Shown here: piece by piece, positions 1 to 64,000 of the stretch
How the letters are laid out: each line of letters begins with the position of its first letter
Position numbering within the stretch: position 1 is the stretch's first letter
Source of the DNA: Planctomycetota bacterium
Lineage (GTDB): Bacteria > Planctomycetota > Planctomycetia > Pirellulales > UBA1268
DNA length: 64,000 nucleotides
Reading direction: 5' to 3'
Assembly (NCBI GenBank): GCA_003669605.1
Contig: QWOP01000084.1
Location: 1-64,000, forward strand
Notes under the pieces: model-generated
The model's input: only the letters and a program-made list of their open reading frames with translations
Told to the model about the DNA's origin: nothing
The model's database searches: none
Position numbers and translations under genes: made by a program

Positions 1-41
1 CGATTCCGCCCCTGTCCATTGAACAAACGTTCACTATCTTG

Positions 42-78
42 CAATCCCCGGGGAAAACAGCGGTTTCCTCGGGGATTG
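42..78. repeat. Inverted repeat / hairpin, near-perfect 15-bp stem
   Basis: The arms CAATCCCCG (42-50) and CGGGGATTG (70-78) are exact complements. They continue inward through a G-T wobble pair and GGAAA/TTTCC to a 7-base loop. Neither side is followed by a T-run, so it is not a standard intrinsic terminator, although it lies about 195 bases beyond the end of the leftward sulfotransferase gene and could stabilise or end that transcript. I see no gene in the rest of 1-272. Confidence 0.6.
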
Positions 79-272
79 TGTCGTTTCTGCTCCCAACTTG
101 CAGAAGAGTGCAATTCCCCGCAGGAGCCTGCTGCGCCGCCTTTTGCGCCGCTGCGCACGCTTGGAGCGAGTCCGGCACCGGGAGTTGCACTTCGTAGCCC
201 GGAAGGTGGGCCGGGAGCTGTTTGTTGCGGGCTGCACCGATCGACGTGCTGGCAGCCACCCGCGGCTGATCG

Positions 273-2249
273 TCAGGCGACAAATCGCAGCGGTGACGGG
301 GCGGGGGGGACGGTGATTGGCCGACCCTCCCCCTGGCCACGGGTGAGGTAGTGAAGCAGCGGATTGATCCCCGATTCGGCGACGTCGAGATTGTCAGCCA
401 GATAGGCCCTTGAATCGAACCCCGGCCCCGCCGCCCGCCCCTCGAATCCCCCCGTGATCAGATAGTGCACCACAGGGTCAACGCCCCGCGCCGCCACGTC
501 GGGATACCGTTGCTGATACCACGCCGCATCGAAGAGCGATGACTGGCGGATGAGGGCCAGCTCTCCTGATCGATCGTCTGCCGGGAGCACAGCCGGCTTT
601 CGCCCCCGGAGACGCCGCAGGGCTCGCTCCAAAGGGGCAGTCAGAGGATGTGTTTTTCGGGGAGCCGGACGCAACCGCCCCGCGCGGAGGGCTGCTGCCC
701 GGGCCGCGAAGCGGCAGGCGGTGTCGGCCAAGGCGTCGCGCTGCCGCTGGAAGTCTTGTTGAGCGGAGGCAATTTGGCCGTCCTGGGTCTGGACATGGTC
801 CAGGGCCGCACGCAGTTCGGCTTGCAGCCGTGCCCGCTCCTGCTCCGTTTCTGTCGCGGTCAGATCGCTGCGAGAGAGCCGCGCTGTGGTGGCGTCGAGT
901 TCTGCCCGGAGCCGCTCCCGATCGTCTCTGAGGGCTGTCTTGAGGCGTTCGAGTTCTGCAGTCTGCGCCGCGGCCGCGTCCAGACCGGCCCGCAGCAGGG
1001 TGCGCTCCGACTCTGCGGCCCCAGCACGTTCCTCAAGGGCAATCATCTGCTCCTGACGCATCGATCGTTCAGCCACGAGACGGGCTTGTGCACCCTCGGC
1101 ATCCGCGACGGCGCTCTCCAAGAATGCCAGCCGTTCAAACGCGGCCTGGAGTTTTTTCTGGAGCTCCTCCTGGATCTGCCGGGCCAGGAACTCCGATGCG
1201 CTCGCAGACTGTTCCAGATCGGCAATCCGCGCACTGACAGTTGCTTCAGCCTTGCTAGTGGCATGGAGACACTGCTCGCCCAACCGGCCGGCCTGTCGAT
1301 CCATCACCGCCAGGCACTGCTGGAGGCCGACGATCGTGTCGCACGACCGCTCGAACTGACGCTGTGCCTGGGCTGACTGGGCTTCGATCGCCGCTGCGGA
1401 CTGCTCGCGGATGGCGCTCTCCTGCAAGCTCGCCGCACGGAAGGCCGTGTCGCGCGAGGCCAGGGTCCTGATCGCCGAGAGAGACAGACTCTGCGGCACC
1501 GCCAGAGGGTTCGAGGGATCGGCGTCGATCGCCCGGAAGAGATCGACCTGCGGACTGTTGGCCCAGGCCTGGAGGTCTTCCCGCTGCCAGTGCTCGCGGT
1601 GGAGTTCGGGTGAGATGAAACCGGCGACCTCGTCCGCCGTTGGCATCCGCAGTCCTGTCACACCAAGGGCCAAGAGTTCCGCGACGACCCTGCCGAGAGT
1701 GTCGTGAGGCCTGGTGAGGAGGTCATGGTGGCGGACGCCGATCCAGGGCAAGCCCGCCGCCGCCTGACGGGCGCGGACAAGATGGCATTCCCAGAGAGCC
1801 AGTCCGGCCTCGATCGGCAGGCCGTTGCGCCGCTGCAGGCTCGCGGCCACCTCCAGCGGATGACGGACGATGCTGATGCAGACTGGTGCTTCCAGAATCC
1901 GCAGCCACAGCGGCAGCAGGAGGCACATTCGCGGGTCTTTGATGAACCACGGCTGCTGCCCATCGAGTTCGGATGCGATCCGCGCCGCCCGCATGAGAAA
2001 CTCGGCGCGGACCGGCGCCGGGAAACCGTCGGTGTCGAGCGACAACGGCCTGTCCCACGCACATCCGCTGACATGCAGAGCCCACTGGTGGAGTTCGAAG
2101 ACGTCTTGCCGCTCTTGAAATCCACGCGGGTTGTCGGCGCTTGCCTGCATGGCGGTGCCATCGGCACCGAAGTGGCAGCCAGCCATTTCCAGGAGACCCG
2201 CCAGAGCGGAGGTTCCTGAGCGGTGCATTCCAAGAACGATCAATTGCAT
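273..2249 (-). CDS. Sulfotransferase family protein with long coiled coil and C-terminal EGR/WY repeats
   Basis: Probable PAPS-dependent sulfotransferase of 658 residues acting on a carbohydrate. The start is placed at ATG 2249 because the family's N-terminal beta strand and 5'-phosphosulfate loop begin there (VLGMHRSGTSALAG, about residues 5-18); the open frame continues upstream but is unconvincing. A 3'-phosphate-binding segment (SIVRHPLEVAASLQRR) lies near residue 125. Residues about 280-500 are Ala/Glu/Gln/Arg-rich heptads, a long coiled coil. The last 90 residues hold two copies of a repeat with FDxxWYxxxYPDVA...HYLxxGxxEGR, the same module as in the divergent glycosyltransferase next door. 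The context suggests sulfation of the polysaccharide made by that locus. The family call is firm; the substrate is inferred. Confidence 0.85.
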   Translation of the reverse strand: MQLIVLGMHRSGTSALAGLLEMAGCHFGADGTAMQASADNPRGFQERQDVFELHQWALHVSGCAWDRPLSLDTDGFPAPVRAEFLMRAARIASELDGQQPWFIKDPRMCLLLPLWLRILEAPVCISIVRHPLEVAASLQRRNGLPIEAGLALWECHLVRARQAAAGLPWIGVRHHDLLTRPHDTLGRVVAELLALGVTGLRMPTADEVAGFISPELHREHWQREDLQAWANSPQVDLFRAIDADPSNPLAVPQSLSLSAIRTLASRDTAFRAASLQESAIREQSAAAIEAQSAQAQRQFERSCDTIVGLQQCLAVMDRQAGRLGEQCLHATSKAEATVSARIADLEQSASASEFLARQIQEELQKKLQAAFERLAFLESAVADAEGAQARLVAERSMRQEQMIALEERAGAAESERTLLRAGLDAAAAQTAELERLKTALRDDRERLRAELDATTARLSRSDLTATETEQERARLQAELRAALDHVQTQDGQIASAQQDFQRQRDALADTACRFAARAAALRAGRLRPAPRKTHPLTAPLERALRRLRGRKPAVLPADDRSGELALIRQSSLFDAAWYQQRYPDVAARGVDPVVHYLITGGFEGRAAGPGFDSRAYLADNLDVAESGINPLLHYLTRGQGEGRPITVPPAPSPLRFVA

Positions 2250-2511
2250 GGCATCACTCACACGAATGGGGCCGATTCCGGCGATTCTTTTCAGCACGCA
2301 CGCCTGCCGGGGGGGGGAATCGGGGCCGGGTGTGTACCACGCTGCCCGGTCCCGGGCCAGATTCGTTCGCTCGTCGAGGGACGCAGGCGGGGCGAGTGGG
2401 GGATGTGGGGCGGGTGGGGCAGTGGCGCCGCAGTCAGTCTTGCCTCCGGATGGGGATTGTTCTACCAATCGCCCCCTCTCGTCCCGGCGCCATCCATCAC
2501 GGGTCTCCTCC
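2250..2511. other. Divergent intergenic region with a nine-G tract
   Basis: This 262-base spacer lies between the leftward sulfotransferase and the rightward multi-domain glycosyltransferase, so it must carry both promoters. It contains an uninterrupted run of nine G (2309-2317), about 60 bases upstream of the sulfotransferase start, followed by further G-rich sequence up to 2430. I could not recognise convincing -35/-10 pairs. Confidence 0.4.
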
Positions 2512-5500
2512 ATGTCGCTGAAGCCGCATCTGCGTCCCTACTTTGACCGGTCCTGGTATCTGGCGCGGTACGGAAGGAAGCAGTCCGTCACCTGGATGCC
2601 ATGGCGGTACCACTGCCGCCGGGGATGGCGGAAGGGCTATCAGCCCCATCCACTCTTCGACACGGCCTGGTACCTGGGGCAGAATCTCGACATCGCAGCC
2701 GGGCAGACAGACCCACTGGCGCACTATGTCGAGCATGGCTGGCACGAGGGACGCCAGCCTCATCCGCTCTTCGACACGGCCTGGTACCTGAGGCGGAATC
2801 CAGACGTGGCGGCGTCGGGCAACGAGCCGCTGCTCCATTACCTCACCCAGGGCTGGCGCGAGGGTCGTCAGCCCCATCCTGCTTTCGATGCCGCCGGATA
2901 TCTCGCCGATCATGCCGATGTGGCCGCCGCCGGGGTTGAGCCCCTTGCCCACTATCTCGGCACCGGATGGCGGGAGGGACGACAGCCGCACCCCCTCTTC
3001 GACGCCCGCTGGTATCTGGATGAATACGACGATGTGGCGATGGCGAACGTCGAACCACTCATGCACTTTCTCACCCGCGGCTGGCAAGAAGGGCGCGATC
3101 CAACGTGGAGGTTCTCGGTCCGGGCGTATGTCGCACTCCATCCCGAACTCGCCAACCGTGGCATCAACCCGTTCCTTCACTTCCTCCGCAATGAGTACGC
3201 CGCCGCCGCCGCCGCCGATTCACAGGCGGTCTCCGCACTGCTCGCCCCATTCAGCCCGGCCACCTTGGCCTGGGGGGCCAATGGGAACGGAGAGAACGAC
3301 CAGTCCAACGAGAGCCAGAAAGCTGCCGCCGGCGACACCGAGGGAGTTCTCTCCATCGCCATGTACCTTCCCCAGTTTCACCGCATCCCGGAGAACGATG
3401 CCTGGTGGGGGGAAGGCTTCACCGAGTGGACCAACGTCCGCCGCGGACGACCGATGTATGCCGGCCATCAACAGCCCCACGTTCCCCATCCCGACATCGG
3501 CTATTACGATCTCGACGACGGCGCTGTCCTCGAGCGCCAGGCCGAGTTGGCCAAGCGGTATGGGATCCACGGATTCTGTTTCTATCACTACTGGTTCGAC
3601 GGACGGCGGGTGCTCGAGAAGCCGGTGGAGCGATTGCTCCGTTCCGGCAAGCCAGACATTCCGTTTTGTCTCTGCTGGGCCAACGAGAACTGGACCCGGA
3701 CGTGGGACGGGATGGAGAAGGAGGTCCTCCTCGCCCAGAAGCACTCGGCTGAGGGCGATGAGCGATTCATCGAGGACATCCTGCCGGCGCTCTGCGATCC
3801 GCGGTATATCCGCATCGACGGCGCCCCGCTGCTGATCGTCTACCGTCCCGGACTGCTCGAGGACGCTGCCGCCACGGCGGCGCGGTGGCGGAAATACTGC
3901 GCTGCAAAGGGGTTGCCGGGCCTCCATCTGGCGGCGGTGCAGAGCTTTGACCGCGACGACCCCCGGACGTACGGATTCGATTCCGCAATTCAGTTCCCGC
4001 CACTGCAGATACCTGCTCAAAACCTCGCCCGCCAGCCGGGATTCCCGGGGCTGGAGGGCTTCCGTGGCGCTGTCCATGACTACCGCGAAGCCGTCGCGCA
4101 CGCCATGCGGCAGCCCGCTGTCGACTACCCGCTCTTTTGCGGAGTGATGCCGTCGTGGGACAACACCGCGCGGCGGATGGAGCGAGGCACATCGTGGGCC
4201 AATGCCTCGCCAGAGCTCTACGGTCGTTGGCTCCACGCCGCCGCTGTCCGCACCCGCCGCTCACAGCCGCCAGGCCGGCGCTTGGTGTTTATCAATGCCT
4301 GGAATGAATGGGCCGAAGGGGCCCATCTCGAGCCCGATGAGAAGCATGGCTATCGCTACCTCGAGGAGACCCGCGATGCGCTGCGGACCAAGCAGCCAAG
4401 CGCGCCGGAGATCGTCCTCAATGTCACCGCCAGCCGGCACCCCGAGATCCACGCGACCCGCTGCCAGCGGTTGCGAACGATATTCGGCGGCACCGTGCCC
4501 TGGACCACGCACGCCTTCCTCGCCGACCATCTCGCCCTGCTCTCGCAATTGACAAGCGCCGGCTGCGAATTGGCACTGGTGGCGGGACGGCCGGTGTGTC
4601 GCGTGGACGGCGTCGAGATGGCGATTGACGACCGAGCGGGGCTCGCCACATCCCACCGGATCGCCTGCGGAGCCTCCTCGGCCCCCTTCTGCTTCGTGAT
4701 CCTGCAGTACAACAAGCCGGAAGTCACGGCTCGTTGTGTCGAGTCTCTGCGCCGCCTGCCGATGGCAGGACGGGAGCTCAAGATCGTCATCGTCGACAAC
4801 GGCTCCACTCCCGAGACGGTCGTCCGGACGCACTCGCTGTTTGGGAACCAGACTGACGTGATGGTCCTCTACACCGGCGAGAACCTCGGCTTTGCCCGGG
4901 GGAACAATGTCGGCTACCGCCACGCCCGCGATGTTCTCGGCGCCGACTTCATCGCTGTCATCAACAACGACACGGTGATCGAGGACAGCGGTTTCGTTAC
5001 CAAGTGCCTGGAGCAGTTTCAGACGTGGTCCTATTCCGTTCTCGGGCCCGATATCGTCACCCCCGATGGCCGGCACGAGAATCCATGGAACGATTCGGTG
5101 TACGACACCGCGGGGTGGAAATCACTGCATGGCCTGTACCTGGACCAGCGGCAATCGTGGCGTGACACAGGCCGGGCCGAATTCCGCCGCCTCGGCAGCA
5201 CCTCGCCTGGCGCGCGGGCCATCCTCGACCCGGTGCTCCAGGGTGCGGCCCTGGTGTTTTCCCCGGTGTTCACTGCGGAGCGTGAGCGGTGTTTCGACGA
5301 GCGGACGTTTCTCTATGGGGAGGAGTTCCTCCTCGCCACCGACTGCCTCATCTCTGGCCATCTGATGCTTTACTGCAGTGACCTGCGGATCAGGCATGAG
5401 GAGGGGGTCTCAACCAGCCAACTCCCAGACAGCCGCAAGATCGCCTATGGGTATGACGCGGTGGTGGCCGCCACGGGGATCTGCGTCGAGCGACTCGAGC

Positions 5501-6879
5501 GCCATTCCCAGGCTTGCCGGGGAGTCTGTCTCCCCGCGGCTGCGGTCAGTGGTTCGTCAACGATCCAAGACGGCCGCCGTCACGTGCTCGCCGATCTGCT
5601 CTTCTGCCAGCCCGGTTTTCATGGTGGCGGCGAGTACGGCAAGGCGGTGTTGAAGGCGCTGGTGGAGTCGGCCGCCCGACGCGGCGATGTGACGGTCTGG
5701 GCGGCCCTCGACCCGCGGCTGTTTATCGACGGTTGGATCTGGGAATTGTGCCGCCACCACGCGGTGAACCTCGTCAGCGTGGAGACGTTTGACGATGTCG
5801 CGGCGCTGGTTGACAGCGGCCGATTCGACGCCTTCTTCGCACCGGCCATCGTGGTCTACACCGGCTACGAGTACATGAAGAAGGTCGGTGGTGGGCTGAA
5901 GTTTGACGCGGAAGTGACCCGCGTTGTGGGAACACTGCTCGACGTCCGCGACCATGAATTGGCTGCCTCCTGGGAGCAGATCGCTGCCGCCCGTCGCTCT
6001 GCCGGCTGCCGCCGCGAAGCCGCTCTCACGCCCCTCCAGTGGGCCGCCGAGGCCACCCGGCAGGCGCAGCATGCTGAGCAGTTGCGGGGGATGTACCGTG
6101 GCATCTGCGCCAGCCCCGCGATCGACACCCTGGTGACGATCTCTGAGTATGCGGCGAAGAGCATTCGCACCCGGATTGGCTGCGAGCGGCCGATCGAGAT
6201 TCTCTGGGCTCCACAGAAGGACCGTCCGATCGCACAGCCGCCCGGTGTCCCTGGCGGCGGGTGGCTTGAGGAGCCATTCGCGCTGGTCCTCAATGCCGGG
6301 CGTGAGGAGAAGAACGCCGCCTCCGTGTTGGCGGCGTTCGAGCGCCTTTTCTCCAGCCCCGCGTTCTCTGCGAGTCATCCCCGTCTCCGGGTGGTCTTCA
6401 CCGGGATCGGTAGTCTCGACAACCTCGGCCTTGCCAAGGTGGCACACCCCGGCCGGTTTGTGGCCCTTCCTGAGCTCGCGGCCGCTCACCTTGAGCATCT
6501 GCTCCGCGAGGCAGTGGCGCTGGTGTATGCCTCCTTCAACGAGGGGTTTGGGTATCCCCCCCTCGAGGCGATGACCTACGGGACTCCAAGTGTCGTCGCC
6601 GACATCACATCGATACCGGAGGTGGTGGGGGACGCGGCCATCCCCTGTGATCCGTATCGAATCGATTCCATCGTTTCGGCCATCGAGCGAGTGCTCGGCG
6701 CCCCTCCTGCGGCGGAAGAAATGCGCCGTCGCTTGGCACTGGTGTCGGCACGCCAGCACGCCGACATGGGACGACTCGTGGACATCATCTGCGGGCGGAT
6801 CGCCGGCAGCCACACGGCGGCAGCAGGGGCACAGCGCGAGCGACGGACCGCGACCGTCCCCGAGGTACGGGCCTCCTGA
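2512..6879 (+). CDS. Trifunctional polysaccharide synthesis protein: EGR repeats + WbsX-like domain + GT2 + GT4
   Basis: A 1455-residue fusion. The start at ATG 2512 is chosen because the first repeat begins just after it; the longer open frame overlaps the divergent gene. Residues about 5-225 are six copies of a roughly 38-residue repeat (PHPLFDTAWYL, NPDVA, PLLHYLTQGW, EGR). From about 284 comes a WbsX/GH99-like domain (MYLPQFHRIPEN, WWGEGFTEWTNV, FCLCWANENWTR, FINAWNEWAEG). From about 725 comes a GT-A rhamnosyltransferase-like GT2 domain (VILQYNKPEV, IVDNGS, NLGFARGNN, INNDT). From about 1025 comes a GT4 (GT-B) domain ending in the nucleotide-sugar motif EGFGYPPLEAMTYGTPSV near 1343. It probably assembles part of a surface glycan; donors and acceptor are unknown. 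No signal peptide, so it is likely cytoplasmic. Confidence 0.9.
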   Translation: MSLKPHLRPYFDRSWYLARYGRKQSVTWMPWRYHCRRGWRKGYQPHPLFDTAWYLGQNLDIAAGQTDPLAHYVEHGWHEGRQPHPLFDTAWYLRRNPDVAASGNEPLLHYLTQGWREGRQPHPAFDAAGYLADHADVAAAGVEPLAHYLGTGWREGRQPHPLFDARWYLDEYDDVAMANVEPLMHFLTRGWQEGRDPTWRFSVRAYVALHPELANRGINPFLHFLRNEYAAAAAADSQAVSALLAPFSPATLAWGANGNGENDQSNESQKAAAGDTEGVLSIAMYLPQFHRIPENDAWWGEGFTEWTNVRRGRPMYAGHQQPHVPHPDIGYYDLDDGAVLERQAELAKRYGIHGFCFYHYWFDGRRVLEKPVERLLRSGKPDIPFCLCWANENWTRTWDGMEKEVLLAQKHSAEGDERFIEDILPALCDPRYIRIDGAPLLIVYRPGLLEDAAATAARWRKYCAAKGLPGLHLAAVQSFDRDDPRTYGFDSAIQFPPLQIPAQNLARQPGFPGLEGFRGAVHDYREAVAHAMRQPAVDYPLFCGVMPSWDNTARRMERGTSWANASPELYGRWLHAAAVRTRRSQPPGRRLVFINAWNEWAEGAHLEPDEKHGYRYLEETRDALRTKQPSAPEIVLNVTASRHPEIHATRCQRLRTIFGGTVPWTTHAFLADHLALLSQLTSAGCELALVAGRPVCRVDGVEMAIDDRAGLATSHRIACGASSAPFCFVILQYNKPEVTARCVESLRRLPMAGRELKIVIVDNGSTPETVVRTHSLFGNQTDVMVLYTGENLGFARGNNVGYRHARDVLGADFIAVINNDTVIEDSGFVTKCLEQFQTWSYSVLGPDIVTPDGRHENPWNDSVYDTAGWKSLHGLYLDQRQSWRDTGRAEFRRLGSTSPGARAILDPVLQGAALVFSPVFTAERERCFDERTFLYGEEFLLATDCLISGHLMLYCSDLRIRHEEGVSTSQLPDSRKIAYGYDAVVAATGICVERLERHSQACRGVCLPAAAVSGSSTIQDGRRHVLADLLFCQPGFHGGGEYGKAVLKALVESAARRGDVTVWAALDPRLFIDGWIWELCRHHAVNLVSVETFDDVAALVDSGRFDAFFAPAIVVYTGYEYMKKVGGGLKFDAEVTRVVGTLLDVRDHELAASWEQIAAARRSAGCRREAALTPLQWAAEATRQAQHAEQLRGMYRGICASPAIDTLVTISEYAAKSIRTRIGCERPIEILWAPQKDRPIAQPPGVPGGGWLEEPFALVLNAGREEKNAASVLAAFERLFSSPAFSASHPRLRVVFTGIGSLDNLGLAKVAHPGRFVALPELAAAHLEHLLREAVALVYASFNEGFGYPPLEAMTYGTPSVVADITSIPEVVGDAAIPCDPYRIDSIVSAIERVLGAPPAAEEMRRRLALVSARQHADMGRLVDIICGRIAGSHTAAAGAQRERRTATVPEVRAS

Positions 6880-6900
6880 ACGCCTCAGTAGGGAAGGGCC

Positions 6901-7605
6901 ATGGCCACCACCATCCATCAGATCTTCTATGACCAAGCCCAACTCCCGCGGCTCGATCGAGCGTTTGTGCCCTACGACAACCGGGCGAACCCTGCCCCCG
7001 AATGGCGGGAGTACCACGTCTTCAGCCGTGCCTACCGCGGTGGGCTGTGCCCAGCGGGCGACGTGACCGGCTTCGTGTCCTGGAAGTTTGGCATCAAGAC
7101 TGGCGTGGCAGGGGAAGAATTTCTCGGTTTCATCGCCGACCGACCGGGGTGCGACGTCTACTTCCTCAACCCGCCGCGGCTCGAACGGCGCCGATACCGC
7201 AATATCTGGTATCAGGGCGAACGCCATCATCCCGGGATCCTCGGGCTCACCCAGCGAATCCTTGCCGAAGTGGGGGTGAAGATCGACCTGGAGGCACTCT
7301 GTCAGCCACAGTCACAGATTTTGTTCTGCAACTACTGGGCTGGGACGCGGTCCTTCTGGGACACCTACATGGCATTCTGCGAGCCGATCCGGGAATGCAT
7401 CGAGCACCGCCTCTCGGCTGCGGACCAGGCTCTCATCCACTCGCGCGCCGACCGGGTGATCGATGCCACGTACGTGCCGTTCATCATGGAGCGGTTGTTC
7501 AGCACCCTGCTCTCGCTGCGGAGCGATCTGCGGGTCGCAGCCTGGGTGGATCCTTCTCCGCAGGCGAGTTGGTGGCGCGTTTTCAGGGGCCGGCGGGTCG
7601 CTTGA
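6901..7605 (+). CDS. Uncharacterised protein of polysaccharide locus, possibly glycosyltransferase-like
   Basis: 234 residues, starting at ATG 6901 after a purine-rich GGGAAGGG. It lies 21 bases after the trifunctional glycosyltransferase, so they are probably co-transcribed. The opening TIHQIFYD recalls the IHQIW start of small sugar transferases, and the middle has SWKFGIKTGVAGEEFLGFI and DVYFLNPP, a pattern I associate with conserved proteins in bacterial glycan clusters. No signal peptide or membrane segment is visible. I cannot assign a reaction. A role in processing or transferring sugars is inferred from neighbours and from the weak N-terminal resemblance. Confidence 0.7.
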   Translation: MATTIHQIFYDQAQLPRLDRAFVPYDNRANPAPEWREYHVFSRAYRGGLCPAGDVTGFVSWKFGIKTGVAGEEFLGFIADRPGCDVYFLNPPRLERRRYRNIWYQGERHHPGILGLTQRILAEVGVKIDLEALCQPQSQILFCNYWAGTRSFWDTYMAFCEPIRECIEHRLSAADQALIHSRADRVIDATYVPFIMERLFSTLLSLRSDLRVAAWVDPSPQASWWRVFRGRRVA

Positions 7606-7645
7606 GTTGTTTCCATCGGTCCACGATTCCCTGAGGTCACCCGGC

Positions 7646-9865
7646 ATGCCGTCACTCCAACCGTTCCCCAAGGCGTCGATGACTGCGGGGCGTGGCTCCG
7701 AAAGGCTGGCGCTGGTTGCCGTGGCGGTGGCTGCGGTCGCGCTCGCGGCCAGGGCAATGACGCTGCTGACGCCCGTGATGGCAGGAGATGCCTACGCCTA
7801 TCTCGCCCACAGCCGGTGGCTGGGGCAGTGGGATGTGATGCACGCCGCCGATCCAGGGATCCAACCAGTCAGCAACCCGGTCTTTTTCGGGATCGGTCGT
7901 CTGGCCTGCCTCCTGGCCGATGGCGACGGCACGCTGCTGGTTCGGTTGATGAACATCGTCCTCTTCGTGGCGTCGGGGCTGGCGTGCTACGCCCTGGTCC
8001 GCCGCGACTGCCGGCCCCGGGATGCCACCGGTTTGCTGGTGCTGCTGTTGGGGCTTCCCTCGTCGATGTACTGCATGTGCTTCATGCCGGAACTGCTCTA
8101 TCAGGCGCTGGCCTGCCTGCTTTCGGTGGTGGTGGTCTGGCAGTGGGAGGGAGCAGGATCGTCCGTCCGCAGCGCGGGGCTGATGGGAGTCATTGGACTC
8201 CTGCTGGGCCTGCTCCTGGGGAGCAAGCCACATGGCGTGTCGTTGATCGGTACCACCGCCGTACTGGTTGTCCTCCGGGGAGTGCTCCCCTGGCCACGGC
8301 GGGCGGGGGCGCTCACCCTGGCGCGCGACGCACTCCTGCTGGTGGTGGGGCTCGGTTTCGGATTCCTTGTCGGCCTGGTGGCGATCCACGGCACATCCCT
8401 CCCCGCACCGGCTGATTTGCTGGGAAGGGTGTACGCCGGTTTTCTCAGCGACGGCATCCGTGGCCGGGCCGATCCTCGGGTGGTGATGGGAATCCTCGGC
8501 CGGCATCTGCTGGTGAACATGATGGTGTTGGCTGTGCCAGTGCTCCTTTTGCTGCGGTGGATCGCCTCGGAGGCTGTCATCAGCCCCTCGCAGCACGCCC
8601 GCACCGGCGCGGGCCCACGGCCTGTCGCAGCGTTGGTGATGGCACTGTGGTCACTAGGGGTGTACGCCAGCGCGGTCCTCTTGAGCGTGTCGTTCACCGC
8701 CCTCGTGGCGGTCCGCAATCCAGGAGAGATTCCTCGCATCCATTCCCGCTACTACGCCTACGCCATCCCCTTGGTGATCACGGCCTGGGTGTGGGCGTTC
8801 CCCCATCTCCGCGCCAAGCCTTGGTTCGCCGCCTGGGTCCGGGGGGCGGCTTGCGCGGGCGCTGCCTGCGCCGTGGGATATGCCCTCTGCGGAGAGTCGC
8901 TGATTCAGATCTATCCCTGGGATTCCCCCGACTTCCTCGGATTCAGCCGCTGGAGCGGCTTGGGACCGGCAGCTCGTCTTCTGCCCTGGCTGCTTGTGGG
9001 CGCAATCTGCGCGGCGGCGGCGGCGATGCTTGTCGTTCCCCGACGGGCTCCTTGGATCGTGGGCACGACCCTGGGGTTGGTGTTCCTCGCCGGTCACTGG
9101 AACGTGTCGCGCTGGCTGCATGACAACACGGTGGAGTACGGTCAGATCACCCGTGAAGCCCGGGCCGTGGCAACGCTCTTACCACAAGCCTCGCGGGACC
9201 GCGGCCTGGTTGTCGGAGAGAGTCGCTATAGCCGGACCGCATTCGCCCTCTATGGACTGCTTTGCAACAGCAAGGTGTTGACCCGTGCCGCGCTCTCGAC
9301 GTTGACGGCCAAGGATCTTCCCCCGGGAACGGAGTGGATCCTGCTGGTCGATCCCATCGCGCTCGACATCCCCTACGACACGGCTATCGAGGGACGGCAG
9401 ACGACATTCGTCCGCCTCATTCCAGACGGCACCGAGCCGCCCGACGCCGGGTGGGGGAAAGGGCAGGGGGAGGGAATCACCATTCATCCCAGCGCCGTCG
9501 CGGGCGGGGCCAACTTCGTCGGCTTCCACTCCCCGGAAAGTTGGGGCCGCTGGTCGGCGCTGCCGATCTCCCGGGTCCATCTCCCCGCCCACGTCGAGGG
9601 GGATGTGGCGGTCACCCTGGCGGCAAAGGTTGCCGGGACAGCCCCGCAGCAATTGGTCCTCGCACTCGGCGATGGAGTGGCGGTGGTGGAGTTGGGGGGC
9701 GAGGTCCAGCGGCAGACGTTTGTCATCCATGCAGGGAGTGGTGGCAGCGTCCTCACGCTCCGGGGAGTCGTGCCACAGCGGAACAACCCCTGGGAGCGTC
9801 CGCTGGGAGTAGCGATCGAGTCGCTGGAGATCGCCCCTGCCGGAGAACCGGTGACGTCCCCGTAA
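7646..9865 (+). CDS. Polytopic membrane protein, GT-C/GT39-like glycosyltransferase candidate
   Basis: 739 residues from ATG 7646 (ATG 7679 is an in-frame alternative). The first two thirds contain about ten or more hydrophobic helices, for example LALVAVAVAAVALAARAMTL and LVVGLGFGFLVGLVAIHG. After the first helix comes MAGDAYAYLAHSRWLGQWD, an acidic first external loop like that of polyprenyl-phosphate-dependent GT-C enzymes. The last 200 residues are soluble, beta-rich and presumably periplasmic. It lies 40 bases after the preceding gene, in the polysaccharide run. A role in adding lipid-linked sugars outside the membrane is inferred from topology and context; a flippase or polymerase is also possible. 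Confidence 0.75.
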   Translation: MPSLQPFPKASMTAGRGSERLALVAVAVAAVALAARAMTLLTPVMAGDAYAYLAHSRWLGQWDVMHAADPGIQPVSNPVFFGIGRLACLLADGDGTLLVRLMNIVLFVASGLACYALVRRDCRPRDATGLLVLLLGLPSSMYCMCFMPELLYQALACLLSVVVVWQWEGAGSSVRSAGLMGVIGLLLGLLLGSKPHGVSLIGTTAVLVVLRGVLPWPRRAGALTLARDALLLVVGLGFGFLVGLVAIHGTSLPAPADLLGRVYAGFLSDGIRGRADPRVVMGILGRHLLVNMMVLAVPVLLLLRWIASEAVISPSQHARTGAGPRPVAALVMALWSLGVYASAVLLSVSFTALVAVRNPGEIPRIHSRYYAYAIPLVITAWVWAFPHLRAKPWFAAWVRGAACAGAACAVGYALCGESLIQIYPWDSPDFLGFSRWSGLGPAARLLPWLLVGAICAAAAAMLVVPRRAPWIVGTTLGLVFLAGHWNVSRWLHDNTVEYGQITREARAVATLLPQASRDRGLVVGESRYSRTAFALYGLLCNSKVLTRAALSTLTAKDLPPGTEWILLVDPIALDIPYDTAIEGRQTTFVRLIPDGTEPPDAGWGKGQGEGITIHPSAVAGGANFVGFHSPESWGRWSALPISRVHLPAHVEGDVAVTLAAKVAGTAPQQLVLALGDGVAVVELGGEVQRQTFVIHAGSGGSVLTLRGVVPQRNNPWERPLGVAIESLEIAPAGEPVTSP

Positions 9866-10075
9866 CAGACTGTGAGAAAAGGTGCGGGATGACTTTTTCC
9901 ACCGACCGGTGAGGAAACGCCGATTGCGGTTGACTTGCTTCGATGATGCCGACTACTTCTTCCCTCCGATGTGGGCCGCTTTGTCAGCCTTCGCACCCCC
10001 CAATCAACGTCCTCTCCCCGTCGGCAACGTCTGCCTGCAGCGACCAATGGCCCGATGCCAGAGGGACCACGCACC

Positions 10076-11167
10076 ATGAAAGCACCCCGGATCGCCGTCG
10101 TCATCCCCGCCTTTCGCACTGAACGGCACATCGCGGAGGTGATCGACACCCTCCCCGACTTTGTGTCGCTGGTGGTTGTGGTGGACGATCGGAGTCCCGA
10201 TCGCACCGCCGAAATCGTCCGGGCGCTCCAGCCGGCCGATTCGCGGATCGTCCTCCATTGCCACCCCACCAATCAGGGCGTCGGCGGCGCGGTGCTCAGT
10301 GGTTATGCGGTGGCCCGCGAGCACGGCGCCGAGATCATCGTGAAGATGGACGGCGATGGTCAGATGGATCCGGCGCACCTGGCGAGGCTAGTGGATCCGA
10401 TCGTTCGCGGTCGGGCCGACTACACCAAAGGCAACCGCTTCCTCCACGCCCGCGAGTTGCTCTCGATGCCACCGCTGCGACGGATTGGCAATCTGGGGCT
10501 GTCGTTTCTCACCAAGTTGGCATCGGGCTACTGGAATGTCTTTGATCCCACCAACGGCTACACGGCTCTCCATGCCGGTGTGCTCGACTGCATCGACACT
10601 GATTGCATCGGTCGTCGGTATTTCTTTGAGTCAAGCATGCTGATTGAACTGGGGGTTGCGGGAGCGGTGGTCGAGGATGTTCCCATCCCCGCTCGTTACG
10701 GCGACGAGGTCAGTAGTTTGTCGGTCGCCAGGACACTCAGCGAGTTCCCCGGGCAGTTGCTGCGTGGCTGCCTACGGCGCATTTGGATCCAACATTTCGT
10801 CCGCGATTTTAGCGCCCTGGCACTCCTCCTGACAGCCGGACTGGGGCTGGCAACTTTCGGTGCGCTATGGGGGGCTGCGTGGTGGCTCGAATCGTGGCGG
10901 ACCGGGGTGGTGACGTCCACCGGCACGGTGATGCTCAGCGTCTTGCCGCTGATCCTCGGAGTGCAGTGCCTGCTGCAGTGCCTGCTCCTCGATCTGCAAT
11001 CTGTCCCGCGGGGAGCGGTGCACCGCATGGCCGCGCGGACACCGGTCTTTCCCCGCATCGTCCGTCCTGAAGATCAGCCGGGCGAAATCCCCGTGGGCCG
11101 GCTTGAAGAGGGGATGCACGGCGCGGTTGGCTCAGAATACCAGGTGAGCGGAAGGAGGGCGGCATGA
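10076..11167 (+). CDS. GT2 family glycosyltransferase, polyprenyl-phosphate sugar synthase type, membrane-anchored
   Basis: 363 residues from ATG 10076, where the GT-A fold starts (RIAVVIPAFRTERHIAEVI). The nucleotide-binding Asp pair is in VVVVDDRSPDRTAE and the DxD metal motif in IIVKMDGDGQMDPAHLARL. Two hydrophobic helices near the C-terminus (ALALLLTAGLGLATFGALWG and SVLPLILGVQCLLQCLL) match the DPM1/GtrB arrangement. It likely moves a sugar from a nucleotide to a polyprenyl phosphate at the inner membrane face, which would supply a donor for the GT-C-like protein upstream. It overlaps the next gene by ATGA. A 210-base gap precedes it, so it may have its own promoter. Confidence 0.88.
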   Translation: MKAPRIAVVIPAFRTERHIAEVIDTLPDFVSLVVVVDDRSPDRTAEIVRALQPADSRIVLHCHPTNQGVGGAVLSGYAVAREHGAEIIVKMDGDGQMDPAHLARLVDPIVRGRADYTKGNRFLHARELLSMPPLRRIGNLGLSFLTKLASGYWNVFDPTNGYTALHAGVLDCIDTDCIGRRYFFESSMLIELGVAGAVVEDVPIPARYGDEVSSLSVARTLSEFPGQLLRGCLRRIWIQHFVRDFSALALLLTAGLGLATFGALWGAAWWLESWRTGVVTSTGTVMLSVLPLILGVQCLLQCLLLDLQSVPRGAVHRMAARTPVFPRIVRPEDQPGEIPVGRLEEGMHGAVGSEYQVSGRRAA

Positions 11168-11871
11168 GCGGTATCAGTGGCATGACGACAGCCGGAGTGG
11201 TCCCTGGAACGGCCTCCAGAGAGAGGGCCCGGGGGGGAATCCAGAAGGTGGCTGATTTCGTCACCTTCCCCCTGCGGGCTCTGACGTTGTTCCATGACGA
11301 CCGCTTCGGTCTCTCCTGCCAGGCCACGGAGCGCTACGACTACGCCGCCTCGCAGGTGGCAGGGCGCTGTCTCGACGTTGGTTGCGGCAGCAACCGCTTC
11401 GTGCGCGAGTTCCTCCATGGCCACGGTGTCGGGGCTGACGTCTACCGTTACCCAGACAATCCCGACGGCGTGATTCTTGAAGACCCAACGCGGTTTCCCT
11501 GGCCGGATGCGTCGTTCGAAGCGGTGACTTTTCTGGCCAACATCAACCATGTTCCCCGCGAGCACCGCGATGCCGAACTGGCGGAGGCGCACCGGGTTCT
11601 CCGGCCGGGCGGACGGATCATCGTCACCATGGCATTGCCTGCCGTGGAGGTCGTCGTGCACCAGGTGATCTGGGCCTACGACAGGCTGTTCGGCACGAAA
11701 CTCGACCACGACAACGAGCGGGGAATGATCGAAGGGGAGGAGTACTACCTCACCGGCAAAGAAATCCGCACGCGACTCTCCCGGGCTGGTTTCACCGCCA
11801 TCGTCTACCGCCCCTTCTGGACGCAGTGGGCCCTCAACGGGATGTACATCGGCAGCAAGCACAACGGCTGA
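11164..11871 (+). CDS. Class I SAM-dependent methyltransferase
   Basis: 235 residues. The start ATG 11164 overlaps the stop of the GT2 gene (ATGA), indicating translational coupling; an in-frame ATG at 11182 is possible. The SAM-binding glycine motif is LDVGCGSNRFVREFL and the post-motif LRPGGRIIVTM follows, the pattern of methyltransferase family 11. The position inside the polysaccharide locus suggests methylation of a sugar or lipid intermediate, but the substrate cannot be read from sequence. Confidence 0.85.
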   Translation: MSGISGMTTAGVVPGTASRERARGGIQKVADFVTFPLRALTLFHDDRFGLSCQATERYDYAASQVAGRCLDVGCGSNRFVREFLHGHGVGADVYRYPDNPDGVILEDPTRFPWPDASFEAVTFLANINHVPREHRDAELAEAHRVLRPGGRIIVTMALPAVEVVVHQVIWAYDRLFGTKLDHDNERGMIEGEEYYLTGKEIRTRLSRAGFTAIVYRPFWTQWALNGMYIGSKHNG

Positions 11872-11930
11872 ATGCACCGCAGACTTCCATCACCCCCCCG
11901 TCGTCGGGGGCACACTTCCTGGATCGATCC

Positions 11931-12620
11931 ATGCACACACTCACCTTTCCGGCCTATAAGTCCGCCTTCCGCACCGCGATCCGGACGGCGCTTTCTGAGG
12001 CCCAGCGGGGGTCGCTCGACGAGGCGGCCTTCCCTGCCTACACCCACAAGAATCCCCTCATCAACTGGCTGTTCTGGCAGCGACTGCGGGTGGTGATGAA
12101 GTACATCGAGCGGATGGGGCCGTTTGACCGGGTGCTCGATTTTGGCTGCGGCAGCGGCGTCATGCTCCCATTCCTGGCAGCCCGCTCCCGCAACGTTGTT
12201 GGTTTGGATGTTGATCTGCTCGCCTTCCGGACGATGAGCCGCCGACTGGAGTTCCCGTCCAACATCGAGGTCCACGAGGCCTCGCGGATGACGCTCCGCT
12301 CGCTCCCCGCTGGCGGTTTCGATCTGGTGACGGCACTCGACGTGCTTGAGCATGTCGACGACTTGCCGTCGACGCTCGACGACCTCCTCCGCCTCCTCAA
12401 GCCAGGGGGGCGATTGGTGGTCTCCGGCCCCAGCGAGAATCTGTTTTACAAGCTCGGTCGACGCCTCGCCGGTCCTGAGTATTCCGGTGCCTACCACGAG
12501 CGTGGCATCCCCGAGGTGCGGATCGCGCTGGGGGAGAGGGTGCCGGTGGAGACGGTGGCGAGGCTCTATCCGCCGGTGACGTTGTTCGACATCTTTGCTG
12601 GCACCTGCCAGGCGGCCTAA
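11931..12620 (+). CDS. Class I SAM-dependent methyltransferase
   Basis: 229 residues from ATG 11931. Motif I is RVLDFGCGSGVMLPFLA with acidic motif II VVGLDVD; LDVLEHVDDLPS and LLKPGGRLVVSGPSE complete the family 11 pattern. It lies 59 bases after the previous methyltransferase but is not closely similar to it, so the pair is not a recent duplication. It is the last gene of the rightward polysaccharide run and faces the leftward HU gene, with a hairpin terminator between them. The substrate is unknown, probably a glycan or lipid precursor. Confidence 0.85.
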   Translation: MHTLTFPAYKSAFRTAIRTALSEAQRGSLDEAAFPAYTHKNPLINWLFWQRLRVVMKYIERMGPFDRVLDFGCGSGVMLPFLAARSRNVVGLDVDLLAFRTMSRRLEFPSNIEVHEASRMTLRSLPAGGFDLVTALDVLEHVDDLPSTLDDLLRLLKPGGRLVVSGPSENLFYKLGRRLAGPEYSGAYHERGIPEVRIALGERVPVETVARLYPPVTLFDIFAGTCQAA

Positions 12621-12670
12621 GGGCTGGGATGATCGGCGGGCGGTTTTCAGGAAATTCCCGCGGGGAAATA

Positions 12671-12707
12671 AAAAGGGGCAGCGTCCTTCCGGACGCCGCC
12701 CCTCTTT
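12671..12707. terminator. Bidirectional intrinsic terminator between methyltransferase and HU gene
   Basis: A stem formed by AAAGGGGC-A-GCGTCC and GGACGC-C-GCCCCTCTTT around a TTCC loop, with one internal mismatch. On the minus strand it is followed by CCCCTTTTTATTT, a good U-tract for ending the HU transcript. On the plus strand the tail is CTCTTTGTT, weaker but able to serve the methyltransferase. It sits midway between the convergent genes. Confidence 0.85.
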
Positions 12708-12762
12708 GTTGTCCGCTCTGCCATCGGCCCCGCAGGGGATGACACGATCAGTCGCCGGCTTC

Positions 12763-13092
12763 TCAGCCGGAGACCATGGCCTTGAGGTTCTTGAGTGCGC
12801 GGACGCGGACCTTGACGCTCGCTGGCTTCGCGGGACGGTCCTGCAGCTCACCGGTGAAGGGGTTTTTGACACCCTTCTGGGCGGGGCGGGATGGCACCTT
12901 GCGGCGCTCGATCTTCACCAGGCCCGGGATTGAGAACACCCCGATCCCCGAACCCTTGAGCGACTTTTGGATCTCGGTGGTCAGCGCGTCGAGCACCGCG
13001 ACGACATCCTTCTTGGGAAGGTTTGTGGTCTCGGAGATGCTCCGCATGATCTCAGTCTTGGTCAGTGGCTTGCTTCCCGACTTCTTGGCCAT
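12763..13092 (-). CDS. HU/IHF-family DNA-binding protein
   Basis: 109 residues, slightly longer than standard 90-residue HU because of a basic N-terminus (MAKKSGSKPLTKTEIM). The helical part, TNLPKKDVVAVLDALTTEI, is followed by the core GIGVFSIPGLVKIERRKVPS and an arm region with NPFTGELQDRPAKP, where HU carries the DNA-intercalating proline. The final VKVRVRALKNLKAMV is the usual closing strand and helix. It probably bends and compacts the nucleoid. GGAG lies about 8 bases before the ATG. It is a monocistronic leftward gene with its own promoter and terminator. Confidence 0.92.
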   Translation of the reverse strand: MAKKSGSKPLTKTEIMRSISETTNLPKKDVVAVLDALTTEIQKSLKGSGIGVFSIPGLVKIERRKVPSRPAQKGVKNPFTGELQDRPAKPASVKVRVRALKNLKAMVSG

Positions 13093-13177
13093 CGCCTCGT
13101 CTCCTGAAGGTTGTTTGCGGCAGGATCCCCCGCCGCCGTCTGGTTCGCCCGGCAGCGTGTGCCGCTTAGCGTGGCTG

Positions 13178-13205
13178 ATTAGAGGCTCTGGAAATGAAAA
13201 TGCAA
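13178..13205 (-). promoter_or_regulatory. Putative sigma-70-like promoter of the HU gene
   Basis: Read on the minus strand, TTGCAT (13205-13200) is followed after 16 bases by TCTAAT (13183-13178), which matches the -10 consensus at five of six positions. Initiation would give a leader of about 80 bases before the HU start. The rest of the 326-base gap (13093-13418) contains a GC-rich hairpin near 13272-13291 and no gene; the promoter of the divergent PQQ-like gene must also lie here but is not obvious. Confidence 0.45.
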
Positions 13206-13418
13206 CCGAAGAAACCCGATTTCAGGCCCGGAAATCCCGCTCCCAGAGGAACCCTGGCAGCGGGAGACGCTGGCGGCGGTTCCTTGCCGCCTGCGGGGGA
13301 AGGGCCCTAAGATGGTCGGTGGCGTCGTGGTTCGTCTGATCTGGGGCCTGCGGGAAACCGCGGCAAAACCGGCCCGGTTGCCGTCGGGGCCGCCCCCATC
13401 GGCGGAGTGGGGAGCGAG

Positions 13419-16400
13419 ATGGCACGGTCTTTCCAGGGGTGGAATACAACGCTGGCGGCGGTCCTGCTCGTCGCTGGCATCATGCCTTTGGCCGGGTATC
13501 CCTTCGTGCCCCGGGGAGCCAGAGGACAGCCTCCGGCAGATGGTGTGCGGCCTCTGGACAGCGACGCGGCGGCGGCGGCGGCTGCGGCCGACCCGCCCGA
13601 TGAAGCCCAGGGGGACGACGAGAAGGGGGATGACGAGACTGGCCAGATCGATGACGGGGGAGGAGTTGCCCTGCCGACCGACCGTCTCAAAGAGAGGCAA
13701 CTCGACCGCGTCCGCCGGCTGATCGCCGACGGACGCTTGAGCGACTCTGCCACGCTCATCGACGAGATCCTGGGGGGTGACCGCGACTTCTTCTTCCGCC
13801 CGGCCAGCGGCGAGAGCACCTGGAGGAGCATCAAGAGCGAGACGTCGCGGATGCTCGGAGCCCTGCCTGCCGCCGGGAGGGAGGCGTATGAATTGCAGTT
13901 CCGCTCAAGAGCCGAACGGCGCCTTGAGCAGGCAATCGCCGCCGGCGACTCTGCCGGAGTGGTGGCGGTGGCCCGTCGCTGGTTTCACACCCCCGCCGGA
14001 CGCCGGGCGACGCTCCTGGCGGCGATCGAAGCGTTGGAGGGGAATCAACCGCTGGAGGCGGCTGCCTGGCTTGACCGTCTCGGAGCTGCTGCGGGGAGTG
14101 ACGAGTTTGAACCGACGCTGTCGGTGATGCGCGCTGTTGCGTGGTGGCGGGCTGGTGAGCGGGCGACTGCGGTGGCGATCATCGACAAGACGCGGGCCGA
14201 ACGTGGTGGTGCAGTACGGATTGGTGGCCGCGACGTGATCGTGTCGTTTCCGGCCGGCGGTGCTGCGGCCTGGCTAGAGTCTGTCGCCGGCGGTCCTGCC
14301 AGTGGGCATGGTCGCAAAGCCAGTGAGTGGTGGTTGCACCGCGGTGATGCAGCCCGCAACGCGTTGGTGACGGCCACCCGCCCGCTGCTTGTGCCGCGCT
14401 ACCGCGTGCCGCTGACGCGGCATCCGGAAGAAGCCAGGCTCTTGGAGCAGCGCCGCAAGCAGTTCGCCGACCGCGATCTCCCGCTGCTCCCATCTGGCGT
14501 GCCATTGGCCGTGGATGGGCTTCTCCTGGCACACACGCCGATGGGACTGCTGGCGGTCGACTTCGAGACGGGCAAGCGCGTCTGGCTCCAGACCGGAGGG
14601 GCCGCGGCGTCGTTCTTTGAGGCTGATCAAACCGGCGGCGACGGCGATGACAGCGGTGATGGCCAGACGCGGGGAGCGCTGCGGGGAGTCTTTGAGGACT
14701 CCACCAGCGGCACGCTTTCGAGCAACGGTCGGTTGGCGTTCGCCGTGGAGAGCGATCCGGCGTCGCTGACGGGGCCCAGTAACGTCGGCTTCAACGGCAT
14801 TTTTCGGGGGCAGGCCCCCGTACCGCAAAGCGCCAACGTCCTCTCCGCCTACCGCATCGACCGCAAAGGGGAACTCGCCTGGCGCCTGCCTGCCGCGGAG
14901 CCGGCTGCTGTCGGAGTGCCGGGGGGTGGTGGCGGGGGAGGTCTGGTCGGCGGAGGTTGGTACATGGGCGCCCCTTTGCCAATTGGCGATCAGTTGTTCA
15001 TCCTCGTCGAGGAGAAGGGGGAAATCCGCCTCGACGTGCTCAGCGCGGCGGATGGGAGGCTGATCTGGTCTCAGCCGCTGGCAGAACTCGACGAGGACCT
15101 GGCGATCGGGAATCGCGATAGCCACCTCCGTCGGATCGGCGGGCTCTCTCCGGCATTCTCCGAAGGCGTGCTTGTCTGTCCCACGGGAGCCGGAACTGCG
15201 GTGGCCGTCGACCTCGCCACCCGAACGCTGCTCTGGGCCTACAACTATCCCCGGCCTGGAGAGGCCAATGAGATGCTCCTTCCCAACGGCGTCCGCATCC
15301 GCAGGGGGAACGTCGCCGGGAACATCGCCGTCTTTAACGGCCAGATCACTGGCAGCCAAAGAACGACCTCCGGGTGGCGGGACTCTAGTCCGATTCTCGC
15401 CGGCGGACGGATCGTCCTCACGCCCCGTGAATCGGAGGAGATTCATTGCCTCGATCTCCGCTCAGGCGCCGTCTCCTGGAAGCGACCCCGCCGGGACGGA
15501 ATCTACGTGGCCGGCGTGGTCAACGGACAGGTGGTGGTGGTCGGTCGACGTGGTGTGGAAAGTTTGGCGTTGGCCGACGGCGCGAACTCCTGGGAGAAGC
15601 CGCTGGCGTTTACCGGAGGGGGTCCCAGTGGACGGGGGATCCTTGCCGAGGGGAGGCTGCACCTCCCCCTCGACACCCCGGAGGTGATCGAGATCAACCT
15701 CGCCGATGGTACCGTGGCCGGACGCTCGGCAGCCCGGGGCGGCGCGGTGGTCGGCAACCTGGTTGCGTACCGCGGCGAGGTGGTCTCGCAGGGGGTGGAC
15801 TCGCTCGATGTGTTCCACCAGTCAGCGGCGCTGCTGGAGAAGATAGACACCGCCGCCAAGGAGCGTCCCGCAGACGTGCGGATGCTGCAGTGGCGAGGGC
15901 AACTCGACATCGACAGCGGCGACATCGGCCGTGGATTGGCAACGCTCCGTGCTGCGCATGCCGCTGATCCGGCAGCGGTTCCCCTGTCGATCATCCGCGA
16001 CGCGCTGCTCCGGGCACTGGAGCGAGACTTCGCCACTGCAGTCCCGCTGTGGCGCGAATTCTCTGACACAGCCGGGGGCGGTCGCTTCCCTGAAGACCGG
16101 ATCATGCTCCGCGTTGTGGTGGATGGATTCCTGAAACGCGGTGACTTGCCCGATGCCTGGGCTGCCCTGCAACGATACCTCCAGGCGGCCTCCGCCGGGG
16201 CAATGGCGCCAGAGGGGGGGGCGGGGGCAGTGCCTTTGTCTGGACGGGATACGGGCCCGGGCGAGCTGGTGCTCCATGGCAGCGATCCACTGGTCGCGGT
16301 GACCGAACAGCGCTGGGTGCAGGGGCGGCTCAAGCGTCTGTTCTCGCAAGGGTCTGTGGATGTCCGAGCGGAGATCGATCGATTTGGTGATGCCGCGCTT

Positions 16401-18335
16401 GCCGCTGCCCGGAACGCACCGCGATCGGCCGAGCAGGCGGCGGGGCTCGCAGCGGTGGCGACGTGGTATGACGATCACCCGGCAGGGGTCCGTGCCCGGG
16501 CAGAACTGGTGGGATTGCTCCCTGGCTTGATTGATTTCGCAGGCCCCGCCAGCGACACTGGCCGCGATCTGGCAATCCGGCGGGAGTTTCTCACGCTCGG
16601 GCTCCGTAGGCAGGGCATCGCGGTGGAGCGGGAGGAGGCAGGCCACGCGCCGGTCGACGTCGATGCCGCCTGGCCGTTCGGCCGGATTGTGGAGCGGCGT
16701 GGGCCGGCTGGACGAGGCGGGGGCGACGAGGCGGTGCGTATTGGGCGAGTGGTGCCAATCCCTGTCGATGACGGTGGTGATTCGCTCTTTCCAGGATTGC
16801 GCCTGGCCTACGACATGCAACAGCCGTCGCTGGTGGCCAGCGACGGATTTGGGCGCCGGATCGGTGAGGCGTTCGGTTTCGAGACGAACGGCCGGTTTGA
16901 CGGCATGGTGACCATGTTTCAGCCAATGGCCACCGAGGCGTCGGTGGTGGGGCGGGTGGTTGTGGCCCGGTCTGGATCCCTCGTGGCAGCGTTTGAGTTG
17001 TCAGCCACGCCGGGGCAGAAGCATCGCCGGTTGTGGAGCCGTTCGGAGGCTGCTGGAAATGGCATCGAAATGCAGATGCCGTTTATGGGGCGAGCGATCG
17101 GTGGCCGGCAGGGACGCTTGGCAAATATCCCGCTGGGAATGCGGATCTCGGAGCCTGACGAGGCGCTGCCCCAGGTGGCGGTGCAGGGCGCCAGGGCTCG
17201 GCTTGTGGGCGTGCCGATTCTGATCCACTCCTCCCTTCAACTCCTCGATCCGGCCAGCGGATCAATTCTCTGGGAGCGTCACCGTCTTCCCGCTGGCGGT
17301 GAATTGATCGGTGACGACGACTACGTCTGCATCTGCCCCGCCAATGGAAAACAGGCCGCTGTGGTGTCGATGACCGATGGCGAGTTGGTGCGGGTCTGCG
17401 ACATTCCCCGCCGCGATCGGCGCTTGATGGCCTGTGGAAGGCGGATCGTGGTCATGGCTGATGGCGGTGACGGAGCAGGAGGCGCCCCGCCCTCACTGGA
17501 GGGAACGGGCCTGGCGATTTCGCTCACTCCGGTGGCACTGCAACTGCTCGATCCGGCCACACTGACCACCGTGCCTCTGGGGACGTTCGCGTCTGAATCG
17601 CGAGTCGCGCCGGTTGGTCCGGAGCGTCTGGCGGTCCTCGAGCCGTCGGGATCGTTGACAATCCTCGACCTCGTCAATGGCACCGTCTGCTTTCGGTGTG
17701 ACCTTCCCGATATGCCGCGCGGATTGGAGCAATTGCGGGTCATCCCGTGGCAGGACCGGTACCTGGTCTGTATCGGTCGCCAAGAGACCGCGGAGGAGCG
17801 GGCCTTGATGGAGAAGGTGGGGGCGATCACGAACCTTCCCCAGCAGGCATCCGTACGGGACGTCAGTCAGCCGGCGACTGGGGCAGTGTGGGCGGTGGAT
17901 CGAACGACCGGCGCCATGCTCTGGCCCGTGCCGGCGACGGTGCTGCGTCACTGCCTCCATCCCAACCAGCCAGAGGGGCTGCCTGTGCTCCTCTTTGCCC
18001 GCCAGATCCAGCCTCCCCGCGGAGGTGACCGCTCGCGGATGAGCGTTTTGTGTCTCGACAAGCGGACCGGGCAGGCAGCCTGCGTGGACGACAAGATCGC
18101 CGCGCAGTCGCACATGCTCTTCGGCTGCGACATGATCGGCGATCCTGCTGGCCACACCGTCGCCATCGGCCGAGGAGGGAGTGAGAATGCCGACGTGATT
18201 CTCGAATTCACTGCCCAACCGACGGCGCCCCGACCGCCGTTTCAGGCCGCCGCCCGCCAGCCGGCGGCGCGGGATGTGCTCTCAGAATTGGAATATTGGA
18301 TCGAAAAAGCCTTTCTCTGGCCCGCGCAGAACTAG
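13419..18335 (+). CDS. Very large exported PQQ-like beta-propeller protein
   Basis: 1638 residues. ATG 13419 is preferred over GTG 13407 because GGGGAG lies just upstream and a signal peptide begins at once (TTLAAVLLVAGIMPLAGYPF). A poly-Ala/Asp/Glu linker follows. Residues about 360-795 and 1265-1560 carry PQQ-like blades with repeated 'acidic-x-x-x-G-x-x-W' signatures (VDFETGKRVWLQ, LSAADGRLIWSQ, LDLRSGAVSWKRP, LLDPASGSILWERH, VDRTTGAMLWPV). Between them, about 800-1075, is a helical TPR-like stretch. No catalytic PQQ-dehydrogenase residues are evident, so a scaffold or binding role in the periplasm is more likely than an enzyme. The following gene is 37 bases away on the same strand. Confidence 0.85.
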   Translation: MARSFQGWNTTLAAVLLVAGIMPLAGYPFVPRGARGQPPADGVRPLDSDAAAAAAAADPPDEAQGDDEKGDDETGQIDDGGGVALPTDRLKERQLDRVRRLIADGRLSDSATLIDEILGGDRDFFFRPASGESTWRSIKSETSRMLGALPAAGREAYELQFRSRAERRLEQAIAAGDSAGVVAVARRWFHTPAGRRATLLAAIEALEGNQPLEAAAWLDRLGAAAGSDEFEPTLSVMRAVAWWRAGERATAVAIIDKTRAERGGAVRIGGRDVIVSFPAGGAAAWLESVAGGPASGHGRKASEWWLHRGDAARNALVTATRPLLVPRYRVPLTRHPEEARLLEQRRKQFADRDLPLLPSGVPLAVDGLLLAHTPMGLLAVDFETGKRVWLQTGGAAASFFEADQTGGDGDDSGDGQTRGALRGVFEDSTSGTLSSNGRLAFAVESDPASLTGPSNVGFNGIFRGQAPVPQSANVLSAYRIDRKGELAWRLPAAEPAAVGVPGGGGGGGLVGGGWYMGAPLPIGDQLFILVEEKGEIRLDVLSAADGRLIWSQPLAELDEDLAIGNRDSHLRRIGGLSPAFSEGVLVCPTGAGTAVAVDLATRTLLWAYNYPRPGEANEMLLPNGVRIRRGNVAGNIAVFNGQITGSQRTTSGWRDSSPILAGGRIVLTPRESEEIHCLDLRSGAVSWKRPRRDGIYVAGVVNGQVVVVGRRGVESLALADGANSWEKPLAFTGGGPSGRGILAEGRLHLPLDTPEVIEINLADGTVAGRSAARGGAVVGNLVAYRGEVVSQGVDSLDVFHQSAALLEKIDTAAKERPADVRMLQWRGQLDIDSGDIGRGLATLRAAHAADPAAVPLSIIRDALLRALERDFATAVPLWREFSDTAGGGRFPEDRIMLRVVVDGFLKRGDLPDAWAALQRYLQAASAGAMAPEGGAGAVPLSGRDTGPGELVLHGSDPLVAVTEQRWVQGRLKRLFSQGSVDVRAEIDRFGDAALAAARNAPRSAEQAAGLAAVATWYDDHPAGVRARAELVGLLPGLIDFAGPASDTGRDLAIRREFLTLGLRRQGIAVEREEAGHAPVDVDAAWPFGRIVERRGPAGRGGGDEAVRIGRVVPIPVDDGGDSLFPGLRLAYDMQQPSLVASDGFGRRIGEAFGFETNGRFDGMVTMFQPMATEASVVGRVVVARSGSLVAAFELSATPGQKHRRLWSRSEAAGNGIEMQMPFMGRAIGGRQGRLANIPLGMRISEPDEALPQVAVQGARARLVGVPILIHSSLQLLDPASGSILWERHRLPAGGELIGDDDYVCICPANGKQAAVVSMTDGELVRVCDIPRRDRRLMACGRRIVVMADGGDGAGGAPPSLEGTGLAISLTPVALQLLDPATLTTVPLGTFASESRVAPVGPERLAVLEPSGSLTILDLVNGTVCFRCDLPDMPRGLEQLRVIPWQDRYLVCIGRQETAEERALMEKVGAITNLPQQASVRDVSQPATGAVWAVDRTTGAMLWPVPATVLRHCLHPNQPEGLPVLLFARQIQPPRGGDRSRMSVLCLDKRTGQAACVDDKIAAQSHMLFGCDMIGDPAGHTVAIGRGGSENADVILEFTAQPTAPRPPFQAAARQPAARDVLSELEYWIEKAFLWPAQN

Positions 18336-18372
18336 GACGAGCCCCGCCGGTCTCACCGTGGAGTCCCCCCGC

Positions 18373-19452
18373 ATGCCAGGAATCATGGTCTCTCCGCAGC
18401 ATCGTCACCTTTCGGTGATGGTTCTGGCGGCACGGTTGATTGGCGTCGGGATCGTCGCTTGGGCGCTGTGCGCTGCGGCGCCGTGCAACGCAGCCGGTGA
18501 CGAGGCCCGCGATAAGGTTGTTTCTCGGGGCTTGGACTGGCTGGCCAAGAAGCAGTCGCGGCGCGGGAGTTGGTCGGCGAACGAGGGCCGCTATCCGACG
18601 GCCATGACGGCGCTAGCCGGGACGGCGATGCTCATGGAGGGCTCCACCACCACCCAGGGGCGGTATGCGGAGCCGGTCCGTCAGGCGGTTGACTACCTCG
18701 TGAGCCGCTCGCGGACCAACGGGCTGATCGGTGATCCCAAGGGGGACGACCGCTACACCTACGGCCACGGTTTCTCGATGCTCTTCCTGTCGCAAGTGCT
18801 CGGAGAGGAAGAAGACGAGCGGAGGCGTGAGGAACTGGTGCGGGTGCTCGCCAAGGCGGTGGAGTTTTCCGGCCGCGCCCAGACCGCCGACGGCGGTTGG
18901 GGATACGTCAGTGCCAAGGACGGCAATAATTTCGATGAGGGTTCGACCACCATCACCCAGGTGCAGGGGCTGCGCGGCTGCCGCAATGCCGGCATCCCCG
19001 TGCCGCGCGAGATCATCGACAAGGCGATCGGCTACATCCACAAATGCACGATGCCCGACGGCGGCGTGCAGTACAGTTCCAAGGGGGGGGGAGGACGCCC
19101 GGCGATCTCCGCGGCTGCCATCGCCTGCCTGTTCAATGCCGGGGAGTACGACGATACCCACGTGCCGCGAATGATCGATTACGCGGAGAAGCATCTGGGA
19201 AACATCGCCAACAACGGCTTCGGCCATTGGCATTACGCCCACTTCTACTACGCCCAGGTAATGTACCGGGAAGGGGGCAAAAAATGGCAGTCGTACCGTG
19301 ACCAGATCAACAAGCGGCTGGTCGGCGAGGCCCAGGAAGACCGCGACGGTCTGTTTTGGCCGCAGGGATATATTGGACCGGTGTACACCACCGCCACGAA
19401 CCTCACGATTCTCCAGTTGGACAAGGGCACCCTGCCGATCTACCAACGTTGA
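18373..19452 (+). CDS. Exported prenyltransferase/squalene-cyclase repeat protein
   Basis: 359 residues from ATG 18373 (ATG 18385 possible), with signal peptide [20 protein letters not shown]. The mature part is an alpha/alpha-toroid: repeated helices with [22 protein letters not shown] and [11 protein letters not shown], like the QW motifs of squalene-hopene cyclases. It is about half the length of a true cyclase and I see no DxDD catalytic motif (the nearest acidic cluster is EYDDTHV), so cyclase activity is unlikely. Such exported toroids are common beside MoxR operons in planctomycetes. A nine-G run (19083-19091) lies in the coding sequence and encodes consecutive glycines. Confidence 0.85.
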
Positions 19453-19549
19453 TTTGCCGCTTCCCCGCCAGCCCCGTCCAGTCGGTATCGTTGTCCGAGT
19501 CCGACACAGGCCACGCCGGCAATCAGCCGTCCCCGTCCCGGAGCCATTC

Positions 19550-20608
<1,059 letters not shown>

Positions 20609-21547
20609 GGCGATCTCCCGAATCGCGCGGCTTGAACTCCGCGCCCGGGCCGTCGTTGAGGGAGTCTTGGCTGGCCTCCATAAGAGCCCCTACAAGGGGC
20701 AGTCGGTGGAGTTTCTCCAGCACCGCGAGTATGTGCGCGGTGACGATCTGCGCCGTGTCGACTGGAAAGTCTGGGGGCGTCAGGATCGGTTCACCGTCAA
20801 GGAGTTTGAGGAGGAGACGAACCTCCGCCTGACGCTGCTCGTCGACGGTTCGGCGAGCATGAACTACACATCGGGGGCGCTTTCCAAGTACGACTACGCC
20901 GCGACGCTCGCCGCCAGTCTCGCTTGGTTGGCACTGTCGCATGGCGATGCGGCCGGTTGCGCGGTCTTCGACGACAAGGTGCGGGCAGCGGTGCCGGCCC
21001 GGACGAAGCGGACGCAGTTGACCAGTATCGTCGAGGTCCTCGAGTCGCCGCGGGGGGGCCGACCGACGGCCTTCCTCCCGGTGCTCCGCGGGCTGGCCGA
21101 GACCCTCCCGCGCCGTGGAATGGTGGTGATCCTCTCCGATTTGTTGGGAGATCGTGAAGGGATGTACCAGGGAATGCAGTTGCTGCGCAAGCGCGGCCAT
21201 GACATCGCCATGCTCCACGTGATGGCCGACGACGAGATCGATTTTCCCTTCGAGGGGCCGACGCGGTTTGAGGGGCTGGAGATCCCGGACGCCATCGCCT
21301 GCAATCCTCGGGCCCTCCGCGAAGGGTATTTGGCTGCGGTGGGGGAGTTCCTTACCGCTGCCCGCCGCCGGTGCGCAGCGGCGAAGTGCGATTACTCACT
21401 GATCCGCACCAGCGAACCGGTGGACACGGGCTTGGTCAAGTTCCTCTCCAGACGATCGAGCATGGCGGTCTGATTTCCTTCGTTCTTAGCATGCTTTCTT
21501 GAGGTGTCTCTCCCTTTTGTTCTGCCGCTTTTTCGCGGAGTCACGGC

Positions 21548-23923
21548 TTGCCGACGTTCGATTTTTTTCCGCTGCTGTGGTGGGGGCTGCCACTGGTGGC
21601 AGCGCCGATCATCATCCACCTCATCAACCTGCTCCGGCATCGCCGCGTGCCGTGGGCGGCCATGGAGTTCCTCCTCGCCAGCCAAAAAAAGTACCGCACC
21701 CGGGTGCTGCTCAAACAGTTGCTCCTCCTGGCGCTCCGTGTGCTGGCGATCGCCGGGATCGTGTTGGCGATGGCACAGCCCCGTTGGACCCACGCTCTCG
21801 GACACCTCCTCGGCGGCACTCGCACCGCACACGTCGTGCTCCTCGACGACAGTTACTCGATGGGGGACCGCACTCCGACGGCGGCGGCGGCGGGAGGCTC
21901 GGCCTTCGAACGAGGCGTGGGGGTCGTGGAGCGGATCTGTGGCGAACTCTTGGCCACGCGTGGCCGGCAGGAGATCGCCGTCGGTCGGTTGACGCGGCTG
22001 AGCCAGACGAGCTCCGGGCTGGGCGTGGCCGATCCGCCCGCGGACGCCGAAGAGCGCTTCGACATTCCCCTCCAAGCGGCAACGCCGGAGGTGGTGCAAA
22101 GGATCCGCGATGCACTGGCCCGCTTCGCTCCGTCGTCGAGCGACGCAGGGCCCCGTGGGGCGCTGGCGGCCGCAGCCGAACTGTTCGGTTCCGGGGGGGG
22201 AACGAAGACCGCTCATGTGGTGTGGTTGGTGAGTGACTTCCGTGTGGCCCAGTGGCAGTCCGCGGACGACACCGTCGCGCTGGTCCGCAGGCTCGCTGCC
22301 GATGGAGCGGAGATCAGGCTCATCGACTGTGCTGCCGATGGCCCGGCCGCGGCGGAGATTTCAGGCGGCGGCGAGGACGCCACGGCAAGCGCCCGGGGGA
22401 ACCTGACGATCGAGCGCGTGGAGATGGTGGGAGGGGTCCCGGCCAGTGGCGTTCTGGTACCGATGGAAGTGGCCGTTCGCAATAACGCTCCTTGGCCGGT
22501 GCGTGGAGTTGCTGTCGATCTCCGCGAGGATGGCGTTCCGCGGCCGGGGGTGAGGCTTGAACTGGTGCCTCCCGGTGCCACAGCGGTGCAGCGGTTCGAC
22601 GTCCGTTTCCCCAAGGCCGGCGGCCATACAGTGGAGGCCCGCCTGCCTGTCGATGTGTTGGCCACCGACAACGTCCGCACCGCCGTCATCGAGATCGTCG
22701 ACCGGGTCGATGTGCTGCTCATCGATGGTGCCCTCGCAGACGGCGTGGCCCCCGCTGCGTCCCGTGGTGGCGACGCCTTTTACCTCTCCACGGCCCTGGC
22801 TCCAGGCGCGGGAGCGCCGACGGGACTGCAGCCGCGGGTCGAACCCCCGCGGTCGCTGGCGACGCTCGATCTCAATACCTTCGACTGCGTGTGGCTCCTC
22901 GATGTGGAGCGGCTTGACGGCCCTGAGGTAGCGGCCTTGGAGGCGTATACAAAAGGGGGCGGGGGAGTGGTGTTCTTCGTCGGTCCGAGAACGAAACCCG
23001 AGACGGTCAATCGGACGCTGTACCGCGATGGGGCCGGTCTCTTCCCAGCGCCGCTGGCAGGTGCTGTCGATCTCCTCGCTGATACCGCCGAGCAGCGGCC
23101 CGACGTGGCCGTCGAAGAGCATCCGGTGGTGGCTGTTCTTTCCGGACAGCGCAACCCCTTGCTCGATGCTGTCCGGATCGATCGCTTCATGGCGGTGCAG
23201 CGGGGCTGGGAGCCTGCCGCTGGCAGTGGCCTCCGCCGCCTGCTGTCACTGCGCAATGGCGCCCCGTTGATGCTGGAGCAGTCGTTCGGAGCCGGGCTCG
23301 TCGTGGCGGTGTGTACGACGGCCTCGCCATCGTGGAACAACTGGTCGCGTGGCAATCCCAGTTGGGTGGTGGTGATGCTCGAGTTGGAGAGCCACTTGGC
23401 ACGGGGCAGGCGCCGGGCAGAATCCCTCCCTGTCGGCGCTGGGATCACCGTGGGCCTTGATCCGGCCGTCGATGGCTTGGAAGTTGATTTTCTCCTCCCC
23501 CCCGATGGGACTGTTGTCCATCAGGTGGCCCGGGAGCGAGGAGTGGAGCGAGACACGGGAGCGAGTCGGAATGGATCCTCGGCCCGGATGGCAGCCACGC
23601 TGCCGATCACCGACGTGGCGGGGGCCTATGCCGTCCGCTGGCGTCGTAGCGATGGCCAGGAACGGGAGCGGGTGTTTGCCGTCAATGTCGATCCCGAGGA
23701 GGGGCGTCTGGAGCGGGTTGGACGCGAGGGGCTCGATGCCTCGTTGGCCGGTATCCCTTTCCGCTACGAGAATGCCACGCTCATGGATCCCGGCTCCAGT
23801 GCGCTTGCGGGAGTGTCGTTGGTGACCCCGCTGCTGTTGATCCTGCTGGGGCTGTTGCTCTTGGAGCAGGTTGTGGCCTACTCGGCGAGCTACCACCCCG
23901 CCCGCCGTCCATCCTCCGCCTGA
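21548..23923 (+). CDS. BatA-like membrane protein with VWA domain
   Basis: 791 residues, starting at TTG 21548 because the double-helix N-terminal BatA domain begins there: LLWWGLPLVAAPIIIHLINLL, the RHRRVPWAAMEFLL signature and a second helix around residues 57-77. A VWA domain with metal-site motif LLDDSYSMGD is at about residue 100. The long central part is beta-rich with CARDB-like and GATase-like stretches (VDVLLIDGALAD, VVFFVGPRTKPETV), and a C-terminal helix (LVTPLLLILLGLLLLEQVV) makes the large domain periplasmic. It lies in the MoxR operon between DUF58 and a second VWA membrane protein, and probably works with both on the envelope. Confidence 0.88.
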   Translation: MPTFDFFPLLWWGLPLVAAPIIIHLINLLRHRRVPWAAMEFLLASQKKYRTRVLLKQLLLLALRVLAIAGIVLAMAQPRWTHALGHLLGGTRTAHVVLLDDSYSMGDRTPTAAAAGGSAFERGVGVVERICGELLATRGRQEIAVGRLTRLSQTSSGLGVADPPADAEERFDIPLQAATPEVVQRIRDALARFAPSSSDAGPRGALAAAAELFGSGGGTKTAHVVWLVSDFRVAQWQSADDTVALVRRLAADGAEIRLIDCAADGPAAAEISGGGEDATASARGNLTIERVEMVGGVPASGVLVPMEVAVRNNAPWPVRGVAVDLREDGVPRPGVRLELVPPGATAVQRFDVRFPKAGGHTVEARLPVDVLATDNVRTAVIEIVDRVDVLLIDGALADGVAPAASRGGDAFYLSTALAPGAGAPTGLQPRVEPPRSLATLDLNTFDCVWLLDVERLDGPEVAALEAYTKGGGGVVFFVGPRTKPETVNRTLYRDGAGLFPAPLAGAVDLLADTAEQRPDVAVEEHPVVAVLSGQRNPLLDAVRIDRFMAVQRGWEPAAGSGLRRLLSLRNGAPLMLEQSFGAGLVVAVCTTASPSWNNWSRGNPSWVVVMLELESHLARGRRRAESLPVGAGITVGLDPAVDGLEVDFLLPPDGTVVHQVARERGVERDTGASRNGSSARMAATLPITDVAGAYAVRWRRSDGQERERVFAVNVDPEEGRLERVGREGLDASLAGIPFRYENATLMDPGSSALAGVSLVTPLLLILLGLLLLEQVVAYSASYHPARRPSSA

Positions 23924-23931
23924 CCCACGCC

Positions 23932-26538
23932 ATGACTGCACTCCCCATCATTTCCAGCCCAGTCCAGCCGCTGGTGTCCGCCATTGGAGGCGTCCAGCAT
24001 CGCATCGCAAGCGCGCTGGTCGATGGATTCTCGCAGTGGTGGCAGATGCCGCTGTTGGTGGTGGGATTGGTGGCGGTGGCGGCGTGGATTTCCTGGATGT
24101 ATCGGAGGGATGCAGCGGAACTCCCGCGCGGCGTCGGTCTGCTCTTGGCCGCCTTGCGGCTCGGCGCCATGGCGGCCTTGGTTGCCGCTTTCTTTGATCT
24201 CCAGCGGACGGCTGAACACGAGATTGTTTTTCCATCCCGCGTGGCCGTGATGGTCGATTCCAGTGCCAGCATGACACTCCCCGCCGGCCTCTTTCAGGAT
24301 GGCCCGTTGCAGACTCCGGTGGCCGGAGAGACTGCCGCCAACCGGGCTCAGCGGGCGCTTGATGTCCTCCAAGGTGGTGGGCTGCTGGCCGCTCTCGCCC
24401 CGCGGCACGAGGTCTCTGTGTGGCGGTTCGATGCCGACGCCGAATCAATCACGGTCCTCGCGGTGGCAGGTGGCGAAGCAGCCTCCGCTGGCGAAGCAGC
24501 CTCCGCTGGCGAAGCAGCATCCGCTGGCGAAACAGCCTCCGCTGGCAGTTCCACGGAGAAAGATCGGGGAAGCGACGAGCCAGCGACCGCGCCGGCGGGC
24601 GATTGGCGAGCGCAGCTTCAGCCGCGTGGATTTGAGACGCGAATCGGCGAGGCGCTTCTGCGGGTCGTCGATCAGGAGCCAGCCGGGGCGCTGGCTGGCG
24701 TGATCCTGCTGACAGACGGTGGGAATAACGCCGGGGTCGATCCGGCGGCGGCAGCCGGGGCATTGGTCAAAGCGCAGGTGCCGCTGTTTGCCTTCGGCGC
24801 CGGCTCCGAGAGGTTGCCAGCCAACGTCCGCGTTGCCGACATCCTCGTGCCATCGAGGGTCTTTCCCGGAGACCGGTTCTCCGTGCAGGCCTACCTTCAG
24901 TCGCAGGGACTTGTGGGCCAAACGGTGAAGGTCGAACTGGCTGAACTCCCCGACGCGGTGCCCTCCGGTGCCAGGCCAGTGGAGGGGGGGCGTGTGCTCG
25001 ATGTCTCCGAGGTGGCCTTGGCTGCCGACGGCGAATTAGCCGCGGTGCGTTTTGACATTCCCGGCCTCGAGACACCGGGAAGACGGAATCTCGTGATCCG
25101 CGTCACCGCACCGGCGGCTGACCAGAATCCCCTCGACAACCAGCAGACGGCCGAAGTGGAGGTTGTCGATCGGGTGACGCAGGTGCTCCTCATGGCAGGC
25201 GGCCCGACTCGGGAGTACCAGTTCATGCGGAATGTCTTGGAGCGGGACAAGAGTTTTAGCGTCGACGTGCTCTTGGGGACGGCAGTCCGCGGAGCGTCGC
25301 AGGATGCGCGGCGGATTCTGGAATCGTTTCCGGCCACGGCCGAGGAACTCTCGACCTACGATTGCATCGTGGCCTTCGACTTCGATTGGCGGTTGCTCGA
25401 TGCTGCGGCCCAATCGCGTCTGGAACGCTGGGTGGCGCGGGAGTCGGGAGGGCTCGTGCTGGTGGCAGGCAACATCTTTATGGACGCCTGGCTGGCAGAC
25501 CCACAGACCACGCTCATCCGTGGCTTGTATCCCATCGAACTCCGCCGAGCAGGGCAGAGCCTCGTTGATGAACCGGCCGGGTTTGAGGAGCCGATGCCGC
25601 TGCAGTTCACCCGCGACGGTCAGGAGGCGGAGTTTCTCTGGCTGGCCGGAAGCCGAATCGCCAACCAGACGGTGTGGAGCGAATTCAAAGGGTTCTACGC
25701 CTGCTTCGACGCCGCCGTCGCCAAGCCGGGAGCCACGGTCTACGCGCGAGTGCTGCCCCCGGGCCCCGCCGGGCCGCGGGGCGACGGCCTCGGTCCAGAT
25801 GGCAACCGCGGCAAGATCGCTCTCGCCGGGCAGCTGTACGGCTCTGGAAACGTCTTTCACATCGGCAGTGGCGAGACCTGGCGACTGCGGGCCATCGATG
25901 ACGCCCTCTTCGAGCGCATCTCGACACAACTGGTGCGGCATGTCTCGCAAGGGCGACTGCTGGCCGGCTCCCGCCGCGCCAGGCTGATGGTGGAGCGCGA
26001 TCGTTATGCGGTGGGGGCCAACGTCTTGGTCCGTCTGGTGACCGCCGACGGTGACGGTGCGGCGGCCTTGTCCACCGCCACCTGTCGGGCGGAAGGACCT
26101 GACGGGGTGCCGGTCCGCGTGCCACTCTCTTCCGACCCCGGGCGCCCGGGGGTCATGCAGGGGGGCTTCATCGCCTCACGCGAGGGGGGATGGAGGATCG
26201 ATGTCGATCTTGGCGATGGGTCTGGAGAGATGCTCTCGCGGAGGATCCAGGCCCGCCTTCCGGACCGCGAACTGGAGCGGCCCAGGCTCGACCGAGGGCT
26301 CCTCGAACGGCTCGGTGCGTTGACCGGGGGTGCGGCGCATTTCTTGGCCGATGCTCCCTGGGGAGCGGAGGAGTCGGCGGCCCTCGCCGCTAGGATCCCC
26401 GATCGATCGCGGCGTGAGTACGAGACCGGCGCCCCTGACGGCACCTTCAAACGCCGCCTCAACGCCTTCCTGCTCGCCGCTGGAACGGGGCTCTTGTGCC
26501 TGGAATGGATCATCCGTCGCTTAGTGAAACTGGCCTAA
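23932..26538 (+). CDS. VWA membrane protein with GATase-1-like domain
   Basis: 868 residues from ATG 23932, eight bases after the previous stop. Two N-terminal helices (LLVVGLVAVAAWISWMY and LLLAALRLGAMAALVAAFF) precede a VWA domain with MIDAS motif VMVDSSASMTL near residue 107. A run of four AASAGE units (24472-24543) interrupts a loop of this domain. From about residue 418 there is a class I glutamine-amidotransferase-like fold (VLLMAGGPTREYQFMRNV, YDCIVAFDFDW) without an evident catalytic Cys. One C-terminal helix ends the protein. It is paralogous in design to the protein upstream; the pair probably forms a membrane complex served by MoxR. Confidence 0.87.
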   Translation: MTALPIISSPVQPLVSAIGGVQHRIASALVDGFSQWWQMPLLVVGLVAVAAWISWMYRRDAAELPRGVGLLLAALRLGAMAALVAAFFDLQRTAEHEIVFPSRVAVMVDSSASMTLPAGLFQDGPLQTPVAGETAANRAQRALDVLQGGGLLAALAPRHEVSVWRFDADAESITVLAVAGGEAASAGEAASAGEAASAGETASAGSSTEKDRGSDEPATAPAGDWRAQLQPRGFETRIGEALLRVVDQEPAGALAGVILLTDGGNNAGVDPAAAAGALVKAQVPLFAFGAGSERLPANVRVADILVPSRVFPGDRFSVQAYLQSQGLVGQTVKVELAELPDAVPSGARPVEGGRVLDVSEVALAADGELAAVRFDIPGLETPGRRNLVIRVTAPAADQNPLDNQQTAEVEVVDRVTQVLLMAGGPTREYQFMRNVLERDKSFSVDVLLGTAVRGASQDARRILESFPATAEELSTYDCIVAFDFDWRLLDAAAQSRLERWVARESGGLVLVAGNIFMDAWLADPQTTLIRGLYPIELRRAGQSLVDEPAGFEEPMPLQFTRDGQEAEFLWLAGSRIANQTVWSEFKGFYACFDAAVAKPGATVYARVLPPGPAGPRGDGLGPDGNRGKIALAGQLYGSGNVFHIGSGETWRLRAIDDALFERISTQLVRHVSQGRLLAGSRRARLMVERDRYAVGANVLVRLVTADGDGAAALSTATCRAEGPDGVPVRVPLSSDPGRPGVMQGGFIASREGGWRIDVDLGDGSGEMLSRRIQARLPDRELERPRLDRGLLERLGALTGGAAHFLADAPWGAEESAALAARIPDRSRREYETGAPDGTFKRRLNAFLLAAGTGLLCLEWIIRRLVKLA
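24472..24543 (+). repeat. Four tandem 18-bp repeats inside the VWA gene
   Basis: Units begin at 24472, 24490, 24508 and 24526. The first two are identical (GGCGAAGCAGCCTCCGCT) and the others differ by one base each. Each unit encodes Gly-Glu-Ala/Thr-Ala-Ser-Ala, so copy-number change keeps the frame. This is a candidate variable-number repeat in a flexible loop of the VWA domain. Confidence 0.9.
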
Positions 26539-28853
26539 CTGGCCCGCAGCAACGCCCACCCGAACAGGACAACGCACGCGTGGCCACCGTCTCCGATCCA
26601 CCGCTTCATCGACCGCTGTCCGACGCCGCCGTCGACGGCCTCCGCAGGCTCCAGACCCTCCTCGAAGGGGTCCGGCGGATGGCGCGGCGATGGATTTGGG
26701 TGGAGTCGATGGCGCTGGTCTGCCTGGCGGGAGCGGCGGTGTTCTGGGTGACATTGGTCTTCGATTGGGCCGTGGAGCCACCGTCCTGGGTGCGTGGCGG
26801 GCTGATGATGGCGGGCTTGGTCGGCTTGATGGTCATCCTCCGCCACACGCTCTTCGGCAGGCTGGCTGTGCCGATGGGGGATACGACGCTGGCCACTGTG
26901 GTGGAGCGGGGGCAGGAGGGATTCCGCGACAGTCTCTCGACCGCCATCGAACTCTCCGCCAGACCCCGTGAGGACATCGATCCCCGTCTCTTGGAGCGAA
27001 CGATTCTCGAGGCAGTGGCGGTCGTCGGCCGGGTCGATCCAGGCCAGTTCTTCCGCCGCCGGAGGCTCGCCGGGGTGGCGCTGGCCGGCCTGACTGCCCT
27101 GGGAAGTCTCGTCGGCGTGGCTGTGGCCCGACCTGGGATTGCCGATATCTGGACGCGGCGGATGCTGTTTCTCGATGACACCCCCTGGCCGCGCCGCACC
27201 GGACTTTCGATCGAGGGCTTCACTGACGGCGTACGGAAGGTGGCCCGCGGAGCCGACGCGGAGATCATCGTCCGCGCCGATGCCGCGCGGGAGGTGCCGG
27301 AAGTTGTTGACCTGCGGATCCGTCCTCTCCGCGGCGGCGCCTGGCGGAGCGATCGGATGGGAATCCGCGGCGGCAGCGAGGAGGGATCGCAGGCTTTCGG
27401 CCAGGTCCTCAAGGGGATGACCGAAGATCTGGAATTGGAGGTCCGTGGTGGCGACGCCCGCCTCCGTGGCCTGCGACTGACGGTGGTCGACGCGCCGGCG
27501 CTGGCACGCCTGGACTGTACGGCCACGCTGCCGGCGTATCTCGGTGGTGGCAGTCGACAGGTGGCGGCCTCCCGGGTGCTGATGGTGCCCCGTGGCGCAG
27601 CGGTTGAGATCGGTTTTGTCTCCACCAAGCCGCTCTCAACGGCGTCGGTCCACACCCTCATCGATGGCGAGGAAACTCTTGAAGTGAGCCTACCGGCGAT
27701 CCCCGGAGATCAGCCGGCCTCGGCAGCCAGCGGGATCGACCCACCGCAGAGCATCACGCTGCGGATCGGAGAAGTGGACGGTGAGCGGACGCTCGTCGCC
27801 CGTTTCACCGACACCGACGGACTCGGCAACCGTGAGCCGATCACGGTGGTCCTCGGTGCGGTGCCGGATGAACCGCCTCAGGTCGCGGTGCGAATGCGCG
27901 GGATCTCGACGGCAGTCACGCCGCAGGCACGCCTTCCCCTGGTCGGTGCGATCAGCGACGACTACGCGCTGGCCTCAGCCGATGTGACGATTGCCATCAA
28001 GGACGGCGCCACAACGACACTGCCGATCGCCAGGGTGAAAAGCGGCGCTGTGAGCATCGAATTCTCCGACGCCTCCCCGGAACTGGTCACGCTTGAGTCA
28101 TTGGCGTTGCCGCTTGGCGCCGCCATCAGCCTGCAGGTGGCGGCCCGTGACCAATGCACGCTCAGTGGAGGGGACGACGGCGGGGCGAACGAGGGGCGGA
28201 GCGATACCTGGTCGCTGGACGTGGTCCCTCCGGAATCCCTGATGGCGATGCTCGAGGCCCGCGAGATTCTTCTCCGGCGGCGTTTCGAGAGTGTCGTCTC
28301 CGATCTGGCACTGGCCCGGGAGCGATTGGCAGCGGGGATCGGCACCGCTGGTGGCCAGAGCGAGCTGCCGGCGGCTGGCGGGGATGATGCCGGGGATGGC
28401 TCCGGCGATCTCCCGGGAAGAGCGGATTGGGGACTCGAAGGAGCGCGGCTGGTGGAATCAGCGGCTCGTGCAGGGGGGGAAACCGGCGAGATCGCCGAGG
28501 CATTTCGGATGATCCGCCAGGAATTAGACAACAACCGGATGTTGAGCGACGAACTCGAGTCCCGCCTCATAGGCCAGATCGCCCAGCCTCTGACGGCGAT
28601 TGCCGGCACCGACCTGCCGGAGCTCCAGACTGCGGGCCGGAAGTCGACGGCTGTCGATCGGGAAGCCCTCGTGACGCGGAGCGACGAGGTGCTGGTCCGG
28701 ATGCGGGCCGTTCTGGATAAGATGATGGAGTTGGAGTCGTACAACGAGGTGATCGAACTTCTCCGAGGCGTGATCCGCACGCAGGAGGAAATCCGGGCCG
28801 AGACGCTCAGGCGGCAGCGGCAGCGGGCCAAGGAGGCGTTGGAGCGGCCATGA
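26505..28853 (+). CDS. DUF4175-like membrane protein with large periplasmic part
   Basis: About 782 residues. GTG 26496 and ATG 26505 are both in frame and overlap the end of the previous gene; ATG 26505 is taken, without a clear Shine-Dalgarno. Three hydrophobic helices lie near residues 68-90, 98-112 and 187-207. Between them, TLATVVERGQEGFRDSLSTA resembles the DUF4175/TIGR02302 family. The rest has Ig-like beta repeats (RFTDTDGLGNREPITVVLG, LVGAISDDYALASADV) and a helical, charged C-terminus. The gene overlaps its downstream neighbour by ATGA. The function is unknown; the operon position suggests an envelope partner of the VWA proteins. The family link is inferred. Confidence 0.78.
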   Translation: MDHPSLSETGLTGPQQRPPEQDNARVATVSDPPLHRPLSDAAVDGLRRLQTLLEGVRRMARRWIWVESMALVCLAGAAVFWVTLVFDWAVEPPSWVRGGLMMAGLVGLMVILRHTLFGRLAVPMGDTTLATVVERGQEGFRDSLSTAIELSARPREDIDPRLLERTILEAVAVVGRVDPGQFFRRRRLAGVALAGLTALGSLVGVAVARPGIADIWTRRMLFLDDTPWPRRTGLSIEGFTDGVRKVARGADAEIIVRADAAREVPEVVDLRIRPLRGGAWRSDRMGIRGGSEEGSQAFGQVLKGMTEDLELEVRGGDARLRGLRLTVVDAPALARLDCTATLPAYLGGGSRQVAASRVLMVPRGAAVEIGFVSTKPLSTASVHTLIDGEETLEVSLPAIPGDQPASAASGIDPPQSITLRIGEVDGERTLVARFTDTDGLGNREPITVVLGAVPDEPPQVAVRMRGISTAVTPQARLPLVGAISDDYALASADVTIAIKDGATTTLPIARVKSGAVSIEFSDASPELVTLESLALPLGAAISLQVAARDQCTLSGGDDGGANEGRSDTWSLDVVPPESLMAMLEAREILLRRRFESVVSDLALARERLAAGIGTAGGQSELPAAGGDDAGDGSGDLPGRADWGLEGARLVESAARAGGETGEIAEAFRMIRQELDNNRMLSDELESRLIGQIAQPLTAIAGTDLPELQTAGRKSTAVDREALVTRSDEVLVRMRAVLDKMMELESYNEVIELLRGVIRTQEEIRAETLRRQRQRAKEALERP

Positions 28854-30655
28854 CAGCGATTTCACCGACTCCGTCTCCCCGTCTGCCCTGCTGCGGGCGG
28901 GCCGCGACACCCCATCACTGGCTTCGGCGAGTCCTGCTCCCGATGGCATTCCTGCTGGGGGTCCCCAGCGGCCATGGGCAGGGCTTGGATACCAGCAGCG
29001 GCCAGCAGTCCGATCCGGCGGCGCTGGTCGACCGGGAGCAGCAACTTCTCTCTCAGTACCGGGATCTCGAGAAGACCTTCCTCCGGCTCGCCGACCTTCT
29101 CGCCGCCAGCGATCCCCGTCGGGCCGCAGTGCTGCGGAGCGTTTTTGAGCAGGCCCGCGATCAGGAGGTGGGGGGGCGGCTGGACACCATCGTGCAGCTG
29201 CTCGAGAAGGGTCAGTTCCTCAAGGCGGGGACAACGCAGGCCTCGGCCATCGAGCAGCTCCGGGAACTGCTCACGCTGCTGGAGTCTGGGGATTCTGACC
29301 GCCATCTGGCTAACAGCAAGGAGGAGGTGCGGCAATACCTGGCCCGGGTGTCAAAACTGATCGCCAAGCAGCGCGACATCGAGGGGTCGACCGAGGCTGG
29401 CGCGAAGGAGGCGCAGCTCATTGAACGTCAAGACGCCCTGGCGTCGGAGACGGAAGACCTCTCCCGTGACATCGGTGGATTTGCCAAGCGGATGGAAATC
29501 CGTGATGCGGCCGGCGAGCCGGCGGGCACAAAAAAGAACGCCCAGGACGCCGCCGCTGATCCGGCGACGGACGCGGCCCAACCACCCGAGCAGCCGGGGA
29601 AAGGGAAAGAGGGGGCCGCTGACGACAAGCCGCCCAGTGCAGATGGCGGGAAACCGGGAGAGAAGGGGGAGCCAGCGGATCCCACGTCTGATCCCTCGTC
29701 GAAGGAGGCAGACTCAGAAGGTGGCTCAACGCAGCCTTCCAAGGGGGGAGAGCAGGGAGAGGAGAAGGGGGGCGGGGCGGCGGAGGACGAGAAAGGAGGG
29801 GAGCAACCGGAAGGGGACGACGAGTCATCGCGCGCTGAGCGCACCAAGAAGCGGTTGGAGGCGGCCACCGAGCGGATGCGGAAGGCCGAGGGGGAAATTG
29901 AGAAGGCCAAGCGGCGCAGCGCCCGCCAGGAACAGGAGAAGGCGATTGAGGAGTTGGAGACCGCCCGCGCTGAGTTGGAGGAGATCCTCCGCCAGATGCG
30001 CGAACAAGAGGTGGAGAGGTTGCTCGTGCAGTTGGAGACCCGATTGCGGGCTATGCTCCGCGCCGAGAAAGCGGTTCTGACAGCCGCCGAGAAGTTGGCG
30101 GGCGAACCGGTCGCCGACCGGGAGCGTGAGCGGCAGTTGGAGTCGGCCAGATTGGGGCGCGAGCAGACGGCGATCGGTACTGAGGCGGTCAAGGCGCTGA
30201 CGCTGGTCCGCGATGACGGCTCTGCCGTGGCGATCCCGGAGGCTCTGGAGCAGGTCCGTGATGACTCCAACCAGGCGGCTGCGAGGTTGGGACGGGGCGA
30301 CGTGGGGGGGACGACCCGGGGACTTGTCCAGGACATCGTCGCAAACCTGGAAGAGATGATTGGGGCCTTGGAGAAGGCGCAGCGTGACCAGCAGGCCAGG
30401 CAGAAGGGGGCCGCCGGCGGGCGGCCCGCCGAGCCGGGCGAGCAACCGCTGGTCGATAAACTTTCGGAACTGAAGATGATTCGCTCGCTCCAAATGCGGG
30501 TCAACACCCGCACCCGACGATTCGCGCAGGTGCTCGGCGAGGGGGCTGAGCAGGCCGAGGAGCCAGAACTCCTCGACGCGGTCCGAAGACTCTCCGACCG
30601 TCAGAGGAAGATCGAGCGGGCAGCCCACGACATTGTCAGTGGGTTAACGGAGTGA
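28850..30655 (+). CDS. Exported coiled-coil protein with acidic low-complexity middle
   Basis: 601 residues, starting at ATG 28850 and overlapping the upstream stop (ATGA). A signal peptide is present (LLPMAFLLGVPSGHGQG). Residues about 60-210 and 325-420 are heptad-rich coiled coil; residues about 215-320 are a Gly/Glu/Lys/Pro low-complexity stretch, and the C-terminus is again helical. No enzyme motif is visible. In related planctomycete operons a long coiled-coil protein follows the DUF4175-like gene, so the two may form a periplasmic rod-and-anchor pair. Function unknown. The downstream gene overlaps by GTGA. Confidence 0.8.
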   Translation: MTAISPTPSPRLPCCGRAATPHHWLRRVLLPMAFLLGVPSGHGQGLDTSSGQQSDPAALVDREQQLLSQYRDLEKTFLRLADLLAASDPRRAAVLRSVFEQARDQEVGGRLDTIVQLLEKGQFLKAGTTQASAIEQLRELLTLLESGDSDRHLANSKEEVRQYLARVSKLIAKQRDIEGSTEAGAKEAQLIERQDALASETEDLSRDIGGFAKRMEIRDAAGEPAGTKKNAQDAAADPATDAAQPPEQPGKGKEGAADDKPPSADGGKPGEKGEPADPTSDPSSKEADSEGGSTQPSKGGEQGEEKGGGAAEDEKGGEQPEGDDESSRAERTKKRLEAATERMRKAEGEIEKAKRRSARQEQEKAIEELETARAELEEILRQMREQEVERLLVQLETRLRAMLRAEKAVLTAAEKLAGEPVADRERERQLESARLGREQTAIGTEAVKALTLVRDDGSAVAIPEALEQVRDDSNQAAARLGRGDVGGTTRGLVQDIVANLEEMIGALEKAQRDQQARQKGAAGGRPAEPGEQPLVDKLSELKMIRSLQMRVNTRTRRFAQVLGEGAEQAEEPELLDAVRRLSDRQRKIERAAHDIVSGLTE

Positions 30656-31950
30656 GCGATTCCATTCCCCGCTGCCGAAATGGCAACACTATGAAGACGC
30701 CCAGAGGGGAGTCGGAAAAGGGACACCAGCAGATGCAAGACACCATCCTGCCAAGCGAGCAATCGCCCGGATCGAGACACGGGCGTAGCCCGTCGGGGAA
30801 CTATTCCTGGTCAGGGTGCACAGGGGCTGATTTCCGGATCGTGCCCGGTGTGGTGGTGATGGGAGTGGCCTCGTTGATTGCCGTCTTGGCTGCGACCGAA
30901 CTGCCGGCTGCCGGCCCCGCGCTGCCGGCAACCGAGAACGAAGTGGGAGCCGATCTGGCTCGCCAGCCCAGTTGGAAAATCCCCAGCAGGCCGGAGGTGG
31001 AAGCGAGGCTCTGGGGCTGGCTCGACGGTCACGTCGAGCCTGAGGAGCGCCGTCAGGCGGCCCGCGTGGTGTGGCAAGGCCAGAGCGCCGAAGCGTCAGG
31101 CGACCTTCTCGATGCACTGATGGCTGCCATCACGACCGCCGACCCGCGGTGCCAAGCGATCAGGGAGGTGACCGTCACGGGCGTGCCGCTGGTGAACGGT
31201 GCCCCCGGTCAGTCCGATGCCTCTGGCGTGGACCTGAGTTGGTTGGATGATGCGGCGACCGACCCGTTTCAGCGGGGGGCTGTCAGGCTCTGGCTCGGTC
31301 GCGAATGTGTCCGTTTGGAACGCTACGACGAGGGCCTGCGGATGCTCGATCAACTTGACGTCGCCACGGCAGTCGATCCCGCGGCGCTCCTGTTCAACAC
31401 AGCGGCCTGCCGGCACTGGCTTCTGCAGTCGGATTCCGCCGTGGAGTCGTTGGATCGTCTCCTGGAGCGATCCGGGGAGATCCCTGTCCGATACGAGCGT
31501 GTGGCCCGACTGTTGCGGGCCGACTTGACCTCCCTCGAGGATGAATCGCTCGACCATATTGCCCGGCGAATGCGAGACATCACCCGCCGACTCGGTCTCG
31601 GTCGGGCCGGCCCGGTTACCCGCCAGGTCCAGGATGGTGTCATCGAGTCTCTCGACAAACTGATCGCGGCCATCGAGGAGCAGCAGAATCAGCAATCGGG
31701 GGGAGGCGGTTCGCCGGGGGCTGGCAATTCAGGCAACGGCAAACCGATGGACGACAGCCGGTTGGCGGGAGGACAGGGGGCCGGTGATGTCACCCGTAAG
31801 GATCTCGGCGACGGCGACGGCTGGGGAAATCTTCCACCGCACAAACGTGAGGAAGCCCTCCAGCAGATCAGCCGCGAGTTTCCCGCCCACTACCGCGAAG
31901 CGATCGAACAGTATTTCAAGCGACTCGCGACCGGCGAGTCGACCCCCTGA
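30652..31950 (+). CDS. Exported or anchored TPR-like protein of the MoxR operon
   Basis: 432 residues from GTG 30652, which overlaps the previous stop (GTGA); ATG 30691 is a possible later start. One hydrophobic segment near residues 63-85 (IVPGVVVMGVASLIAVLAA) serves as a signal or anchor. The middle is helical with TPR-like pairs (RYDEGLRMLDQLDVA, AACRHWLLQSDSAVESLDRL). A Gly/Gln-rich linker leads to a conserved end: WGNLPPHKREEALQQISREF followed by HYREAIEQYFKRLA, a motif I recognise from planctomycete MoxR operons. No catalytic residues are seen. A likely assembly factor or structural partner. Confidence 0.8.
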   Translation: MSDSIPRCRNGNTMKTPRGESEKGHQQMQDTILPSEQSPGSRHGRSPSGNYSWSGCTGADFRIVPGVVVMGVASLIAVLAATELPAAGPALPATENEVGADLARQPSWKIPSRPEVEARLWGWLDGHVEPEERRQAARVVWQGQSAEASGDLLDALMAAITTADPRCQAIREVTVTGVPLVNGAPGQSDASGVDLSWLDDAATDPFQRGAVRLWLGRECVRLERYDEGLRMLDQLDVATAVDPAALLFNTAACRHWLLQSDSAVESLDRLLERSGEIPVRYERVARLLRADLTSLEDESLDHIARRMRDITRRLGLGRAGPVTRQVQDGVIESLDKLIAAIEEQQNQQSGGGGSPGAGNSGNGKPMDDSRLAGGQGAGDVTRKDLGDGDGWGNLPPHKREEALQQISREFPAHYREAIEQYFKRLATGESTP

Positions 31951-31979
31951 CACCACTTCCCGTTGACACCACTTCCCGT
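31948..31979 (+). repeat. Exact 16-bp tandem duplication containing a stop codon
   Basis: TGACACCACTTCCCGT occurs twice head to tail (31948-31963 and 31964-31979). The first copy supplies the TGA stop of the TPR-like gene. It lengthens the spacer before the next gene and looks like a recent slippage event. Confidence 0.9.
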
Positions 31980-32022
31980 TGACAGCCGCGGCGCCGCCAA
32001 GGCCGCTGCACGAAGGATTTCG

Positions 32023-33306
32023 ATGCCCTACGAGCTCAGCACCCCAGCCCGGACGCCGCTGCATGGTATGGGGTGCCTCGTGTGCTTTCGGCCCATGAGC
32101 GTCATCGCGTCATTCCTTCTCGCCACCGTCCAGCCATGCTTCCTGCTGGCGACGCTGTCTCGGGCGGCAGACGACATCCCCTGCCGTGTGGAACGCGCCG
32201 ACGGCGGATTGGTCAGCGGTCGTTTGGTGCGGATCGGCGCCGCAGGCGTTGTGGTGGAGGCTGCTGGGAGCGAGACGGTGATCCCGCTCGATGGGGTCAG
32301 GACGGTGGAATCGACAGCAGCGCAGGGGGTGACGGAGGGAATCGTAAGGCTGTCGCTTGTCGATGGGGGCTGGCTCGAGGGGAGCGATCTCTCGTGGGAC
32401 GGCACCGCAGTGTCGGTGACGCGGCCGGACGGGATCGTCGAGCTTCCGGTGGAGCGGCTGCGCAGCGTCGCTTGGCGGTCGGGCAAGGCGGCGGGTGCGC
32501 AGCCCGTGCCCGGTGAGGCCTGGCTGGGGGCGTTGCCGGACTCCATCGAGAGCGATCTGCTCATCGTGGGATCGGACGAGGCCCATGAATTCGTCGAGTG
32601 CGCGATCACGTCGATTACCGCGCAGACTGTTTCGGTCGTGCTTGACGAGGAGACGATCCCGGTCAAACGTTCGAAGATTATCGGGCTGCACTGGTTGCGG
32701 ACGGCACCGGAAGTCACCCGGTCCGGCGCGGTGGCCGTGGATCTCGCCGGCGGCAGCCTGCGGGCCGACGTCGTGGAATGGTCACCGCAAGGGATGGTTC
32801 TCGATGGCAGCGTCCGTCTTCCCGCCGACGCCCTGCGGAGGATCGACTGGGCAGCCGGTCGTACGGTGTCGCTTGTGTCACTGGCGACCGAGCGGCTGGA
32901 TGTCGAGCCATACTTCGGCGCGCTGGGGCGATTGCCGGGCCTGACCGCCTACTTCTCGCCGCGCGGGGTGGGGCCGGGAGAGGGCTTCGCCGCCCCCGGC
33001 CTGGTGGTGCGACCGCGGACCGTGGCAGTCTGGCGTCTGCCGCCGGAGAGCCGCAGGTTGCGCACCACGGTGGCGCCGGCCGCCGGCAGCCGTGCCTCAG
33101 GCGGAGCACTGTTGGTGATCGCCCTGGACGACCGCGAACTCTTCCGCCGTCAGATCGATGCCCGCGTCTGTACTCCTGATTTCCCCGAGGGCGTGCCGCT
33201 GGATCTTGATGTCGCGGGAGGCAGGCGGTTGACGATCTCGGTTGACTTTAGCGCTGCCGATCCGGGATGTCCGGTGCGACTCACCTCACCCATGATCGAA
33301 CAATGA
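32023..33306 (+). CDS. Exported protein with SH3-like repeats and NPCBM-like C-terminus
   Basis: 427 residues. ATG 32023 is chosen because AAGGA lies five bases upstream. A hydrophobic export signal follows (MSVIASFLLATVQPCFLLAT). The body has four or five short beta modules of one type (GLVSGRLVRIGAAGVVVEAA, GWLEGSDLSWDGTAVSV, VPLTV-like returns), resembling SH3/LSm-like barrels. The last 130 residues (LDVEPYFGALGRLPGLTAYF to RLTISVDFSAADPGCPVRL) resemble the NPCBM carbohydrate-binding fold found in planctomycete exported proteins. It overlaps the protease gene by ATGA. It probably binds sugar or polymer in the periplasm; this is inference from fold resemblance. Confidence 0.75.
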   Translation: MPYELSTPARTPLHGMGCLVCFRPMSVIASFLLATVQPCFLLATLSRAADDIPCRVERADGGLVSGRLVRIGAAGVVVEAAGSETVIPLDGVRTVESTAAQGVTEGIVRLSLVDGGWLEGSDLSWDGTAVSVTRPDGIVELPVERLRSVAWRSGKAAGAQPVPGEAWLGALPDSIESDLLIVGSDEAHEFVECAITSITAQTVSVVLDEETIPVKRSKIIGLHWLRTAPEVTRSGAVAVDLAGGSLRADVVEWSPQGMVLDGSVRLPADALRRIDWAAGRTVSLVSLATERLDVEPYFGALGRLPGLTAYFSPRGVGPGEGFAAPGLVVRPRTVAVWRLPPESRRLRTTVAPAAGSRASGGALLVIALDDRELFRRQIDARVCTPDFPEGVPLDLDVAGGRRLTISVDFSAADPGCPVRLTSPMIEQ

Positions 33307-35378
33307 ATCGAATCTCACCTCCATCATTGCACCGCTTTGTTGAATGGCGTTGGGCCGTTTGGCTGGCCCCGTTGGCCGGGCAGGGGCCCTCCGTGGTCCA
33401 CCGTATGGTGGTCAAAGAGATCATGCAGCTCATGCACGTCATGCAGATCATGGCGATGGTCTTGCTGGCGGTGCTGTGGGAAACCGGGCCGCGGGCTCTG
33501 AGCGCCGCAGAGGTGCCTCCGGCGGTGTTGGGTGCAGAGCGACAGAGGGTCGCCGCCATCGACAAAGGCGCCCAAGCCGCGGTGGCGATCTTCGCCGGAG
33601 AGGCGGGAGGAGGATCGGGGGTCCTTGTCAGTCCGGATGGCTACGCACTGACGAACTTTCATGTTGTCCAGCCGGCGGGCGTCGCCATGAAATGTGGCCT
33701 GTCAGACGGCAACCTGTATGACGCGGTCCTGGTCGGTCTCGATCCCACCGGTGACGTGGCTTTGGTGAAACTGGTCGGAAGAGATGATTTCCCGTTTGCA
33801 GAACTGGCTGACAGCGATCTGGTGGAGGTGGGCGACTTCTGTTTTGCGGCTGGCAATCCGTTTCTGCTGGCCACCGACTTCCGCCCCTCGATCAGTGCCG
33901 GGATCGTCTCTGGAACGCGGCGGTACCAGTTTCCGGCGGGCACGATCCTTGAGTATGCCGACTGCCTCCAGGTGGATGCCGCGATCAATCCGGGGAATTC
34001 GGGCGGCGGTCTGTTCGACGCCGACGGGCGGGTGATCGGTGTCAATGGCCGGGCGTCGTTCGAGAAACGGGGCCGGGTGAACGTCGGCGTGGGGTATGCA
34101 ATTTCCTCCAATCAACTCCGCCAATTCCTCGGCTGTCTGAAGGGGGGGCGGTTGGTCGACCACGCCACTCTCGGGGCCACCGTGGCCACTGCAGCGGATG
34201 GCAGAGTGGTGGTTTCCGATATTCTGGAGTCGTCCGATGCCTACCGCCGCGGTCTGCGGTACGACGACGAGATCGTGTCGCTTGCCGGTCGTCCGGTGAG
34301 GACGGTCAACGCGCTGAAAAACATTCTCGGTACGGTTCCGGCCGGATGGAAAGTGCCCCTTGCGTACCGCCGTTCTGGCCGTCATCGGGAGATCCTCGTC
34401 AGGCTCTCCGGAGTGCACTCCTCCGGTGAACTGGCCCGGATCGTGGCCGGAGGCGAGGAGGGGCAGCAGGCCGAAGGTCCGCCGGGCGATCCCGCGCAGC
34501 CGGCCCAAAAGCGAAAAGAAGTGGCAGAGATTCCCGAGGCGCTCCGCGGGATGTACGAGGCCCGCAATGGCTTCACGAACTTCCATTTCAATGCCGTGGA
34601 ACGCGATCGTGTTGCAGCCAACGTCGCGACCCATTACCGATTACCGAAAGACAACGGCCCTTGGACGATCAGTGGTAGGCTCGCCGACGGCGAGCCATTC
34701 CGGATCGAGATCTCCGATCGTCGTGCAATCATCGATCTGCCGACCGGCACGACGTCAATCGACGCCACCGGCGAGCTCGATACCAATCTCAGTCCACCGG
34801 GGAGCGGAGGCTTGCTCGCTGCACTGGTGGTGTGGCGAAGACTCCTCCGGGAAGGCCCCGCGGCACTGGGGCGGACCACGTACTGGGGCACGGCTCCCCT
34901 CTGGGAGAGCGCGACGAAGGATGGTGGCGGTGATCGTGGTGATGCCGACGCCGCGGTTGATGGGGGTATCGCCCCCGGCACTCCGGGCGGATCGCCGCTG
35001 GCCGATGTGCTCGACACGGCCGCGGCGGCGGTCGAGGCCCGGATCATGGTGGGCGCCGACGGTGCGATTGTGGGCATCGAACTCTGGCCGACTCCCGACG
35101 CCGATCCCTGTGAGATCCGCTTCAGCCCGGCCCCGGGTGGTGAGGCATCCGGGATGCCGGCCGGTTTCGAGGTCCGTCACGCTGATCGGTTGTTCGGCAG
35201 ATTCCGCATCGACGAGACAATGCTCCAAGACGACACAGCGCTCCCGGACGAGACAGCGCTCCCGGAAGGGCCGGAAGTTCCGGGAGCCGATCCCCCTGCC
35301 GCCGCCGGCAGAGGTGAATCGGCGGACCGGGCCGCACTGCCTGGCAGCGGTCACGGGGAAAATCGGGGGACGGCATGA
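33303..35378 (+). CDS. HtrA/DegP-type serine protease with PDZ domain, catalytic triad intact
   Basis: 691 residues from ATG 33303 (ATGA overlap with upstream). The N-terminus has a methionine-rich hydrophobic export or anchor segment. The trypsin-like domain retains the full triad: His120 in ALTNFHVV, Asp151 in TGDVALVKL and Ser233 in NPGNSGGGLF. One PDZ domain follows at about residues 295-360 (ILESSDAYRRGLRYDDEIVS). The C-terminal 300 residues are an extra beta-rich domain of unknown role. HtrA proteins degrade or sense misfolded envelope proteins. Here the gene sits between the NPCBM-like gene and two paralogues that lack the triad, so it is the only likely active protease of the set. Confidence 0.92.
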   Translation: MNRISPPSLHRFVEWRWAVWLAPLAGQGPSVVHRMVVKEIMQLMHVMQIMAMVLLAVLWETGPRALSAAEVPPAVLGAERQRVAAIDKGAQAAVAIFAGEAGGGSGVLVSPDGYALTNFHVVQPAGVAMKCGLSDGNLYDAVLVGLDPTGDVALVKLVGRDDFPFAELADSDLVEVGDFCFAAGNPFLLATDFRPSISAGIVSGTRRYQFPAGTILEYADCLQVDAAINPGNSGGGLFDADGRVIGVNGRASFEKRGRVNVGVGYAISSNQLRQFLGCLKGGRLVDHATLGATVATAADGRVVVSDILESSDAYRRGLRYDDEIVSLAGRPVRTVNALKNILGTVPAGWKVPLAYRRSGRHREILVRLSGVHSSGELARIVAGGEEGQQAEGPPGDPAQPAQKRKEVAEIPEALRGMYEARNGFTNFHFNAVERDRVAANVATHYRLPKDNGPWTISGRLADGEPFRIEISDRRAIIDLPTGTTSIDATGELDTNLSPPGSGGLLAALVVWRRLLREGPAALGRTTYWGTAPLWESATKDGGGDRGDADAAVDGGIAPGTPGGSPLADVLDTAAAAVEARIMVGADGAIVGIELWPTPDADPCEIRFSPAPGGEASGMPAGFEVRHADRLFGRFRIDETMLQDDTALPDETALPEGPEVPGADPPAAAGRGESADRAALPGSGHGENRGTA

Positions 35379-36457
35379 CGACAACTCCGGGCAATTCCGT
35401 GTTGCTGCTGCGGTGGTGGGTCCTGCCCGTTGCTCTCCTGGCATTGACGTCCCAGCAAACGAGTAGCCCTGCAGCGACCCCCGAAGAGACCATCGCTGGG
35501 GCATCACGACGGGTCGTGAAGCTCTACGGTGCGGGTGGCGTCCGTGGGCTCGAGGCGTACCAGACCGGCGTGCTGGTCAGTCCCGCCGGTCACATCGTCA
35601 CCGTCCTGAGCACCGTCCTCGATTCCGACGCGATCGACTGCGTGCTCGATGACGGCCGCCGCTATCCAGCCACGCTCCTGGGGGCCGATCCGCGCCGTGA
35701 GTTGGCCGTCCTGTCGATCGCCGGCGACGATCTGCCCGCCTTTACGCTCCCCGAGCCGGTCGCCGAAGGTCTGCAGGTGGCCCGCGTTCCATCCGGGACA
35801 CGCGTGTTTGCCCTCTCGAATCTGTTCGGTGTTGCTGTCGGCGACGAGCGGGTCAGCGCCCAGCATGGGGTGATCGCGACGACTGTGCCGCTGGAGGCCC
35901 GCCGCGGAGCCCACGAGGCTCCCTACAAAGGAGACGTCTACATCCTCGACTGTACAACGAGTAATCCTGGCTCTGCGGGTGGGGCGCTGGTCGACTGGCG
36001 TGGCCGGCTGGTGGGGATGCTGGGGAAGGAATTGAGGGCTACTGCCACCGGTGTGTGGCTCAATTACGCCTTGCCGATCGACGAGGTGGCCCGTGGCTAC
36101 AGGGATGTGCTGGCGGCTCAAGGGGGAGCACCCGCCGGGGCTGCCGACCTCCCCGGAGAGACGTCGTTGCCGTTTGATACTGCCCGTCTCGGCGCGATCC
36201 TCGTTCCCGACCTGCTCGACAAGACGCCGCCTTTTGTGGAGAGTGTTCGAGAGGGTTCGGCTGCGGCATCGGCCGGGCTCCGGCCGGACGATTTGCTCGT
36301 GGCCGTCAATGGCCGCGCGGTGGCGTCCCGCGGGGCTGTGCAGCAGGTCCTCGGCCTGCTCGCCGAAGGGGATCCGCTGCGGTTCACTGTCATCCGTGAG
36401 GGTGGCATCGTGGAGTGCTCACTTGGTCCGAAGCCTGCGGCCGCGAGGAAGCCATGA
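35375..36457 (+). CDS. HtrA-like pseudoprotease with PDZ domain (triad lost)
   Basis: 360 residues, ATGA overlap with the protease gene. A signal sequence (LRWWVLPVALLALTSQ) leads to a trypsin-fold domain that aligns with its neighbour but has Ser79 for His (VTVLSTVL against ALTNFHVV), Glu109 for Asp (RRELAVLSI against GDVALVKL) and Ala201 for Ser (NPGSAGG against NPGNSGG). The oxyanion-loop glycines and overall strand pattern are kept, and the C-terminal PDZ domain looks normal (VRE-GSAAASAGLRPDDLLVAVN). The frame is open and well conserved, so it is not a decayed gene. It likely binds peptides or regulates the active protease. The substitutions are seen; the role is inferred. Confidence 0.9.
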   Translation: MTTTPGNSVLLLRWWVLPVALLALTSQQTSSPAATPEETIAGASRRVVKLYGAGGVRGLEAYQTGVLVSPAGHIVTVLSTVLDSDAIDCVLDDGRRYPATLLGADPRRELAVLSIAGDDLPAFTLPEPVAEGLQVARVPSGTRVFALSNLFGVAVGDERVSAQHGVIATTVPLEARRGAHEAPYKGDVYILDCTTSNPGSAGGALVDWRGRLVGMLGKELRATATGVWLNYALPIDEVARGYRDVLAAQGGAPAGAADLPGETSLPFDTARLGAILVPDLLDKTPPFVESVREGSAAASAGLRPDDLLVAVNGRAVASRGAVQQVLGLLAEGDPLRFTVIREGGIVECSLGPKPAAARKP

Positions 36458-38580
36458 TCACTCCCATCAGTGCACTGCTGCAGGCCGTCTCCGTGGCGCC
36501 CCAAAGCCGCCGCCACCACCCCCACGGCATCATCTGGGCCTGTGTGCTGGTGGCATCGCTGCACGCTCTGCGCACCCAGGCGGCGGATGAGGTCTCGCTT
36601 GAGGAGGAAGCAGCGTTCCGGGGAGCGGCGGCGGTGGTTGCCCCAGCAGTCGTCCGCGTCGAAGTGGCTGGTGCATCTGCGATCGGGCTCGGTGCGGCGG
36701 CAGAGGTCGCTCCTGCCTCTGGTGCCTCAAGCGGCTTGGTGGTGGCCAGTGACGGGTGGGTGATCGCCACTTCCTTCGCAGTGCCCAACGATGCCAGCCA
36801 GGCTGTGATCACCTTGCCCGACGGCAACCGCCTCGTGGCTAGGGTTGCTGGACGCGACGTGGCGCGGGGCCTGGTGCTTCTGAAAATGGAACTTCCTGCC
36901 GGGGCGGCGCCGCTGCTGGTCCCCGAGGCGGCTCCCCGCGACACCTGGCTGGTGGGCCAATGGACGATCGCCCTCGGCCGGGGCTGGAACGCCGCCGAGC
37001 CGAGCGTTGGAGTGGGAATTCTCTCGGCCACCAACCGGGCTTGGGGCCGGGCCGTGCAGACTGATGCCTCTGTCTCACCTGCCAATTACGGCGGTCCATT
37101 GCTCGACATCCATGGCAGGGTGATTGGAATTCTGGCGCCGTTGCCAGCAGAGATGGCCGGAATGATGGCCGGCACCGAACTCTACGATTCCGGAATCGGG
37201 TTTGCGGTTCCCCTTGAGGACATGTTTCGCGTCCTACCGCGGTTGCAGGCGGGCGAAACGCTCGCGCCCGGGATCATGGGAATTGGCTATCCCTCCCGTG
37301 ATCCGTTGACATCCTCCCCCGTCGTTGCCACCTGCCGGGCTGGTTCACCGGCAGCGCGGGCGGGGATCCGGGTGGGGGACCGAATTATCGAGGCGGCTGG
37401 CCGACCGGTCACTCGCGTCGCCCATCTCCGCCATGCCATCGCTGGGCTGTATGCCGGTGACAGGCTCGAATTGGTGGTGGAGCGGGGGACGGCGGGTGAA
37501 CGAGTGCCGCTGGGCGTGGAGTTGGTGGCATCGCTGCCGCCGTGGCGACGGCCGGTGCTGGGGATCGTTCCCCGGCGGATAGCCTTGCGGCCAGATGCCA
37601 ACGAGGCGGAGGGGAAGGGGGTCGAGGTGGTCTGGCTGTGGCCCGACGGTCCGGCGGCCCGCGCGGGACTTCTGCCGGGTGACATTGTGACCGCGGTGCG
37701 GGTGGCTCCGCGGAGCGGGGAGGCAGAGGATGTCTTGCTCCCGGTCCCTACTGCGGCGGTGCTTTCCGGCTTCGTCGCTGGCGTGGAACCAGGCACGGTC
37801 TTGCAGCTCTCGGTCGACCGCGCTGGACAATCCTCCGCCATCGATGTTGCCGTCGCCGTTCAACCCACGTTTGTCCCTGCCGCACCGGTCCGCGATATCG
37901 ACCCTGCAACCACGTCGATCGAGAAACTGGAGGCGGCGGAGATCGCCAGACCACCACTGGCTGTGTTGCCAGCGGCAACGGCCGATGCGCCGCTGGGGGT
38001 GATCGTCTATTGCGGTTTGCCGGGGGAAGGGGGCGGGGCTGTCTCTCCTGGGGCACCAGCCGGCGGACAGGCGAAGGGAAACGACGGACTCGAAGCCAGC
38101 CTGCGGAGGAATGCGGAACGCTGGAAGGCGGCTGCGACCCGGTATGGCGTGGCGGTGGTCCTGCCATCGTCTGGCGATCCACAGCGTTGGGGACGGGAGG
38201 ACATCCAGTCGCTGGCCCGTGCTCTCGACACCCTGCGGCAGCGGCGGCCGATCGATGCCTCGCGGATCGCCTTCGCAGGGAGCGGTGCCGGAGGGGCGTT
38301 TGCCTGGCTGGCCGCTGATGCGCTGGGGCCGGCCGTCCGCGGTGTGGCCCTGCTCGATGCCACGCTGCCGCGGCAGGCGACGATCCAGCCGACGGAGCCT
38401 GGCCGCAGCCGAGCCGTGCTCTTCGGCACTGTGCCGGGAGGGCCAGTCGCCAAGGTCGATGCCGACCGGCGGAAATTGGAGGAGGCCGGCTATCCTGTCG
38501 GCCTGCTTCCGGAACTTGTCGGTGACGGCCTCCCCGTGGAGACACTCTGCTCCTGGGTTGAATCGCTGGGGTTGCTGTGA
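36454..38580 (+). CDS. HtrA-like pseudoprotease with two PDZ domains and degenerate alpha/beta-hydrolase domain
   Basis: 708 residues from ATG 36454 (ATGA overlap). After a signal segment (GIIWACVLVASLHAL) comes a trypsin-fold domain with Ala109, Gly139 and Tyr212 at the positions of His, Asp and Ser (SPANYGGPL against NPGNSGGGL). PDZ domains lie at about 274-350 (AGSPAARAGIRVGDRIIEA) and 369-435 (DGPAARAGLLPGDIVTAV). Residues about 505-708 resemble an alpha/beta hydrolase of the dienelactone-hydrolase/esterase type, with nucleophile elbow FAGSGAGGAFAW, where Gly611 occupies the usual Ser place. Every enzyme site appears lost while the folds persist, suggesting a multivalent binding or scaffold protein. 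The next gene overlaps by GTGA. Confidence 0.87.
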   Translation: MITPISALLQAVSVAPQSRRHHPHGIIWACVLVASLHALRTQAADEVSLEEEAAFRGAAAVVAPAVVRVEVAGASAIGLGAAAEVAPASGASSGLVVASDGWVIATSFAVPNDASQAVITLPDGNRLVARVAGRDVARGLVLLKMELPAGAAPLLVPEAAPRDTWLVGQWTIALGRGWNAAEPSVGVGILSATNRAWGRAVQTDASVSPANYGGPLLDIHGRVIGILAPLPAEMAGMMAGTELYDSGIGFAVPLEDMFRVLPRLQAGETLAPGIMGIGYPSRDPLTSSPVVATCRAGSPAARAGIRVGDRIIEAAGRPVTRVAHLRHAIAGLYAGDRLELVVERGTAGERVPLGVELVASLPPWRRPVLGIVPRRIALRPDANEAEGKGVEVVWLWPDGPAARAGLLPGDIVTAVRVAPRSGEAEDVLLPVPTAAVLSGFVAGVEPGTVLQLSVDRAGQSSAIDVAVAVQPTFVPAAPVRDIDPATTSIEKLEAAEIARPPLAVLPAATADAPLGVIVYCGLPGEGGGAVSPGAPAGGQAKGNDGLEASLRRNAERWKAAATRYGVAVVLPSSGDPQRWGREDIQSLARALDTLRQRRPIDASRIAFAGSGAGGAFAWLAADALGPAVRGVALLDATLPRQATIQPTEPGRSRAVLFGTVPGGPVAKVDADRRKLEEAGYPVGLLPELVGDGLPVETLCSWVESLGLL

Positions 38581-39230
38581 GCAATGCCGCCGGAGGCCCT
38601 CCCTCTGGCAGACCCCCCCGGATCCTCTTCCTGGACGACTCTCTGGTGGTGGTCGACAAGCCGCCGGGGATGCCGAGCGTGCCGGCCCGCACTCCGCACG
38701 ATCCCGCCGATGTCGCCCGCGTGCTCTTGGCCACCGTTCCCGGATGGATCGAGGCGGTGCATCGCCTCGATCGTGACACCTCAGGCATCCTCGTCCTGGC
38801 GCGGACCGCTGCTGCCCGTGCGGCGCTGGGGCGGGCCTTCGAGAATGGTGATGTACGGAAGTCTTACGTAGCGATCGTCACCGGCCGCCCCCCCGCGCTC
38901 TCCGGCACGATCCACCAACCTCTCGCCGGCGACGAACTCCGGCCGCCCAGGCAGCGGATCGATCCGGTTCTCGGCCGTCCCGCCACCAGTCGGTGGACAA
39001 CTCTCGCTGCCGACAGCGCCACGACGCTCTTGGCCCTCGAGCCAGTGACTGGTCGATCGCACCAACTGCGGGCCCACCTGGCGTGGCTGGGCTGTCCGAT
39101 CGTTGGCGACCGACTCTACTGCGGGCCAGCGGCGAGCAGGCTGTGGCTCCACGCCGCCCGGATCAGTTTTCCGCATCCGCTCACCCAGCAGCCGCTCTGC
39201 CTGGGGGTGCCGCTGTGCCTGGACAAGTAG
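38577..39230 (+). CDS. RluA-family pseudouridine synthase
   Basis: 217 residues from GTG 38577 (GTGA overlap with upstream). The catalytic motif VHRLDRDTSGILVLAR holds the nucleophilic Asp65; the flanking LVVVDKPPGMPSV, VRKSYVAIVTG and the closing VTGRSHQLRAHLAWLGCPIVGD are standard for RluA enzymes. There is no S4 domain, so it is of the short RluA/TruC type. It would isomerise uridine in rRNA or tRNA; the target is not readable. It is the last gene of the long rightward run, faces PfkB, and is probably a passenger rather than part of the envelope system. Confidence 0.93.
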   Translation: MSNAAGGPPSGRPPRILFLDDSLVVVDKPPGMPSVPARTPHDPADVARVLLATVPGWIEAVHRLDRDTSGILVLARTAAARAALGRAFENGDVRKSYVAIVTGRPPALSGTIHQPLAGDELRPPRQRIDPVLGRPATSRWTTLAADSATTLLALEPVTGRSHQLRAHLAWLGCPIVGDRLYCGPAASRLWLHAARISFPHPLTQQPLCLGVPLCLDK

Positions 39231-39264
39231 CCCTGTCCCTCCTCCCCATCCGCTCGGGGCGAAT

Positions 39265-40200
39265 TCAGACCTGCAATGCCGAGGAATCGGGCTCTTCCCC
39301 GATTCGCAACTCGCCGGGAATGCGTGGCGTGCCGCCACGCTGGGTGCACACATAACTCGCCACGCGTTCGGCGTGGGCGTGGAGCCGTTCCAGCGGCCAA
39401 TCCGCCAGGAGCCCGAGTGTCACGGCTGCTGTAAAAGCGTCGCCGGCGCCGACGGTGTCAACGACGTTGACCGGCGTGCCGGCGCGATCACTCACCCTGC
39501 CGTCAGCCGTGATCAGGCATGAGCCCTCCGCACCCCGCGTGAGAACTGCCAACCGCAGTTGGAATCGGGTCACGAGTTGCTGAAGGATCGCTTCGGGCGT
39601 GCCTGAGCAACGAAGAATTTCCGCCACGACAGGCAGTTCGTCATCGTTGCACTTGAGAACATTGGCCAGTGGCAGCGACTCGCACACCACCTCGGGCGAC
39701 CAGAACGGCGTCCGGAGATTGATGTCCAGGATCCGCAGGGCAGGGGAGGGGACTGCCTTCAGGAAGCGGCGGATCGTGGCGAGAGACTCTCTACCCCGCT
39801 GGCCGAGCGTGCCGAAAGAGACCGCCGCGGTCTCCGCGGCAAGATGCGCAAGCTCAGCGCTCCATGGGACATTGTCCCAAGCACAATCGGGGGCAAAGAC
39901 ATACGAGGCATGGCCGGAAGTATCGACCGTGACGTCGACCCGTCCGGTCGGCATTCCAAGCATCGCCACCCCCGATACACCGACAAAGCGCGACGTGAAT
40001 TCCAACAGCGCCTGCCGGCCCAGATCGTCGTCGCCAACGCCCCCCGCCATGCAGATCCGGGCCGCAGAACCAGCCAGGCCTGCGGCGCTGCAGGCGTAGT
40101 TTGCCGGTGCGCCGCCGAACCGCGCCCCGTCTGGAAAGACGTCCCAGAGGATTTCGCCCAAACCGACGATCGCTGGGTAGCGCGCGGAACTGGCTAACAT
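39265..40200 (-). CDS. PfkB-family sugar kinase, fructokinase-like
   Basis: 311 residues from ATG 40200, which has GGAG seven bases upstream; GTG 40224 in the same frame would overlap the cysS stop by GTGA and cannot be excluded. The N-terminal signature is IVGLGEILWDVFPDGARFGG-APANYAC and the C-terminal signature VVDTVGAGDAFTAAVTLGL with catalytic base Asp254. The short lid and the 'GEILWD' opening favour fructokinase or a related hexose kinase. Co-directional with cysS and probably co-transcribed. Substrate inferred from family resemblance only. Confidence 0.9.
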   Translation of the reverse strand: MLASSARYPAIVGLGEILWDVFPDGARFGGAPANYACSAAGLAGSAARICMAGGVGDDDLGRQALLEFTSRFVGVSGVAMLGMPTGRVDVTVDTSGHASYVFAPDCAWDNVPWSAELAHLAAETAAVSFGTLGQRGRESLATIRRFLKAVPSPALRILDINLRTPFWSPEVVCESLPLANVLKCNDDELPVVAEILRCSGTPEAILQQLVTRFQLRLAVLTRGAEGSCLITADGRVSDRAGTPVNVVDTVGAGDAFTAAVTLGLLADWPLERLHAHAERVASYVCTQRGGTPRIPGELRIGEEPDSSALQV

Positions 40201-40220
40201 TTGTTGCTCCGCGGCAGCGT

Positions 40221-41813
40221 TCACGACTTTCGTGACCAGCCGGTGCCGTCGGCGCGGTCCTCGATGACAATCCCCGCCGCCGTCAGCTTGGTCCGCACCA
40301 AGTCAGCGGTGGCAAAATCTTTGGCACCACGGGCCCGCGCCCGGATCTCGATCACCAGATCCATGAGATTCGCGACCAGAGAGTCGTCGCCAGTGGAAGC
40401 CTTGGACTTCGGCTCGACGAGGAACAGGCCGAGGATGCTCGTTAATTCGCGGAAGACCTCCATCATCGCCAGCAGTGTGGCCAGATCGGCCGCCGCCGCC
40501 TGCTTCTCCATCCCCTGCGTGTCGATGAACTTGTTGGCTACACGGACACAATCAAAGAGCGTTGCCATCGCGATCGCCGTGTTGAAATCATCGTCCATCG
40601 CCTCGAGGAATTTCCCCCTCAAGGCGGCGACGTCGGGGCCAGCCGATGCCACTGCCGCGTCGCCGGCCCGCCGGTCGCGGGCTTGGAGGGTGTAGAAGAT
40701 TTTTCCACTCACCCGCTGGAATCGCGCAAACAGCCGTTCAAAGGCCTCCATGGCACGGGCACTCTCGCCGAGCGGCTCCTCGCCGAAGGCGATCGGGGAG
40801 CGGTAGTGCGTGGAGAGGAGGAGAAAGCGGATCGCCTCTGCACGGTGGCGGTCGAGGAGATTCTTGAAGGGTTCGGCGCCTGTCGACTTGCTGATCTTGG
40901 TTGCTGCTTGGGCCACGGCATCGGCGGCGGTGTCGGAGGTGCCCCCGGCAGCCCGCGGCCGGCCCCCCACCTTGCCGGCGGCGCCGGAGGCCTGCATGAG
41001 GCCGTTGTGCATCCAGTAGCTGGCCATCGGCTTGTCGTGGAGCGATTCGCTCTGGGCGATCTCGTTTTCGTGGTGGGGGAAGACAAGATCGAGCCCGCCG
41101 CCGTGGATATCAAAATGTTCGCCAAGGAGCTCCCGCGACATCGCCGAACACTCGATGTGCCAACCTGGCCGGCCGGGGCCCCAGGGGCTTTCCCAGGCCG
41201 GTTCCCCCGCCTTGGCTTTCTTCCAGAGAGCGAAGTCGGCAGTCGAACGCTTGCGTTCAGCGGTCGCCCCCCCTTCTCCCTGCATGGCATCGAGAGTGCG
41301 GTTGGTGAGCTTTCCATAGTCGGCATCTCGAGTGACGTCGAAGTAGACGTCGCCATCGGAGGCGTAGGCACAACCCTTGGCGATCAAGCCTTCGATGAAA
41401 GTGATGATGCCGCCGATGTGCTCGGTGGCCTTCGGCATCTGGTCGATCGTCGTCACGCTGAGGGCGGCAAGGTTGTCGAGGTAATCGCGGGTCATCTCCG
41501 CGGCGAGCTTTTCCATTGTCGTGCCGCAAAGCGTGCTCTCGGCGATGATCTTGTCGTCGACATCGGTGATGTTCACCACCCAGGTCACCGTCCAGCCGGA
41601 ATAGACGAGGTGACGCTTCACCGTGTCGAAGATCACCGGTCCCACCATGTGGCCGATGTGACTCGGCTTGTAGACGGTGGGGCCGCAAAGGTACATCCCT
41701 ACGTGGCCGGGGCGGACGGTCTCCATCGGTTGCTTCCGCCTGGTGAGCGTGCTGTAGATCTCGATCTTCGGCAGCGCCAGACTGTGGGGTGCTGGTCCGT
41801 CCTTCGTCGCCAT
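40221..41813 (-). CDS. cysS: Cysteinyl-tRNA synthetase
   Basis: 530 residues from ATG 41813 (the open frame upstream overlaps ispF and is not used). It charges tRNA-Cys in the cytoplasm. HIGH is intact at residues 52-55 (KPSHIGHMVG). The zinc-binding residues lie in YLCGPTVY, WHIECSAM and HGGGLDLVFPHHENE, and KMSKS appears as KISKS at 306-310. Between HNGLM (about 269) and KISKS there are 37 residues instead of about 10: a Gly/Ala-rich insertion right before the active-site loop. The C-terminal DALR-like helices and a short tail (IVIEDRADGTGWSRK) are normal. It follows ispF by 65 bases. Confidence 0.96.
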   Translation of the reverse strand: MATKDGPAPHSLALPKIEIYSTLTRRKQPMETVRPGHVGMYLCGPTVYKPSHIGHMVGPVIFDTVKRHLVYSGWTVTWVVNITDVDDKIIAESTLCGTTMEKLAAEMTRDYLDNLAALSVTTIDQMPKATEHIGGIITFIEGLIAKGCAYASDGDVYFDVTRDADYGKLTNRTLDAMQGEGGATAERKRSTADFALWKKAKAGEPAWESPWGPGRPGWHIECSAMSRELLGEHFDIHGGGLDLVFPHHENEIAQSESLHDKPMASYWMHNGLMQASGAAGKVGGRPRAAGGTSDTAADAVAQAATKISKSTGAEPFKNLLDRHRAEAIRFLLLSTHYRSPIAFGEEPLGESARAMEAFERLFARFQRVSGKIFYTLQARDRRAGDAAVASAGPDVAALRGKFLEAMDDDFNTAIAMATLFDCVRVANKFIDTQGMEKQAAAADLATLLAMMEVFRELTSILGLFLVEPKSKASTGDDSLVANLMDLVIEIRARARGAKDFATADLVRTKLTAAGIVIEDRADGTGWSRKS

Positions 41814-41878
41814 GCGTCTTCTTCTCCTGCCGGTTTCCCGGTCGCTATGCGCAGCCGGTGCCCCGGCTGTGCAGTCCA

Positions 41879-42355
41879 TTATTCTCTTTCGATCAGCACC
41901 ACGCACTCCGCCGCGATCGCCTGCTCCTCACCAATCGGCCCCACCATTTCACCGGTCTTGGCCTTGATCCATACCCGTGCGACGTCGATGGCGAGCAGTT
42001 CGGCGATCCGGTTGCGGATCGCTGTGCGGTGCGGGAGGATTTTGGGCCGCTGGGCGAAAATCACGCAATCCAGGTTAACGATCTGCCAGCCAGCGTCGGT
42101 CACCCGTTCGAGGGCCGCCCGGAGCATCTCGGCCGAATCCCGCCCCTTGTTGGCCGGATCGGTGTCGGGAAACAATTCGCCGATGTCACCCAGGCCAGCG
42201 GCGCCGAGGAGGGCGTCGGTGATGGCATGGAGGAGGACATCGGCATCGCTGTGACCCAGCGCCATCTGCTGATGGGGGATCGTCACGCCCCCGAGCACGA
42301 GCCCGTTGCCGGGCCCGAGGCGGTGCGTATCGTGTCCCAGTCCGACTCGGATCAT
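41879..42355 (-). CDS. ispF: 2-C-methyl-D-erythritol 2,4-cyclodiphosphate synthase
   Basis: 158 residues, the normal length. ATG 42355 has TTGGAG nine bases upstream, which decides it over ATG 42364. The enzyme forms the cyclic diphosphate intermediate of the MEP isoprenoid pathway. Metal ligands are in VGLGHDTHRL (Asp9, His11), and the family motifs LGHSDADVLLHAITDALLGA, DIGELFPDTD and GEEQAIAAECVVLIE are present. It is leftward with cysS, and divergent from the ABC exporter across only 48 bases. Confidence 0.97.
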   Translation of the reverse strand: MIRVGLGHDTHRLGPGNGLVLGGVTIPHQQMALGHSDADVLLHAITDALLGAAGLGDIGELFPDTDPANKGRDSAEMLRAALERVTDAGWQIVNLDCVIFAQRPKILPHRTAIRNRIAELLAIDVARVWIKAKTGEMVGPIGEEQAIAAECVVLIERE

Positions 42356-42403
42356 CGTTGCCATCTCCAAGGGTCGGGGACGGTTTTCACCTATACTCCC
42401 GCC
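42356..42403. promoter_or_regulatory. 48-bp divergent promoter region, ispF / ABC ATPase
   Basis: Two divergent genes share this short spacer, so their promoters must overlap it or the coding starts. TATACT at 42392-42397 matches -10 at five of six positions for the rightward ABC gene but leaves only six bases before its ATG, implying a nearly leaderless message; no good -35 is spaced correctly. Tentative. Confidence 0.3.
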
Positions 42404-43486
42404 ATGCACAACTCCAGTCCCTCCCATCCCTCCCACCGGCCCTCGGAACAGCCATCTGCCGGCGGCAAAGCGGTGCTCTCCGTGAGCGGTCTGACCAAGG
42501 AATACCGGGTCTACGACAAACCGGAGGGGCTGCTGGCGAGCGTCACCGGACTGTTCCACCGCAAGAATCGGGTGGTGGAGGCGCTCAAGGGAGTCGACCT
42601 CGAAGTCGGGAAAGGGGAATTCGTCGCCATGCTGGGGCCCAACGGCGCCGGCAAGACGACGTTCCTCAAACTGCTCTCAGGAATCATCACTCCGACGCGT
42701 GGTACCGCCCGCGTCCTCGGGCACGTTCCCTGGGAGAGGACCGACGATTTTCGCCGCCGCTTCGCGCTCGTCATGGGACAGCGGAACCAACTCTGGTGGG
42801 ACCTGCCGGCAGCGGAGAGTTTTCGGCTCCATAAGGAGATTTACCGGATCGAGACGCGGGCCTTCGAGCGGACGCGCGACGAATTGGTGGACCTCCTTGG
42901 CGTGCGGAAACTGCTTCTTCAGCCGGTCCGCGATCTGTCGCTCGGCGAGCGGATGAAGTTGGAGCTGGTGGCGGCACTTCTCCACGAACCGGAGGTCCTG
43001 TTTCTCGACGAGCCGACGATCGGCCTCGACGTTGTGGCCCAGCACGCTCTCCATCGCTTCCTGGCCCACGTCCAGGCCGAGCGGCAGATGACGGTGATCC
43101 TCACCACCCACTACATGAAAGACGTGGCGGCTCTGTGCCAGCGACTAGTGGTGGTCACGGAGGGGAGCATCCTCTACGACGGCTCGCTGGGGCAGATCGT
43201 TGACCGCTTCACCTCCCACAAGATCGTGACCCTCGATTTCGATGCCCCCCCCGAAGCCTCCCGCGTCGAGCGGTTCGGATTCCCCGCAGAGATCCGCGGG
43301 CCGCAGGTGATCCTGCGGATCGACCGGACGCGGATCGCCGACGCCCTCCCCGGGATCCTCCGCGAGGAGGGAGTCCGCGATGTGTCGGTGGAGGATGTAC
43401 CGCTGGAGGAGATCGTCGCCCAACTGTTCCGTTCCGGGACCAGCGACGCTGCTGGGATCTCCGCCCCGACGGGAACGCCGCGATGA
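42404..43486 (+). CDS. ABC-2 exporter ATP-binding protein (COG4586 type)
   Basis: 360 residues from ATG 42404. Walker A is LGPNGAGKTTFLKLLSG near residue 78, the signature LSLGERMKLELVAALLHEP replaces LSGGQ, and Walker B is VLFLDEPTIGLDVVAQ near 199, with switch His in ILTTHYM. The insert RHxL-like RNQLWWDLPAAESF after Walker A is typical of the COG4586 group, which pairs with COG4587 and COG3694 permeases, exactly the two genes that follow. It powers export of an unknown substrate, with lipid, polysaccharide or drug as options. It overlaps the next gene by ATGA. Confidence 0.93.
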   Translation: MHNSSPSHPSHRPSEQPSAGGKAVLSVSGLTKEYRVYDKPEGLLASVTGLFHRKNRVVEALKGVDLEVGKGEFVAMLGPNGAGKTTFLKLLSGIITPTRGTARVLGHVPWERTDDFRRRFALVMGQRNQLWWDLPAAESFRLHKEIYRIETRAFERTRDELVDLLGVRKLLLQPVRDLSLGERMKLELVAALLHEPEVLFLDEPTIGLDVVAQHALHRFLAHVQAERQMTVILTTHYMKDVAALCQRLVVVTEGSILYDGSLGQIVDRFTSHKIVTLDFDAPPEASRVERFGFPAEIRGPQVILRIDRTRIADALPGILREEGVRDVSVEDVPLEEIVAQLFRSGTSDAAGISAPTGTPR

Positions 43487-44376
43487 GCACCACCGCCGGT
43501 GGGCGTTTTGCTGCTGATCAGGGCTTCTTGGCCCGCCGTCTCCATGCCTGGCGCGTCTGGTGGACGATGCTCGTGATCTGCCTCGAGGAACGGCTCGTCT
43601 ACCGGGGCGACTTCATCCTCGGCACGCTGATGCGGTTCCTGCCGATCGTCACCCAGGTCTTTCTCTGGACAGCGGTCTTTGGAGCCACTAGTTCCGGCTC
43701 GATCGCCGGCTATTCACGCAATGACATCGTCGCCTACTACCTTCTGACGATGGTTTCCCGTGCCTTCTCCAGCATGCCGGGGCTCGCCGGAGGCATCGCC
43801 CGCGGCATCCGCGACGGTTCGGTGAAAAAGTACCTCGTGCAACCGGTCGACTACGTCAGCTATCTGCTCGCCGCGCGGATCGCCCACAAACTTGTCTACT
43901 ACGCCGTCGCCATCCTGCCGTTCGCGGGGGTCTTTCTCTTTTGTCGAGAATACTTTCCGCCGATCCCCGACTGGTCCACGATCGGTGTCTTTGTGATCTC
44001 GCTGCTGCTCTCGTTCCTCCTCGGCTTCTTCATGGAGGCGACTCTGGGCATGCTCGGCTTCTGGTTCCTGGAGGTCTCGAGCATCGTGTTCGCCTACATG
44101 CTCGTGCAGTACATGCTCTCCGGACACATGTTTCCGCTCGACATGCTCGCCGACATCCCCACCGGCATCCCAGGATTGAGCGTGGCGGGCCTGGTCCGCT
44201 TTCTTCCCTTTGAGTACACCGCCTACTTCCCGGCTGCGGTGTGGCTGGGCAAGGTGCAGGGGGCGGAACTGGTGCGGTCGCTCCTCGTCGAGACGGCGTG
44301 GGTGGTGGTGATGGCAGTCGCCTGCCGGATCGCCTGGTGGCGGGGGACGCGGCGCTACAGTGCGTTTGGAGGATAG
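43483..44376 (+). CDS. ABC-2 permease (COG4587 type)
   Basis: 297 residues, ATGA overlap with the ATPase gene. Six hydrophobic helices, for example LMRFLPIVTQVFLWTAVFGA and FVISLLLSFLLGFFMEATLG. The cytoplasmic loop GGIARGIRDGSVKKYLVQPVDY, the 'G...LLQP' motif, is characteristic of this permease group. It forms half of the transmembrane channel with the following gene. Confidence 0.92.
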   Translation: MSTTAGGRFAADQGFLARRLHAWRVWWTMLVICLEERLVYRGDFILGTLMRFLPIVTQVFLWTAVFGATSSGSIAGYSRNDIVAYYLLTMVSRAFSSMPGLAGGIARGIRDGSVKKYLVQPVDYVSYLLAARIAHKLVYYAVAILPFAGVFLFCREYFPPIPDWSTIGVFVISLLLSFLLGFFMEATLGMLGFWFLEVSSIVFAYMLVQYMLSGHMFPLDMLADIPTGIPGLSVAGLVRFLPFEYTAYFPAAVWLGKVQGAELVRSLLVETAWVVVMAVACRIAWWRGTRRYSAFGG

Positions 44377-44406
44377 GCCCCGCGGCTTTCCGGCGAGGAA
44401 GAAACC

Positions 44407-45225
44407 ATGAACCGCTACCTTTCGATCTTCGCCACGTTTGCACGGGTGTGCCTCGTCCGCGACATGACGTTCCGGGCCAACTTCATCCTCGAATGTGTCA
44501 CGAGCCTGGGATGGATGGCGATGAACCTCGCCTTCTACTTGCTGGTGTTCACCTTCACCTCCGAGATTGGCCGCGGCACGGGTTGGACCAAGGAACCGTT
44601 CTTTGCCTTCGTTGCCACGGGGTTGATCATCAACTCCATCGTCCAGGCGCTCTTCATGCCCAGCGCCGAGGAGCTCACCGAAATGGTCCGCACCGGCGGG
44701 CTCGATGCTGTCCTCGTCCAGCCCCTCGACGCCCAGTTCCTCCTCTCGATGCACCGGGTCGATTTCTCCGCTTTCGCCAACGGCTTAGTGGGAGTTGGGC
44801 TGCTGGTGTGGGCGATCCCACGTCTGCCGCATCCCCCCTCACCGCTGGCGCTGCTTCTCTACCCGCTGCTGGTGGTCTGCGGTGTGGCCATCCTCTACAG
44901 CCTCGTGATCATGCTCGCGGCAGCCACGATCCATTTGGGACGCAACCAGAGCCTCTACGACTTCTGGTTTTATCTCACCAATTTCTCCCGCTACCCAGCG
45001 GAGATCTACTCCGGGCCGTGGGGGGGTCCGCTCCGGGCCCTGTGCACATTCGTGATCCCGATCCTGCTGGTGGTCAACGTACCGGCACGCGTCATCGCCC
45101 AACCGTTCACCGGACAGGCGTGGGGGATGATTGTCGGGGCGCTGCTCGCGGCACTGCTCTCCCTGGTGCTGTCGCGGTGGGTTTTCCAGTCGGCCCTGGC
45201 GAAATACCGCAGTGCGTCGAGTTGA
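44407..45225 (+). CDS. ABC-2 permease (COG3694 type)
   Basis: 272 residues from ATG 44407, 30 bases after the first permease. Six helices (ECVTSLGWMAMNLAFYLLVF, LLYPLLVVCGVAILYSLVIM and others) with the loop EELTEMVRTGGLDAVLVQPL, the equivalent of the first permease's LLQP loop. N-terminal topology and length match the second subunit of COG4586-type exporters. It is the last gene of the exporter operon and faces the leftward GNAT gene across 35 bases with no visible hairpin. Confidence 0.92.
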   Translation: MNRYLSIFATFARVCLVRDMTFRANFILECVTSLGWMAMNLAFYLLVFTFTSEIGRGTGWTKEPFFAFVATGLIINSIVQALFMPSAEELTEMVRTGGLDAVLVQPLDAQFLLSMHRVDFSAFANGLVGVGLLVWAIPRLPHPPSPLALLLYPLLVVCGVAILYSLVIMLAAATIHLGRNQSLYDFWFYLTNFSRYPAEIYSGPWGGPLRALCTFVIPILLVVNVPARVIAQPFTGQAWGMIVGALLAALLSLVLSRWVFQSALAKYRSASS

Positions 45226-45260
45226 TGGCCAGCGCCTGCCACGGCGGCAGTGGGCCGACC

Positions 45261-45914
45261 TCAGCCCAGCGCCATTCCCGGCGGCGGCGGGCAGGCAGGG
45301 TTGATCCACTGGATCACCGCTGCCCAGTTGGCGCTCTCGACGTCGTGTTGCAGATACCCGTGGATCGGCCGGACAACGCTCCAGCCATCCTTGAGATGCG
45401 CCGAGAGCACCGGGTCGTGGCGTGTGCCCGCCACCACCCCGCGGACATACTCGTCGGCAGGGACGGTGGCCGCCACGGCACCATATCCCGGGAGCCTGCT
45501 GGCCCCCACCATCCGCCACAGTTGTTCCTCGATCACCAGTCCGCGCGCAGCATCGGTGAGCGCGTGGGCCAGGCCGTGGCGCTGGTGGCTGGGATGGATA
45601 AACACATCGGCCCCGTAGAGCGATGGACCGTCGGGGACATGGTCGGCGAATGTTCCCTGCGCGGTGAGCAGGTCCCAGGAATCGTCGATGGAATAATCGC
45701 GCATCCGCAGCCGGAGCGTGAAGTGGACGCCGACGGGGGTCCGCGTCGGGATGTGCTCGGCGACAAACTGCCCCTGGGGAAAAACAGCCTGGTGCTCTGC
45801 CAGTTCCGCGGCGTTATAGGGAGCGTCAAAGGGATAGACAATCTGGCAGATGTCGCGGATCGTGGCGTAGTCATCCGGCTGCATGAGGCGGATCAGATAT
45901 TCGGCGGGAAGCAT
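45261..45914 (-). CDS. GNAT-family N-acetyltransferase-like protein
   Basis: 217 residues from ATG 45914, preceded by a GAGG. The opening IRLMQPDDYATIRDICQIVYP and the acetyl-CoA-binding segment ADVFIHPSHQRHGLAHALTD (motif A, R/Q-x-x-G-x-A form) identify a GNAT fold. LWRMVGASRLPGYGAVAATV and HDPVLSAHLKDGWSVV resemble GNAT proteins of the carbon-nitrogen hydrolase group. Acceptor unknown. It is divergent from the YeiH-type transporter; the 145-base spacer holds two dyads and may carry shared control. Confidence 0.82.
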   Translation of the reverse strand: MLPAEYLIRLMQPDDYATIRDICQIVYPFDAPYNAAELAEHQAVFPQGQFVAEHIPTRTPVGVHFTLRLRMRDYSIDDSWDLLTAQGTFADHVPDGPSLYGADVFIHPSHQRHGLAHALTDAARGLVIEEQLWRMVGASRLPGYGAVAATVPADEYVRGVVAGTRHDPVLSAHLKDGWSVVRPIHGYLQHDVESANWAAVIQWINPACPPPPGMALG

Positions 45915-45961
45915 GAGAAGGGCCTCGGCAGGGAGTATCGCGGCAGCGTCCTCCAGCGTAC

Positions 45962-45975
45962 ATCCGCCGGCGGAT
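45962..45975. promoter_or_regulatory. Perfect 14-bp palindrome, candidate operator
   Basis: ATCCGCCGGCGGAT reads the same on both strands. It lies in the divergent spacer between the GNAT gene and the YeiH-type transporter, 48 bases from the GNAT start and 85 bases from the transporter start. A dimeric repressor site is plausible, but GC-rich palindromes also arise by chance in such a genome. Confidence 0.4.
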
Positions 45976-45998
45976 CGACGGTACACCGCCGCGACGGG

Positions 45999-46015
45999 CA
46001 CGATCGGGTATCGTG
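45999..46015. promoter_or_regulatory. Second dyad (6-5-6) upstream of YeiH-type transporter
   Basis: CACGAT and ATCGTG flank the five bases CGGGT. The dyad ends 44 bases before the transporter ATG, where a regulator could block initiation or a small hairpin could form in the leader. Together with the palindrome 23 bases upstream, it makes this spacer the best candidate regulatory region in the window. Confidence 0.4.
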
Positions 46016-46059
46016 TCCCCGGCGTTCGGCACCACCAGCCTTTCCGGAGGATCTTGCAG

Positions 46060-47487
46060 ATGACCAAAGACGTGCTTCTGCCCCACCGTCACGGTCTCCA
46101 CGAGGACTCCGCTGCGATCATCATCGGCGTGATCATCGTCGCCCTGTCGCTTGTTATCGGGTGGAATGCCCGGCCGACCGCAGACGCTGGCAGCCGGGAG
46201 AAACACCCCAAGGGTTGGCGCAATCCCCTCTCCGCTACGATCGATAAGCCGCAGTCCTGGAGCGACTCGCCAGCAAGGTCTCTGGTCGTGGTCGATAAGA
46301 AGGATCCCGCGAAAGTCACTCCGGTCAGCAGGGCGATCCTTCTGGGGATGGCATGGGTCGTGGGGGTGTCTGCGGTGGGGACGCTCCTCCGCGGCCGATC
46401 GCTGCTGGCGGTCCTGCCGGGGGCCTGCGCGCTTGCGCTCCTGGGGGGGCTGGCCTATCTCATGGCCGCGCAGAAGGTGATCAATCACTACAACCTTGAG
46501 TATCCCCTCTGGGCCCTGCTCGTGGGCCTTGTCATCGGCAACACCGTCGGCGTTCCCAAGTGGCTCGAGCCGTCTCTCCAGGGGGAATTTCTCATCAAGA
46601 CAGGCCTCGTTGTCTTCGGGGCCGAGGTGCTCTTTAGCCGGCTCTTGGAGTTGGGGTTACCGGGGTTGCTGACCAGTTGGGTGGTGACGCCGATCGTTCT
46701 GGTGACCACCTATCTGTTCGGTGTTTACTGGATGAAGATCCCGTCAAAGTCGCTCTGCATGGTGATCGCCGCCGACATGTCGGTGTGTGGCGTGTCGGCG
46801 GCCATCGCCACCGGAGCCGCTTGCAAAGCGAAGAAGGAGGAGTTGTCGCTGGCCATCGGGCTGTCGCTGCTCTTCACGGTGGCAATGATGGTGGTGATGC
46901 CGCCCTTCATCCAATGGACGGGGATGGACCCGATCGTCGGCGGGGCCTGGATCGGGGGCACGATTGACGCCACCGGGGCGGTCGTCGCCGCCGGTGAAAT
47001 GCTCGGCAGGAGCATCGATGACAAACGTCCGGCCGAGGTAGCGGCCACCGTAAAGATGATCCAGAACTCGATGATCGGAATCATCGCCTTTGCCGTCGCC
47101 GTCTACTGGGCTGGCTGGGTCGACCGCGACGCTGCCGGCCCCAAGTCGTCGCTGGCCGCCGAGGCCTGGCGGCGGTTTCCGAAATTCATTCTGGGATTCA
47201 TCGGCACGTCGATCGCCTGCTCGGTGCTGTTCACGTCGTCGCCCGAACTATCGCTCCTCATCGACGGTGCGATCAGCGGCTTCACCTCGAGGCTGCGCGG
47301 TTGGCTGTTCTGCGTGGGCTTCGTCTGCATGGGACTGCAGACGAACTTCCGCGAACTCGCCCCGACCCTCGCCAGCGGCCGGCCGCTGGTCCTCTATTGT
47401 CTCGGCCAAGCTCTCAACCTCGCGCTCTCGCTGGCCATGGCGAGCCTGACCTTCGGTTGGCTGTTCCGGAAGGTGGTGGAACCGTGA
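46060..47487 (+). CDS. YeiH/PSE-family (UPF0324) putative anion exporter
   Basis: 475 residues from ATG 46060, with GGAGG nine bases upstream. The core has about ten helices with the family's re-entrant pattern: YPLWALLVGLVIGNTVGVP, FLIKTGLVVFGAEVLFSRLL, MVIAADMSVCGVSAAIATGA, GGAWIGGTIDATGAVVAAG and CVGFVCMGLQTNFREL. YeiH proteins are usually near 340 residues; here about 130 extra N-terminal residues add helices (AAIIIGVIIVALSLVIGW and AILLGMAWVVGVSAVGTLL). The family is called putative sulfate exporter, a weakly supported name. The stop overlaps the start of a small membrane protein (GTGA). Confidence 0.9.
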   Translation: MTKDVLLPHRHGLHEDSAAIIIGVIIVALSLVIGWNARPTADAGSREKHPKGWRNPLSATIDKPQSWSDSPARSLVVVDKKDPAKVTPVSRAILLGMAWVVGVSAVGTLLRGRSLLAVLPGACALALLGGLAYLMAAQKVINHYNLEYPLWALLVGLVIGNTVGVPKWLEPSLQGEFLIKTGLVVFGAEVLFSRLLELGLPGLLTSWVVTPIVLVTTYLFGVYWMKIPSKSLCMVIAADMSVCGVSAAIATGAACKAKKEELSLAIGLSLLFTVAMMVVMPPFIQWTGMDPIVGGAWIGGTIDATGAVVAAGEMLGRSIDDKRPAEVAATVKMIQNSMIGIIAFAVAVYWAGWVDRDAAGPKSSLAAEAWRRFPKFILGFIGTSIACSVLFTSSPELSLLIDGAISGFTSRLRGWLFCVGFVCMGLQTNFRELAPTLASGRPLVLYCLGQALNLALSLAMASLTFGWLFRKVVEP

Positions 47488-47738
47488 GCGGTACTGCGGG
47501 CGAGCGACACCAGCGGGGGCCTGCCTTGGGGATCGCCCGGCTGCTGCTGGTCACCGCGACAATCGTAGCGATTTGGATGATCGTCCTTCCCTGGCTGGGG
47601 AGCCGACCGGCGATCAGCCGGCACATCGAGACCATGGAGGCCGCGGGGGTCCAGCCGGGGGCGATGTTTTACACGGAATTGGAGCGGCTCCCACTGCGGA
47701 GCGAGTGGATCGAGCAGCATCTCGTTCTCTGGCCCTGA
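47484..47738 (+). CDS. Small single-helix membrane protein coupled to YeiH-type transporter
   Basis: 84 residues from GTG 47484; GTGA overlaps the transporter stop. One transmembrane helix (LLLVTATIVAIWMIVLPWLG), then a short periplasmic tail (RHIETMEAAGVQPGAMFYTE) ending in W-I-E-Q-H-L. I do not know a characterised homologue, though small proteins of this layout are found in planctomycete gene neighbourhoods. The overlap and the absence of another start suggest translation depends on the transporter, so it may be an accessory subunit. Hypothetical. Confidence 0.65.
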   Translation: MSGTAGERHQRGPALGIARLLLVTATIVAIWMIVLPWLGSRPAISRHIETMEAAGVQPGAMFYTELERLPLRSEWIEQHLVLWP

Positions 47739-47822
47739 GGCAATTACACTTGGTCTCCCCGGGGGGATGACCGTCCTTGCGCCATCGTCCTGCGGCCCCT
47801 TGCGACCCGACCGGAGCCTGCT

Positions 47823-48689
47823 ATGCCACTCTCCCTCGCCTTCTCCTCCAATGCCTATCTCGACGTTCCCGTCGAACAGGCGATCCGCCGGATCGCCAGT
47901 TTCGGCTACTCCGGCATCGAACTGCTCGCCGACGTGCCCCATGCCTGGCCGGCGGGCCTGCTTGCAGTGCAGAAGGATTCGATCCGCCGGGCGCTCGCCG
48001 AATCGGGGCTGGTGATCTCAAACATCAACGCCTTCATGATGAACGCCATCGCCGACCCCCGGCAGCCCTACTGGCATCCCGGTTGGACCGATCCCGATCG
48101 CCACTACCGGGCGATCCGCCGCGAGCACACCAAGCGGGCCCTGCGGCTGGCGGCGGAGTTGGGGGCGAAGACAATCTCCACCGAGCCCGGCGGCGAAATC
48201 GCGGAGGGACAGACGCGCAAGCAAGCCACCGACATCTTCTACGACGAGATCATGCCGGTCCTCGATGTGGCGGCTGAGGTCGGAGTGACGCTCCTCGTCG
48301 AGCCGGAGCCGGGGTTGCTCATCGAGAAGTTCGGCCAATACCTCGAATTTGCCGAGCGGGTCAACCATCCAAGCCTCGGACTCAACTTCGACATCGGCCA
48401 TGCCTATTGCGTGGCCGAGGACCCGGCCGAATGGGTGCCGATCATGAAGCCCCACACCCGGCACTACCACTTCGAGGACATCGCCGCCACACGCGTGCAT
48501 CATCATCTTGTGCCGGGGGAGGGGGCGATCGATTTCGACGCCGTCTTCCGGGCGATCAACGAGCACACCCCCGACATCTGGGTGACCGTCGAACTCTATC
48601 CTTCCAGATCGAAGCCTGATGAGGCTGCCCGTGCCGCCCGCGAGTACCTCCAGGCAAGTGCCTCCCGCGCTGGCGTGGAGATCGGGTGA
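47823..48689 (+). CDS. TIM-barrel sugar phosphate isomerase/epimerase family protein
   Basis: 288 residues from ATG 47823. Xylose-isomerase-like AP endonuclease 2 fold: RIASFGYSGIELLADVPHAW at strand one, the metal-ligand strands LLVEPEPGLLIEKF, LNFDIGHAYC and HYHFEDIA with VHHHLVPGEGAIDF, and a final VTVELYP. The Glu/Asp/His/Glu set for a divalent metal is complete. It overlaps the UbiA gene by GTGA, so its substrate is probably a small sugar-derived intermediate of that cluster. It is paralogous to the TIM barrel after UbiA. Confidence 0.88.
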   Translation: MPLSLAFSSNAYLDVPVEQAIRRIASFGYSGIELLADVPHAWPAGLLAVQKDSIRRALAESGLVISNINAFMMNAIADPRQPYWHPGWTDPDRHYRAIRREHTKRALRLAAELGAKTISTEPGGEIAEGQTRKQATDIFYDEIMPVLDVAAEVGVTLLVEPEPGLLIEKFGQYLEFAERVNHPSLGLNFDIGHAYCVAEDPAEWVPIMKPHTRHYHFEDIAATRVHHHLVPGEGAIDFDAVFRAINEHTPDIWVTVELYPSRSKPDEAARAAREYLQASASRAGVEIG

Positions 48690-49645
48690 GTGCCATGGGA
48701 GGATTGCTTGCCTGGGCACGGCTGCTGCGGTTGCCGAATCATTTCACAGCCGTTGCCGACGTCCTCGCCGGCTACCTCGTGGTCGCTGGGCTGAAGACGG
48801 TCATCGTCCGACCGGAGATGCTCTGGGCTGTGGCGGCGGGGTGGTTGTTCTATGCCGCGGGGATGGTCCTCAACGATGTCTTCGATGTCGCTCTGGACCG
48901 CAAGGAACGTCCCGAACGGCCGCTCCCCTCTGGTGTCATCGAGGTTGCCACCGCAGCGCGTGTCGGGCAGGGGCTCCTGGCCCTGGCGGGAATGTCTGCC
49001 TGCGTGACGGCAGTCCTGTCGGGGCATCCGGCGCCGGCTTTGGTAGGCGCCTGCTTGACCTCCTCGATCTGGATGTACGATCGGCACGCCAAAGGGACTC
49101 CCTGGGGGCCGGCCGTGATGGGGCTTTGCCGGGGACTCAACTGGCTGCTGGGGATGTCCGCGGCCGGGGGCCCAGAGATCGATTCGCAGTGGTTGTTGCC
49201 GCTGGGGATCGCGGTCTACGTCGCGGGGATCACGCTCTATGCCCGTGACGAGGCAAGCGCCAGTCGCCGTGCATCCCTGGCCCGGGCCACCGGCGTGATG
49301 GCCTTGGGACTCCTCCTGGCAGGACTGGGTACATGGCTCACGGTGCAAGCCTCCGGCACCATCCCCTGGGCCGCCGCGGCCCAGCCCGGAATCGCCATCG
49401 ACCGGCTCACCGGCTGGATGCTGTTGTGGTCGATGGTCTCTTTATCGATCCTCCTGCGGGCGCTGCTGGGCGTCCTCGAACCGGTACCGGAGCGGGTCCG
49501 AGCGGCGGTCGGGAACGCGATCATGTCGTTGATCACGCTGGATGCCGCCCTCGTCCTGGCCGCCTGCGGTGAACAGTGGGCGGTGGTGATCCTGCTGTTG
49601 CTTGCCCCCTTCATGTTTCTCCGGCAGTTTATCCCCCCCACCTAA
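48686..49645 (+). CDS. UbiA-family prenyltransferase, EboC-like
   Basis: 319 residues from GTG 48686 (GTGA overlap). About eight helices. The aspartate-rich prenyl-diphosphate-binding motif is NDVFDVALDRKERPERPLP (Asn63, Asp64, Asp67...), and the second conserved region is SIWMYDRHAKGTPWGPAVMG. Membrane prenyl transfer to an acceptor is the family reaction. Neighbours (TIM barrels and an alkaline-phosphatase-superfamily enzyme) match the ebo metabolite-traffic clusters, in which EboC is the UbiA member. The ubiquinone/menaquinone enzymes are less likely because no quinone genes are near. The EboC identity is inferred from context. Confidence 0.88.
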   Translation: MSAMGGLLAWARLLRLPNHFTAVADVLAGYLVVAGLKTVIVRPEMLWAVAAGWLFYAAGMVLNDVFDVALDRKERPERPLPSGVIEVATAARVGQGLLALAGMSACVTAVLSGHPAPALVGACLTSSIWMYDRHAKGTPWGPAVMGLCRGLNWLLGMSAAGGPEIDSQWLLPLGIAVYVAGITLYARDEASASRRASLARATGVMALGLLLAGLGTWLTVQASGTIPWAAAAQPGIAIDRLTGWMLLWSMVSLSILLRALLGVLEPVPERVRAAVGNAIMSLITLDAALVLAACGEQWAVVILLLLAPFMFLRQFIPPT

Positions 49646-49679
49646 ACCAGACCTGCCGTCGTCCCCACGCGTTCCTCTC

Positions 49680-49706
49680 ATGCCTCTCATGCCTCTCATG
49701 CCTCTC
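49680..49706 (+). repeat. Three tandem 9-bp repeats creating stacked start codons
   Basis: ATGCCTCTC is repeated exactly at 49680, 49689 and 49698 and followed by a variant ATGCTTCCC at 49707; the preceding GTTCCTCTC is a partial copy. Each unit is in frame and adds Met-Pro-Leu. Copy-number change would alter how many start codons precede the TIM-barrel gene. Confidence 0.92.
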
Positions 49707-50555
49707 ATGCTTCCCGGCTACAGCACCAACAGCATCGGCGACATCCCGCCGCTCGATGCAGTGCCGCAGTTGGCGGACCTCGGCTACCGTTCGCTGGCGA
49801 TCACCCCCGACCACGGCCTGCTCGATCCCTTCGCGCCGGGGCTGGCAGCCGACATCGATCGCTGGCGCGCCATTCTCGACCGTCATGGGATGGCCCGCGT
49901 GATCGAGACCGGTGCCCGCCACCTCCTCGACCGGAAGCGGAAGCACGAGCCGACACTGGTCTCCCCTGATCCGCTCGCCAGAAAGCGCCGCGTCGATTTT
50001 CTCCTGGCGGCGATCGATATCGCGGCTGACATCGGGGCCGCGTGCGTGTCGCTGTGGTCAGGCGTGGGACGCGATGCCGCGGACGACGAGACGTTCTGGA
50101 ACCGGCTCACGGCCGGTCTGGGGCCGGTCCTCGAACGGGCTGCCGAGCGGGGGGTGATGATCGGTTTTGAGCCGGAGCCCGGCATGGTGATCGACTCCCT
50201 CGCCCGGTATTCCGCGCTCCAGGAGCGGCTTGCCTGGCCAGAATGGCTGGGGCTTTCGCTCGACCTCGGCCACCTGGAGTGCATGGGGGAGTGGCCGCTG
50301 GTAAGCGAGGTGCGGCCGAGAGTTGCGCAGCTGGTCAACGTCCATCTCGACGATTCGCTCGCCTGCCGCCACGACCATCTCCCCCTGGGGGACGGCGACG
50401 TCGACTTTCCGTCACTGTTCGCCATGCTCGCCGCCGGCGGCTACGCTGGTGGCCTGCATCTGGAGTTGCCGAGGCAACGGCACCGCTGGCTCGACACCGC
50501 CCGGGAATCGGCGGTTCAGCTCGATCGGCTCCTGGCCCCCTACCGCTCGCCCTGA
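49680..50555 (+). CDS. TIM-barrel sugar phosphate isomerase/epimerase family protein (second copy)
   Basis: 291 residues if ATG 49680 is used; three further in-frame ATGs (49689, 49698, 49707) lie within a 9-base tandem repeat, and 49707 would give the cleanest N-terminus (LPGYSTNSIGDIPP). Same fold as the protein before UbiA: LADLGYRSLAITPDHG, MIGFEPEPGMVIDSL, LSLDLGHLECMGEW and VNVHLDDS with HDHLPLGDGDVDF, retaining the metal ligands. In ebo clusters a TIM barrel (EboE) sits here, but EboE is usually longer, so the identity is uncertain. Confidence 0.85.
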   Translation: MPLMPLMPLMLPGYSTNSIGDIPPLDAVPQLADLGYRSLAITPDHGLLDPFAPGLAADIDRWRAILDRHGMARVIETGARHLLDRKRKHEPTLVSPDPLARKRRVDFLLAAIDIAADIGAACVSLWSGVGRDAADDETFWNRLTAGLGPVLERAAERGVMIGFEPEPGMVIDSLARYSALQERLAWPEWLGLSLDLGHLECMGEWPLVSEVRPRVAQLVNVHLDDSLACRHDHLPLGDGDVDFPSLFAMLAAGGYAGGLHLELPRQRHRWLDTARESAVQLDRLLAPYRSP

Positions 50556-50639
50556 CAGCCAACCCCCCATGTGCAGCGAGTTCTGCGTTTTTCAGGCAGA
50601 CTCTCAAGTCCAGCAGGCATCCCCCGACCGGAGCCCCCT

Positions 50640-52076
50640 ATGACGGCAGCCTCGAAGCCCCCCCATGTCCTCCTCCTCTCAGTGCCGGGGCTGCGTCCCG
50701 AAGACCTGTCACGGATGCCGGCGCTCGCCGCGCTTGCCGCCCTCGGCGGAAAAGTCCTGCTGGCACCCAGTTTTCCGGCCGTCACCTGTCCGGTCCAGGC
50801 AACGCTGACCACAGGCGCCGCTCCGCGGGGGCATGGAATCGTCGCCAACGGCATCTACGATCGTAGTTCCCGAGACGTCGAGATGTGGATCAGCCCCGAC
50901 TCCGTGCACCGCCGCGACCGGATCTGGGACCGGCTCAAATCGGCACGTCCCGAGTTGCGGACGGCGGCTTGGTTCCTCCTCCAGTCGAAGCACGCCACGG
51001 CAGATCTGGTCTGCCTCCCGGCACCGCGGCACAATGCCGATGGCACCGAGACGATGTGGTGCCACACGAATCCCGAGCCCCTCTACGCTTCATTGCGGGA
51101 GACTCTCGGCGACTTCCCCCTCCACAAGTTTTGGGGACCGCTGGCGGGAATCGACTCCACCCGCTGGATCGTTCGCAGTTTCCTCGAGGCAGCCAAGGAG
51201 GCCCCCCCGCATCTGGCGGTCGTCTACCTGCCGCACCTCGACTATGCGGCACAGCGGGCAGGCCCCGACAGCCAAGCTGCCCATGCAGCCTGCGGCGAAC
51301 TCGACAGCGAAATCGCCACGCTCGTCGAGGGGTTTGGGGCCCTCGTCGGCATTGAGCAGGTCACCGTCCTGGTCGCTGGCGAGTACCGGATCCGAGCGGT
51401 CACGCACGCTAGCCTACCCAACAGGACTCTCCGCGAGGCGGGATTGCTGGTTGTGAAGGACTCCCCAGACGGGGAGGTAATCGACATGGAGAAGAGTCAG
51501 GCTTGGGCGCTGGCCGACCATCAGGTATCGCATATCTTCTTGAAATTGGGACTTGCGCGTGAGGAGCGCGACAAGCTCGTGCAACGGATTCACACCCTCT
51601 TCGACAGGCGACGCGGCGTGAAACAGGTCTACTCGGGAGCCGCTCTGATCGGTGCGGGGCTTTCCGAGACCCCGGTGCCGTCGATGAAGAGCCGCTGCGG
51701 TGACGTCGTCATCGAAAGCACCCCCGACTCCTGGCAGGCCTACCAATACTGGCTCTCTGACGCCAAGGCTCCGCGGTTTGCTCGGACGATCGACATCCAC
51801 AAGAAGCCTGGCTACGACCCGCTGGAATTGTTTATCGACCGGACCGCCGCGCCACCGCCGGGCATGCCTTTTGGCATCCCCCTCGACACGAGTCTGGTGA
51901 AAGGCTCGCACGGTGCCATCGATGCCGACGACCCGCACGAGACGCTTCTTGTCTGCTCCCGACCAGACGTGATCGGCTCCGAGCCGCTCCACGCCCGGGA
52001 CCTCGCCGGGATCATCCTGCGGCAGTTCCAGTCGCCGGCCGGCACCGGCCCGGAGAGCGGGCCGGCACCGGTCTGA
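50640..52076 (+). CDS. Alkaline-phosphatase-superfamily enzyme, nucleotide pyrophosphatase/EboF-like
   Basis: 478 residues from ATG 50640. The NPP-type nucleophile is Thr49 in SFPAVTCPVQATLTTGA, followed by RGHGIVANG. Metal-site regions are altered compared with classical NPPs: YLPHLDYAAQRAGPDS (Asp201 kept, Gln where His is usual) and VAGEYRIRAV in place of SDHGM. This modified pattern is what I expect of the EboF-type subfamily. It probably hydrolyses a phosphodiester or phospho-intermediate in the UbiA cluster. No signal peptide, so it is cytoplasmic. It is the last gene of the cluster and convergent with the ferredoxin. Confidence 0.85.
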   Translation: MTAASKPPHVLLLSVPGLRPEDLSRMPALAALAALGGKVLLAPSFPAVTCPVQATLTTGAAPRGHGIVANGIYDRSSRDVEMWISPDSVHRRDRIWDRLKSARPELRTAAWFLLQSKHATADLVCLPAPRHNADGTETMWCHTNPEPLYASLRETLGDFPLHKFWGPLAGIDSTRWIVRSFLEAAKEAPPHLAVVYLPHLDYAAQRAGPDSQAAHAACGELDSEIATLVEGFGALVGIEQVTVLVAGEYRIRAVTHASLPNRTLREAGLLVVKDSPDGEVIDMEKSQAWALADHQVSHIFLKLGLAREERDKLVQRIHTLFDRRRGVKQVYSGAALIGAGLSETPVPSMKSRCGDVVIESTPDSWQAYQYWLSDAKAPRFARTIDIHKKPGYDPLELFIDRTAAPPPGMPFGIPLDTSLVKGSHGAIDADDPHETLLVCSRPDVIGSEPLHARDLAGIILRQFQSPAGTGPESGPAPV

Positions 52077-52079
52077 AAA

Positions 52080-52448
52080 TCACTGCTTCTGAGTCCAGGC
52101 CACCGGCTGCGGCTCGAGGCCATCCGCCGGGCGACGGCCGGCGTCGGCGCGGCCAGTGCCTGCCAGGCGGCTGGTGGCTTTGATGGTCATGTCGTGGTTG
52201 CAGAGGATTTGGCAGGAGAGACGCACCGCTGGTGCTGTGATCCCCTTGGCGGCGAGCACCTCCTGCTCGGCCTTGGTGATCTCCACAGGCTCACCGGCAA
52301 CAAACTCCACCCGGCAGGTGGTGCAACGGGCGACTCCACCGCAGGCGTGGAGCTGGTCGACCCCACACTCGTCCACCAGTGCGTTGACCAGCCGCTTGCC
52401 AGCCGGGACTTCGAATTCACCAACGCCATCGACGATCAGCTTCGGCAC
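52080..52448 (-). CDS. 2Fe-2S ferredoxin
   Basis: 122 residues. Plant-type cluster ligands are Cys36-x5-Cys42-x2-Cys45 (HACGGVARCTTC) and Cys79 (RLSCQ). The remainder follows the adrenodoxin/ferredoxin fold (KLIVDGVGEFEVPAGKRLVN, EQEVLAAKGI), with an extra Pro/Arg-rich 30-residue tail. An electron carrier, partner unknown. The gene stands alone between convergent and terminator-separated neighbours. Confidence 0.92.
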   Translation of the reverse strand: MPKLIVDGVGEFEVPAGKRLVNALVDECGVDQLHACGGVARCTTCRVEFVAGEPVEITKAEQEVLAAKGITAPAVRLSCQILCNHDMTIKATSRLAGTGRADAGRRPADGLEPQPVAWTQKQ

Positions 52449-52473
52449 AGAGTGGGTTCCTTATGGTTCGCGG

Positions 52474-52507
52474 AAAAAATCGGGGCGGGGGAGAGCCCCC
52501 CGCCCCG
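52474..52507 (-). terminator. Strong intrinsic terminator after the DUF1080-ThuA gene
   Basis: A perfect 10-bp GC stem, GGGGCGGGGG (52482-52491) with CCCCCGCCCC (52497-52506), and a 5-base loop. On the minus strand it is followed by GATTTTTTCC, a six-T tract. It lies 98 bases beyond the stop of the leftward DUF1080-ThuA gene and separates it from the ferredoxin gene. Confidence 0.9.
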
Positions 52508-52604
52508 TGTGAAAAACATGATCCGGGGAGCTATCCGCAGAAGTTCAAGCGCCAAAGAAGTTCAAACGCGGAGAGAGGCCCCCCTTCGTTTCCCTGGGCG
52601 TCGA

Positions 52605-54134
52605 TCACTTTCCCTTGGCGTCGAGGTTCGCCGCCATGTCGTCGGCTGTCACGCTGCTGGCGATGCCCTCGGCAGGCACATCGAGACCAGCCGTCCACAG
52701 CAGCGCGTTGAGCATCAGCCGCCGGAAGTCGTCGTTGGACCAGTTGCGGTGGAAGTGGGCACCGGTGCAACCGAAGCCACGGCCACCTTCGGGGCGCTCG
52801 TACGCCCAAGCCAGCACCTCGCGGCTCCCCTTGCCGGCCCGCACCGTGGGGTTGTTGCTGTGGGGTCCGTCGGGGCGCTCGCGGGTGTCATTGGGTGGCA
52901 CTGCCGAGAGGATCGGCACCACCATCGAGAGCGGCTCCTTGAACCGCATGTGGTAGTACCACTCATCGTTGGTCTCGAAGGGCTGCACGCCACGGGTGAT
53001 GGGATGGTCCTTGGCAAGTTCCGTCTTGGCAAGGGTCCAGTGCGGATTGACCGACCAGTGGGGCTCGAAATATCCCCCCATCCAGTTGAGGAATTCCGGT
53101 CCGCCCTTCTCCTTGGGCACCTCGACGGCGTAGTGGAGGCAAGCGATGCCGACGCCGCGTTTTGCCAGCGCGTCGACCAGCGCTAGCCGGTTGCTCTGCA
53201 GCACGGGGTGACCGCCACCGCCATCGGCAAAGAAGAAGATTCCGTCAGCGTTGTCGAAGGCGGTGGGATCTGTCGGCCAGCCGCGGTCATAAGCGGCAGT
53301 CACCACGCTTGTATCGCTGGAATCAAGGCACTTTTCCAGCAGCTTCACCCCGGCCCGGAACTCATGCTCGCCCGCACCGTGGCTGGCGTTGCCGGCCACG
53401 AGGACGAGTTTCTTGCGGCCATCGGCGAGCTTCACCCGTTTGAGTTGGATGTCCTTAAACTGAACGACCATCGGCGGGCCGGCGTGGAGTTGGAGGGCGA
53501 GGATCCCCTTCTCAGTCCGCTTTCCCTGTTCCTCGTCGATCGTCTCCGACATCAGCTTCCCATTGATGAAGTGGGAGATTTTTGGCCCCTTGGCGACGAT
53601 GTGGTAATCGTTCCAATCGCCCTGTTTGATGACTTTCTGAAGCTCGTCCTTGTTGCCGATCTCCTCGGCCGACTTCTTGCCGTCGGCTGCGATGGAGACA
53701 CGCTGGCCGCGCTCGGCGAGGATCCCCCGCCCCCGCTCCTCGTAATTGATCCCGGTATAGGTGGGGGTCGAATCGATGTCGGCCTGATATCCACCAACGA
53801 CGAAGTCGCCGTGATCATGGCTGCGGTATTGAATGCCGCTGTTGCCCCCCTCGATCTTGTACTTGAGCTTCAACTCGAAGTCGTCGAGCGTGCCCTGCCG
53901 CCAGATGAGGAAGGTATTGCCATTGGTCGGCTTCTCGGGCGTCGTCGTGCCGACGATCGCGCCGTCCTTCACCGTCCAGAAATCCTTCCCTTCCCAGCCC
54001 TCGAGGGAGGTGCCGTTGAAGATCGGCGTGAAGCCGGCGTCAGCCGGTTCGGCGGCGGCCGCCGTGGCCCCAGAGCCGCATGCCGCCATCCCAGCGACCA
54101 ACGCCAGGCACCATCCACGAAGCCACGAACGCAT
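52605..54134 (-). CDS. Exported DUF1080 (3-keto-disaccharide hydrolase) - ThuA fusion
   Basis: 509 residues from ATG 54134 (GTG 54143 possible). Signal peptide WCLALVAGMAACGSGATAAA; the Cys could mark a lipoprotein but the preceding residues fit poorly. Residues about 33-235 are a DUF1080 jelly roll (FTPIFNGTSLEGWEGKDFW, GNSGIQYRSH, DWNDYHIVAKGPKISHFING). Residues about 245-490 are a ThuA-like glutamine-amidotransferase fold (KLVLVAGNASHGAGEHEFRA, GGYFEPHW, NDEWYYHMRF). Both domains occur in planctomycete sugar catabolism; here they are one polypeptide. Likely periplasmic action on oxidised sugars. Followed by a strong terminator. Confidence 0.92.
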   Translation of the reverse strand: MRSWLRGWCLALVAGMAACGSGATAAAAEPADAGFTPIFNGTSLEGWEGKDFWTVKDGAIVGTTTPEKPTNGNTFLIWRQGTLDDFELKLKYKIEGGNSGIQYRSHDHGDFVVGGYQADIDSTPTYTGINYEERGRGILAERGQRVSIAADGKKSAEEIGNKDELQKVIKQGDWNDYHIVAKGPKISHFINGKLMSETIDEEQGKRTEKGILALQLHAGPPMVVQFKDIQLKRVKLADGRKKLVLVAGNASHGAGEHEFRAGVKLLEKCLDSSDTSVVTAAYDRGWPTDPTAFDNADGIFFFADGGGGHPVLQSNRLALVDALAKRGVGIACLHYAVEVPKEKGGPEFLNWMGGYFEPHWSVNPHWTLAKTELAKDHPITRGVQPFETNDEWYYHMRFKEPLSMVVPILSAVPPNDTRERPDGPHSNNPTVRAGKGSREVLAWAYERPEGGRGFGCTGAHFHRNWSNDDFRRLMLNALLWTAGLDVPAEGIASSVTADDMAANLDAKGK

Positions 54135-54235
54135 TGCACGCACCGGTCACCTCCGAAACGGGGTCGACGGAAGCGCCGACCGCCTGTCGGCCGGTCACCC
54201 CAATGCCCAGTATGGCAGGTTCTGAGGCGGCTGCG

Positions 54236-55684
54236 TCAACTCCCGGCGGGGGTGGGGGTTCGTCCGGCGGGGCGGAGGCGGTTGGTGTCGAAGGAGGCCC
54301 GGTCGAGTCCCATCATGTCGAGGAAGGTGTCGACGCCCACCACGCGGATTCCCAGTCGCTTGGCCTCTTTCAGCATCCGCTCGCGGCGGGTCTCGTCGGC
54401 AGGCCGCCAAGCGGTCGGCCGTTCGCCGCCGGCCAGCCGGGGAGGACCGGCATCGACCAGGAGTGTTGTCAAAGGGGTCACCGACGGCTCAACCCGCCCG
54501 CCTCCCCGCTCGACGAGCCGTGAGAGGTCGTCGATATCCTGCTGGCCGTCACGGTCAACCTGCACGTAGCCAACGAACACTGCCTCGAATCCCCGGCCGG
54601 GGCTCCACAGGCTGGTGGCCACGCCGTCGCCGGCGAGGATCGGATCGCGGAGCGATTGATGGCGGACACGGGCCCGGGCGACATTCGGCCCCTCGATCGC
54701 CTGGATTTCAACAACCGCCTTCTTGGAGCCGATCTGCGGACGGGGGTCGTTGGGGTTGAAGACGTTGAACACCGTGCCGGTCCGCAAGCCCTGCGTCGAT
54801 TGGACATCGAGTACGAGCGTCTCGTCGACCTCGTTGACCGAGACCACCGAGCCGTCAAATCCGTCGATCCGGTCGTCCTTCGGCGTCGCCGCGAGGACGG
54901 TGTCTTGGAGGCCCTTGTCGGCCACCCGGAGGTCGGCCAGGATCTCGTTTTGGCGGGCCAGCATCCGCTCTCTGTCACGCAGTTCCTCAAACAACTGCGC
55001 GACTTGTCCCTCCGCTTTCTGGGCCTTGAATTTCGGCTGCCGATCGACGGCCAGTAACGGTTCCCCCTTGGCGATCTCCTCGATGAGGAGGTTCATCCGA
55101 TCGGAGGCTTCGTTGGCCTTCTTGATGTCGGCTTGGAGCCTGGCGGTGAGTTCCTCTTTTTGCTCGCGTCCTTTGTTGAACTCAGAACGTTCAGCCTCAG
55201 CATCGGCCTCCTGCTTCTTGAGGAGTTGCTCCAGTTCGTTCTGCCGGCGGCGGGCGTCGTCGAGCGCCTTGTCCTTGCCCGTCTCCATCGCCAACTTCTC
55301 AGCTTGGAGCGTCTTGAGGGCTTCGTCCTTGCTGTGCACGGCGCCCAGCAGCCAATCGGAGAGCTTGGTGTAGACCTTCGCGTCATCGCGGTAGTCACCG
55401 TACTTCTTCTGGAAGGCGTCGGCGGTCTCGGTTTCGATGTCGGCCACCGCTTTGTCCTCGGGGAAGCCGAGGATGTTGAGCAGTTTCGAGCGGTCGTCCT
55501 GCGATTTCTGCATGTCGCTGCGGGCCTTGCTCGCTTCCGCGGTGGCTGCCACCGTGGCCAGATCGGCATCGGACGACTTCTTGAAAAACAGATACGTCGT
55601 CACCGCGAGGATGAACGTGAGCATCACGAACACGATCAGCGCGATGGTCAGCGACTGGGTGGCGCTGGCGCGATTGGCAGCCAT
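54236..55684 (-). CDS. Membrane-anchored coiled-coil protein with BRCT-like C-terminus
   Basis: 482 residues from ATG 55684. One N-terminal transmembrane helix (LTIALIVFVMLTFILAVTTY), then a long coiled coil (about residues 50-260). A small beta domain (GSVVSVNEVDETLVLDVQST) precedes a C-terminal segment that resembles a BRCT fold: VGYVQVDRDGQQDIDDLSRL, VERGGGRVEPSVTPLTTLLV and KEAKRLGIRVVGVDTFLDMM, like the DNA-ligase BRCT pattern. BRCT in a membrane-anchored bacterial protein is unexpected. Function unknown; the domain call rests on motif order, not on a search. Confidence 0.78.
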   Translation of the reverse strand: MAANRASATQSLTIALIVFVMLTFILAVTTYLFFKKSSDADLATVAATAEASKARSDMQKSQDDRSKLLNILGFPEDKAVADIETETADAFQKKYGDYRDDAKVYTKLSDWLLGAVHSKDEALKTLQAEKLAMETGKDKALDDARRRQNELEQLLKKQEADAEAERSEFNKGREQKEELTARLQADIKKANEASDRMNLLIEEIAKGEPLLAVDRQPKFKAQKAEGQVAQLFEELRDRERMLARQNEILADLRVADKGLQDTVLAATPKDDRIDGFDGSVVSVNEVDETLVLDVQSTQGLRTGTVFNVFNPNDPRPQIGSKKAVVEIQAIEGPNVARARVRHQSLRDPILAGDGVATSLWSPGRGFEAVFVGYVQVDRDGQQDIDDLSRLVERGGGRVEPSVTPLTTLLVDAGPPRLAGGERPTAWRPADETRRERMLKEAKRLGIRVVGVDTFLDMMGLDRASFDTNRLRPAGRTPTPAGS

Positions 55685-55795
55685 CTGAACAATCCCCCCA
55701 AGGAAATCGGCGGCCCCTCTGGGACCGACCGGCGAACAATCGTGGCTATCGACGTCGGAATCGGCCGACGTCCAGAGTCCCACCGATTGTACGGG

Positions 55796-57043
55796 TCATG
55801 CCGGCCGCGGGGTCTGTCGCCCCCTCCCAGGCTCGCTCTGAGGCCTCCCCTCCAAGGCCATCCTCCCCATCACCCCCAGTGCGGAGGCCCGGAGGAGGGC
55901 CTGGCCACTATCCCCGGACAAGCCCCCTGGGAATCCTTCTCCTGCCAGGCGATTCCCCCCCAAACGGACATCCCGCAGCAGGGCCGCCATGGCAAGCTGG
56001 TACATCTCTCCCCCTTGGCCTGGCTGGCGCTTGGGCGCTTTTGAGGCCCGCGGGCCGTCGAGTACGCCGGCCAGCAGGTCGGCACTGCCGTGGGTGCCGA
56101 CCACCACTTCGGCCGTTCCCCGACCGGGGGATTCCGATCGCCGGCAGCTGGCTTCGAGCGTCCGGCCGGAGTCGAACGCGAACCGGACGAAATCCCCCCC
56201 GACGGGCAGGAATCCCGCGCGATCTTTGGCGGCGGAAACCGGTTTGTCGTCGCCGAGCACCCACAGCGCCCGGTCGAGGGCATGAATGTGGTGCTCGACA
56301 AAATGACCTCCGGAGAGGGCTGCACAACCGATCCAGTTCCGCTGCCTGATCTCCCCGGCTGGAGTGCCAGGAGCCGCCGGCTTCCACCAGGGGAGACCGC
56401 CATCGTGATGCACCGCCACCGAGAGCACCCGGCCGATGGCACCGTCATGGATCCGGCGGATGGTTTCCATGGTGGGAGCATCCCAGCGGCTGCACAGAGC
56501 GGATGCCACGATGAGTGAACGTTGACGGGCTTCGGCCAAGGCCGCCGTCGCCACCTCCAAGCCAGCGTCATCGATCGCGGCCGGGGTCTCGCACCACATG
56601 TGGACACCACGGTTCACCGCGGCGGCCAGGTGCGCGGGGCGAGTGGCTGGCGGTGCTGCCAGGATCACAACGTCGACGTCGCAGGCGAGCAGGTCACGAT
56701 GGGCCGCTGCGCCGACAAAACGGCGCTCGTTCGGGCATTCGAACTGCTGGCCAATGGCCCCTTCAAGGACGCCAGAACTGGAGGCGATCTGGTCGGCGAA
56801 CAGATCGGCCAGTGCCACGACGCGGACGCCCCGATCAGCGCACGCCGCCTGGATCGCCGCACCGGTTCCCCGCCCGCCGCAACCGATGATCCCCACGCGG
56901 ATCCGGTCGTCCCCCCGAAATAGACCGCTCGGGAAAACTCCCCCCGCATCGACAGCAGCACAGAGGCTGGCAGCCGGAGTGAGCGCCGTGGCGGCCAGCA
57001 CGGAGCGGCGAGAGAGCGCAGGGACGCGGAAGGGCGTAGTCAT
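55796..57043 (-). CDS. Gfo/Idh/MocA-family oxidoreductase-like protein, Tat-exported, catalytic Lys missing
   Basis: 415 residues from ATG 57043. A twin-arginine signal opens it (LSRRSVLAATALTPAASL), as in many planctomycete members. The Rossmann motif is VGIIGCGGRGTGAAIQ, and the strand VDVVILAAPPATRPAHL follows. The family's EKP motif, whose Lys is catalytic, is here Glu152-Thr153-Pro154 (MWCETPAAI). The substrate domain keeps GGHFVEHHIHALDRALWVLG. It may bind NAD(P) without dehydrogenase activity, or act through another residue. It is followed 111 bases later by the coiled-coil/BRCT-like gene. Confidence 0.88.
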   Translation of the reverse strand: MTTPFRVPALSRRSVLAATALTPAASLCAAVDAGGVFPSGLFRGDDRIRVGIIGCGGRGTGAAIQAACADRGVRVVALADLFADQIASSSGVLEGAIGQQFECPNERRFVGAAAHRDLLACDVDVVILAAPPATRPAHLAAAVNRGVHMWCETPAAIDDAGLEVATAALAEARQRSLIVASALCSRWDAPTMETIRRIHDGAIGRVLSVAVHHDGGLPWWKPAAPGTPAGEIRQRNWIGCAALSGGHFVEHHIHALDRALWVLGDDKPVSAAKDRAGFLPVGGDFVRFAFDSGRTLEASCRRSESPGRGTAEVVVGTHGSADLLAGVLDGPRASKAPKRQPGQGGEMYQLAMAALLRDVRLGGNRLAGEGFPGGLSGDSGQALLRASALGVMGRMALEGRPQSEPGRGRQTPRPA

Positions 57044-57193
57044 GCGATGGACTCCGGAAGGGCAGGGGAGGATTTGCAGTGGAATCGATCTGATGGTGAC
57101 TCTTGGCACACCGTCTTGCGGGGCATTTCCCCGGCGGCCGGTACTGTAACAGGATCACCCCGTCGGGGCGGTGCCGGCAGCGACGGCCGCCGT

Positions 57194-58501
57194 TCATTTC
57201 CAGCGGGCGAGGAACTTGAGGAGCGGTTCCTCCAACTCCCTCGGTTCCACGCCGAATGCAGCCACGAAATCCTCCCGCCGCGTCTCCGGGCCATCGTCGC
57301 CGAGCGGGTCCTTGGCGGCGATCGAATGCAGGTAGCGGACGAGGTCGGCCTTGCGGGTCTGCGCCAGAAAGGCCGTCAGTGCCCAAGCCCGGGCGTAGGC
57401 ATCGATCGCACTGTCGGCTTCACGGAAAGGGGTGTCGTCGATGACGATCGCCTCGAGGACACCAGGCCGGTATGTGGAGAGGAATTTCTCCAGCCGCGGT
57501 CGGTTTACCCCGCCGATCCCCCGCCACCCGCGGCCCCCTGGATCGGGAGTCTCGAAGAACGTCGCCACCCCCTCGCTGAGCCACACCGGCACCGGCGCCA
57601 ACCGGCGATGCATGCCGCAGTTGAACGCCATCTGGTGGCTCGCTTCGTGGACGAGCGTTGATATCAGTCCTGCCGCTTCGGGGCTGGCGAGAATCTCCAG
57701 GCCGGCTCTTCCTGGCGACGTCGCGGGGCGGCGGGCGACAGCGTCGCTGCCGGTGATGTCGAACGTCGTCACCCGATTGGTGAGGAGGTTGTAGTAGCCC
57801 ACCACACGATCGGCCGCCGCCCCTAAGTCGCGGGCAGCGAATGTCTCGTACCGTTGACGGTCGGCGAAGATGACGACGATCAACGGTTTCTGTGGCGGCT
57901 CGATGACGACACCAGCCTTGCCCCAATAATTGGCGAAGGCGTCGTGGAGTTTTTCAAACAGGGCGCCACACCACTGGGCGTACGCCCGCGAGGTGTCGAA
58001 GCAGATCACATAGTGCCGGGTGACAAGGAGTTCGAAGCCGTCGGGGAGTTCGGTGAGGATCCGCTTCCCCAGTTCGCGCGAGGTGGCCTGCGGAGGGGCG
58101 CCGTCAAGGGGCACGCGGGAGAGGAGGCCGGAGGGCTGCACCAACTCCAGACGCTGGTCGGCAAATTCCAGGAGCATGCCGCCATCCTCGGCCTCGACAA
58201 CAATCGTCCCCTCCAACTCCCTCTCTTTTCCTTCATCCCCTTCATCCCTGACGACCACCGCCACCCGCTGCGTCGGCGCCGGAGGCGCGCGATGATTTTT
58301 ATCAGCGGCCGCTGCCGGCTTCTCGTCGCTCCGCCCCGGCGCGGTAGCCAGCCCAAAAAGCAGCAGGAGCAGAAGTCGGGGAAACCCTCCCCAGCCAGCC
58401 TGGCCGCGGCACCGTGGCCGGGGATCGGGCAACTCCAGGCCCGTGGGCAGCAGCAGTCTGCCGGGGGGGGCGACAGGGGAAAGTGCGGGGAAAGGGCGCA
58501 T
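57194..58501 (-). CDS. Exported DUF1570 metallopeptidase-like protein
   Basis: About 435 residues from ATG 58501; GTG 58600 in the same frame is less likely. A hydrophobic signal segment (GFPRLLLLLLFGLATAPGRS) lies near residue 37. The DUF1570 core contains a gluzincin-like zinc site: His285-Glu286-x-x-His289 (VHEASHQMAFNCG) and Glu310 in VWLSEGVATFFE, a spacing of 20. LLVTRHYVICFDTSRAYAQW and VVIFADRQRYETF are family signatures. Probably a periplasmic peptidase-like enzyme; the substrate is unknown. It is divergent from the HEAT lipoprotein across 193 bases. Confidence 0.87.
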   Translation of the reverse strand: MRPFPALSPVAPPGRLLLPTGLELPDPRPRCRGQAGWGGFPRLLLLLLFGLATAPGRSDEKPAAAADKNHRAPPAPTQRVAVVVRDEGDEGKERELEGTIVVEAEDGGMLLEFADQRLELVQPSGLLSRVPLDGAPPQATSRELGKRILTELPDGFELLVTRHYVICFDTSRAYAQWCGALFEKLHDAFANYWGKAGVVIEPPQKPLIVVIFADRQRYETFAARDLGAAADRVVGYYNLLTNRVTTFDITGSDAVARRPATSPGRAGLEILASPEAAGLISTLVHEASHQMAFNCGMHRRLAPVPVWLSEGVATFFETPDPGGRGWRGIGGVNRPRLEKFLSTYRPGVLEAIVIDDTPFREADSAIDAYARAWALTAFLAQTRKADLVRYLHSIAAKDPLGDDGPETRREDFVAAFGVEPRELEEPLLKFLARWK

Positions 58502-58694
58502 GCGGCGAGAAACTCCGGGAACTCCACCATGCGACCACGTTCCCGCGGCTGAAGGAAGGGCAAAGAGCCCATCCTCCGAGGCATTTGCTCTTGGCAGCAC
58601 GCTACCGCAGCCGGTACCGTCCCGCCCGCAGCCCGGCAGACGGGCTTTGGCAGCAGCCCCTGATCAGATCGAACCCCACCGCTTTAGGCCCACC

Positions 58695-59411
58695 ATGGCC
58701 GCACTCCCAGCCCAGCCCCCCCGCTCGCTGTTTCTGCGCCCCGTCGTGGCGGTGGTGATGGCCTGCGCCGTGGTTCTCCCCGCGTCCGGATGCGCCGGTT
58801 GGCGCCCGTGGCGCAACCGGGAGAAGGAGGCTCGGCTGGCCGAACAGTACGGCGCCACGGCCAACCAGCGGATGGAATCGATTCACGCTCAGGCCAAGAA
58901 GGCCAAGGCGGGGTCGGGAACCGAACAGGTGGCCTTCACGCGCGAATTGATGCGTCAGGTGCTTGAGGAACACGATCCGCGGGTCCGCTGCGACTTGGTG
59001 AACACCGCCGCGACATTCGACACTCCCGCCGCTGTCGCGGTCTGTAAGGGCGCCCTGCAGGATCCTGACGAGCGGGTCCGCACGATTGCCTGCGAGGTGT
59101 GGGGAGAGCGTGGCGGCGCCGAGGCTGTGCAACTGCTCGCCCAGCGTTACCAGACCGATGCGGAACTCGACGTCCGTCTGCGTGCCGTGCGGATGCTTGG
59201 CAAACTGAAGGACAAGGAGGCGATCCCGGTACTTGCCCGGGCCCTCGAGGACCCCGATCCGGCCGTGCAGTACCGGGCGGTAGCGGCCCTCAAGCAGGTC
59301 AGCGGACGCGACCTGGGCAACGACGTCAACGCCTGGCGGGCGTGGGCGGCCGATCCGGGAGCCGACCGGAATGAATGGTCGATCGCCGAACAGTTCCGCA
59401 AACTGTTCTGA
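58695..59411 (+). CDS. HEAT-repeat lipoprotein
   Basis: 238 residues from ATG 58695. The signal peptide VVAVVMACAVVLPASGC ends in an ASGC lipobox, so it is likely a lipoprotein. A charged linker leads to four HEAT-like helix pairs (DTPAAVAVCKGALQDPDERV, GGAEAVQLLAQRYQTDAELD, DKEAIPVLARALEDPDPAVQ), a binding scaffold rather than an enzyme. Role unknown; a rightward orphan gene. Confidence 0.85.
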   Translation: MAALPAQPPRSLFLRPVVAVVMACAVVLPASGCAGWRPWRNREKEARLAEQYGATANQRMESIHAQAKKAKAGSGTEQVAFTRELMRQVLEEHDPRVRCDLVNTAATFDTPAAVAVCKGALQDPDERVRTIACEVWGERGGAEAVQLLAQRYQTDAELDVRLRAVRMLGKLKDKEAIPVLARALEDPDPAVQYRAVAALKQVSGRDLGNDVNAWRAWAADPGADRNEWSIAEQFRKLF

Positions 59412-59817
59412 TCGCCGGCCGCGGTCTCCTTTTCTGGGCAGCGCCGCAGGTTCGGAGTGCCGCTCCTTCTCGAGGAGGTTTGCCTGAGGAGGTTTGCGTT
59501 GTCCGGTCGCACAGGGGGCTCTCGGCACTCCAGGCAGACGCGACCGGCTCCGACGGGGGCAGTCTGGAACGTCTGCGCCGCAGTTCTTCCCCAGCCGGCA
59601 ATTATTCTGCTGCTTCCGCGGATTGCCGGGCTCGCCGGCACACGTCGTGCCGCCGGTGCCGGCTTGGAAAGCCGGACACGTTGTGCCTCGCGGGCAATCT
59701 GCCCCAACCCTCCCGTGTCGGCCGGCACGGCCAACGATCGCGGTGCGGAATCGGACGATAGGTCTCTCAACCGCATCACAACCTCCGACCTGCAACAGTC
59801 TTGTGTCATTCCCCCGC
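59412..59817. other. 406-bp intergenic region with short direct repeat
   Basis: No gene is convincing here. The frame of the next gene stays open through it from TTG 59494, but the translation has no family-like features. GAGGAGGTTTGC occurs twice (59472-59483 and 59486-59497), two bases apart. A TATTCT at 59603-59608 could be a -10 but has no matching -35. The promoter of the following gene presumably lies here. Confidence 0.5.
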
Positions 59818-61443
59818 ATGACCCAGTACCGTATCGACCCGAATCTGCAGGCCGACCGCCAACGTCGCCTCCCCCCAGCCGTACGCCGGCTGCGGGTTCC
59901 CGTGCTCCTGGGATGCTTGAGCGCGTTGCTGCTTGCGGGTGGGCTCGTCCTTCCCTCCCGCGAGACATCGACGATCGCCGCGCAGGCTGGGGGGAAATCA
60001 AACGGGATGCGGCGGCGGATCTTCGACGCCTTCGGTGGCAAACCGAAACAGACAGAACCGCAAGAGTTCATCCCCGCGCCGACGCCACCGCGGCCGGAGG
60101 AGATCGAGCGGCTGGAGAAGACAGCCACCAGGCTGCCACAGCCGCCGGCCGCCTCTCGCATCGCCATGATGCCATCCGCCAAGGTGGTCGCCGCCCTTCC
60201 CACGATCGGCGACGTCAAGCAGTTGGTCCAGGACACCGCCAGGCGGATCACCCCCGATGACGACGACGTCACCGTCGGTGACCCGGCCGAACCAGAACTC
60301 CCGACGTCGACAATCGCCGAAACGCCTTCCCGCGGAAGTGCCGCAGAGGGCACGGCACCCAGGCCCCCGGTCAACAGCCGCTTCGGCCGGCTCAAGACCC
60401 GAATCAGCCAGACCCTCACCGCCTACCAGCGCCGTCCGCTCAACACCGCCCAGAACACTCCCTGGGAAGTGATGCACGGCTTCATCGCCTTCGGCATCCC
60501 GTCGAGAGTCCGCGTCGGTGGCCCGGCCGGTGATCCGATCAACTCCATCGGCTGGATGAATTCCGGCGGTCGCTGCAAGGGACAGGTGATGCTGGCCGCC
60601 GATGGCGACCGTCTGGTGGCTATGCGGGGAGTGGGAGTGCAGGGACATCAAGCCCAGTATCTGGCGATCCTTGCCCAGAGCCGCGTGGCCCTCAACTCAC
60701 CGATCCAGGTTGAATCCCACGCCTTCACGGTCGCTGATCTGGTGGAGGAGGAGAAACTCGCCTGCGAGTCGGGGACAGAACTGACTTTCGCGCTCATCGG
60801 GTTGGCCCACTACCTCCCCAGTGATGCCGAGTGGATCGGCCGCGACGGCAAGACGTGGTCGCTGGAGCGGTTGGTGGCCGAGGAAATCGAGCAGCCGATC
60901 CGCGGAGCCCCCTGCGGCGGCACCCACCGGCTTTTTGGCTTGTCATACGCCTGCCAACGGCGGCTCAAGGCGAACAGATCCCTCGACGGCCACTACGCCC
61001 GCGCCGACCACTTCGTCCGCGACTACCAGCGGTTTGCACTGTCAAAACTGCAGAACCCGGACGGCAGTTTCAGCACCGAGTGGTTCAAATATCCGGCGGA
61101 CCGCGAAGACGATATTGATCGCAAGGTGCAGACCACCGGCCACATTCTCGAATGGCTCGTCGGATCGCTCGACCAGGAGCAGCTCTACCAGTCGCGGGTC
61201 GTGTCGGCGGTGGAATTCCTCTCCACATCCCTCCTCCGCGAGCCGTCACGGGAATGGAAACTCGGCCCGCTCGGCCACGCCCTCCACGCCCTGACGATCT
61301 ATCAGGAACGGGTCTGGGGGCGGGTGCTGCCCGGGGGGATTGCCGCCTTCCAGGGGCCGATGAAAGCTGCTGCCGACGGTGCTGCCCGCACTGCCCACCG
61401 TCCCCAGGGGGAGTCGCTGCCCCCGTCCGGTCTCCTCCGCTGA
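59818..61443 (+). CDS. Anchored planctomycete protein with toroid-like C-terminus
   Basis: 541 residues from ATG 59818. One N-terminal helix (VPVLLGCLSALLLAGGLVL), a Pro/Thr-rich linker (about 60-200), then a conserved domain: NTPWEVMHGFIAFGIP, INSIGWMNSGGRCKG, GHQAQYLAILAQSRV, CGGTHRLFGLSYACQRR and KLQNPDGSFSTEWF. The last part, TTGHILEWLVGSL and LGPLGHALHALTIYQERVW, has the helix-pair rhythm of alpha/alpha-toroids such as squalene cyclases, without their catalytic motif. I recognise it as a conserved planctomycete family of unknown function. Conserved Cys and His suggest a metal or substrate site. Confidence 0.82.
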   Translation: MTQYRIDPNLQADRQRRLPPAVRRLRVPVLLGCLSALLLAGGLVLPSRETSTIAAQAGGKSNGMRRRIFDAFGGKPKQTEPQEFIPAPTPPRPEEIERLEKTATRLPQPPAASRIAMMPSAKVVAALPTIGDVKQLVQDTARRITPDDDDVTVGDPAEPELPTSTIAETPSRGSAAEGTAPRPPVNSRFGRLKTRISQTLTAYQRRPLNTAQNTPWEVMHGFIAFGIPSRVRVGGPAGDPINSIGWMNSGGRCKGQVMLAADGDRLVAMRGVGVQGHQAQYLAILAQSRVALNSPIQVESHAFTVADLVEEEKLACESGTELTFALIGLAHYLPSDAEWIGRDGKTWSLERLVAEEIEQPIRGAPCGGTHRLFGLSYACQRRLKANRSLDGHYARADHFVRDYQRFALSKLQNPDGSFSTEWFKYPADREDDIDRKVQTTGHILEWLVGSLDQEQLYQSRVVSAVEFLSTSLLREPSREWKLGPLGHALHALTIYQERVWGRVLPGGIAAFQGPMKAAADGAARTAHRPQGESLPPSGLLR

Positions 61444-61554
61444 GAGAGGCGGGGTGGGGATTCCGTCCAGGTCTTTCTTGAACCGACGGGCCGGGCTCCG
61501 TAGGCTTGCGGGGCGGTTCGTGGTGACACGGATCCGCTTCCGTGGAGCCGACGA

Positions 61555-62487
61555 ATGAGCCCGGCCGACATCTCACCGCAGTTGGAGCACCTTCTCGAGG
61601 CGGCCGCGCGCCTCTTTAGTTCTTCGGCCGCCGATGCCATTCTCCTCTTAGTCGATCAGCGCCTCGACTGGGACCGCGTCCGATCGCTCGTCGGTGCCGG
61701 GCAGCCTCTCCTGGTTGCCGCCGACGAGAAGAACCACCTCGCCGGGTGCGAGGACTGGGGCCTGCGGAGGGTGCTCCTCGATGTCGCCGGTCTCCCGGTC
61801 CACGAACGGCTCGCCCAGGCACTCTTGGAGTGCGTGGCGGCGGAGTTGATCGCTCCCGAGGCCCAGGTGGTGGCGATCTACTCTGGCTTCGAGGCAGGCA
61901 CGATCGACTCGGTGAGCGTCCTGCGGCTCGAAGAGCATCTCGGTCAACTCACCAGCCGCGACCTGCGGAATCTCGAAACAAAGGTGCCGCTGGAGACGCT
62001 CAAGCAGGTGGTCGACCTCGCCGTCGAGATCGGCCGTGAGGGGCGCGAAGGGAAGCCGGTGGGGACGCTGTTTGTTGTCGGCGACACCCGCAAGGTGATG
62101 ACCTCCAGCCATGCCACCGGATTTGATCCCGTTCGCGGCTACTCCCGCGCCGAGCGGAACCTCGCCGACCCGCGCGTCCGCGAGGGGCTCAAGGAGATCG
62201 CTCAACTCGACGGCGCTTTCGTCGTCGGCCCCGACGGCACCGTGGAGGCGGCCGCCCGCTACATCGACGCCTCGGCGGAGAACGTGTCGGTCGCCAAGGG
62301 GCTCGGGGCCCGCCACTGGGCCGCTGCCGCGATTACCCGGAGGACGCGGAGCGTCGCCGTGGCCGTCAGCGAGACCAATGGCACGGTCCGCCTCTTTCAA
62401 AACGGTGAGGTGATCCTGCGGATCGAACCGTTCCGCCGCGCCATGAAGTGGAAAGATTTCGAATACGATCCGCCCAGTGGCGACTGA
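61555..62487 (+). CDS. Diadenylate cyclase (DAC/DisA_N domain) protein
   Basis: 310 residues from ATG 61555. The C-terminal half is a DAC domain, which joins two ATP into cyclic di-AMP: GTLFVVGDTRKVM, then the DGA motif at 219-221 (LDGAFVVGPDGTVEAAARYI), and the RHR motif as Arg253-His254-Trp255 (GLGARHWAAAAITR). Trp in place of the second Arg is unusual. The N-terminal 150 residues are an unrelated alpha/beta domain (ADAILLLVDQRLDWDRVR) seen in planctomycete DAC proteins. No membrane helix. The product would be a signalling nucleotide for osmotic or envelope control. Confidence 0.88.
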   Translation: MSPADISPQLEHLLEAAARLFSSSAADAILLLVDQRLDWDRVRSLVGAGQPLLVAADEKNHLAGCEDWGLRRVLLDVAGLPVHERLAQALLECVAAELIAPEAQVVAIYSGFEAGTIDSVSVLRLEEHLGQLTSRDLRNLETKVPLETLKQVVDLAVEIGREGREGKPVGTLFVVGDTRKVMTSSHATGFDPVRGYSRAERNLADPRVREGLKEIAQLDGAFVVGPDGTVEAAARYIDASAENVSVAKGLGARHWAAAAITRRTRSVAVAVSETNGTVRLFQNGEVILRIEPFRRAMKWKDFEYDPPSGD

Positions 62488-62599
62488 TGCGGATCACTGC
62501 CGATATCGCAGTCCAAAAAGCGATTCAACAGTCGCTCCAAAAGGCCTATGGAAGCGAGCGCCTGGTACCGCGCGCAGGCAGTGTATCCACAGCCTGCTC

Positions 62600-62812
62600 T
62601 CAGGCAGCCTGCAGGAACTGCACGCTGTTGACGTGGATCAGGGCGCAGAACTTGAAGCAATCACCTCCGGCGTCGTAAATGACGACCTTGCCGCCGCCAA
62701 ACATGATGCACTCCGGGTGACGCACTTCGTGGACCTCGCCGTTGGAGAGATGGTTCGCAAAGGGCTGGAAAGGATGGCGGCAAACCAACTCGCCAATCGC
62801 TTTAGCGTTCAC
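62600..62812 (-). CDS. Conserved 70-residue protein of planctomycetes
   Basis: Short leftward gene with family-like features: MNAKAIGELVCRHPFQPFAN at the start, LSNGEVHEVRHPECIMFGGG in the middle and ALIHVNSVQFLQ at the end. I recognise this pattern (RxPFxPFxLxLSNGExHEVRHPE) from many small planctomycete proteins of unknown function. Probably a compact beta domain in the cytoplasm. No cofactor motif. It is isolated between the DAC gene and the DUF1501 gene. Confidence 0.72.
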   Translation of the reverse strand: MNAKAIGELVCRHPFQPFANHLSNGEVHEVRHPECIMFGGGKVVIYDAGGDCFKFCALIHVNSVQFLQAA

Positions 62813-63021
62813 TTCTCCTCATCGCCGAACCACGTGGACGCCCGTATATGTTCCTTGCTGAGTTGAAGCTGGTCAACCGATCGGCCTGCCCCCCTTCAAC
62901 GGCACTCCTTCCAGAGAGAGAATCTGTGGGGTGAGCAACGACCGGCAGCACGAGGCGCCTCACTTCCTCCCAGGGATGACGACCTGTTTGCCGGCAGAAA
63001 AGGTGTTGCTGTATCGCCCCG
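62813..63021. other. Intergenic region upstream of the small protein
   Basis: About 200 bases with no visible gene. It should carry the promoter of the leftward small protein and the end of the leftward DUF1501 transcript. A 10-base palindrome GAGGCGCCTC is at 62952-62961; I see no T-rich terminator. Confidence 0.4.
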
Positions 63022-64000
63022 CTACGCCATGATCTCGCTGATCACCCGGCCATAGACGTCGGTGAGCCGGTCATCACGCCCCTGATGAAAATAGGTGAGG
63101 CGGGTGTGGTCGAGGCCCAGGATCGCCAGGATCGTGGCGTGCAGGTCGTGGACATGGACGCGATTTTCCACCGCGGCAAAGCCGAGCTCGTCGGTGGCGC
63201 CGTAGATTGTGCCCCCCTTCACGCCGCCACCGGCCATCCACATCGAGAAGCCGTAAGGATTGTGGTTGCGCCCCGGTTTTCCAGGGCCTTCGCTGAAGGG
63301 CATCCGCCCAAACTCACCTCCCCAGACGACGAGCGTCGAGTCGAGGAGGCCGCGCTGTTCGAGGTCGGTTAAGAGGGCCGCGATCGGCTGGTCGGTCTCG
63401 CCGGCATGCCGGCCATGGTTTTTCTCCACCGACTCGTGCGCGTCCCAGGTCTCCTCGAGATGGCCGCCACCCGAATAGAGCTGCACAAACCGCACGCCGC
63501 GCTCCACCAACCGCCGGGCGATGAGGCAGTTGCGGCCGAACTCCGCCGTCGGCTCCTGGTCAACGCCGTAGGCTGCAAGTGTGGCGGCCGTCTCCGCGCC
63601 GAGATCGACCGCCGCAGGAGCCTCCGCCTGCATCCGGTAGGCGAGTTCGTAGCTCGCAGCGCGCGCGGCCAACTCCGAGCCACCGGGACGGCTTTGCATG
63701 TGTTCGTCGTTGAGGGCTGCGAGGAGATCGAGCTGCCGGCGCTGCCCATCGCGACCGAGTTCGCTGGGCACGGCCAGATCCAGAATCGGATTCCCAACCG
63801 GCCGAAAAAGCGTTCCCTGGAAACTCGCCGGCATGAAGCCGCTCGACCAGTTCGGCTGGCCACCAATCGGCCCGCCCCGCTTGTCGAGGAGGACGACGTA
63901 GCCGGGCATGTCCTGGTTTTCGGTGCCCAGGCCATACACCACCCAGCTCCCCAGCGACGGCCGGCCGATGAGCGGCTTGCCGGTGTTCATCTGCACCAGC
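63022..64000 (-). CDS. DUF1501 sulfatase-like protein, 5' part outside the window
   Basis: The C-terminal 326 residues or so of a DUF1501 protein; the gene enters from beyond base 64000, so start and signal peptide are missing. DUF1501 belongs to the alkaline phosphatase/sulfatase-like superfamily and is typically Tat-exported in planctomycetes. Signatures present: RFVQLYSGGGHLEETWDAHE, LVVWGGEFGRMPFSEGPGKP, GRNHNPYGFSMWMAGGGVKG, and the closing VHDLHATILAILGLDHTRL-TYFHQGRDDRLTDV. In most planctomycetes it follows a DUF1553 gene, which would lie outside this window. Confidence 0.93.
   Translation of the reverse strand, partial: LVQMNTGKPLIGRPSLGSWVVYGLGTENQDMPGYVVLLDKRGGPIGGQPNWSSGFMPASFQGTLFRPVGNPILDLAVPSELGRDGQRRQLDLLAALNDEHMQSRPGGSELAARAASYELAYRMQAEAPAAVDLGAETAATLAAYGVDQEPTAEFGRNCLIARRLVERGVRFVQLYSGGGHLEETWDAHESVEKNHGRHAGETDQPIAALLTDLEQRGLLDSTLVVWGGEFGRMPFSEGPGKPGRNHNPYGFSMWMAGGGVKGGTIYGATDELGFAAVENRVHVHDLHATILAILGLDHTRLTYFHQGRDDRLTDVYGRVISEIMA

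Follow-up and report, generated by a model that had tools for sequence, protein, structure and literature searches.

The window, by which we mean the whole 64,000-nucleotide stretch of DNA that was analysed, starts at a contig end with two divergent genes, P0001 and P0002, whose products carry the same 38-residue repeat (Table 1). The left neighbour of P0001 lies outside the window. For P0001 we chose the start codon at 2249 (ATG) over an in-frame ATG at 2513, which we judged less likely. Its first domain matches the Pfam model Sulfotransfer_3 (PF13469, E 1.3e-6, 29.3 bits, above the 27-bit cut-off) and has a sulfotransferase fold by Foldseek (4gbm, E 3.9e-4, probability 1.0), with TPST2 matching as well (E about 4e-4, probability 1.0); by sequence, no solved relative of the domain was found at E ≤0.01. 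The domain contains the motif GMHRSGTS, which we take to be the phosphosulfate-binding motif of PAPS-dependent sulfotransferases and whose M, H, R, G, T and S residues do not vary among 12 aligned proteins. An APS kinase is encoded in the same genome, so that the sulfate donor can be made. The AlphaFold2 (AF2) model of P0001 consists of the enzyme domain, long helices (pLDDT mostly 60-80) and the repeats. The long-helix region also gives weak SMC-like matches in NCBIfam.

The WbsX (PF14307, 443.8 bits against a cut-off of 25.1), GT2 and GT4 domains of P0002 suggest glycosyl transfer and not processivity, and the word 'polymerising', used in an earlier note on this DNA, is an assumption. The repeat is absent from the genes at 6901-12620, which include one GT2 and two methyltransferases.

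Table 1. Genes, domains and repeat copies at the left end of the window
Feature	Position	Strand	Detail
P0001: sulfotransferase - long helix - two repeats	273..2249	-	658 aa, coded by 276-2249
Repeat A2 of P0001	306..419	-	
Repeat A1 of P0001	420..533	-	
P0001 predicted long helices 255-345, 351-460, 465-523: coiled-coil-like spacer	681..1487	-	AF2, heptad score
P0001 sulfotransferase domain, residues 1-229	1563..2249	-	Pfam PF13469 and Foldseek
Divergent intergenic region, P0001/P0002	2250..2511	.	262 bp
P0002: six repeats - WbsX - GT2 - GT4	2512..6879	+	1455 aa, coded by 2512-6876
Repeat B1 of P0002	2542..2655	+	degenerate N-terminal unit
Repeat B2 of P0002	2656..2769	+	
Repeat B3 of P0002	2770..2883	+	
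Repeat B4 of P0002	2884..2997	+	
Repeat B5 of P0002	2998..3111	+	
Repeat B6 of P0002	3112..3225	+	degenerate C-terminal unit
WbsX (PF14307), P0002 residues 282-619	3355..4368	+	Pfam E 7.5e-133
GT2 (PF00535), P0002 residues 728-868	4693..5115	+	Pfam E 4.9e-14
GT4 (PF00534), P0002 residues 1253-1406	6268..6729	+	Pfam E 1e-15

The earlier note correctly placed two copies at the end of the leftward sulfotransferase and six at the beginning of the rightward WbsX-GT2-GT4 protein, and the copies of P0002 keep an exact 38-residue register. Since 27 of the 28 pairs among the eight copies score above all 2000 shuffles, their likeness is not due to chance; the exception is B1-B6, which 3 of 2000 shuffles equalled. 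A variant resembling B1 is also the first unit of three other hosts (L034, L035 and L120). The same note's claim that two copies are almost identical in DNA, and recently duplicated, was not borne out: the best pair, B2/B3, agrees at 79 of 114 positions (69%) and at 20 of 38 third codon positions, its one identical stretch being 24 nt long, so that a very recent duplication of a whole unit is not seen. Tandem Repeats Finder reports 2.2 copies of 114 bp with 77% matches.

An uncatalogued solenoid and its hosts

AlphaFold2 folds the repeat array confidently as an alpha-helical solenoid (pLDDT 96.3, pTM 0.90). The near-invariant positions of the repeat are occupied by Tyr, His, Gly, Pro and Phe, and both Trp and Arg are frequent in it. 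The repeat is present in many bacterial phyla and yet is uncatalogued, with no model for it among the library matches: in P0001 and P0002 it was matched by no Pfam, NCBIfam or PHROGs model. Foldseek against the PDB gave one chain at E 9.6 and thus no similar solved fold, and a further fold comparison of two chains gave none at Z 2. Sequence searches for solved relatives returned four distinct sequences at E ≥0.015, all unrelated-looking enzymes, and, in a second search, none at E ≤1. We take TPR and Sel1-like repeats to be the nearest catalogued candidates; they share short helices, a solenoid and a similar unit length, but the absence of a Pfam match in the window proteins and of a PDB match to the solenoid speaks against these and other catalogued repeats, ALF apart. 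The sole sub-threshold Pfam repeat match seen was to ALF (PF03752; short repeats of unknown function) in one host, L036, which scored 25.3 bits where the cut-off is 25.4. With E values of up to 1 allowed, ALF matched neither window protein, and it matched none of eight repeat-carrying genomes in a search whose controls gave no match either. The open-licence PMC literature, including that on WbsX, on sulfotransferase terminators and on giant viruses with WbsX, yielded nothing on the motif, and that on solenoids in glycosyltransferases nothing on this repeat.

Within the window's phylum at least 6 of 246 genomes, the window's own among them, have the repeat, as do at least 16 of 142 Alphaproteobacteria, including the chosen centre G302; both are lower bounds, part of the first-look candidates having been scored per genome. 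None of 11 other genomes of the window's genus has it. In an even Alphaproteobacterial draw, 20 of 53 repeat hosts also have RTX repeats. M10 peptidases of Alphaproteobacteria carry the repeat too. The even draw is less biased than our named loci, although its centre was picked as a repeat carrier, and 18 of the 21 pattern-defined RTX hosts come from three of 16 genomes (G344, G405 and G416). The named loci were chosen by patterns that resemble the query, and their counts (49 of 64 N-terminal hosts used, 15 near-duplicates being left out, and 46 of 47 others) therefore lean towards window-like proteins.

These RTX proteins and M10 peptidases bear the same repeat, but have calcium-binding RTX repeats and peptidase domains and no glycan enzymes. 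Spacings of exactly 38 residues make up 23 of 73 in RTX hosts versus 311 of 481 in the others, and P0001 and P0002 contain no RTX nonapeptides by pattern and have no Pfam match to them. Strict glycan specificity is ruled out by the RTX hosts, and a repeat carried by RTX proteins and M10 peptidases cannot serve solely to couple glycan enzymes. The earlier note had regarded equal occurrence in unrelated, non-glycan proteins as fatal to its proposal; this is found in part, the repeat being common in RTX proteins and peptidases that have no evident link to glycans.

Domain order, fused forms and the coil-like stretch

By domain models built, like the coil score, for this analysis, the repeats follow the enzyme in all 12 sulfotransferase and all seven methyltransferase hosts, and precede it in all 22 WbsX hosts and 48 of 52 GT2 hosts (the exceptions being L060, L083, L131 and L148). 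After clustering at 60% identity the order is kept in 12/12, 6/6, 11/11 and 35/39, respectively, and the polarity of sulfotransferase and methyltransferase versus GT2 hosts has a Fisher p of 2.4e-11. The local methyltransferase model missed L106, where Pfam finds the domain in the same order, and L085 has an additional methyltransferase domain downstream of its repeats. Host frames are ORFs from the first start codon; five (L044, L061, L063, L072 and L089) overlap and have uncertain starts.

Ten of the 19 sulfotransferase and methyltransferase hosts are fused to a glycosyltransferase downstream of the repeats, and six are split with a repeat-bearing glycosyltransferase near by. Two sulfotransferase hosts (L055 and L075) are split and lack such a neighbour, and one host lies at a contig end, so that, of 18 evaluable hosts, 16 either continue through the repeats into a glycosyltransferase or have a repeat-bearing one in the vicinity. 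The fused forms include a 2528-aa protein of Rhabdochromatium marinum (L045), with the order Sulfotransfer_3 (26.1 bits, slightly below the cut-off of 27), coil-like stretch, 22 repeats, WbsX, GT4 and GT2, and a 1707-aa protein from the window's phylum (L114), with a sulfotransferase (weak by Pfam, E 0.0028), coil-like stretch, nine repeats, GT2 and WbsX. Their first domains are related to that of P0001 (phmmer E 5.6e-31 and 1.6e-23), as are those of the other sulfotransferase hosts, 12 in all with the window's.

Eight of the 12 sulfotransferase and six of the seven methyltransferase hosts have a run of 42 or more coil-like residues ahead of the first repeat; of the remaining sulfotransferase hosts, L057 and L167 have none by heptad score, and L063 and L072 have 36 and 31 residues. 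Such long coils occur in 12 of 33 C-terminal non-RTX hosts versus nine of 90 N-terminal hosts (Fisher 0.0019), in none of 27 RTX hosts and in 14 of 600 other frames. The N-terminal hosts are the fairer control because the 600 frames may include non-genes. In five of the 12 coil-bearing C-terminal hosts (L006, L026, L068, L087 and L093) no first enzyme was identified.

A possible coupling of sulfating and sugar-adding enzymes

Because both neighbours carry the repeat, and the two halves are elsewhere fused through it, the repeat probably ties sulfating and sugar-adding enzymes together. The earlier note's idea of a module joining sulfating and polymerising enzymes gains from the fused forms, the near-strict order of enzyme, repeat and glycosyltransferase and the 16 of 18 hosts, and loses from the RTX and peptidase hosts and the unmatched repeats of partners. 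We rate at about an even chance the fuller reading in which the repeats couple P0001 and P0002 as the halves of a single glycan-assembly machine, for which we infer docking, sulfation of the P0002 polymer, termination and a ruler. P0002 would add sugars with the modules behind its six-repeat N-terminal solenoid, and P0001 would be the sulfating half, acting probably on the growing end or close to it, with its catalytic domain kept at a distance by a predicted long-helix segment of about 270 residues that is probably a coiled coil. The rigid solenoid would be the coupling element: a covalent linker in one-chain forms and a terminal docking platform in two-protein forms. By analogy with WbdD/WbdA, the coil may serve as spacer or ruler, restricting sulfation to chains of a certain reach. 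If this is right, the repeat would be a sequence tag for pairing glycan-assembly partners from genomes and a module for coupling enzymes, and sulfate would join the possible chain-end marks. A bolder generalisation, which we advance tentatively, is that this widely exchanged solenoid is a new assembly module of a family of polysaccharide machines. It would plug an enzyme borne by a coiled-coil ruler, either a sulfotransferase or a methyltransferase, into a glycosyltransferase, giving polymers of defined length whose ends are sulfated or methylated, and bacteria would combine enzymes by exchanging repeat-tagged parts.

The main rival to coupling is that the repeat binds glycan, each enzyme gripping the nascent polysaccharide so that the polymer itself gathers the enzymes, and RTX proteins using it to stick to surface polysaccharide. 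This would unite the glycan enzymes with the RTX hosts, and is consistent with the conserved aromatic and other residues of the repeat and with a locus (L009) where a repeat frame adjoins the gene for an RTX-type protein within a polysaccharide locus. It also fits the low degree of matching between the repeats of partners, whose median rank against strangers' repeats is 0.48 over 98 ordered pairs, with 12 pairs in the top 5% where about five are expected; since partner repeats are overall no closer than strangers', matched homotypic keys are hardly in evidence, and this median speaks against such matching, or gene conversion between partners, as the rule. Simple polymer binding does not, however, predict the strict polarity or the fused linkers, and Foldseek found no similar solved fold, hence no known carbohydrate-binding one either. 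We consider glycan binding possible, at roughly one chance in four.

A little less probable still is a generic spacer or stabilising solenoid, spread by domain shuffling and without shared function, split pairs arising by gene fission within the array; neighbours would then share the repeat by history, because polysaccharide loci often exchange genes. The wide, patchy spread and the RTX hosts agree with this, as does the tree of the 12 sulfotransferases, where fused and split forms are intermixed (four changes needed; five of nine inner branches open) and cluster no more than shuffled labels do. Yet if fission were the whole story, one would not expect both halves to have retained arrays in several phyla and with enzymes of two unrelated types. 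The polarity also survives clustering. That P0001 sulfates a protein or a different glycan, and is a mere divergent neighbour of P0002 in a cell-surface locus, would suit the opposite orientation of the two genes, the gap between them and the tyrosylprotein sulfotransferases among the closest solved folds, but is very improbable given the fused forms that join the same sulfotransferase and WbsX.

The coupling reading has a parallel in WbdD, described in passages of PMC11231755 and PMC3482155 as a terminating enzyme with a coiled-coil ruler and a C-terminal site that recruits the polymerase. WbdD/WbdA of E. coli O8/O9a and the related Klebsiella O7, O12 and O4 systems come in one- and two-protein formats and, like the window's pair, have an N-terminal modifying enzyme, a long coiled coil and then a glycosyltransferase or recruiting site, according to PMC11231755. 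The terminator ORF7-O4 of Klebsiella (GT137) is there described with a TPR-like helical bundle preceding its coiled coil; this resembles the combination in P0001, whose array, unlike that bundle, lacks a PDB match and follows the coil. By prediction P0001 has the WbdD-type anatomy, a long coiled coil that carries the modifying enzyme on its far end, and a recruiting role of its C-terminal region is suggested by the fused and neighbouring forms. It differs in having a sulfotransferase instead of a methyltransferase/kinase or Kdo transferase, and its coupler would be an unrelated module, the repeat solenoid, that is also present on the glycosyltransferase. WbdD-type caps are read by the Wzt_C domain. 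This carbohydrate-binding domain of Wzt (PF14524) has no match in the window's genome (84% complete), which speaks against export by an ABC transporter of that type, and Poly_export was not found there either; among 17 genomes, three have Wzt_C at E 0.001. Beyond bacteria, one fold match of the repeat to a giant-virus glycosyltransferase (E <0.001, partial, TM-score 0.17 of the query) suggests that the repeat perhaps occurs in such enzymes too.

Two divergent genes sharing a helical repeat

Two divergent genes, P0001 and P0002, occupy the window's first 6.9 kb, with 262 bp between them. The N-terminal domain of P0001 matches Sulfotransfer_3 (29.3 bits against a Pfam cut-off of 27), Foldseek supports the sulfotransferase fold, and the motif is conserved in eleven relatives of the enzyme (phmmer E from 8e-16 to 8e-40). 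The six repeat copies in P0002 have a period of exactly 38 residues. Among the copies of both proteins, 27 of 28 pairs outscored 2000 of 2000 shuffles, a likeness far above that of shuffled sequence, bearing out the claim of the earlier note that one repeat is present twice in the sulfotransferase and six times in the glycosyltransferase. Its description of two copies as almost identical at the DNA level does not hold, since the closest two copies agree at 79 of 114 positions, including one uninterrupted match of 24 bases. Contig 49, at whose base 1 the window opens, is one of 92 in the assembly; within this genome (84% complete) the repeat was seen solely in the P0001/P0002 region and, as regards the sulfate donor, an APS kinase is present.

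Window genes and selected repeat-bearing or neighbouring features (L-numbers are other loci with the repeat)
Feature	Position	Strand	Description
P0001	276-2249	minus	658 residues: sulfotransferase, long predicted helical region, two C-terminal 38-residue repeats
P0002	2512-6876	plus	1455 residues: six N-terminal repeats, then WbsX, GT2 and GT4 domains
L045 (Rhabdochromatium marinum)			sulfotransferase, coil-like stretch, 22 repeats, WbsX, GT4, GT2
L114 (window's phylum)			sulfotransferase, coil-like stretch, 9 repeats, GT2, WbsX
L036 (actinomycete-assigned)	7287-8618		444 residues, almost wholly 11 repeats
L117 (window's phylum)	3593-9790		2066-residue frame; its 18 repeat copies are of a divergent form whose period is longer
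L010 (Paracoccus yeei plasmid)	8155-9636		gene annotated as sulfotransferase, directly 5' of a repeat-bearing glycosyltransferase; no repeat detected in it
Window, protease genes	33267-38577		three genes in a row for trypsin-like proteases, two of which carry PDZ domains; a MoxR-DUF58-BatA gene set lies about 9 kb upstream

As far as tested the repeat is uncatalogued, and its copies in P0001 and P0002 gave no match in Pfam, NCBIfam or PHROGs. In hosts elsewhere the repeat came close to a Pfam model once: ALF ('short repeats of unknown function') scored 25.3 bits where the cut-off is 25.4. This sub-threshold hit is the only one in the L036 protein, possibly a free scaffold. An ALF search of eight repeat-carrying genomes found no match, and the controls of that search likewise matched nowhere. 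A profile of 30 double repeats matched none of the PDB chains at E up to 1. Using a 36-row alignment, AlphaFold2 modelled the P0002 array very confidently (mean pLDDT 96.3, pTM 0.90) as a solenoid built wholly of helices, several short ones to each unit; its best Foldseek match among 350,542 PDB chains had an E of 9.6. Among predicted viral proteins (BFVD) the best match was a giant-virus glycosyltransferase (E 7.8e-4, partial); the weaker ones include other giant-virus glycosyltransferases, an FkbM methyltransferase and a DUF5672 protein. These giant-virus matches come from Fadolivirus, Hyperionvirus, Catovirus and others, with one of 15 at E < 0.001 and low TM-scores.

Placement of the repeat and the coil-like spacer

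Within glycan enzymes the place of the repeat is nearly fixed. By local domain models (that for methyltransferases seeded with the Methyltransf_24 domain), repeats follow the enzyme in 12/12 sulfotransferase and 7/7 methyltransferase hosts, and precede it in 22/22 WbsX and 48/52 GT2 hosts. The four GT2 exceptions have repeats after the enzyme (L131, L148) or on both sides (L060, L083); L085 bears an additional methyltransferase domain, of a different Pfam family, downstream of its repeats. The order was kept after clustering at 60% identity (12/12, 6/6, 11/11 and 35/39, respectively; Fisher 2.4e-11).

In P0001, helices predicted at residues 255-345, 351-460 and 465-523 separate the sulfotransferase fold from the repeat array; pLDDT is mostly 60-80 for these helices, about 90 for the array and 74.3 for the whole model (pTM 0.46). 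With coil defined by a simple heptad score as a run of 42 or more residues before the first repeat, it is present in 8/12 sulfotransferase and 6/7 methyltransferase hosts; stretches are shorter in L063, L072 and L161 and absent from L057 and L167. Coil occurs in 12/33 C-terminal hosts of at least 300 residues other than RTX (calcium-binding repeat) proteins, compared with 9/90 N-terminal hosts (Fisher 0.0019), 14/600 other frames (Fisher 2.8e-10) and 0/27 RTX hosts. Five of these 12 are without an identified first enzyme (L006, L026, L068, L087, L093).

Two fused proteins, L045 and L114, unite most of what the window carries as two genes. In all, a glycosyltransferase is fused downstream of the repeats in 10 of the 19 hosts that have a sulfotransferase or methyltransferase: these two, L042, L085, L167, L040 (with a weak GT4 match, E 1.7e-4, below its cut-off), the closely related L046 and L052, L103 and L161. 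In six more, a separate gene close by encodes a glycosyltransferase that bears repeats (the window, L063, L072, L079, L101 and L057). The L057 partner, 3.4 kb off and divergent like the window's pair, matches WsaF_C (E 2e-37), which we take to be a rhamnosyltransferase domain. Within 6.5-8 kb to each side of L055 and L075 no neighbour bears the repeat, although the frame directly after L075, which lacks it, is GT4-like; L050 runs into a contig end.

Occurrence and host types

Searches located the repeat in 136 plasmid records out of 72,556 and one phage record out of 50,697. It is present in 6/59 related genomes and 6/246 genomes of the window's phylum (its own counted in both), in 0/11 other genomes of its genus, and in 16/142 Alphaproteobacteria from an even draw, a count that takes in the chosen centre. 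The plasmid records include 12 from Escherichia and four from Enterobacter. One repeat-bearing frame lies in each of 19 viral contig stretches drawn. A human faecal scaffold recorded, unverified, as 'bacteriophage' (L008, MT836085.1) encodes a 1236-residue frame with ten repeats and is possibly bacterial DNA. The genome collection gave 115 stretches with the repeat; in 24 of the best 80, the named loci, at least two repeat-bearing frames, some overlapping, stand together. The local profile yielded 191 repeat-bearing frames, none contained in another (151 clusters at 60% identity), many from incomplete genomes and the related ones not independent.

Host types vary with the sampling scheme. Named-locus counts, which are biased towards the query, gave for 49 N-terminal hosts GT2 22, Glyco_trans_1_4 16 and WbsX 11 (overlapping), and for the remaining, mixed 46 RTX 5, GT2 5, and Sulfotransfer_3, Methyltransf_24 and Peptidase_M10_C 4 each. 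Fifteen hosts from the window's phylum and relatives included GT2 5, WbsX 3 and RTX 0, and 53 from the even Alphaproteobacterial draw RTX 20, GT2 7 and WbsX 2. Since RTX and other proteins are among the sampled hosts, the repeat is not confined to glycan proteins.

A putative polymerase-terminator arrangement

The layout of P0001 and P0002 parallels that described for O antigens of Klebsiella and E. coli (PMC11231755, PMC3482155). In those polymerase-terminator systems a coiled-coil ruler holds the terminating enzyme at its far end, while the opposite end bears the polymerase or recruits it, as one or two polypeptides. By this analogy, P0001 and P0002 most likely function as a polymerase-terminator-like pair. 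Recruitment would fall to the repeat solenoid, which both proteins bear and whose arrays may bind one another or a shared partner; P0001 would then place sulfate on the polymer made by P0002 and so terminate the chain.

The main alternative is that the repeat is a glycan-binding module, which would account for the RTX hosts as well and for the poor matching between partner repeats. As to the polymerase-terminator-like reading, neither a Wzt carbohydrate-binding domain (present in only 3/17 genomes checked) nor Poly_export was found in the window's 84% complete genome, which counts against a close copy of the WbdD system. Some repeat loci include ABC exporter-like genes, which by similarity make up full Kps-type sets in L006, L062, L098 and L101. 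L006 is the Enterobacter hormaechei plasmid pEh25_3 (typed mobilizable, IncY). On it, genes for a polysaccharide export protein, an ABC permease and ATPase and a sugar transporter come first, and after them one for a coiled-coil protein whose repeats are C-terminal and one for a glycosyltransferase whose repeats are N-terminal.
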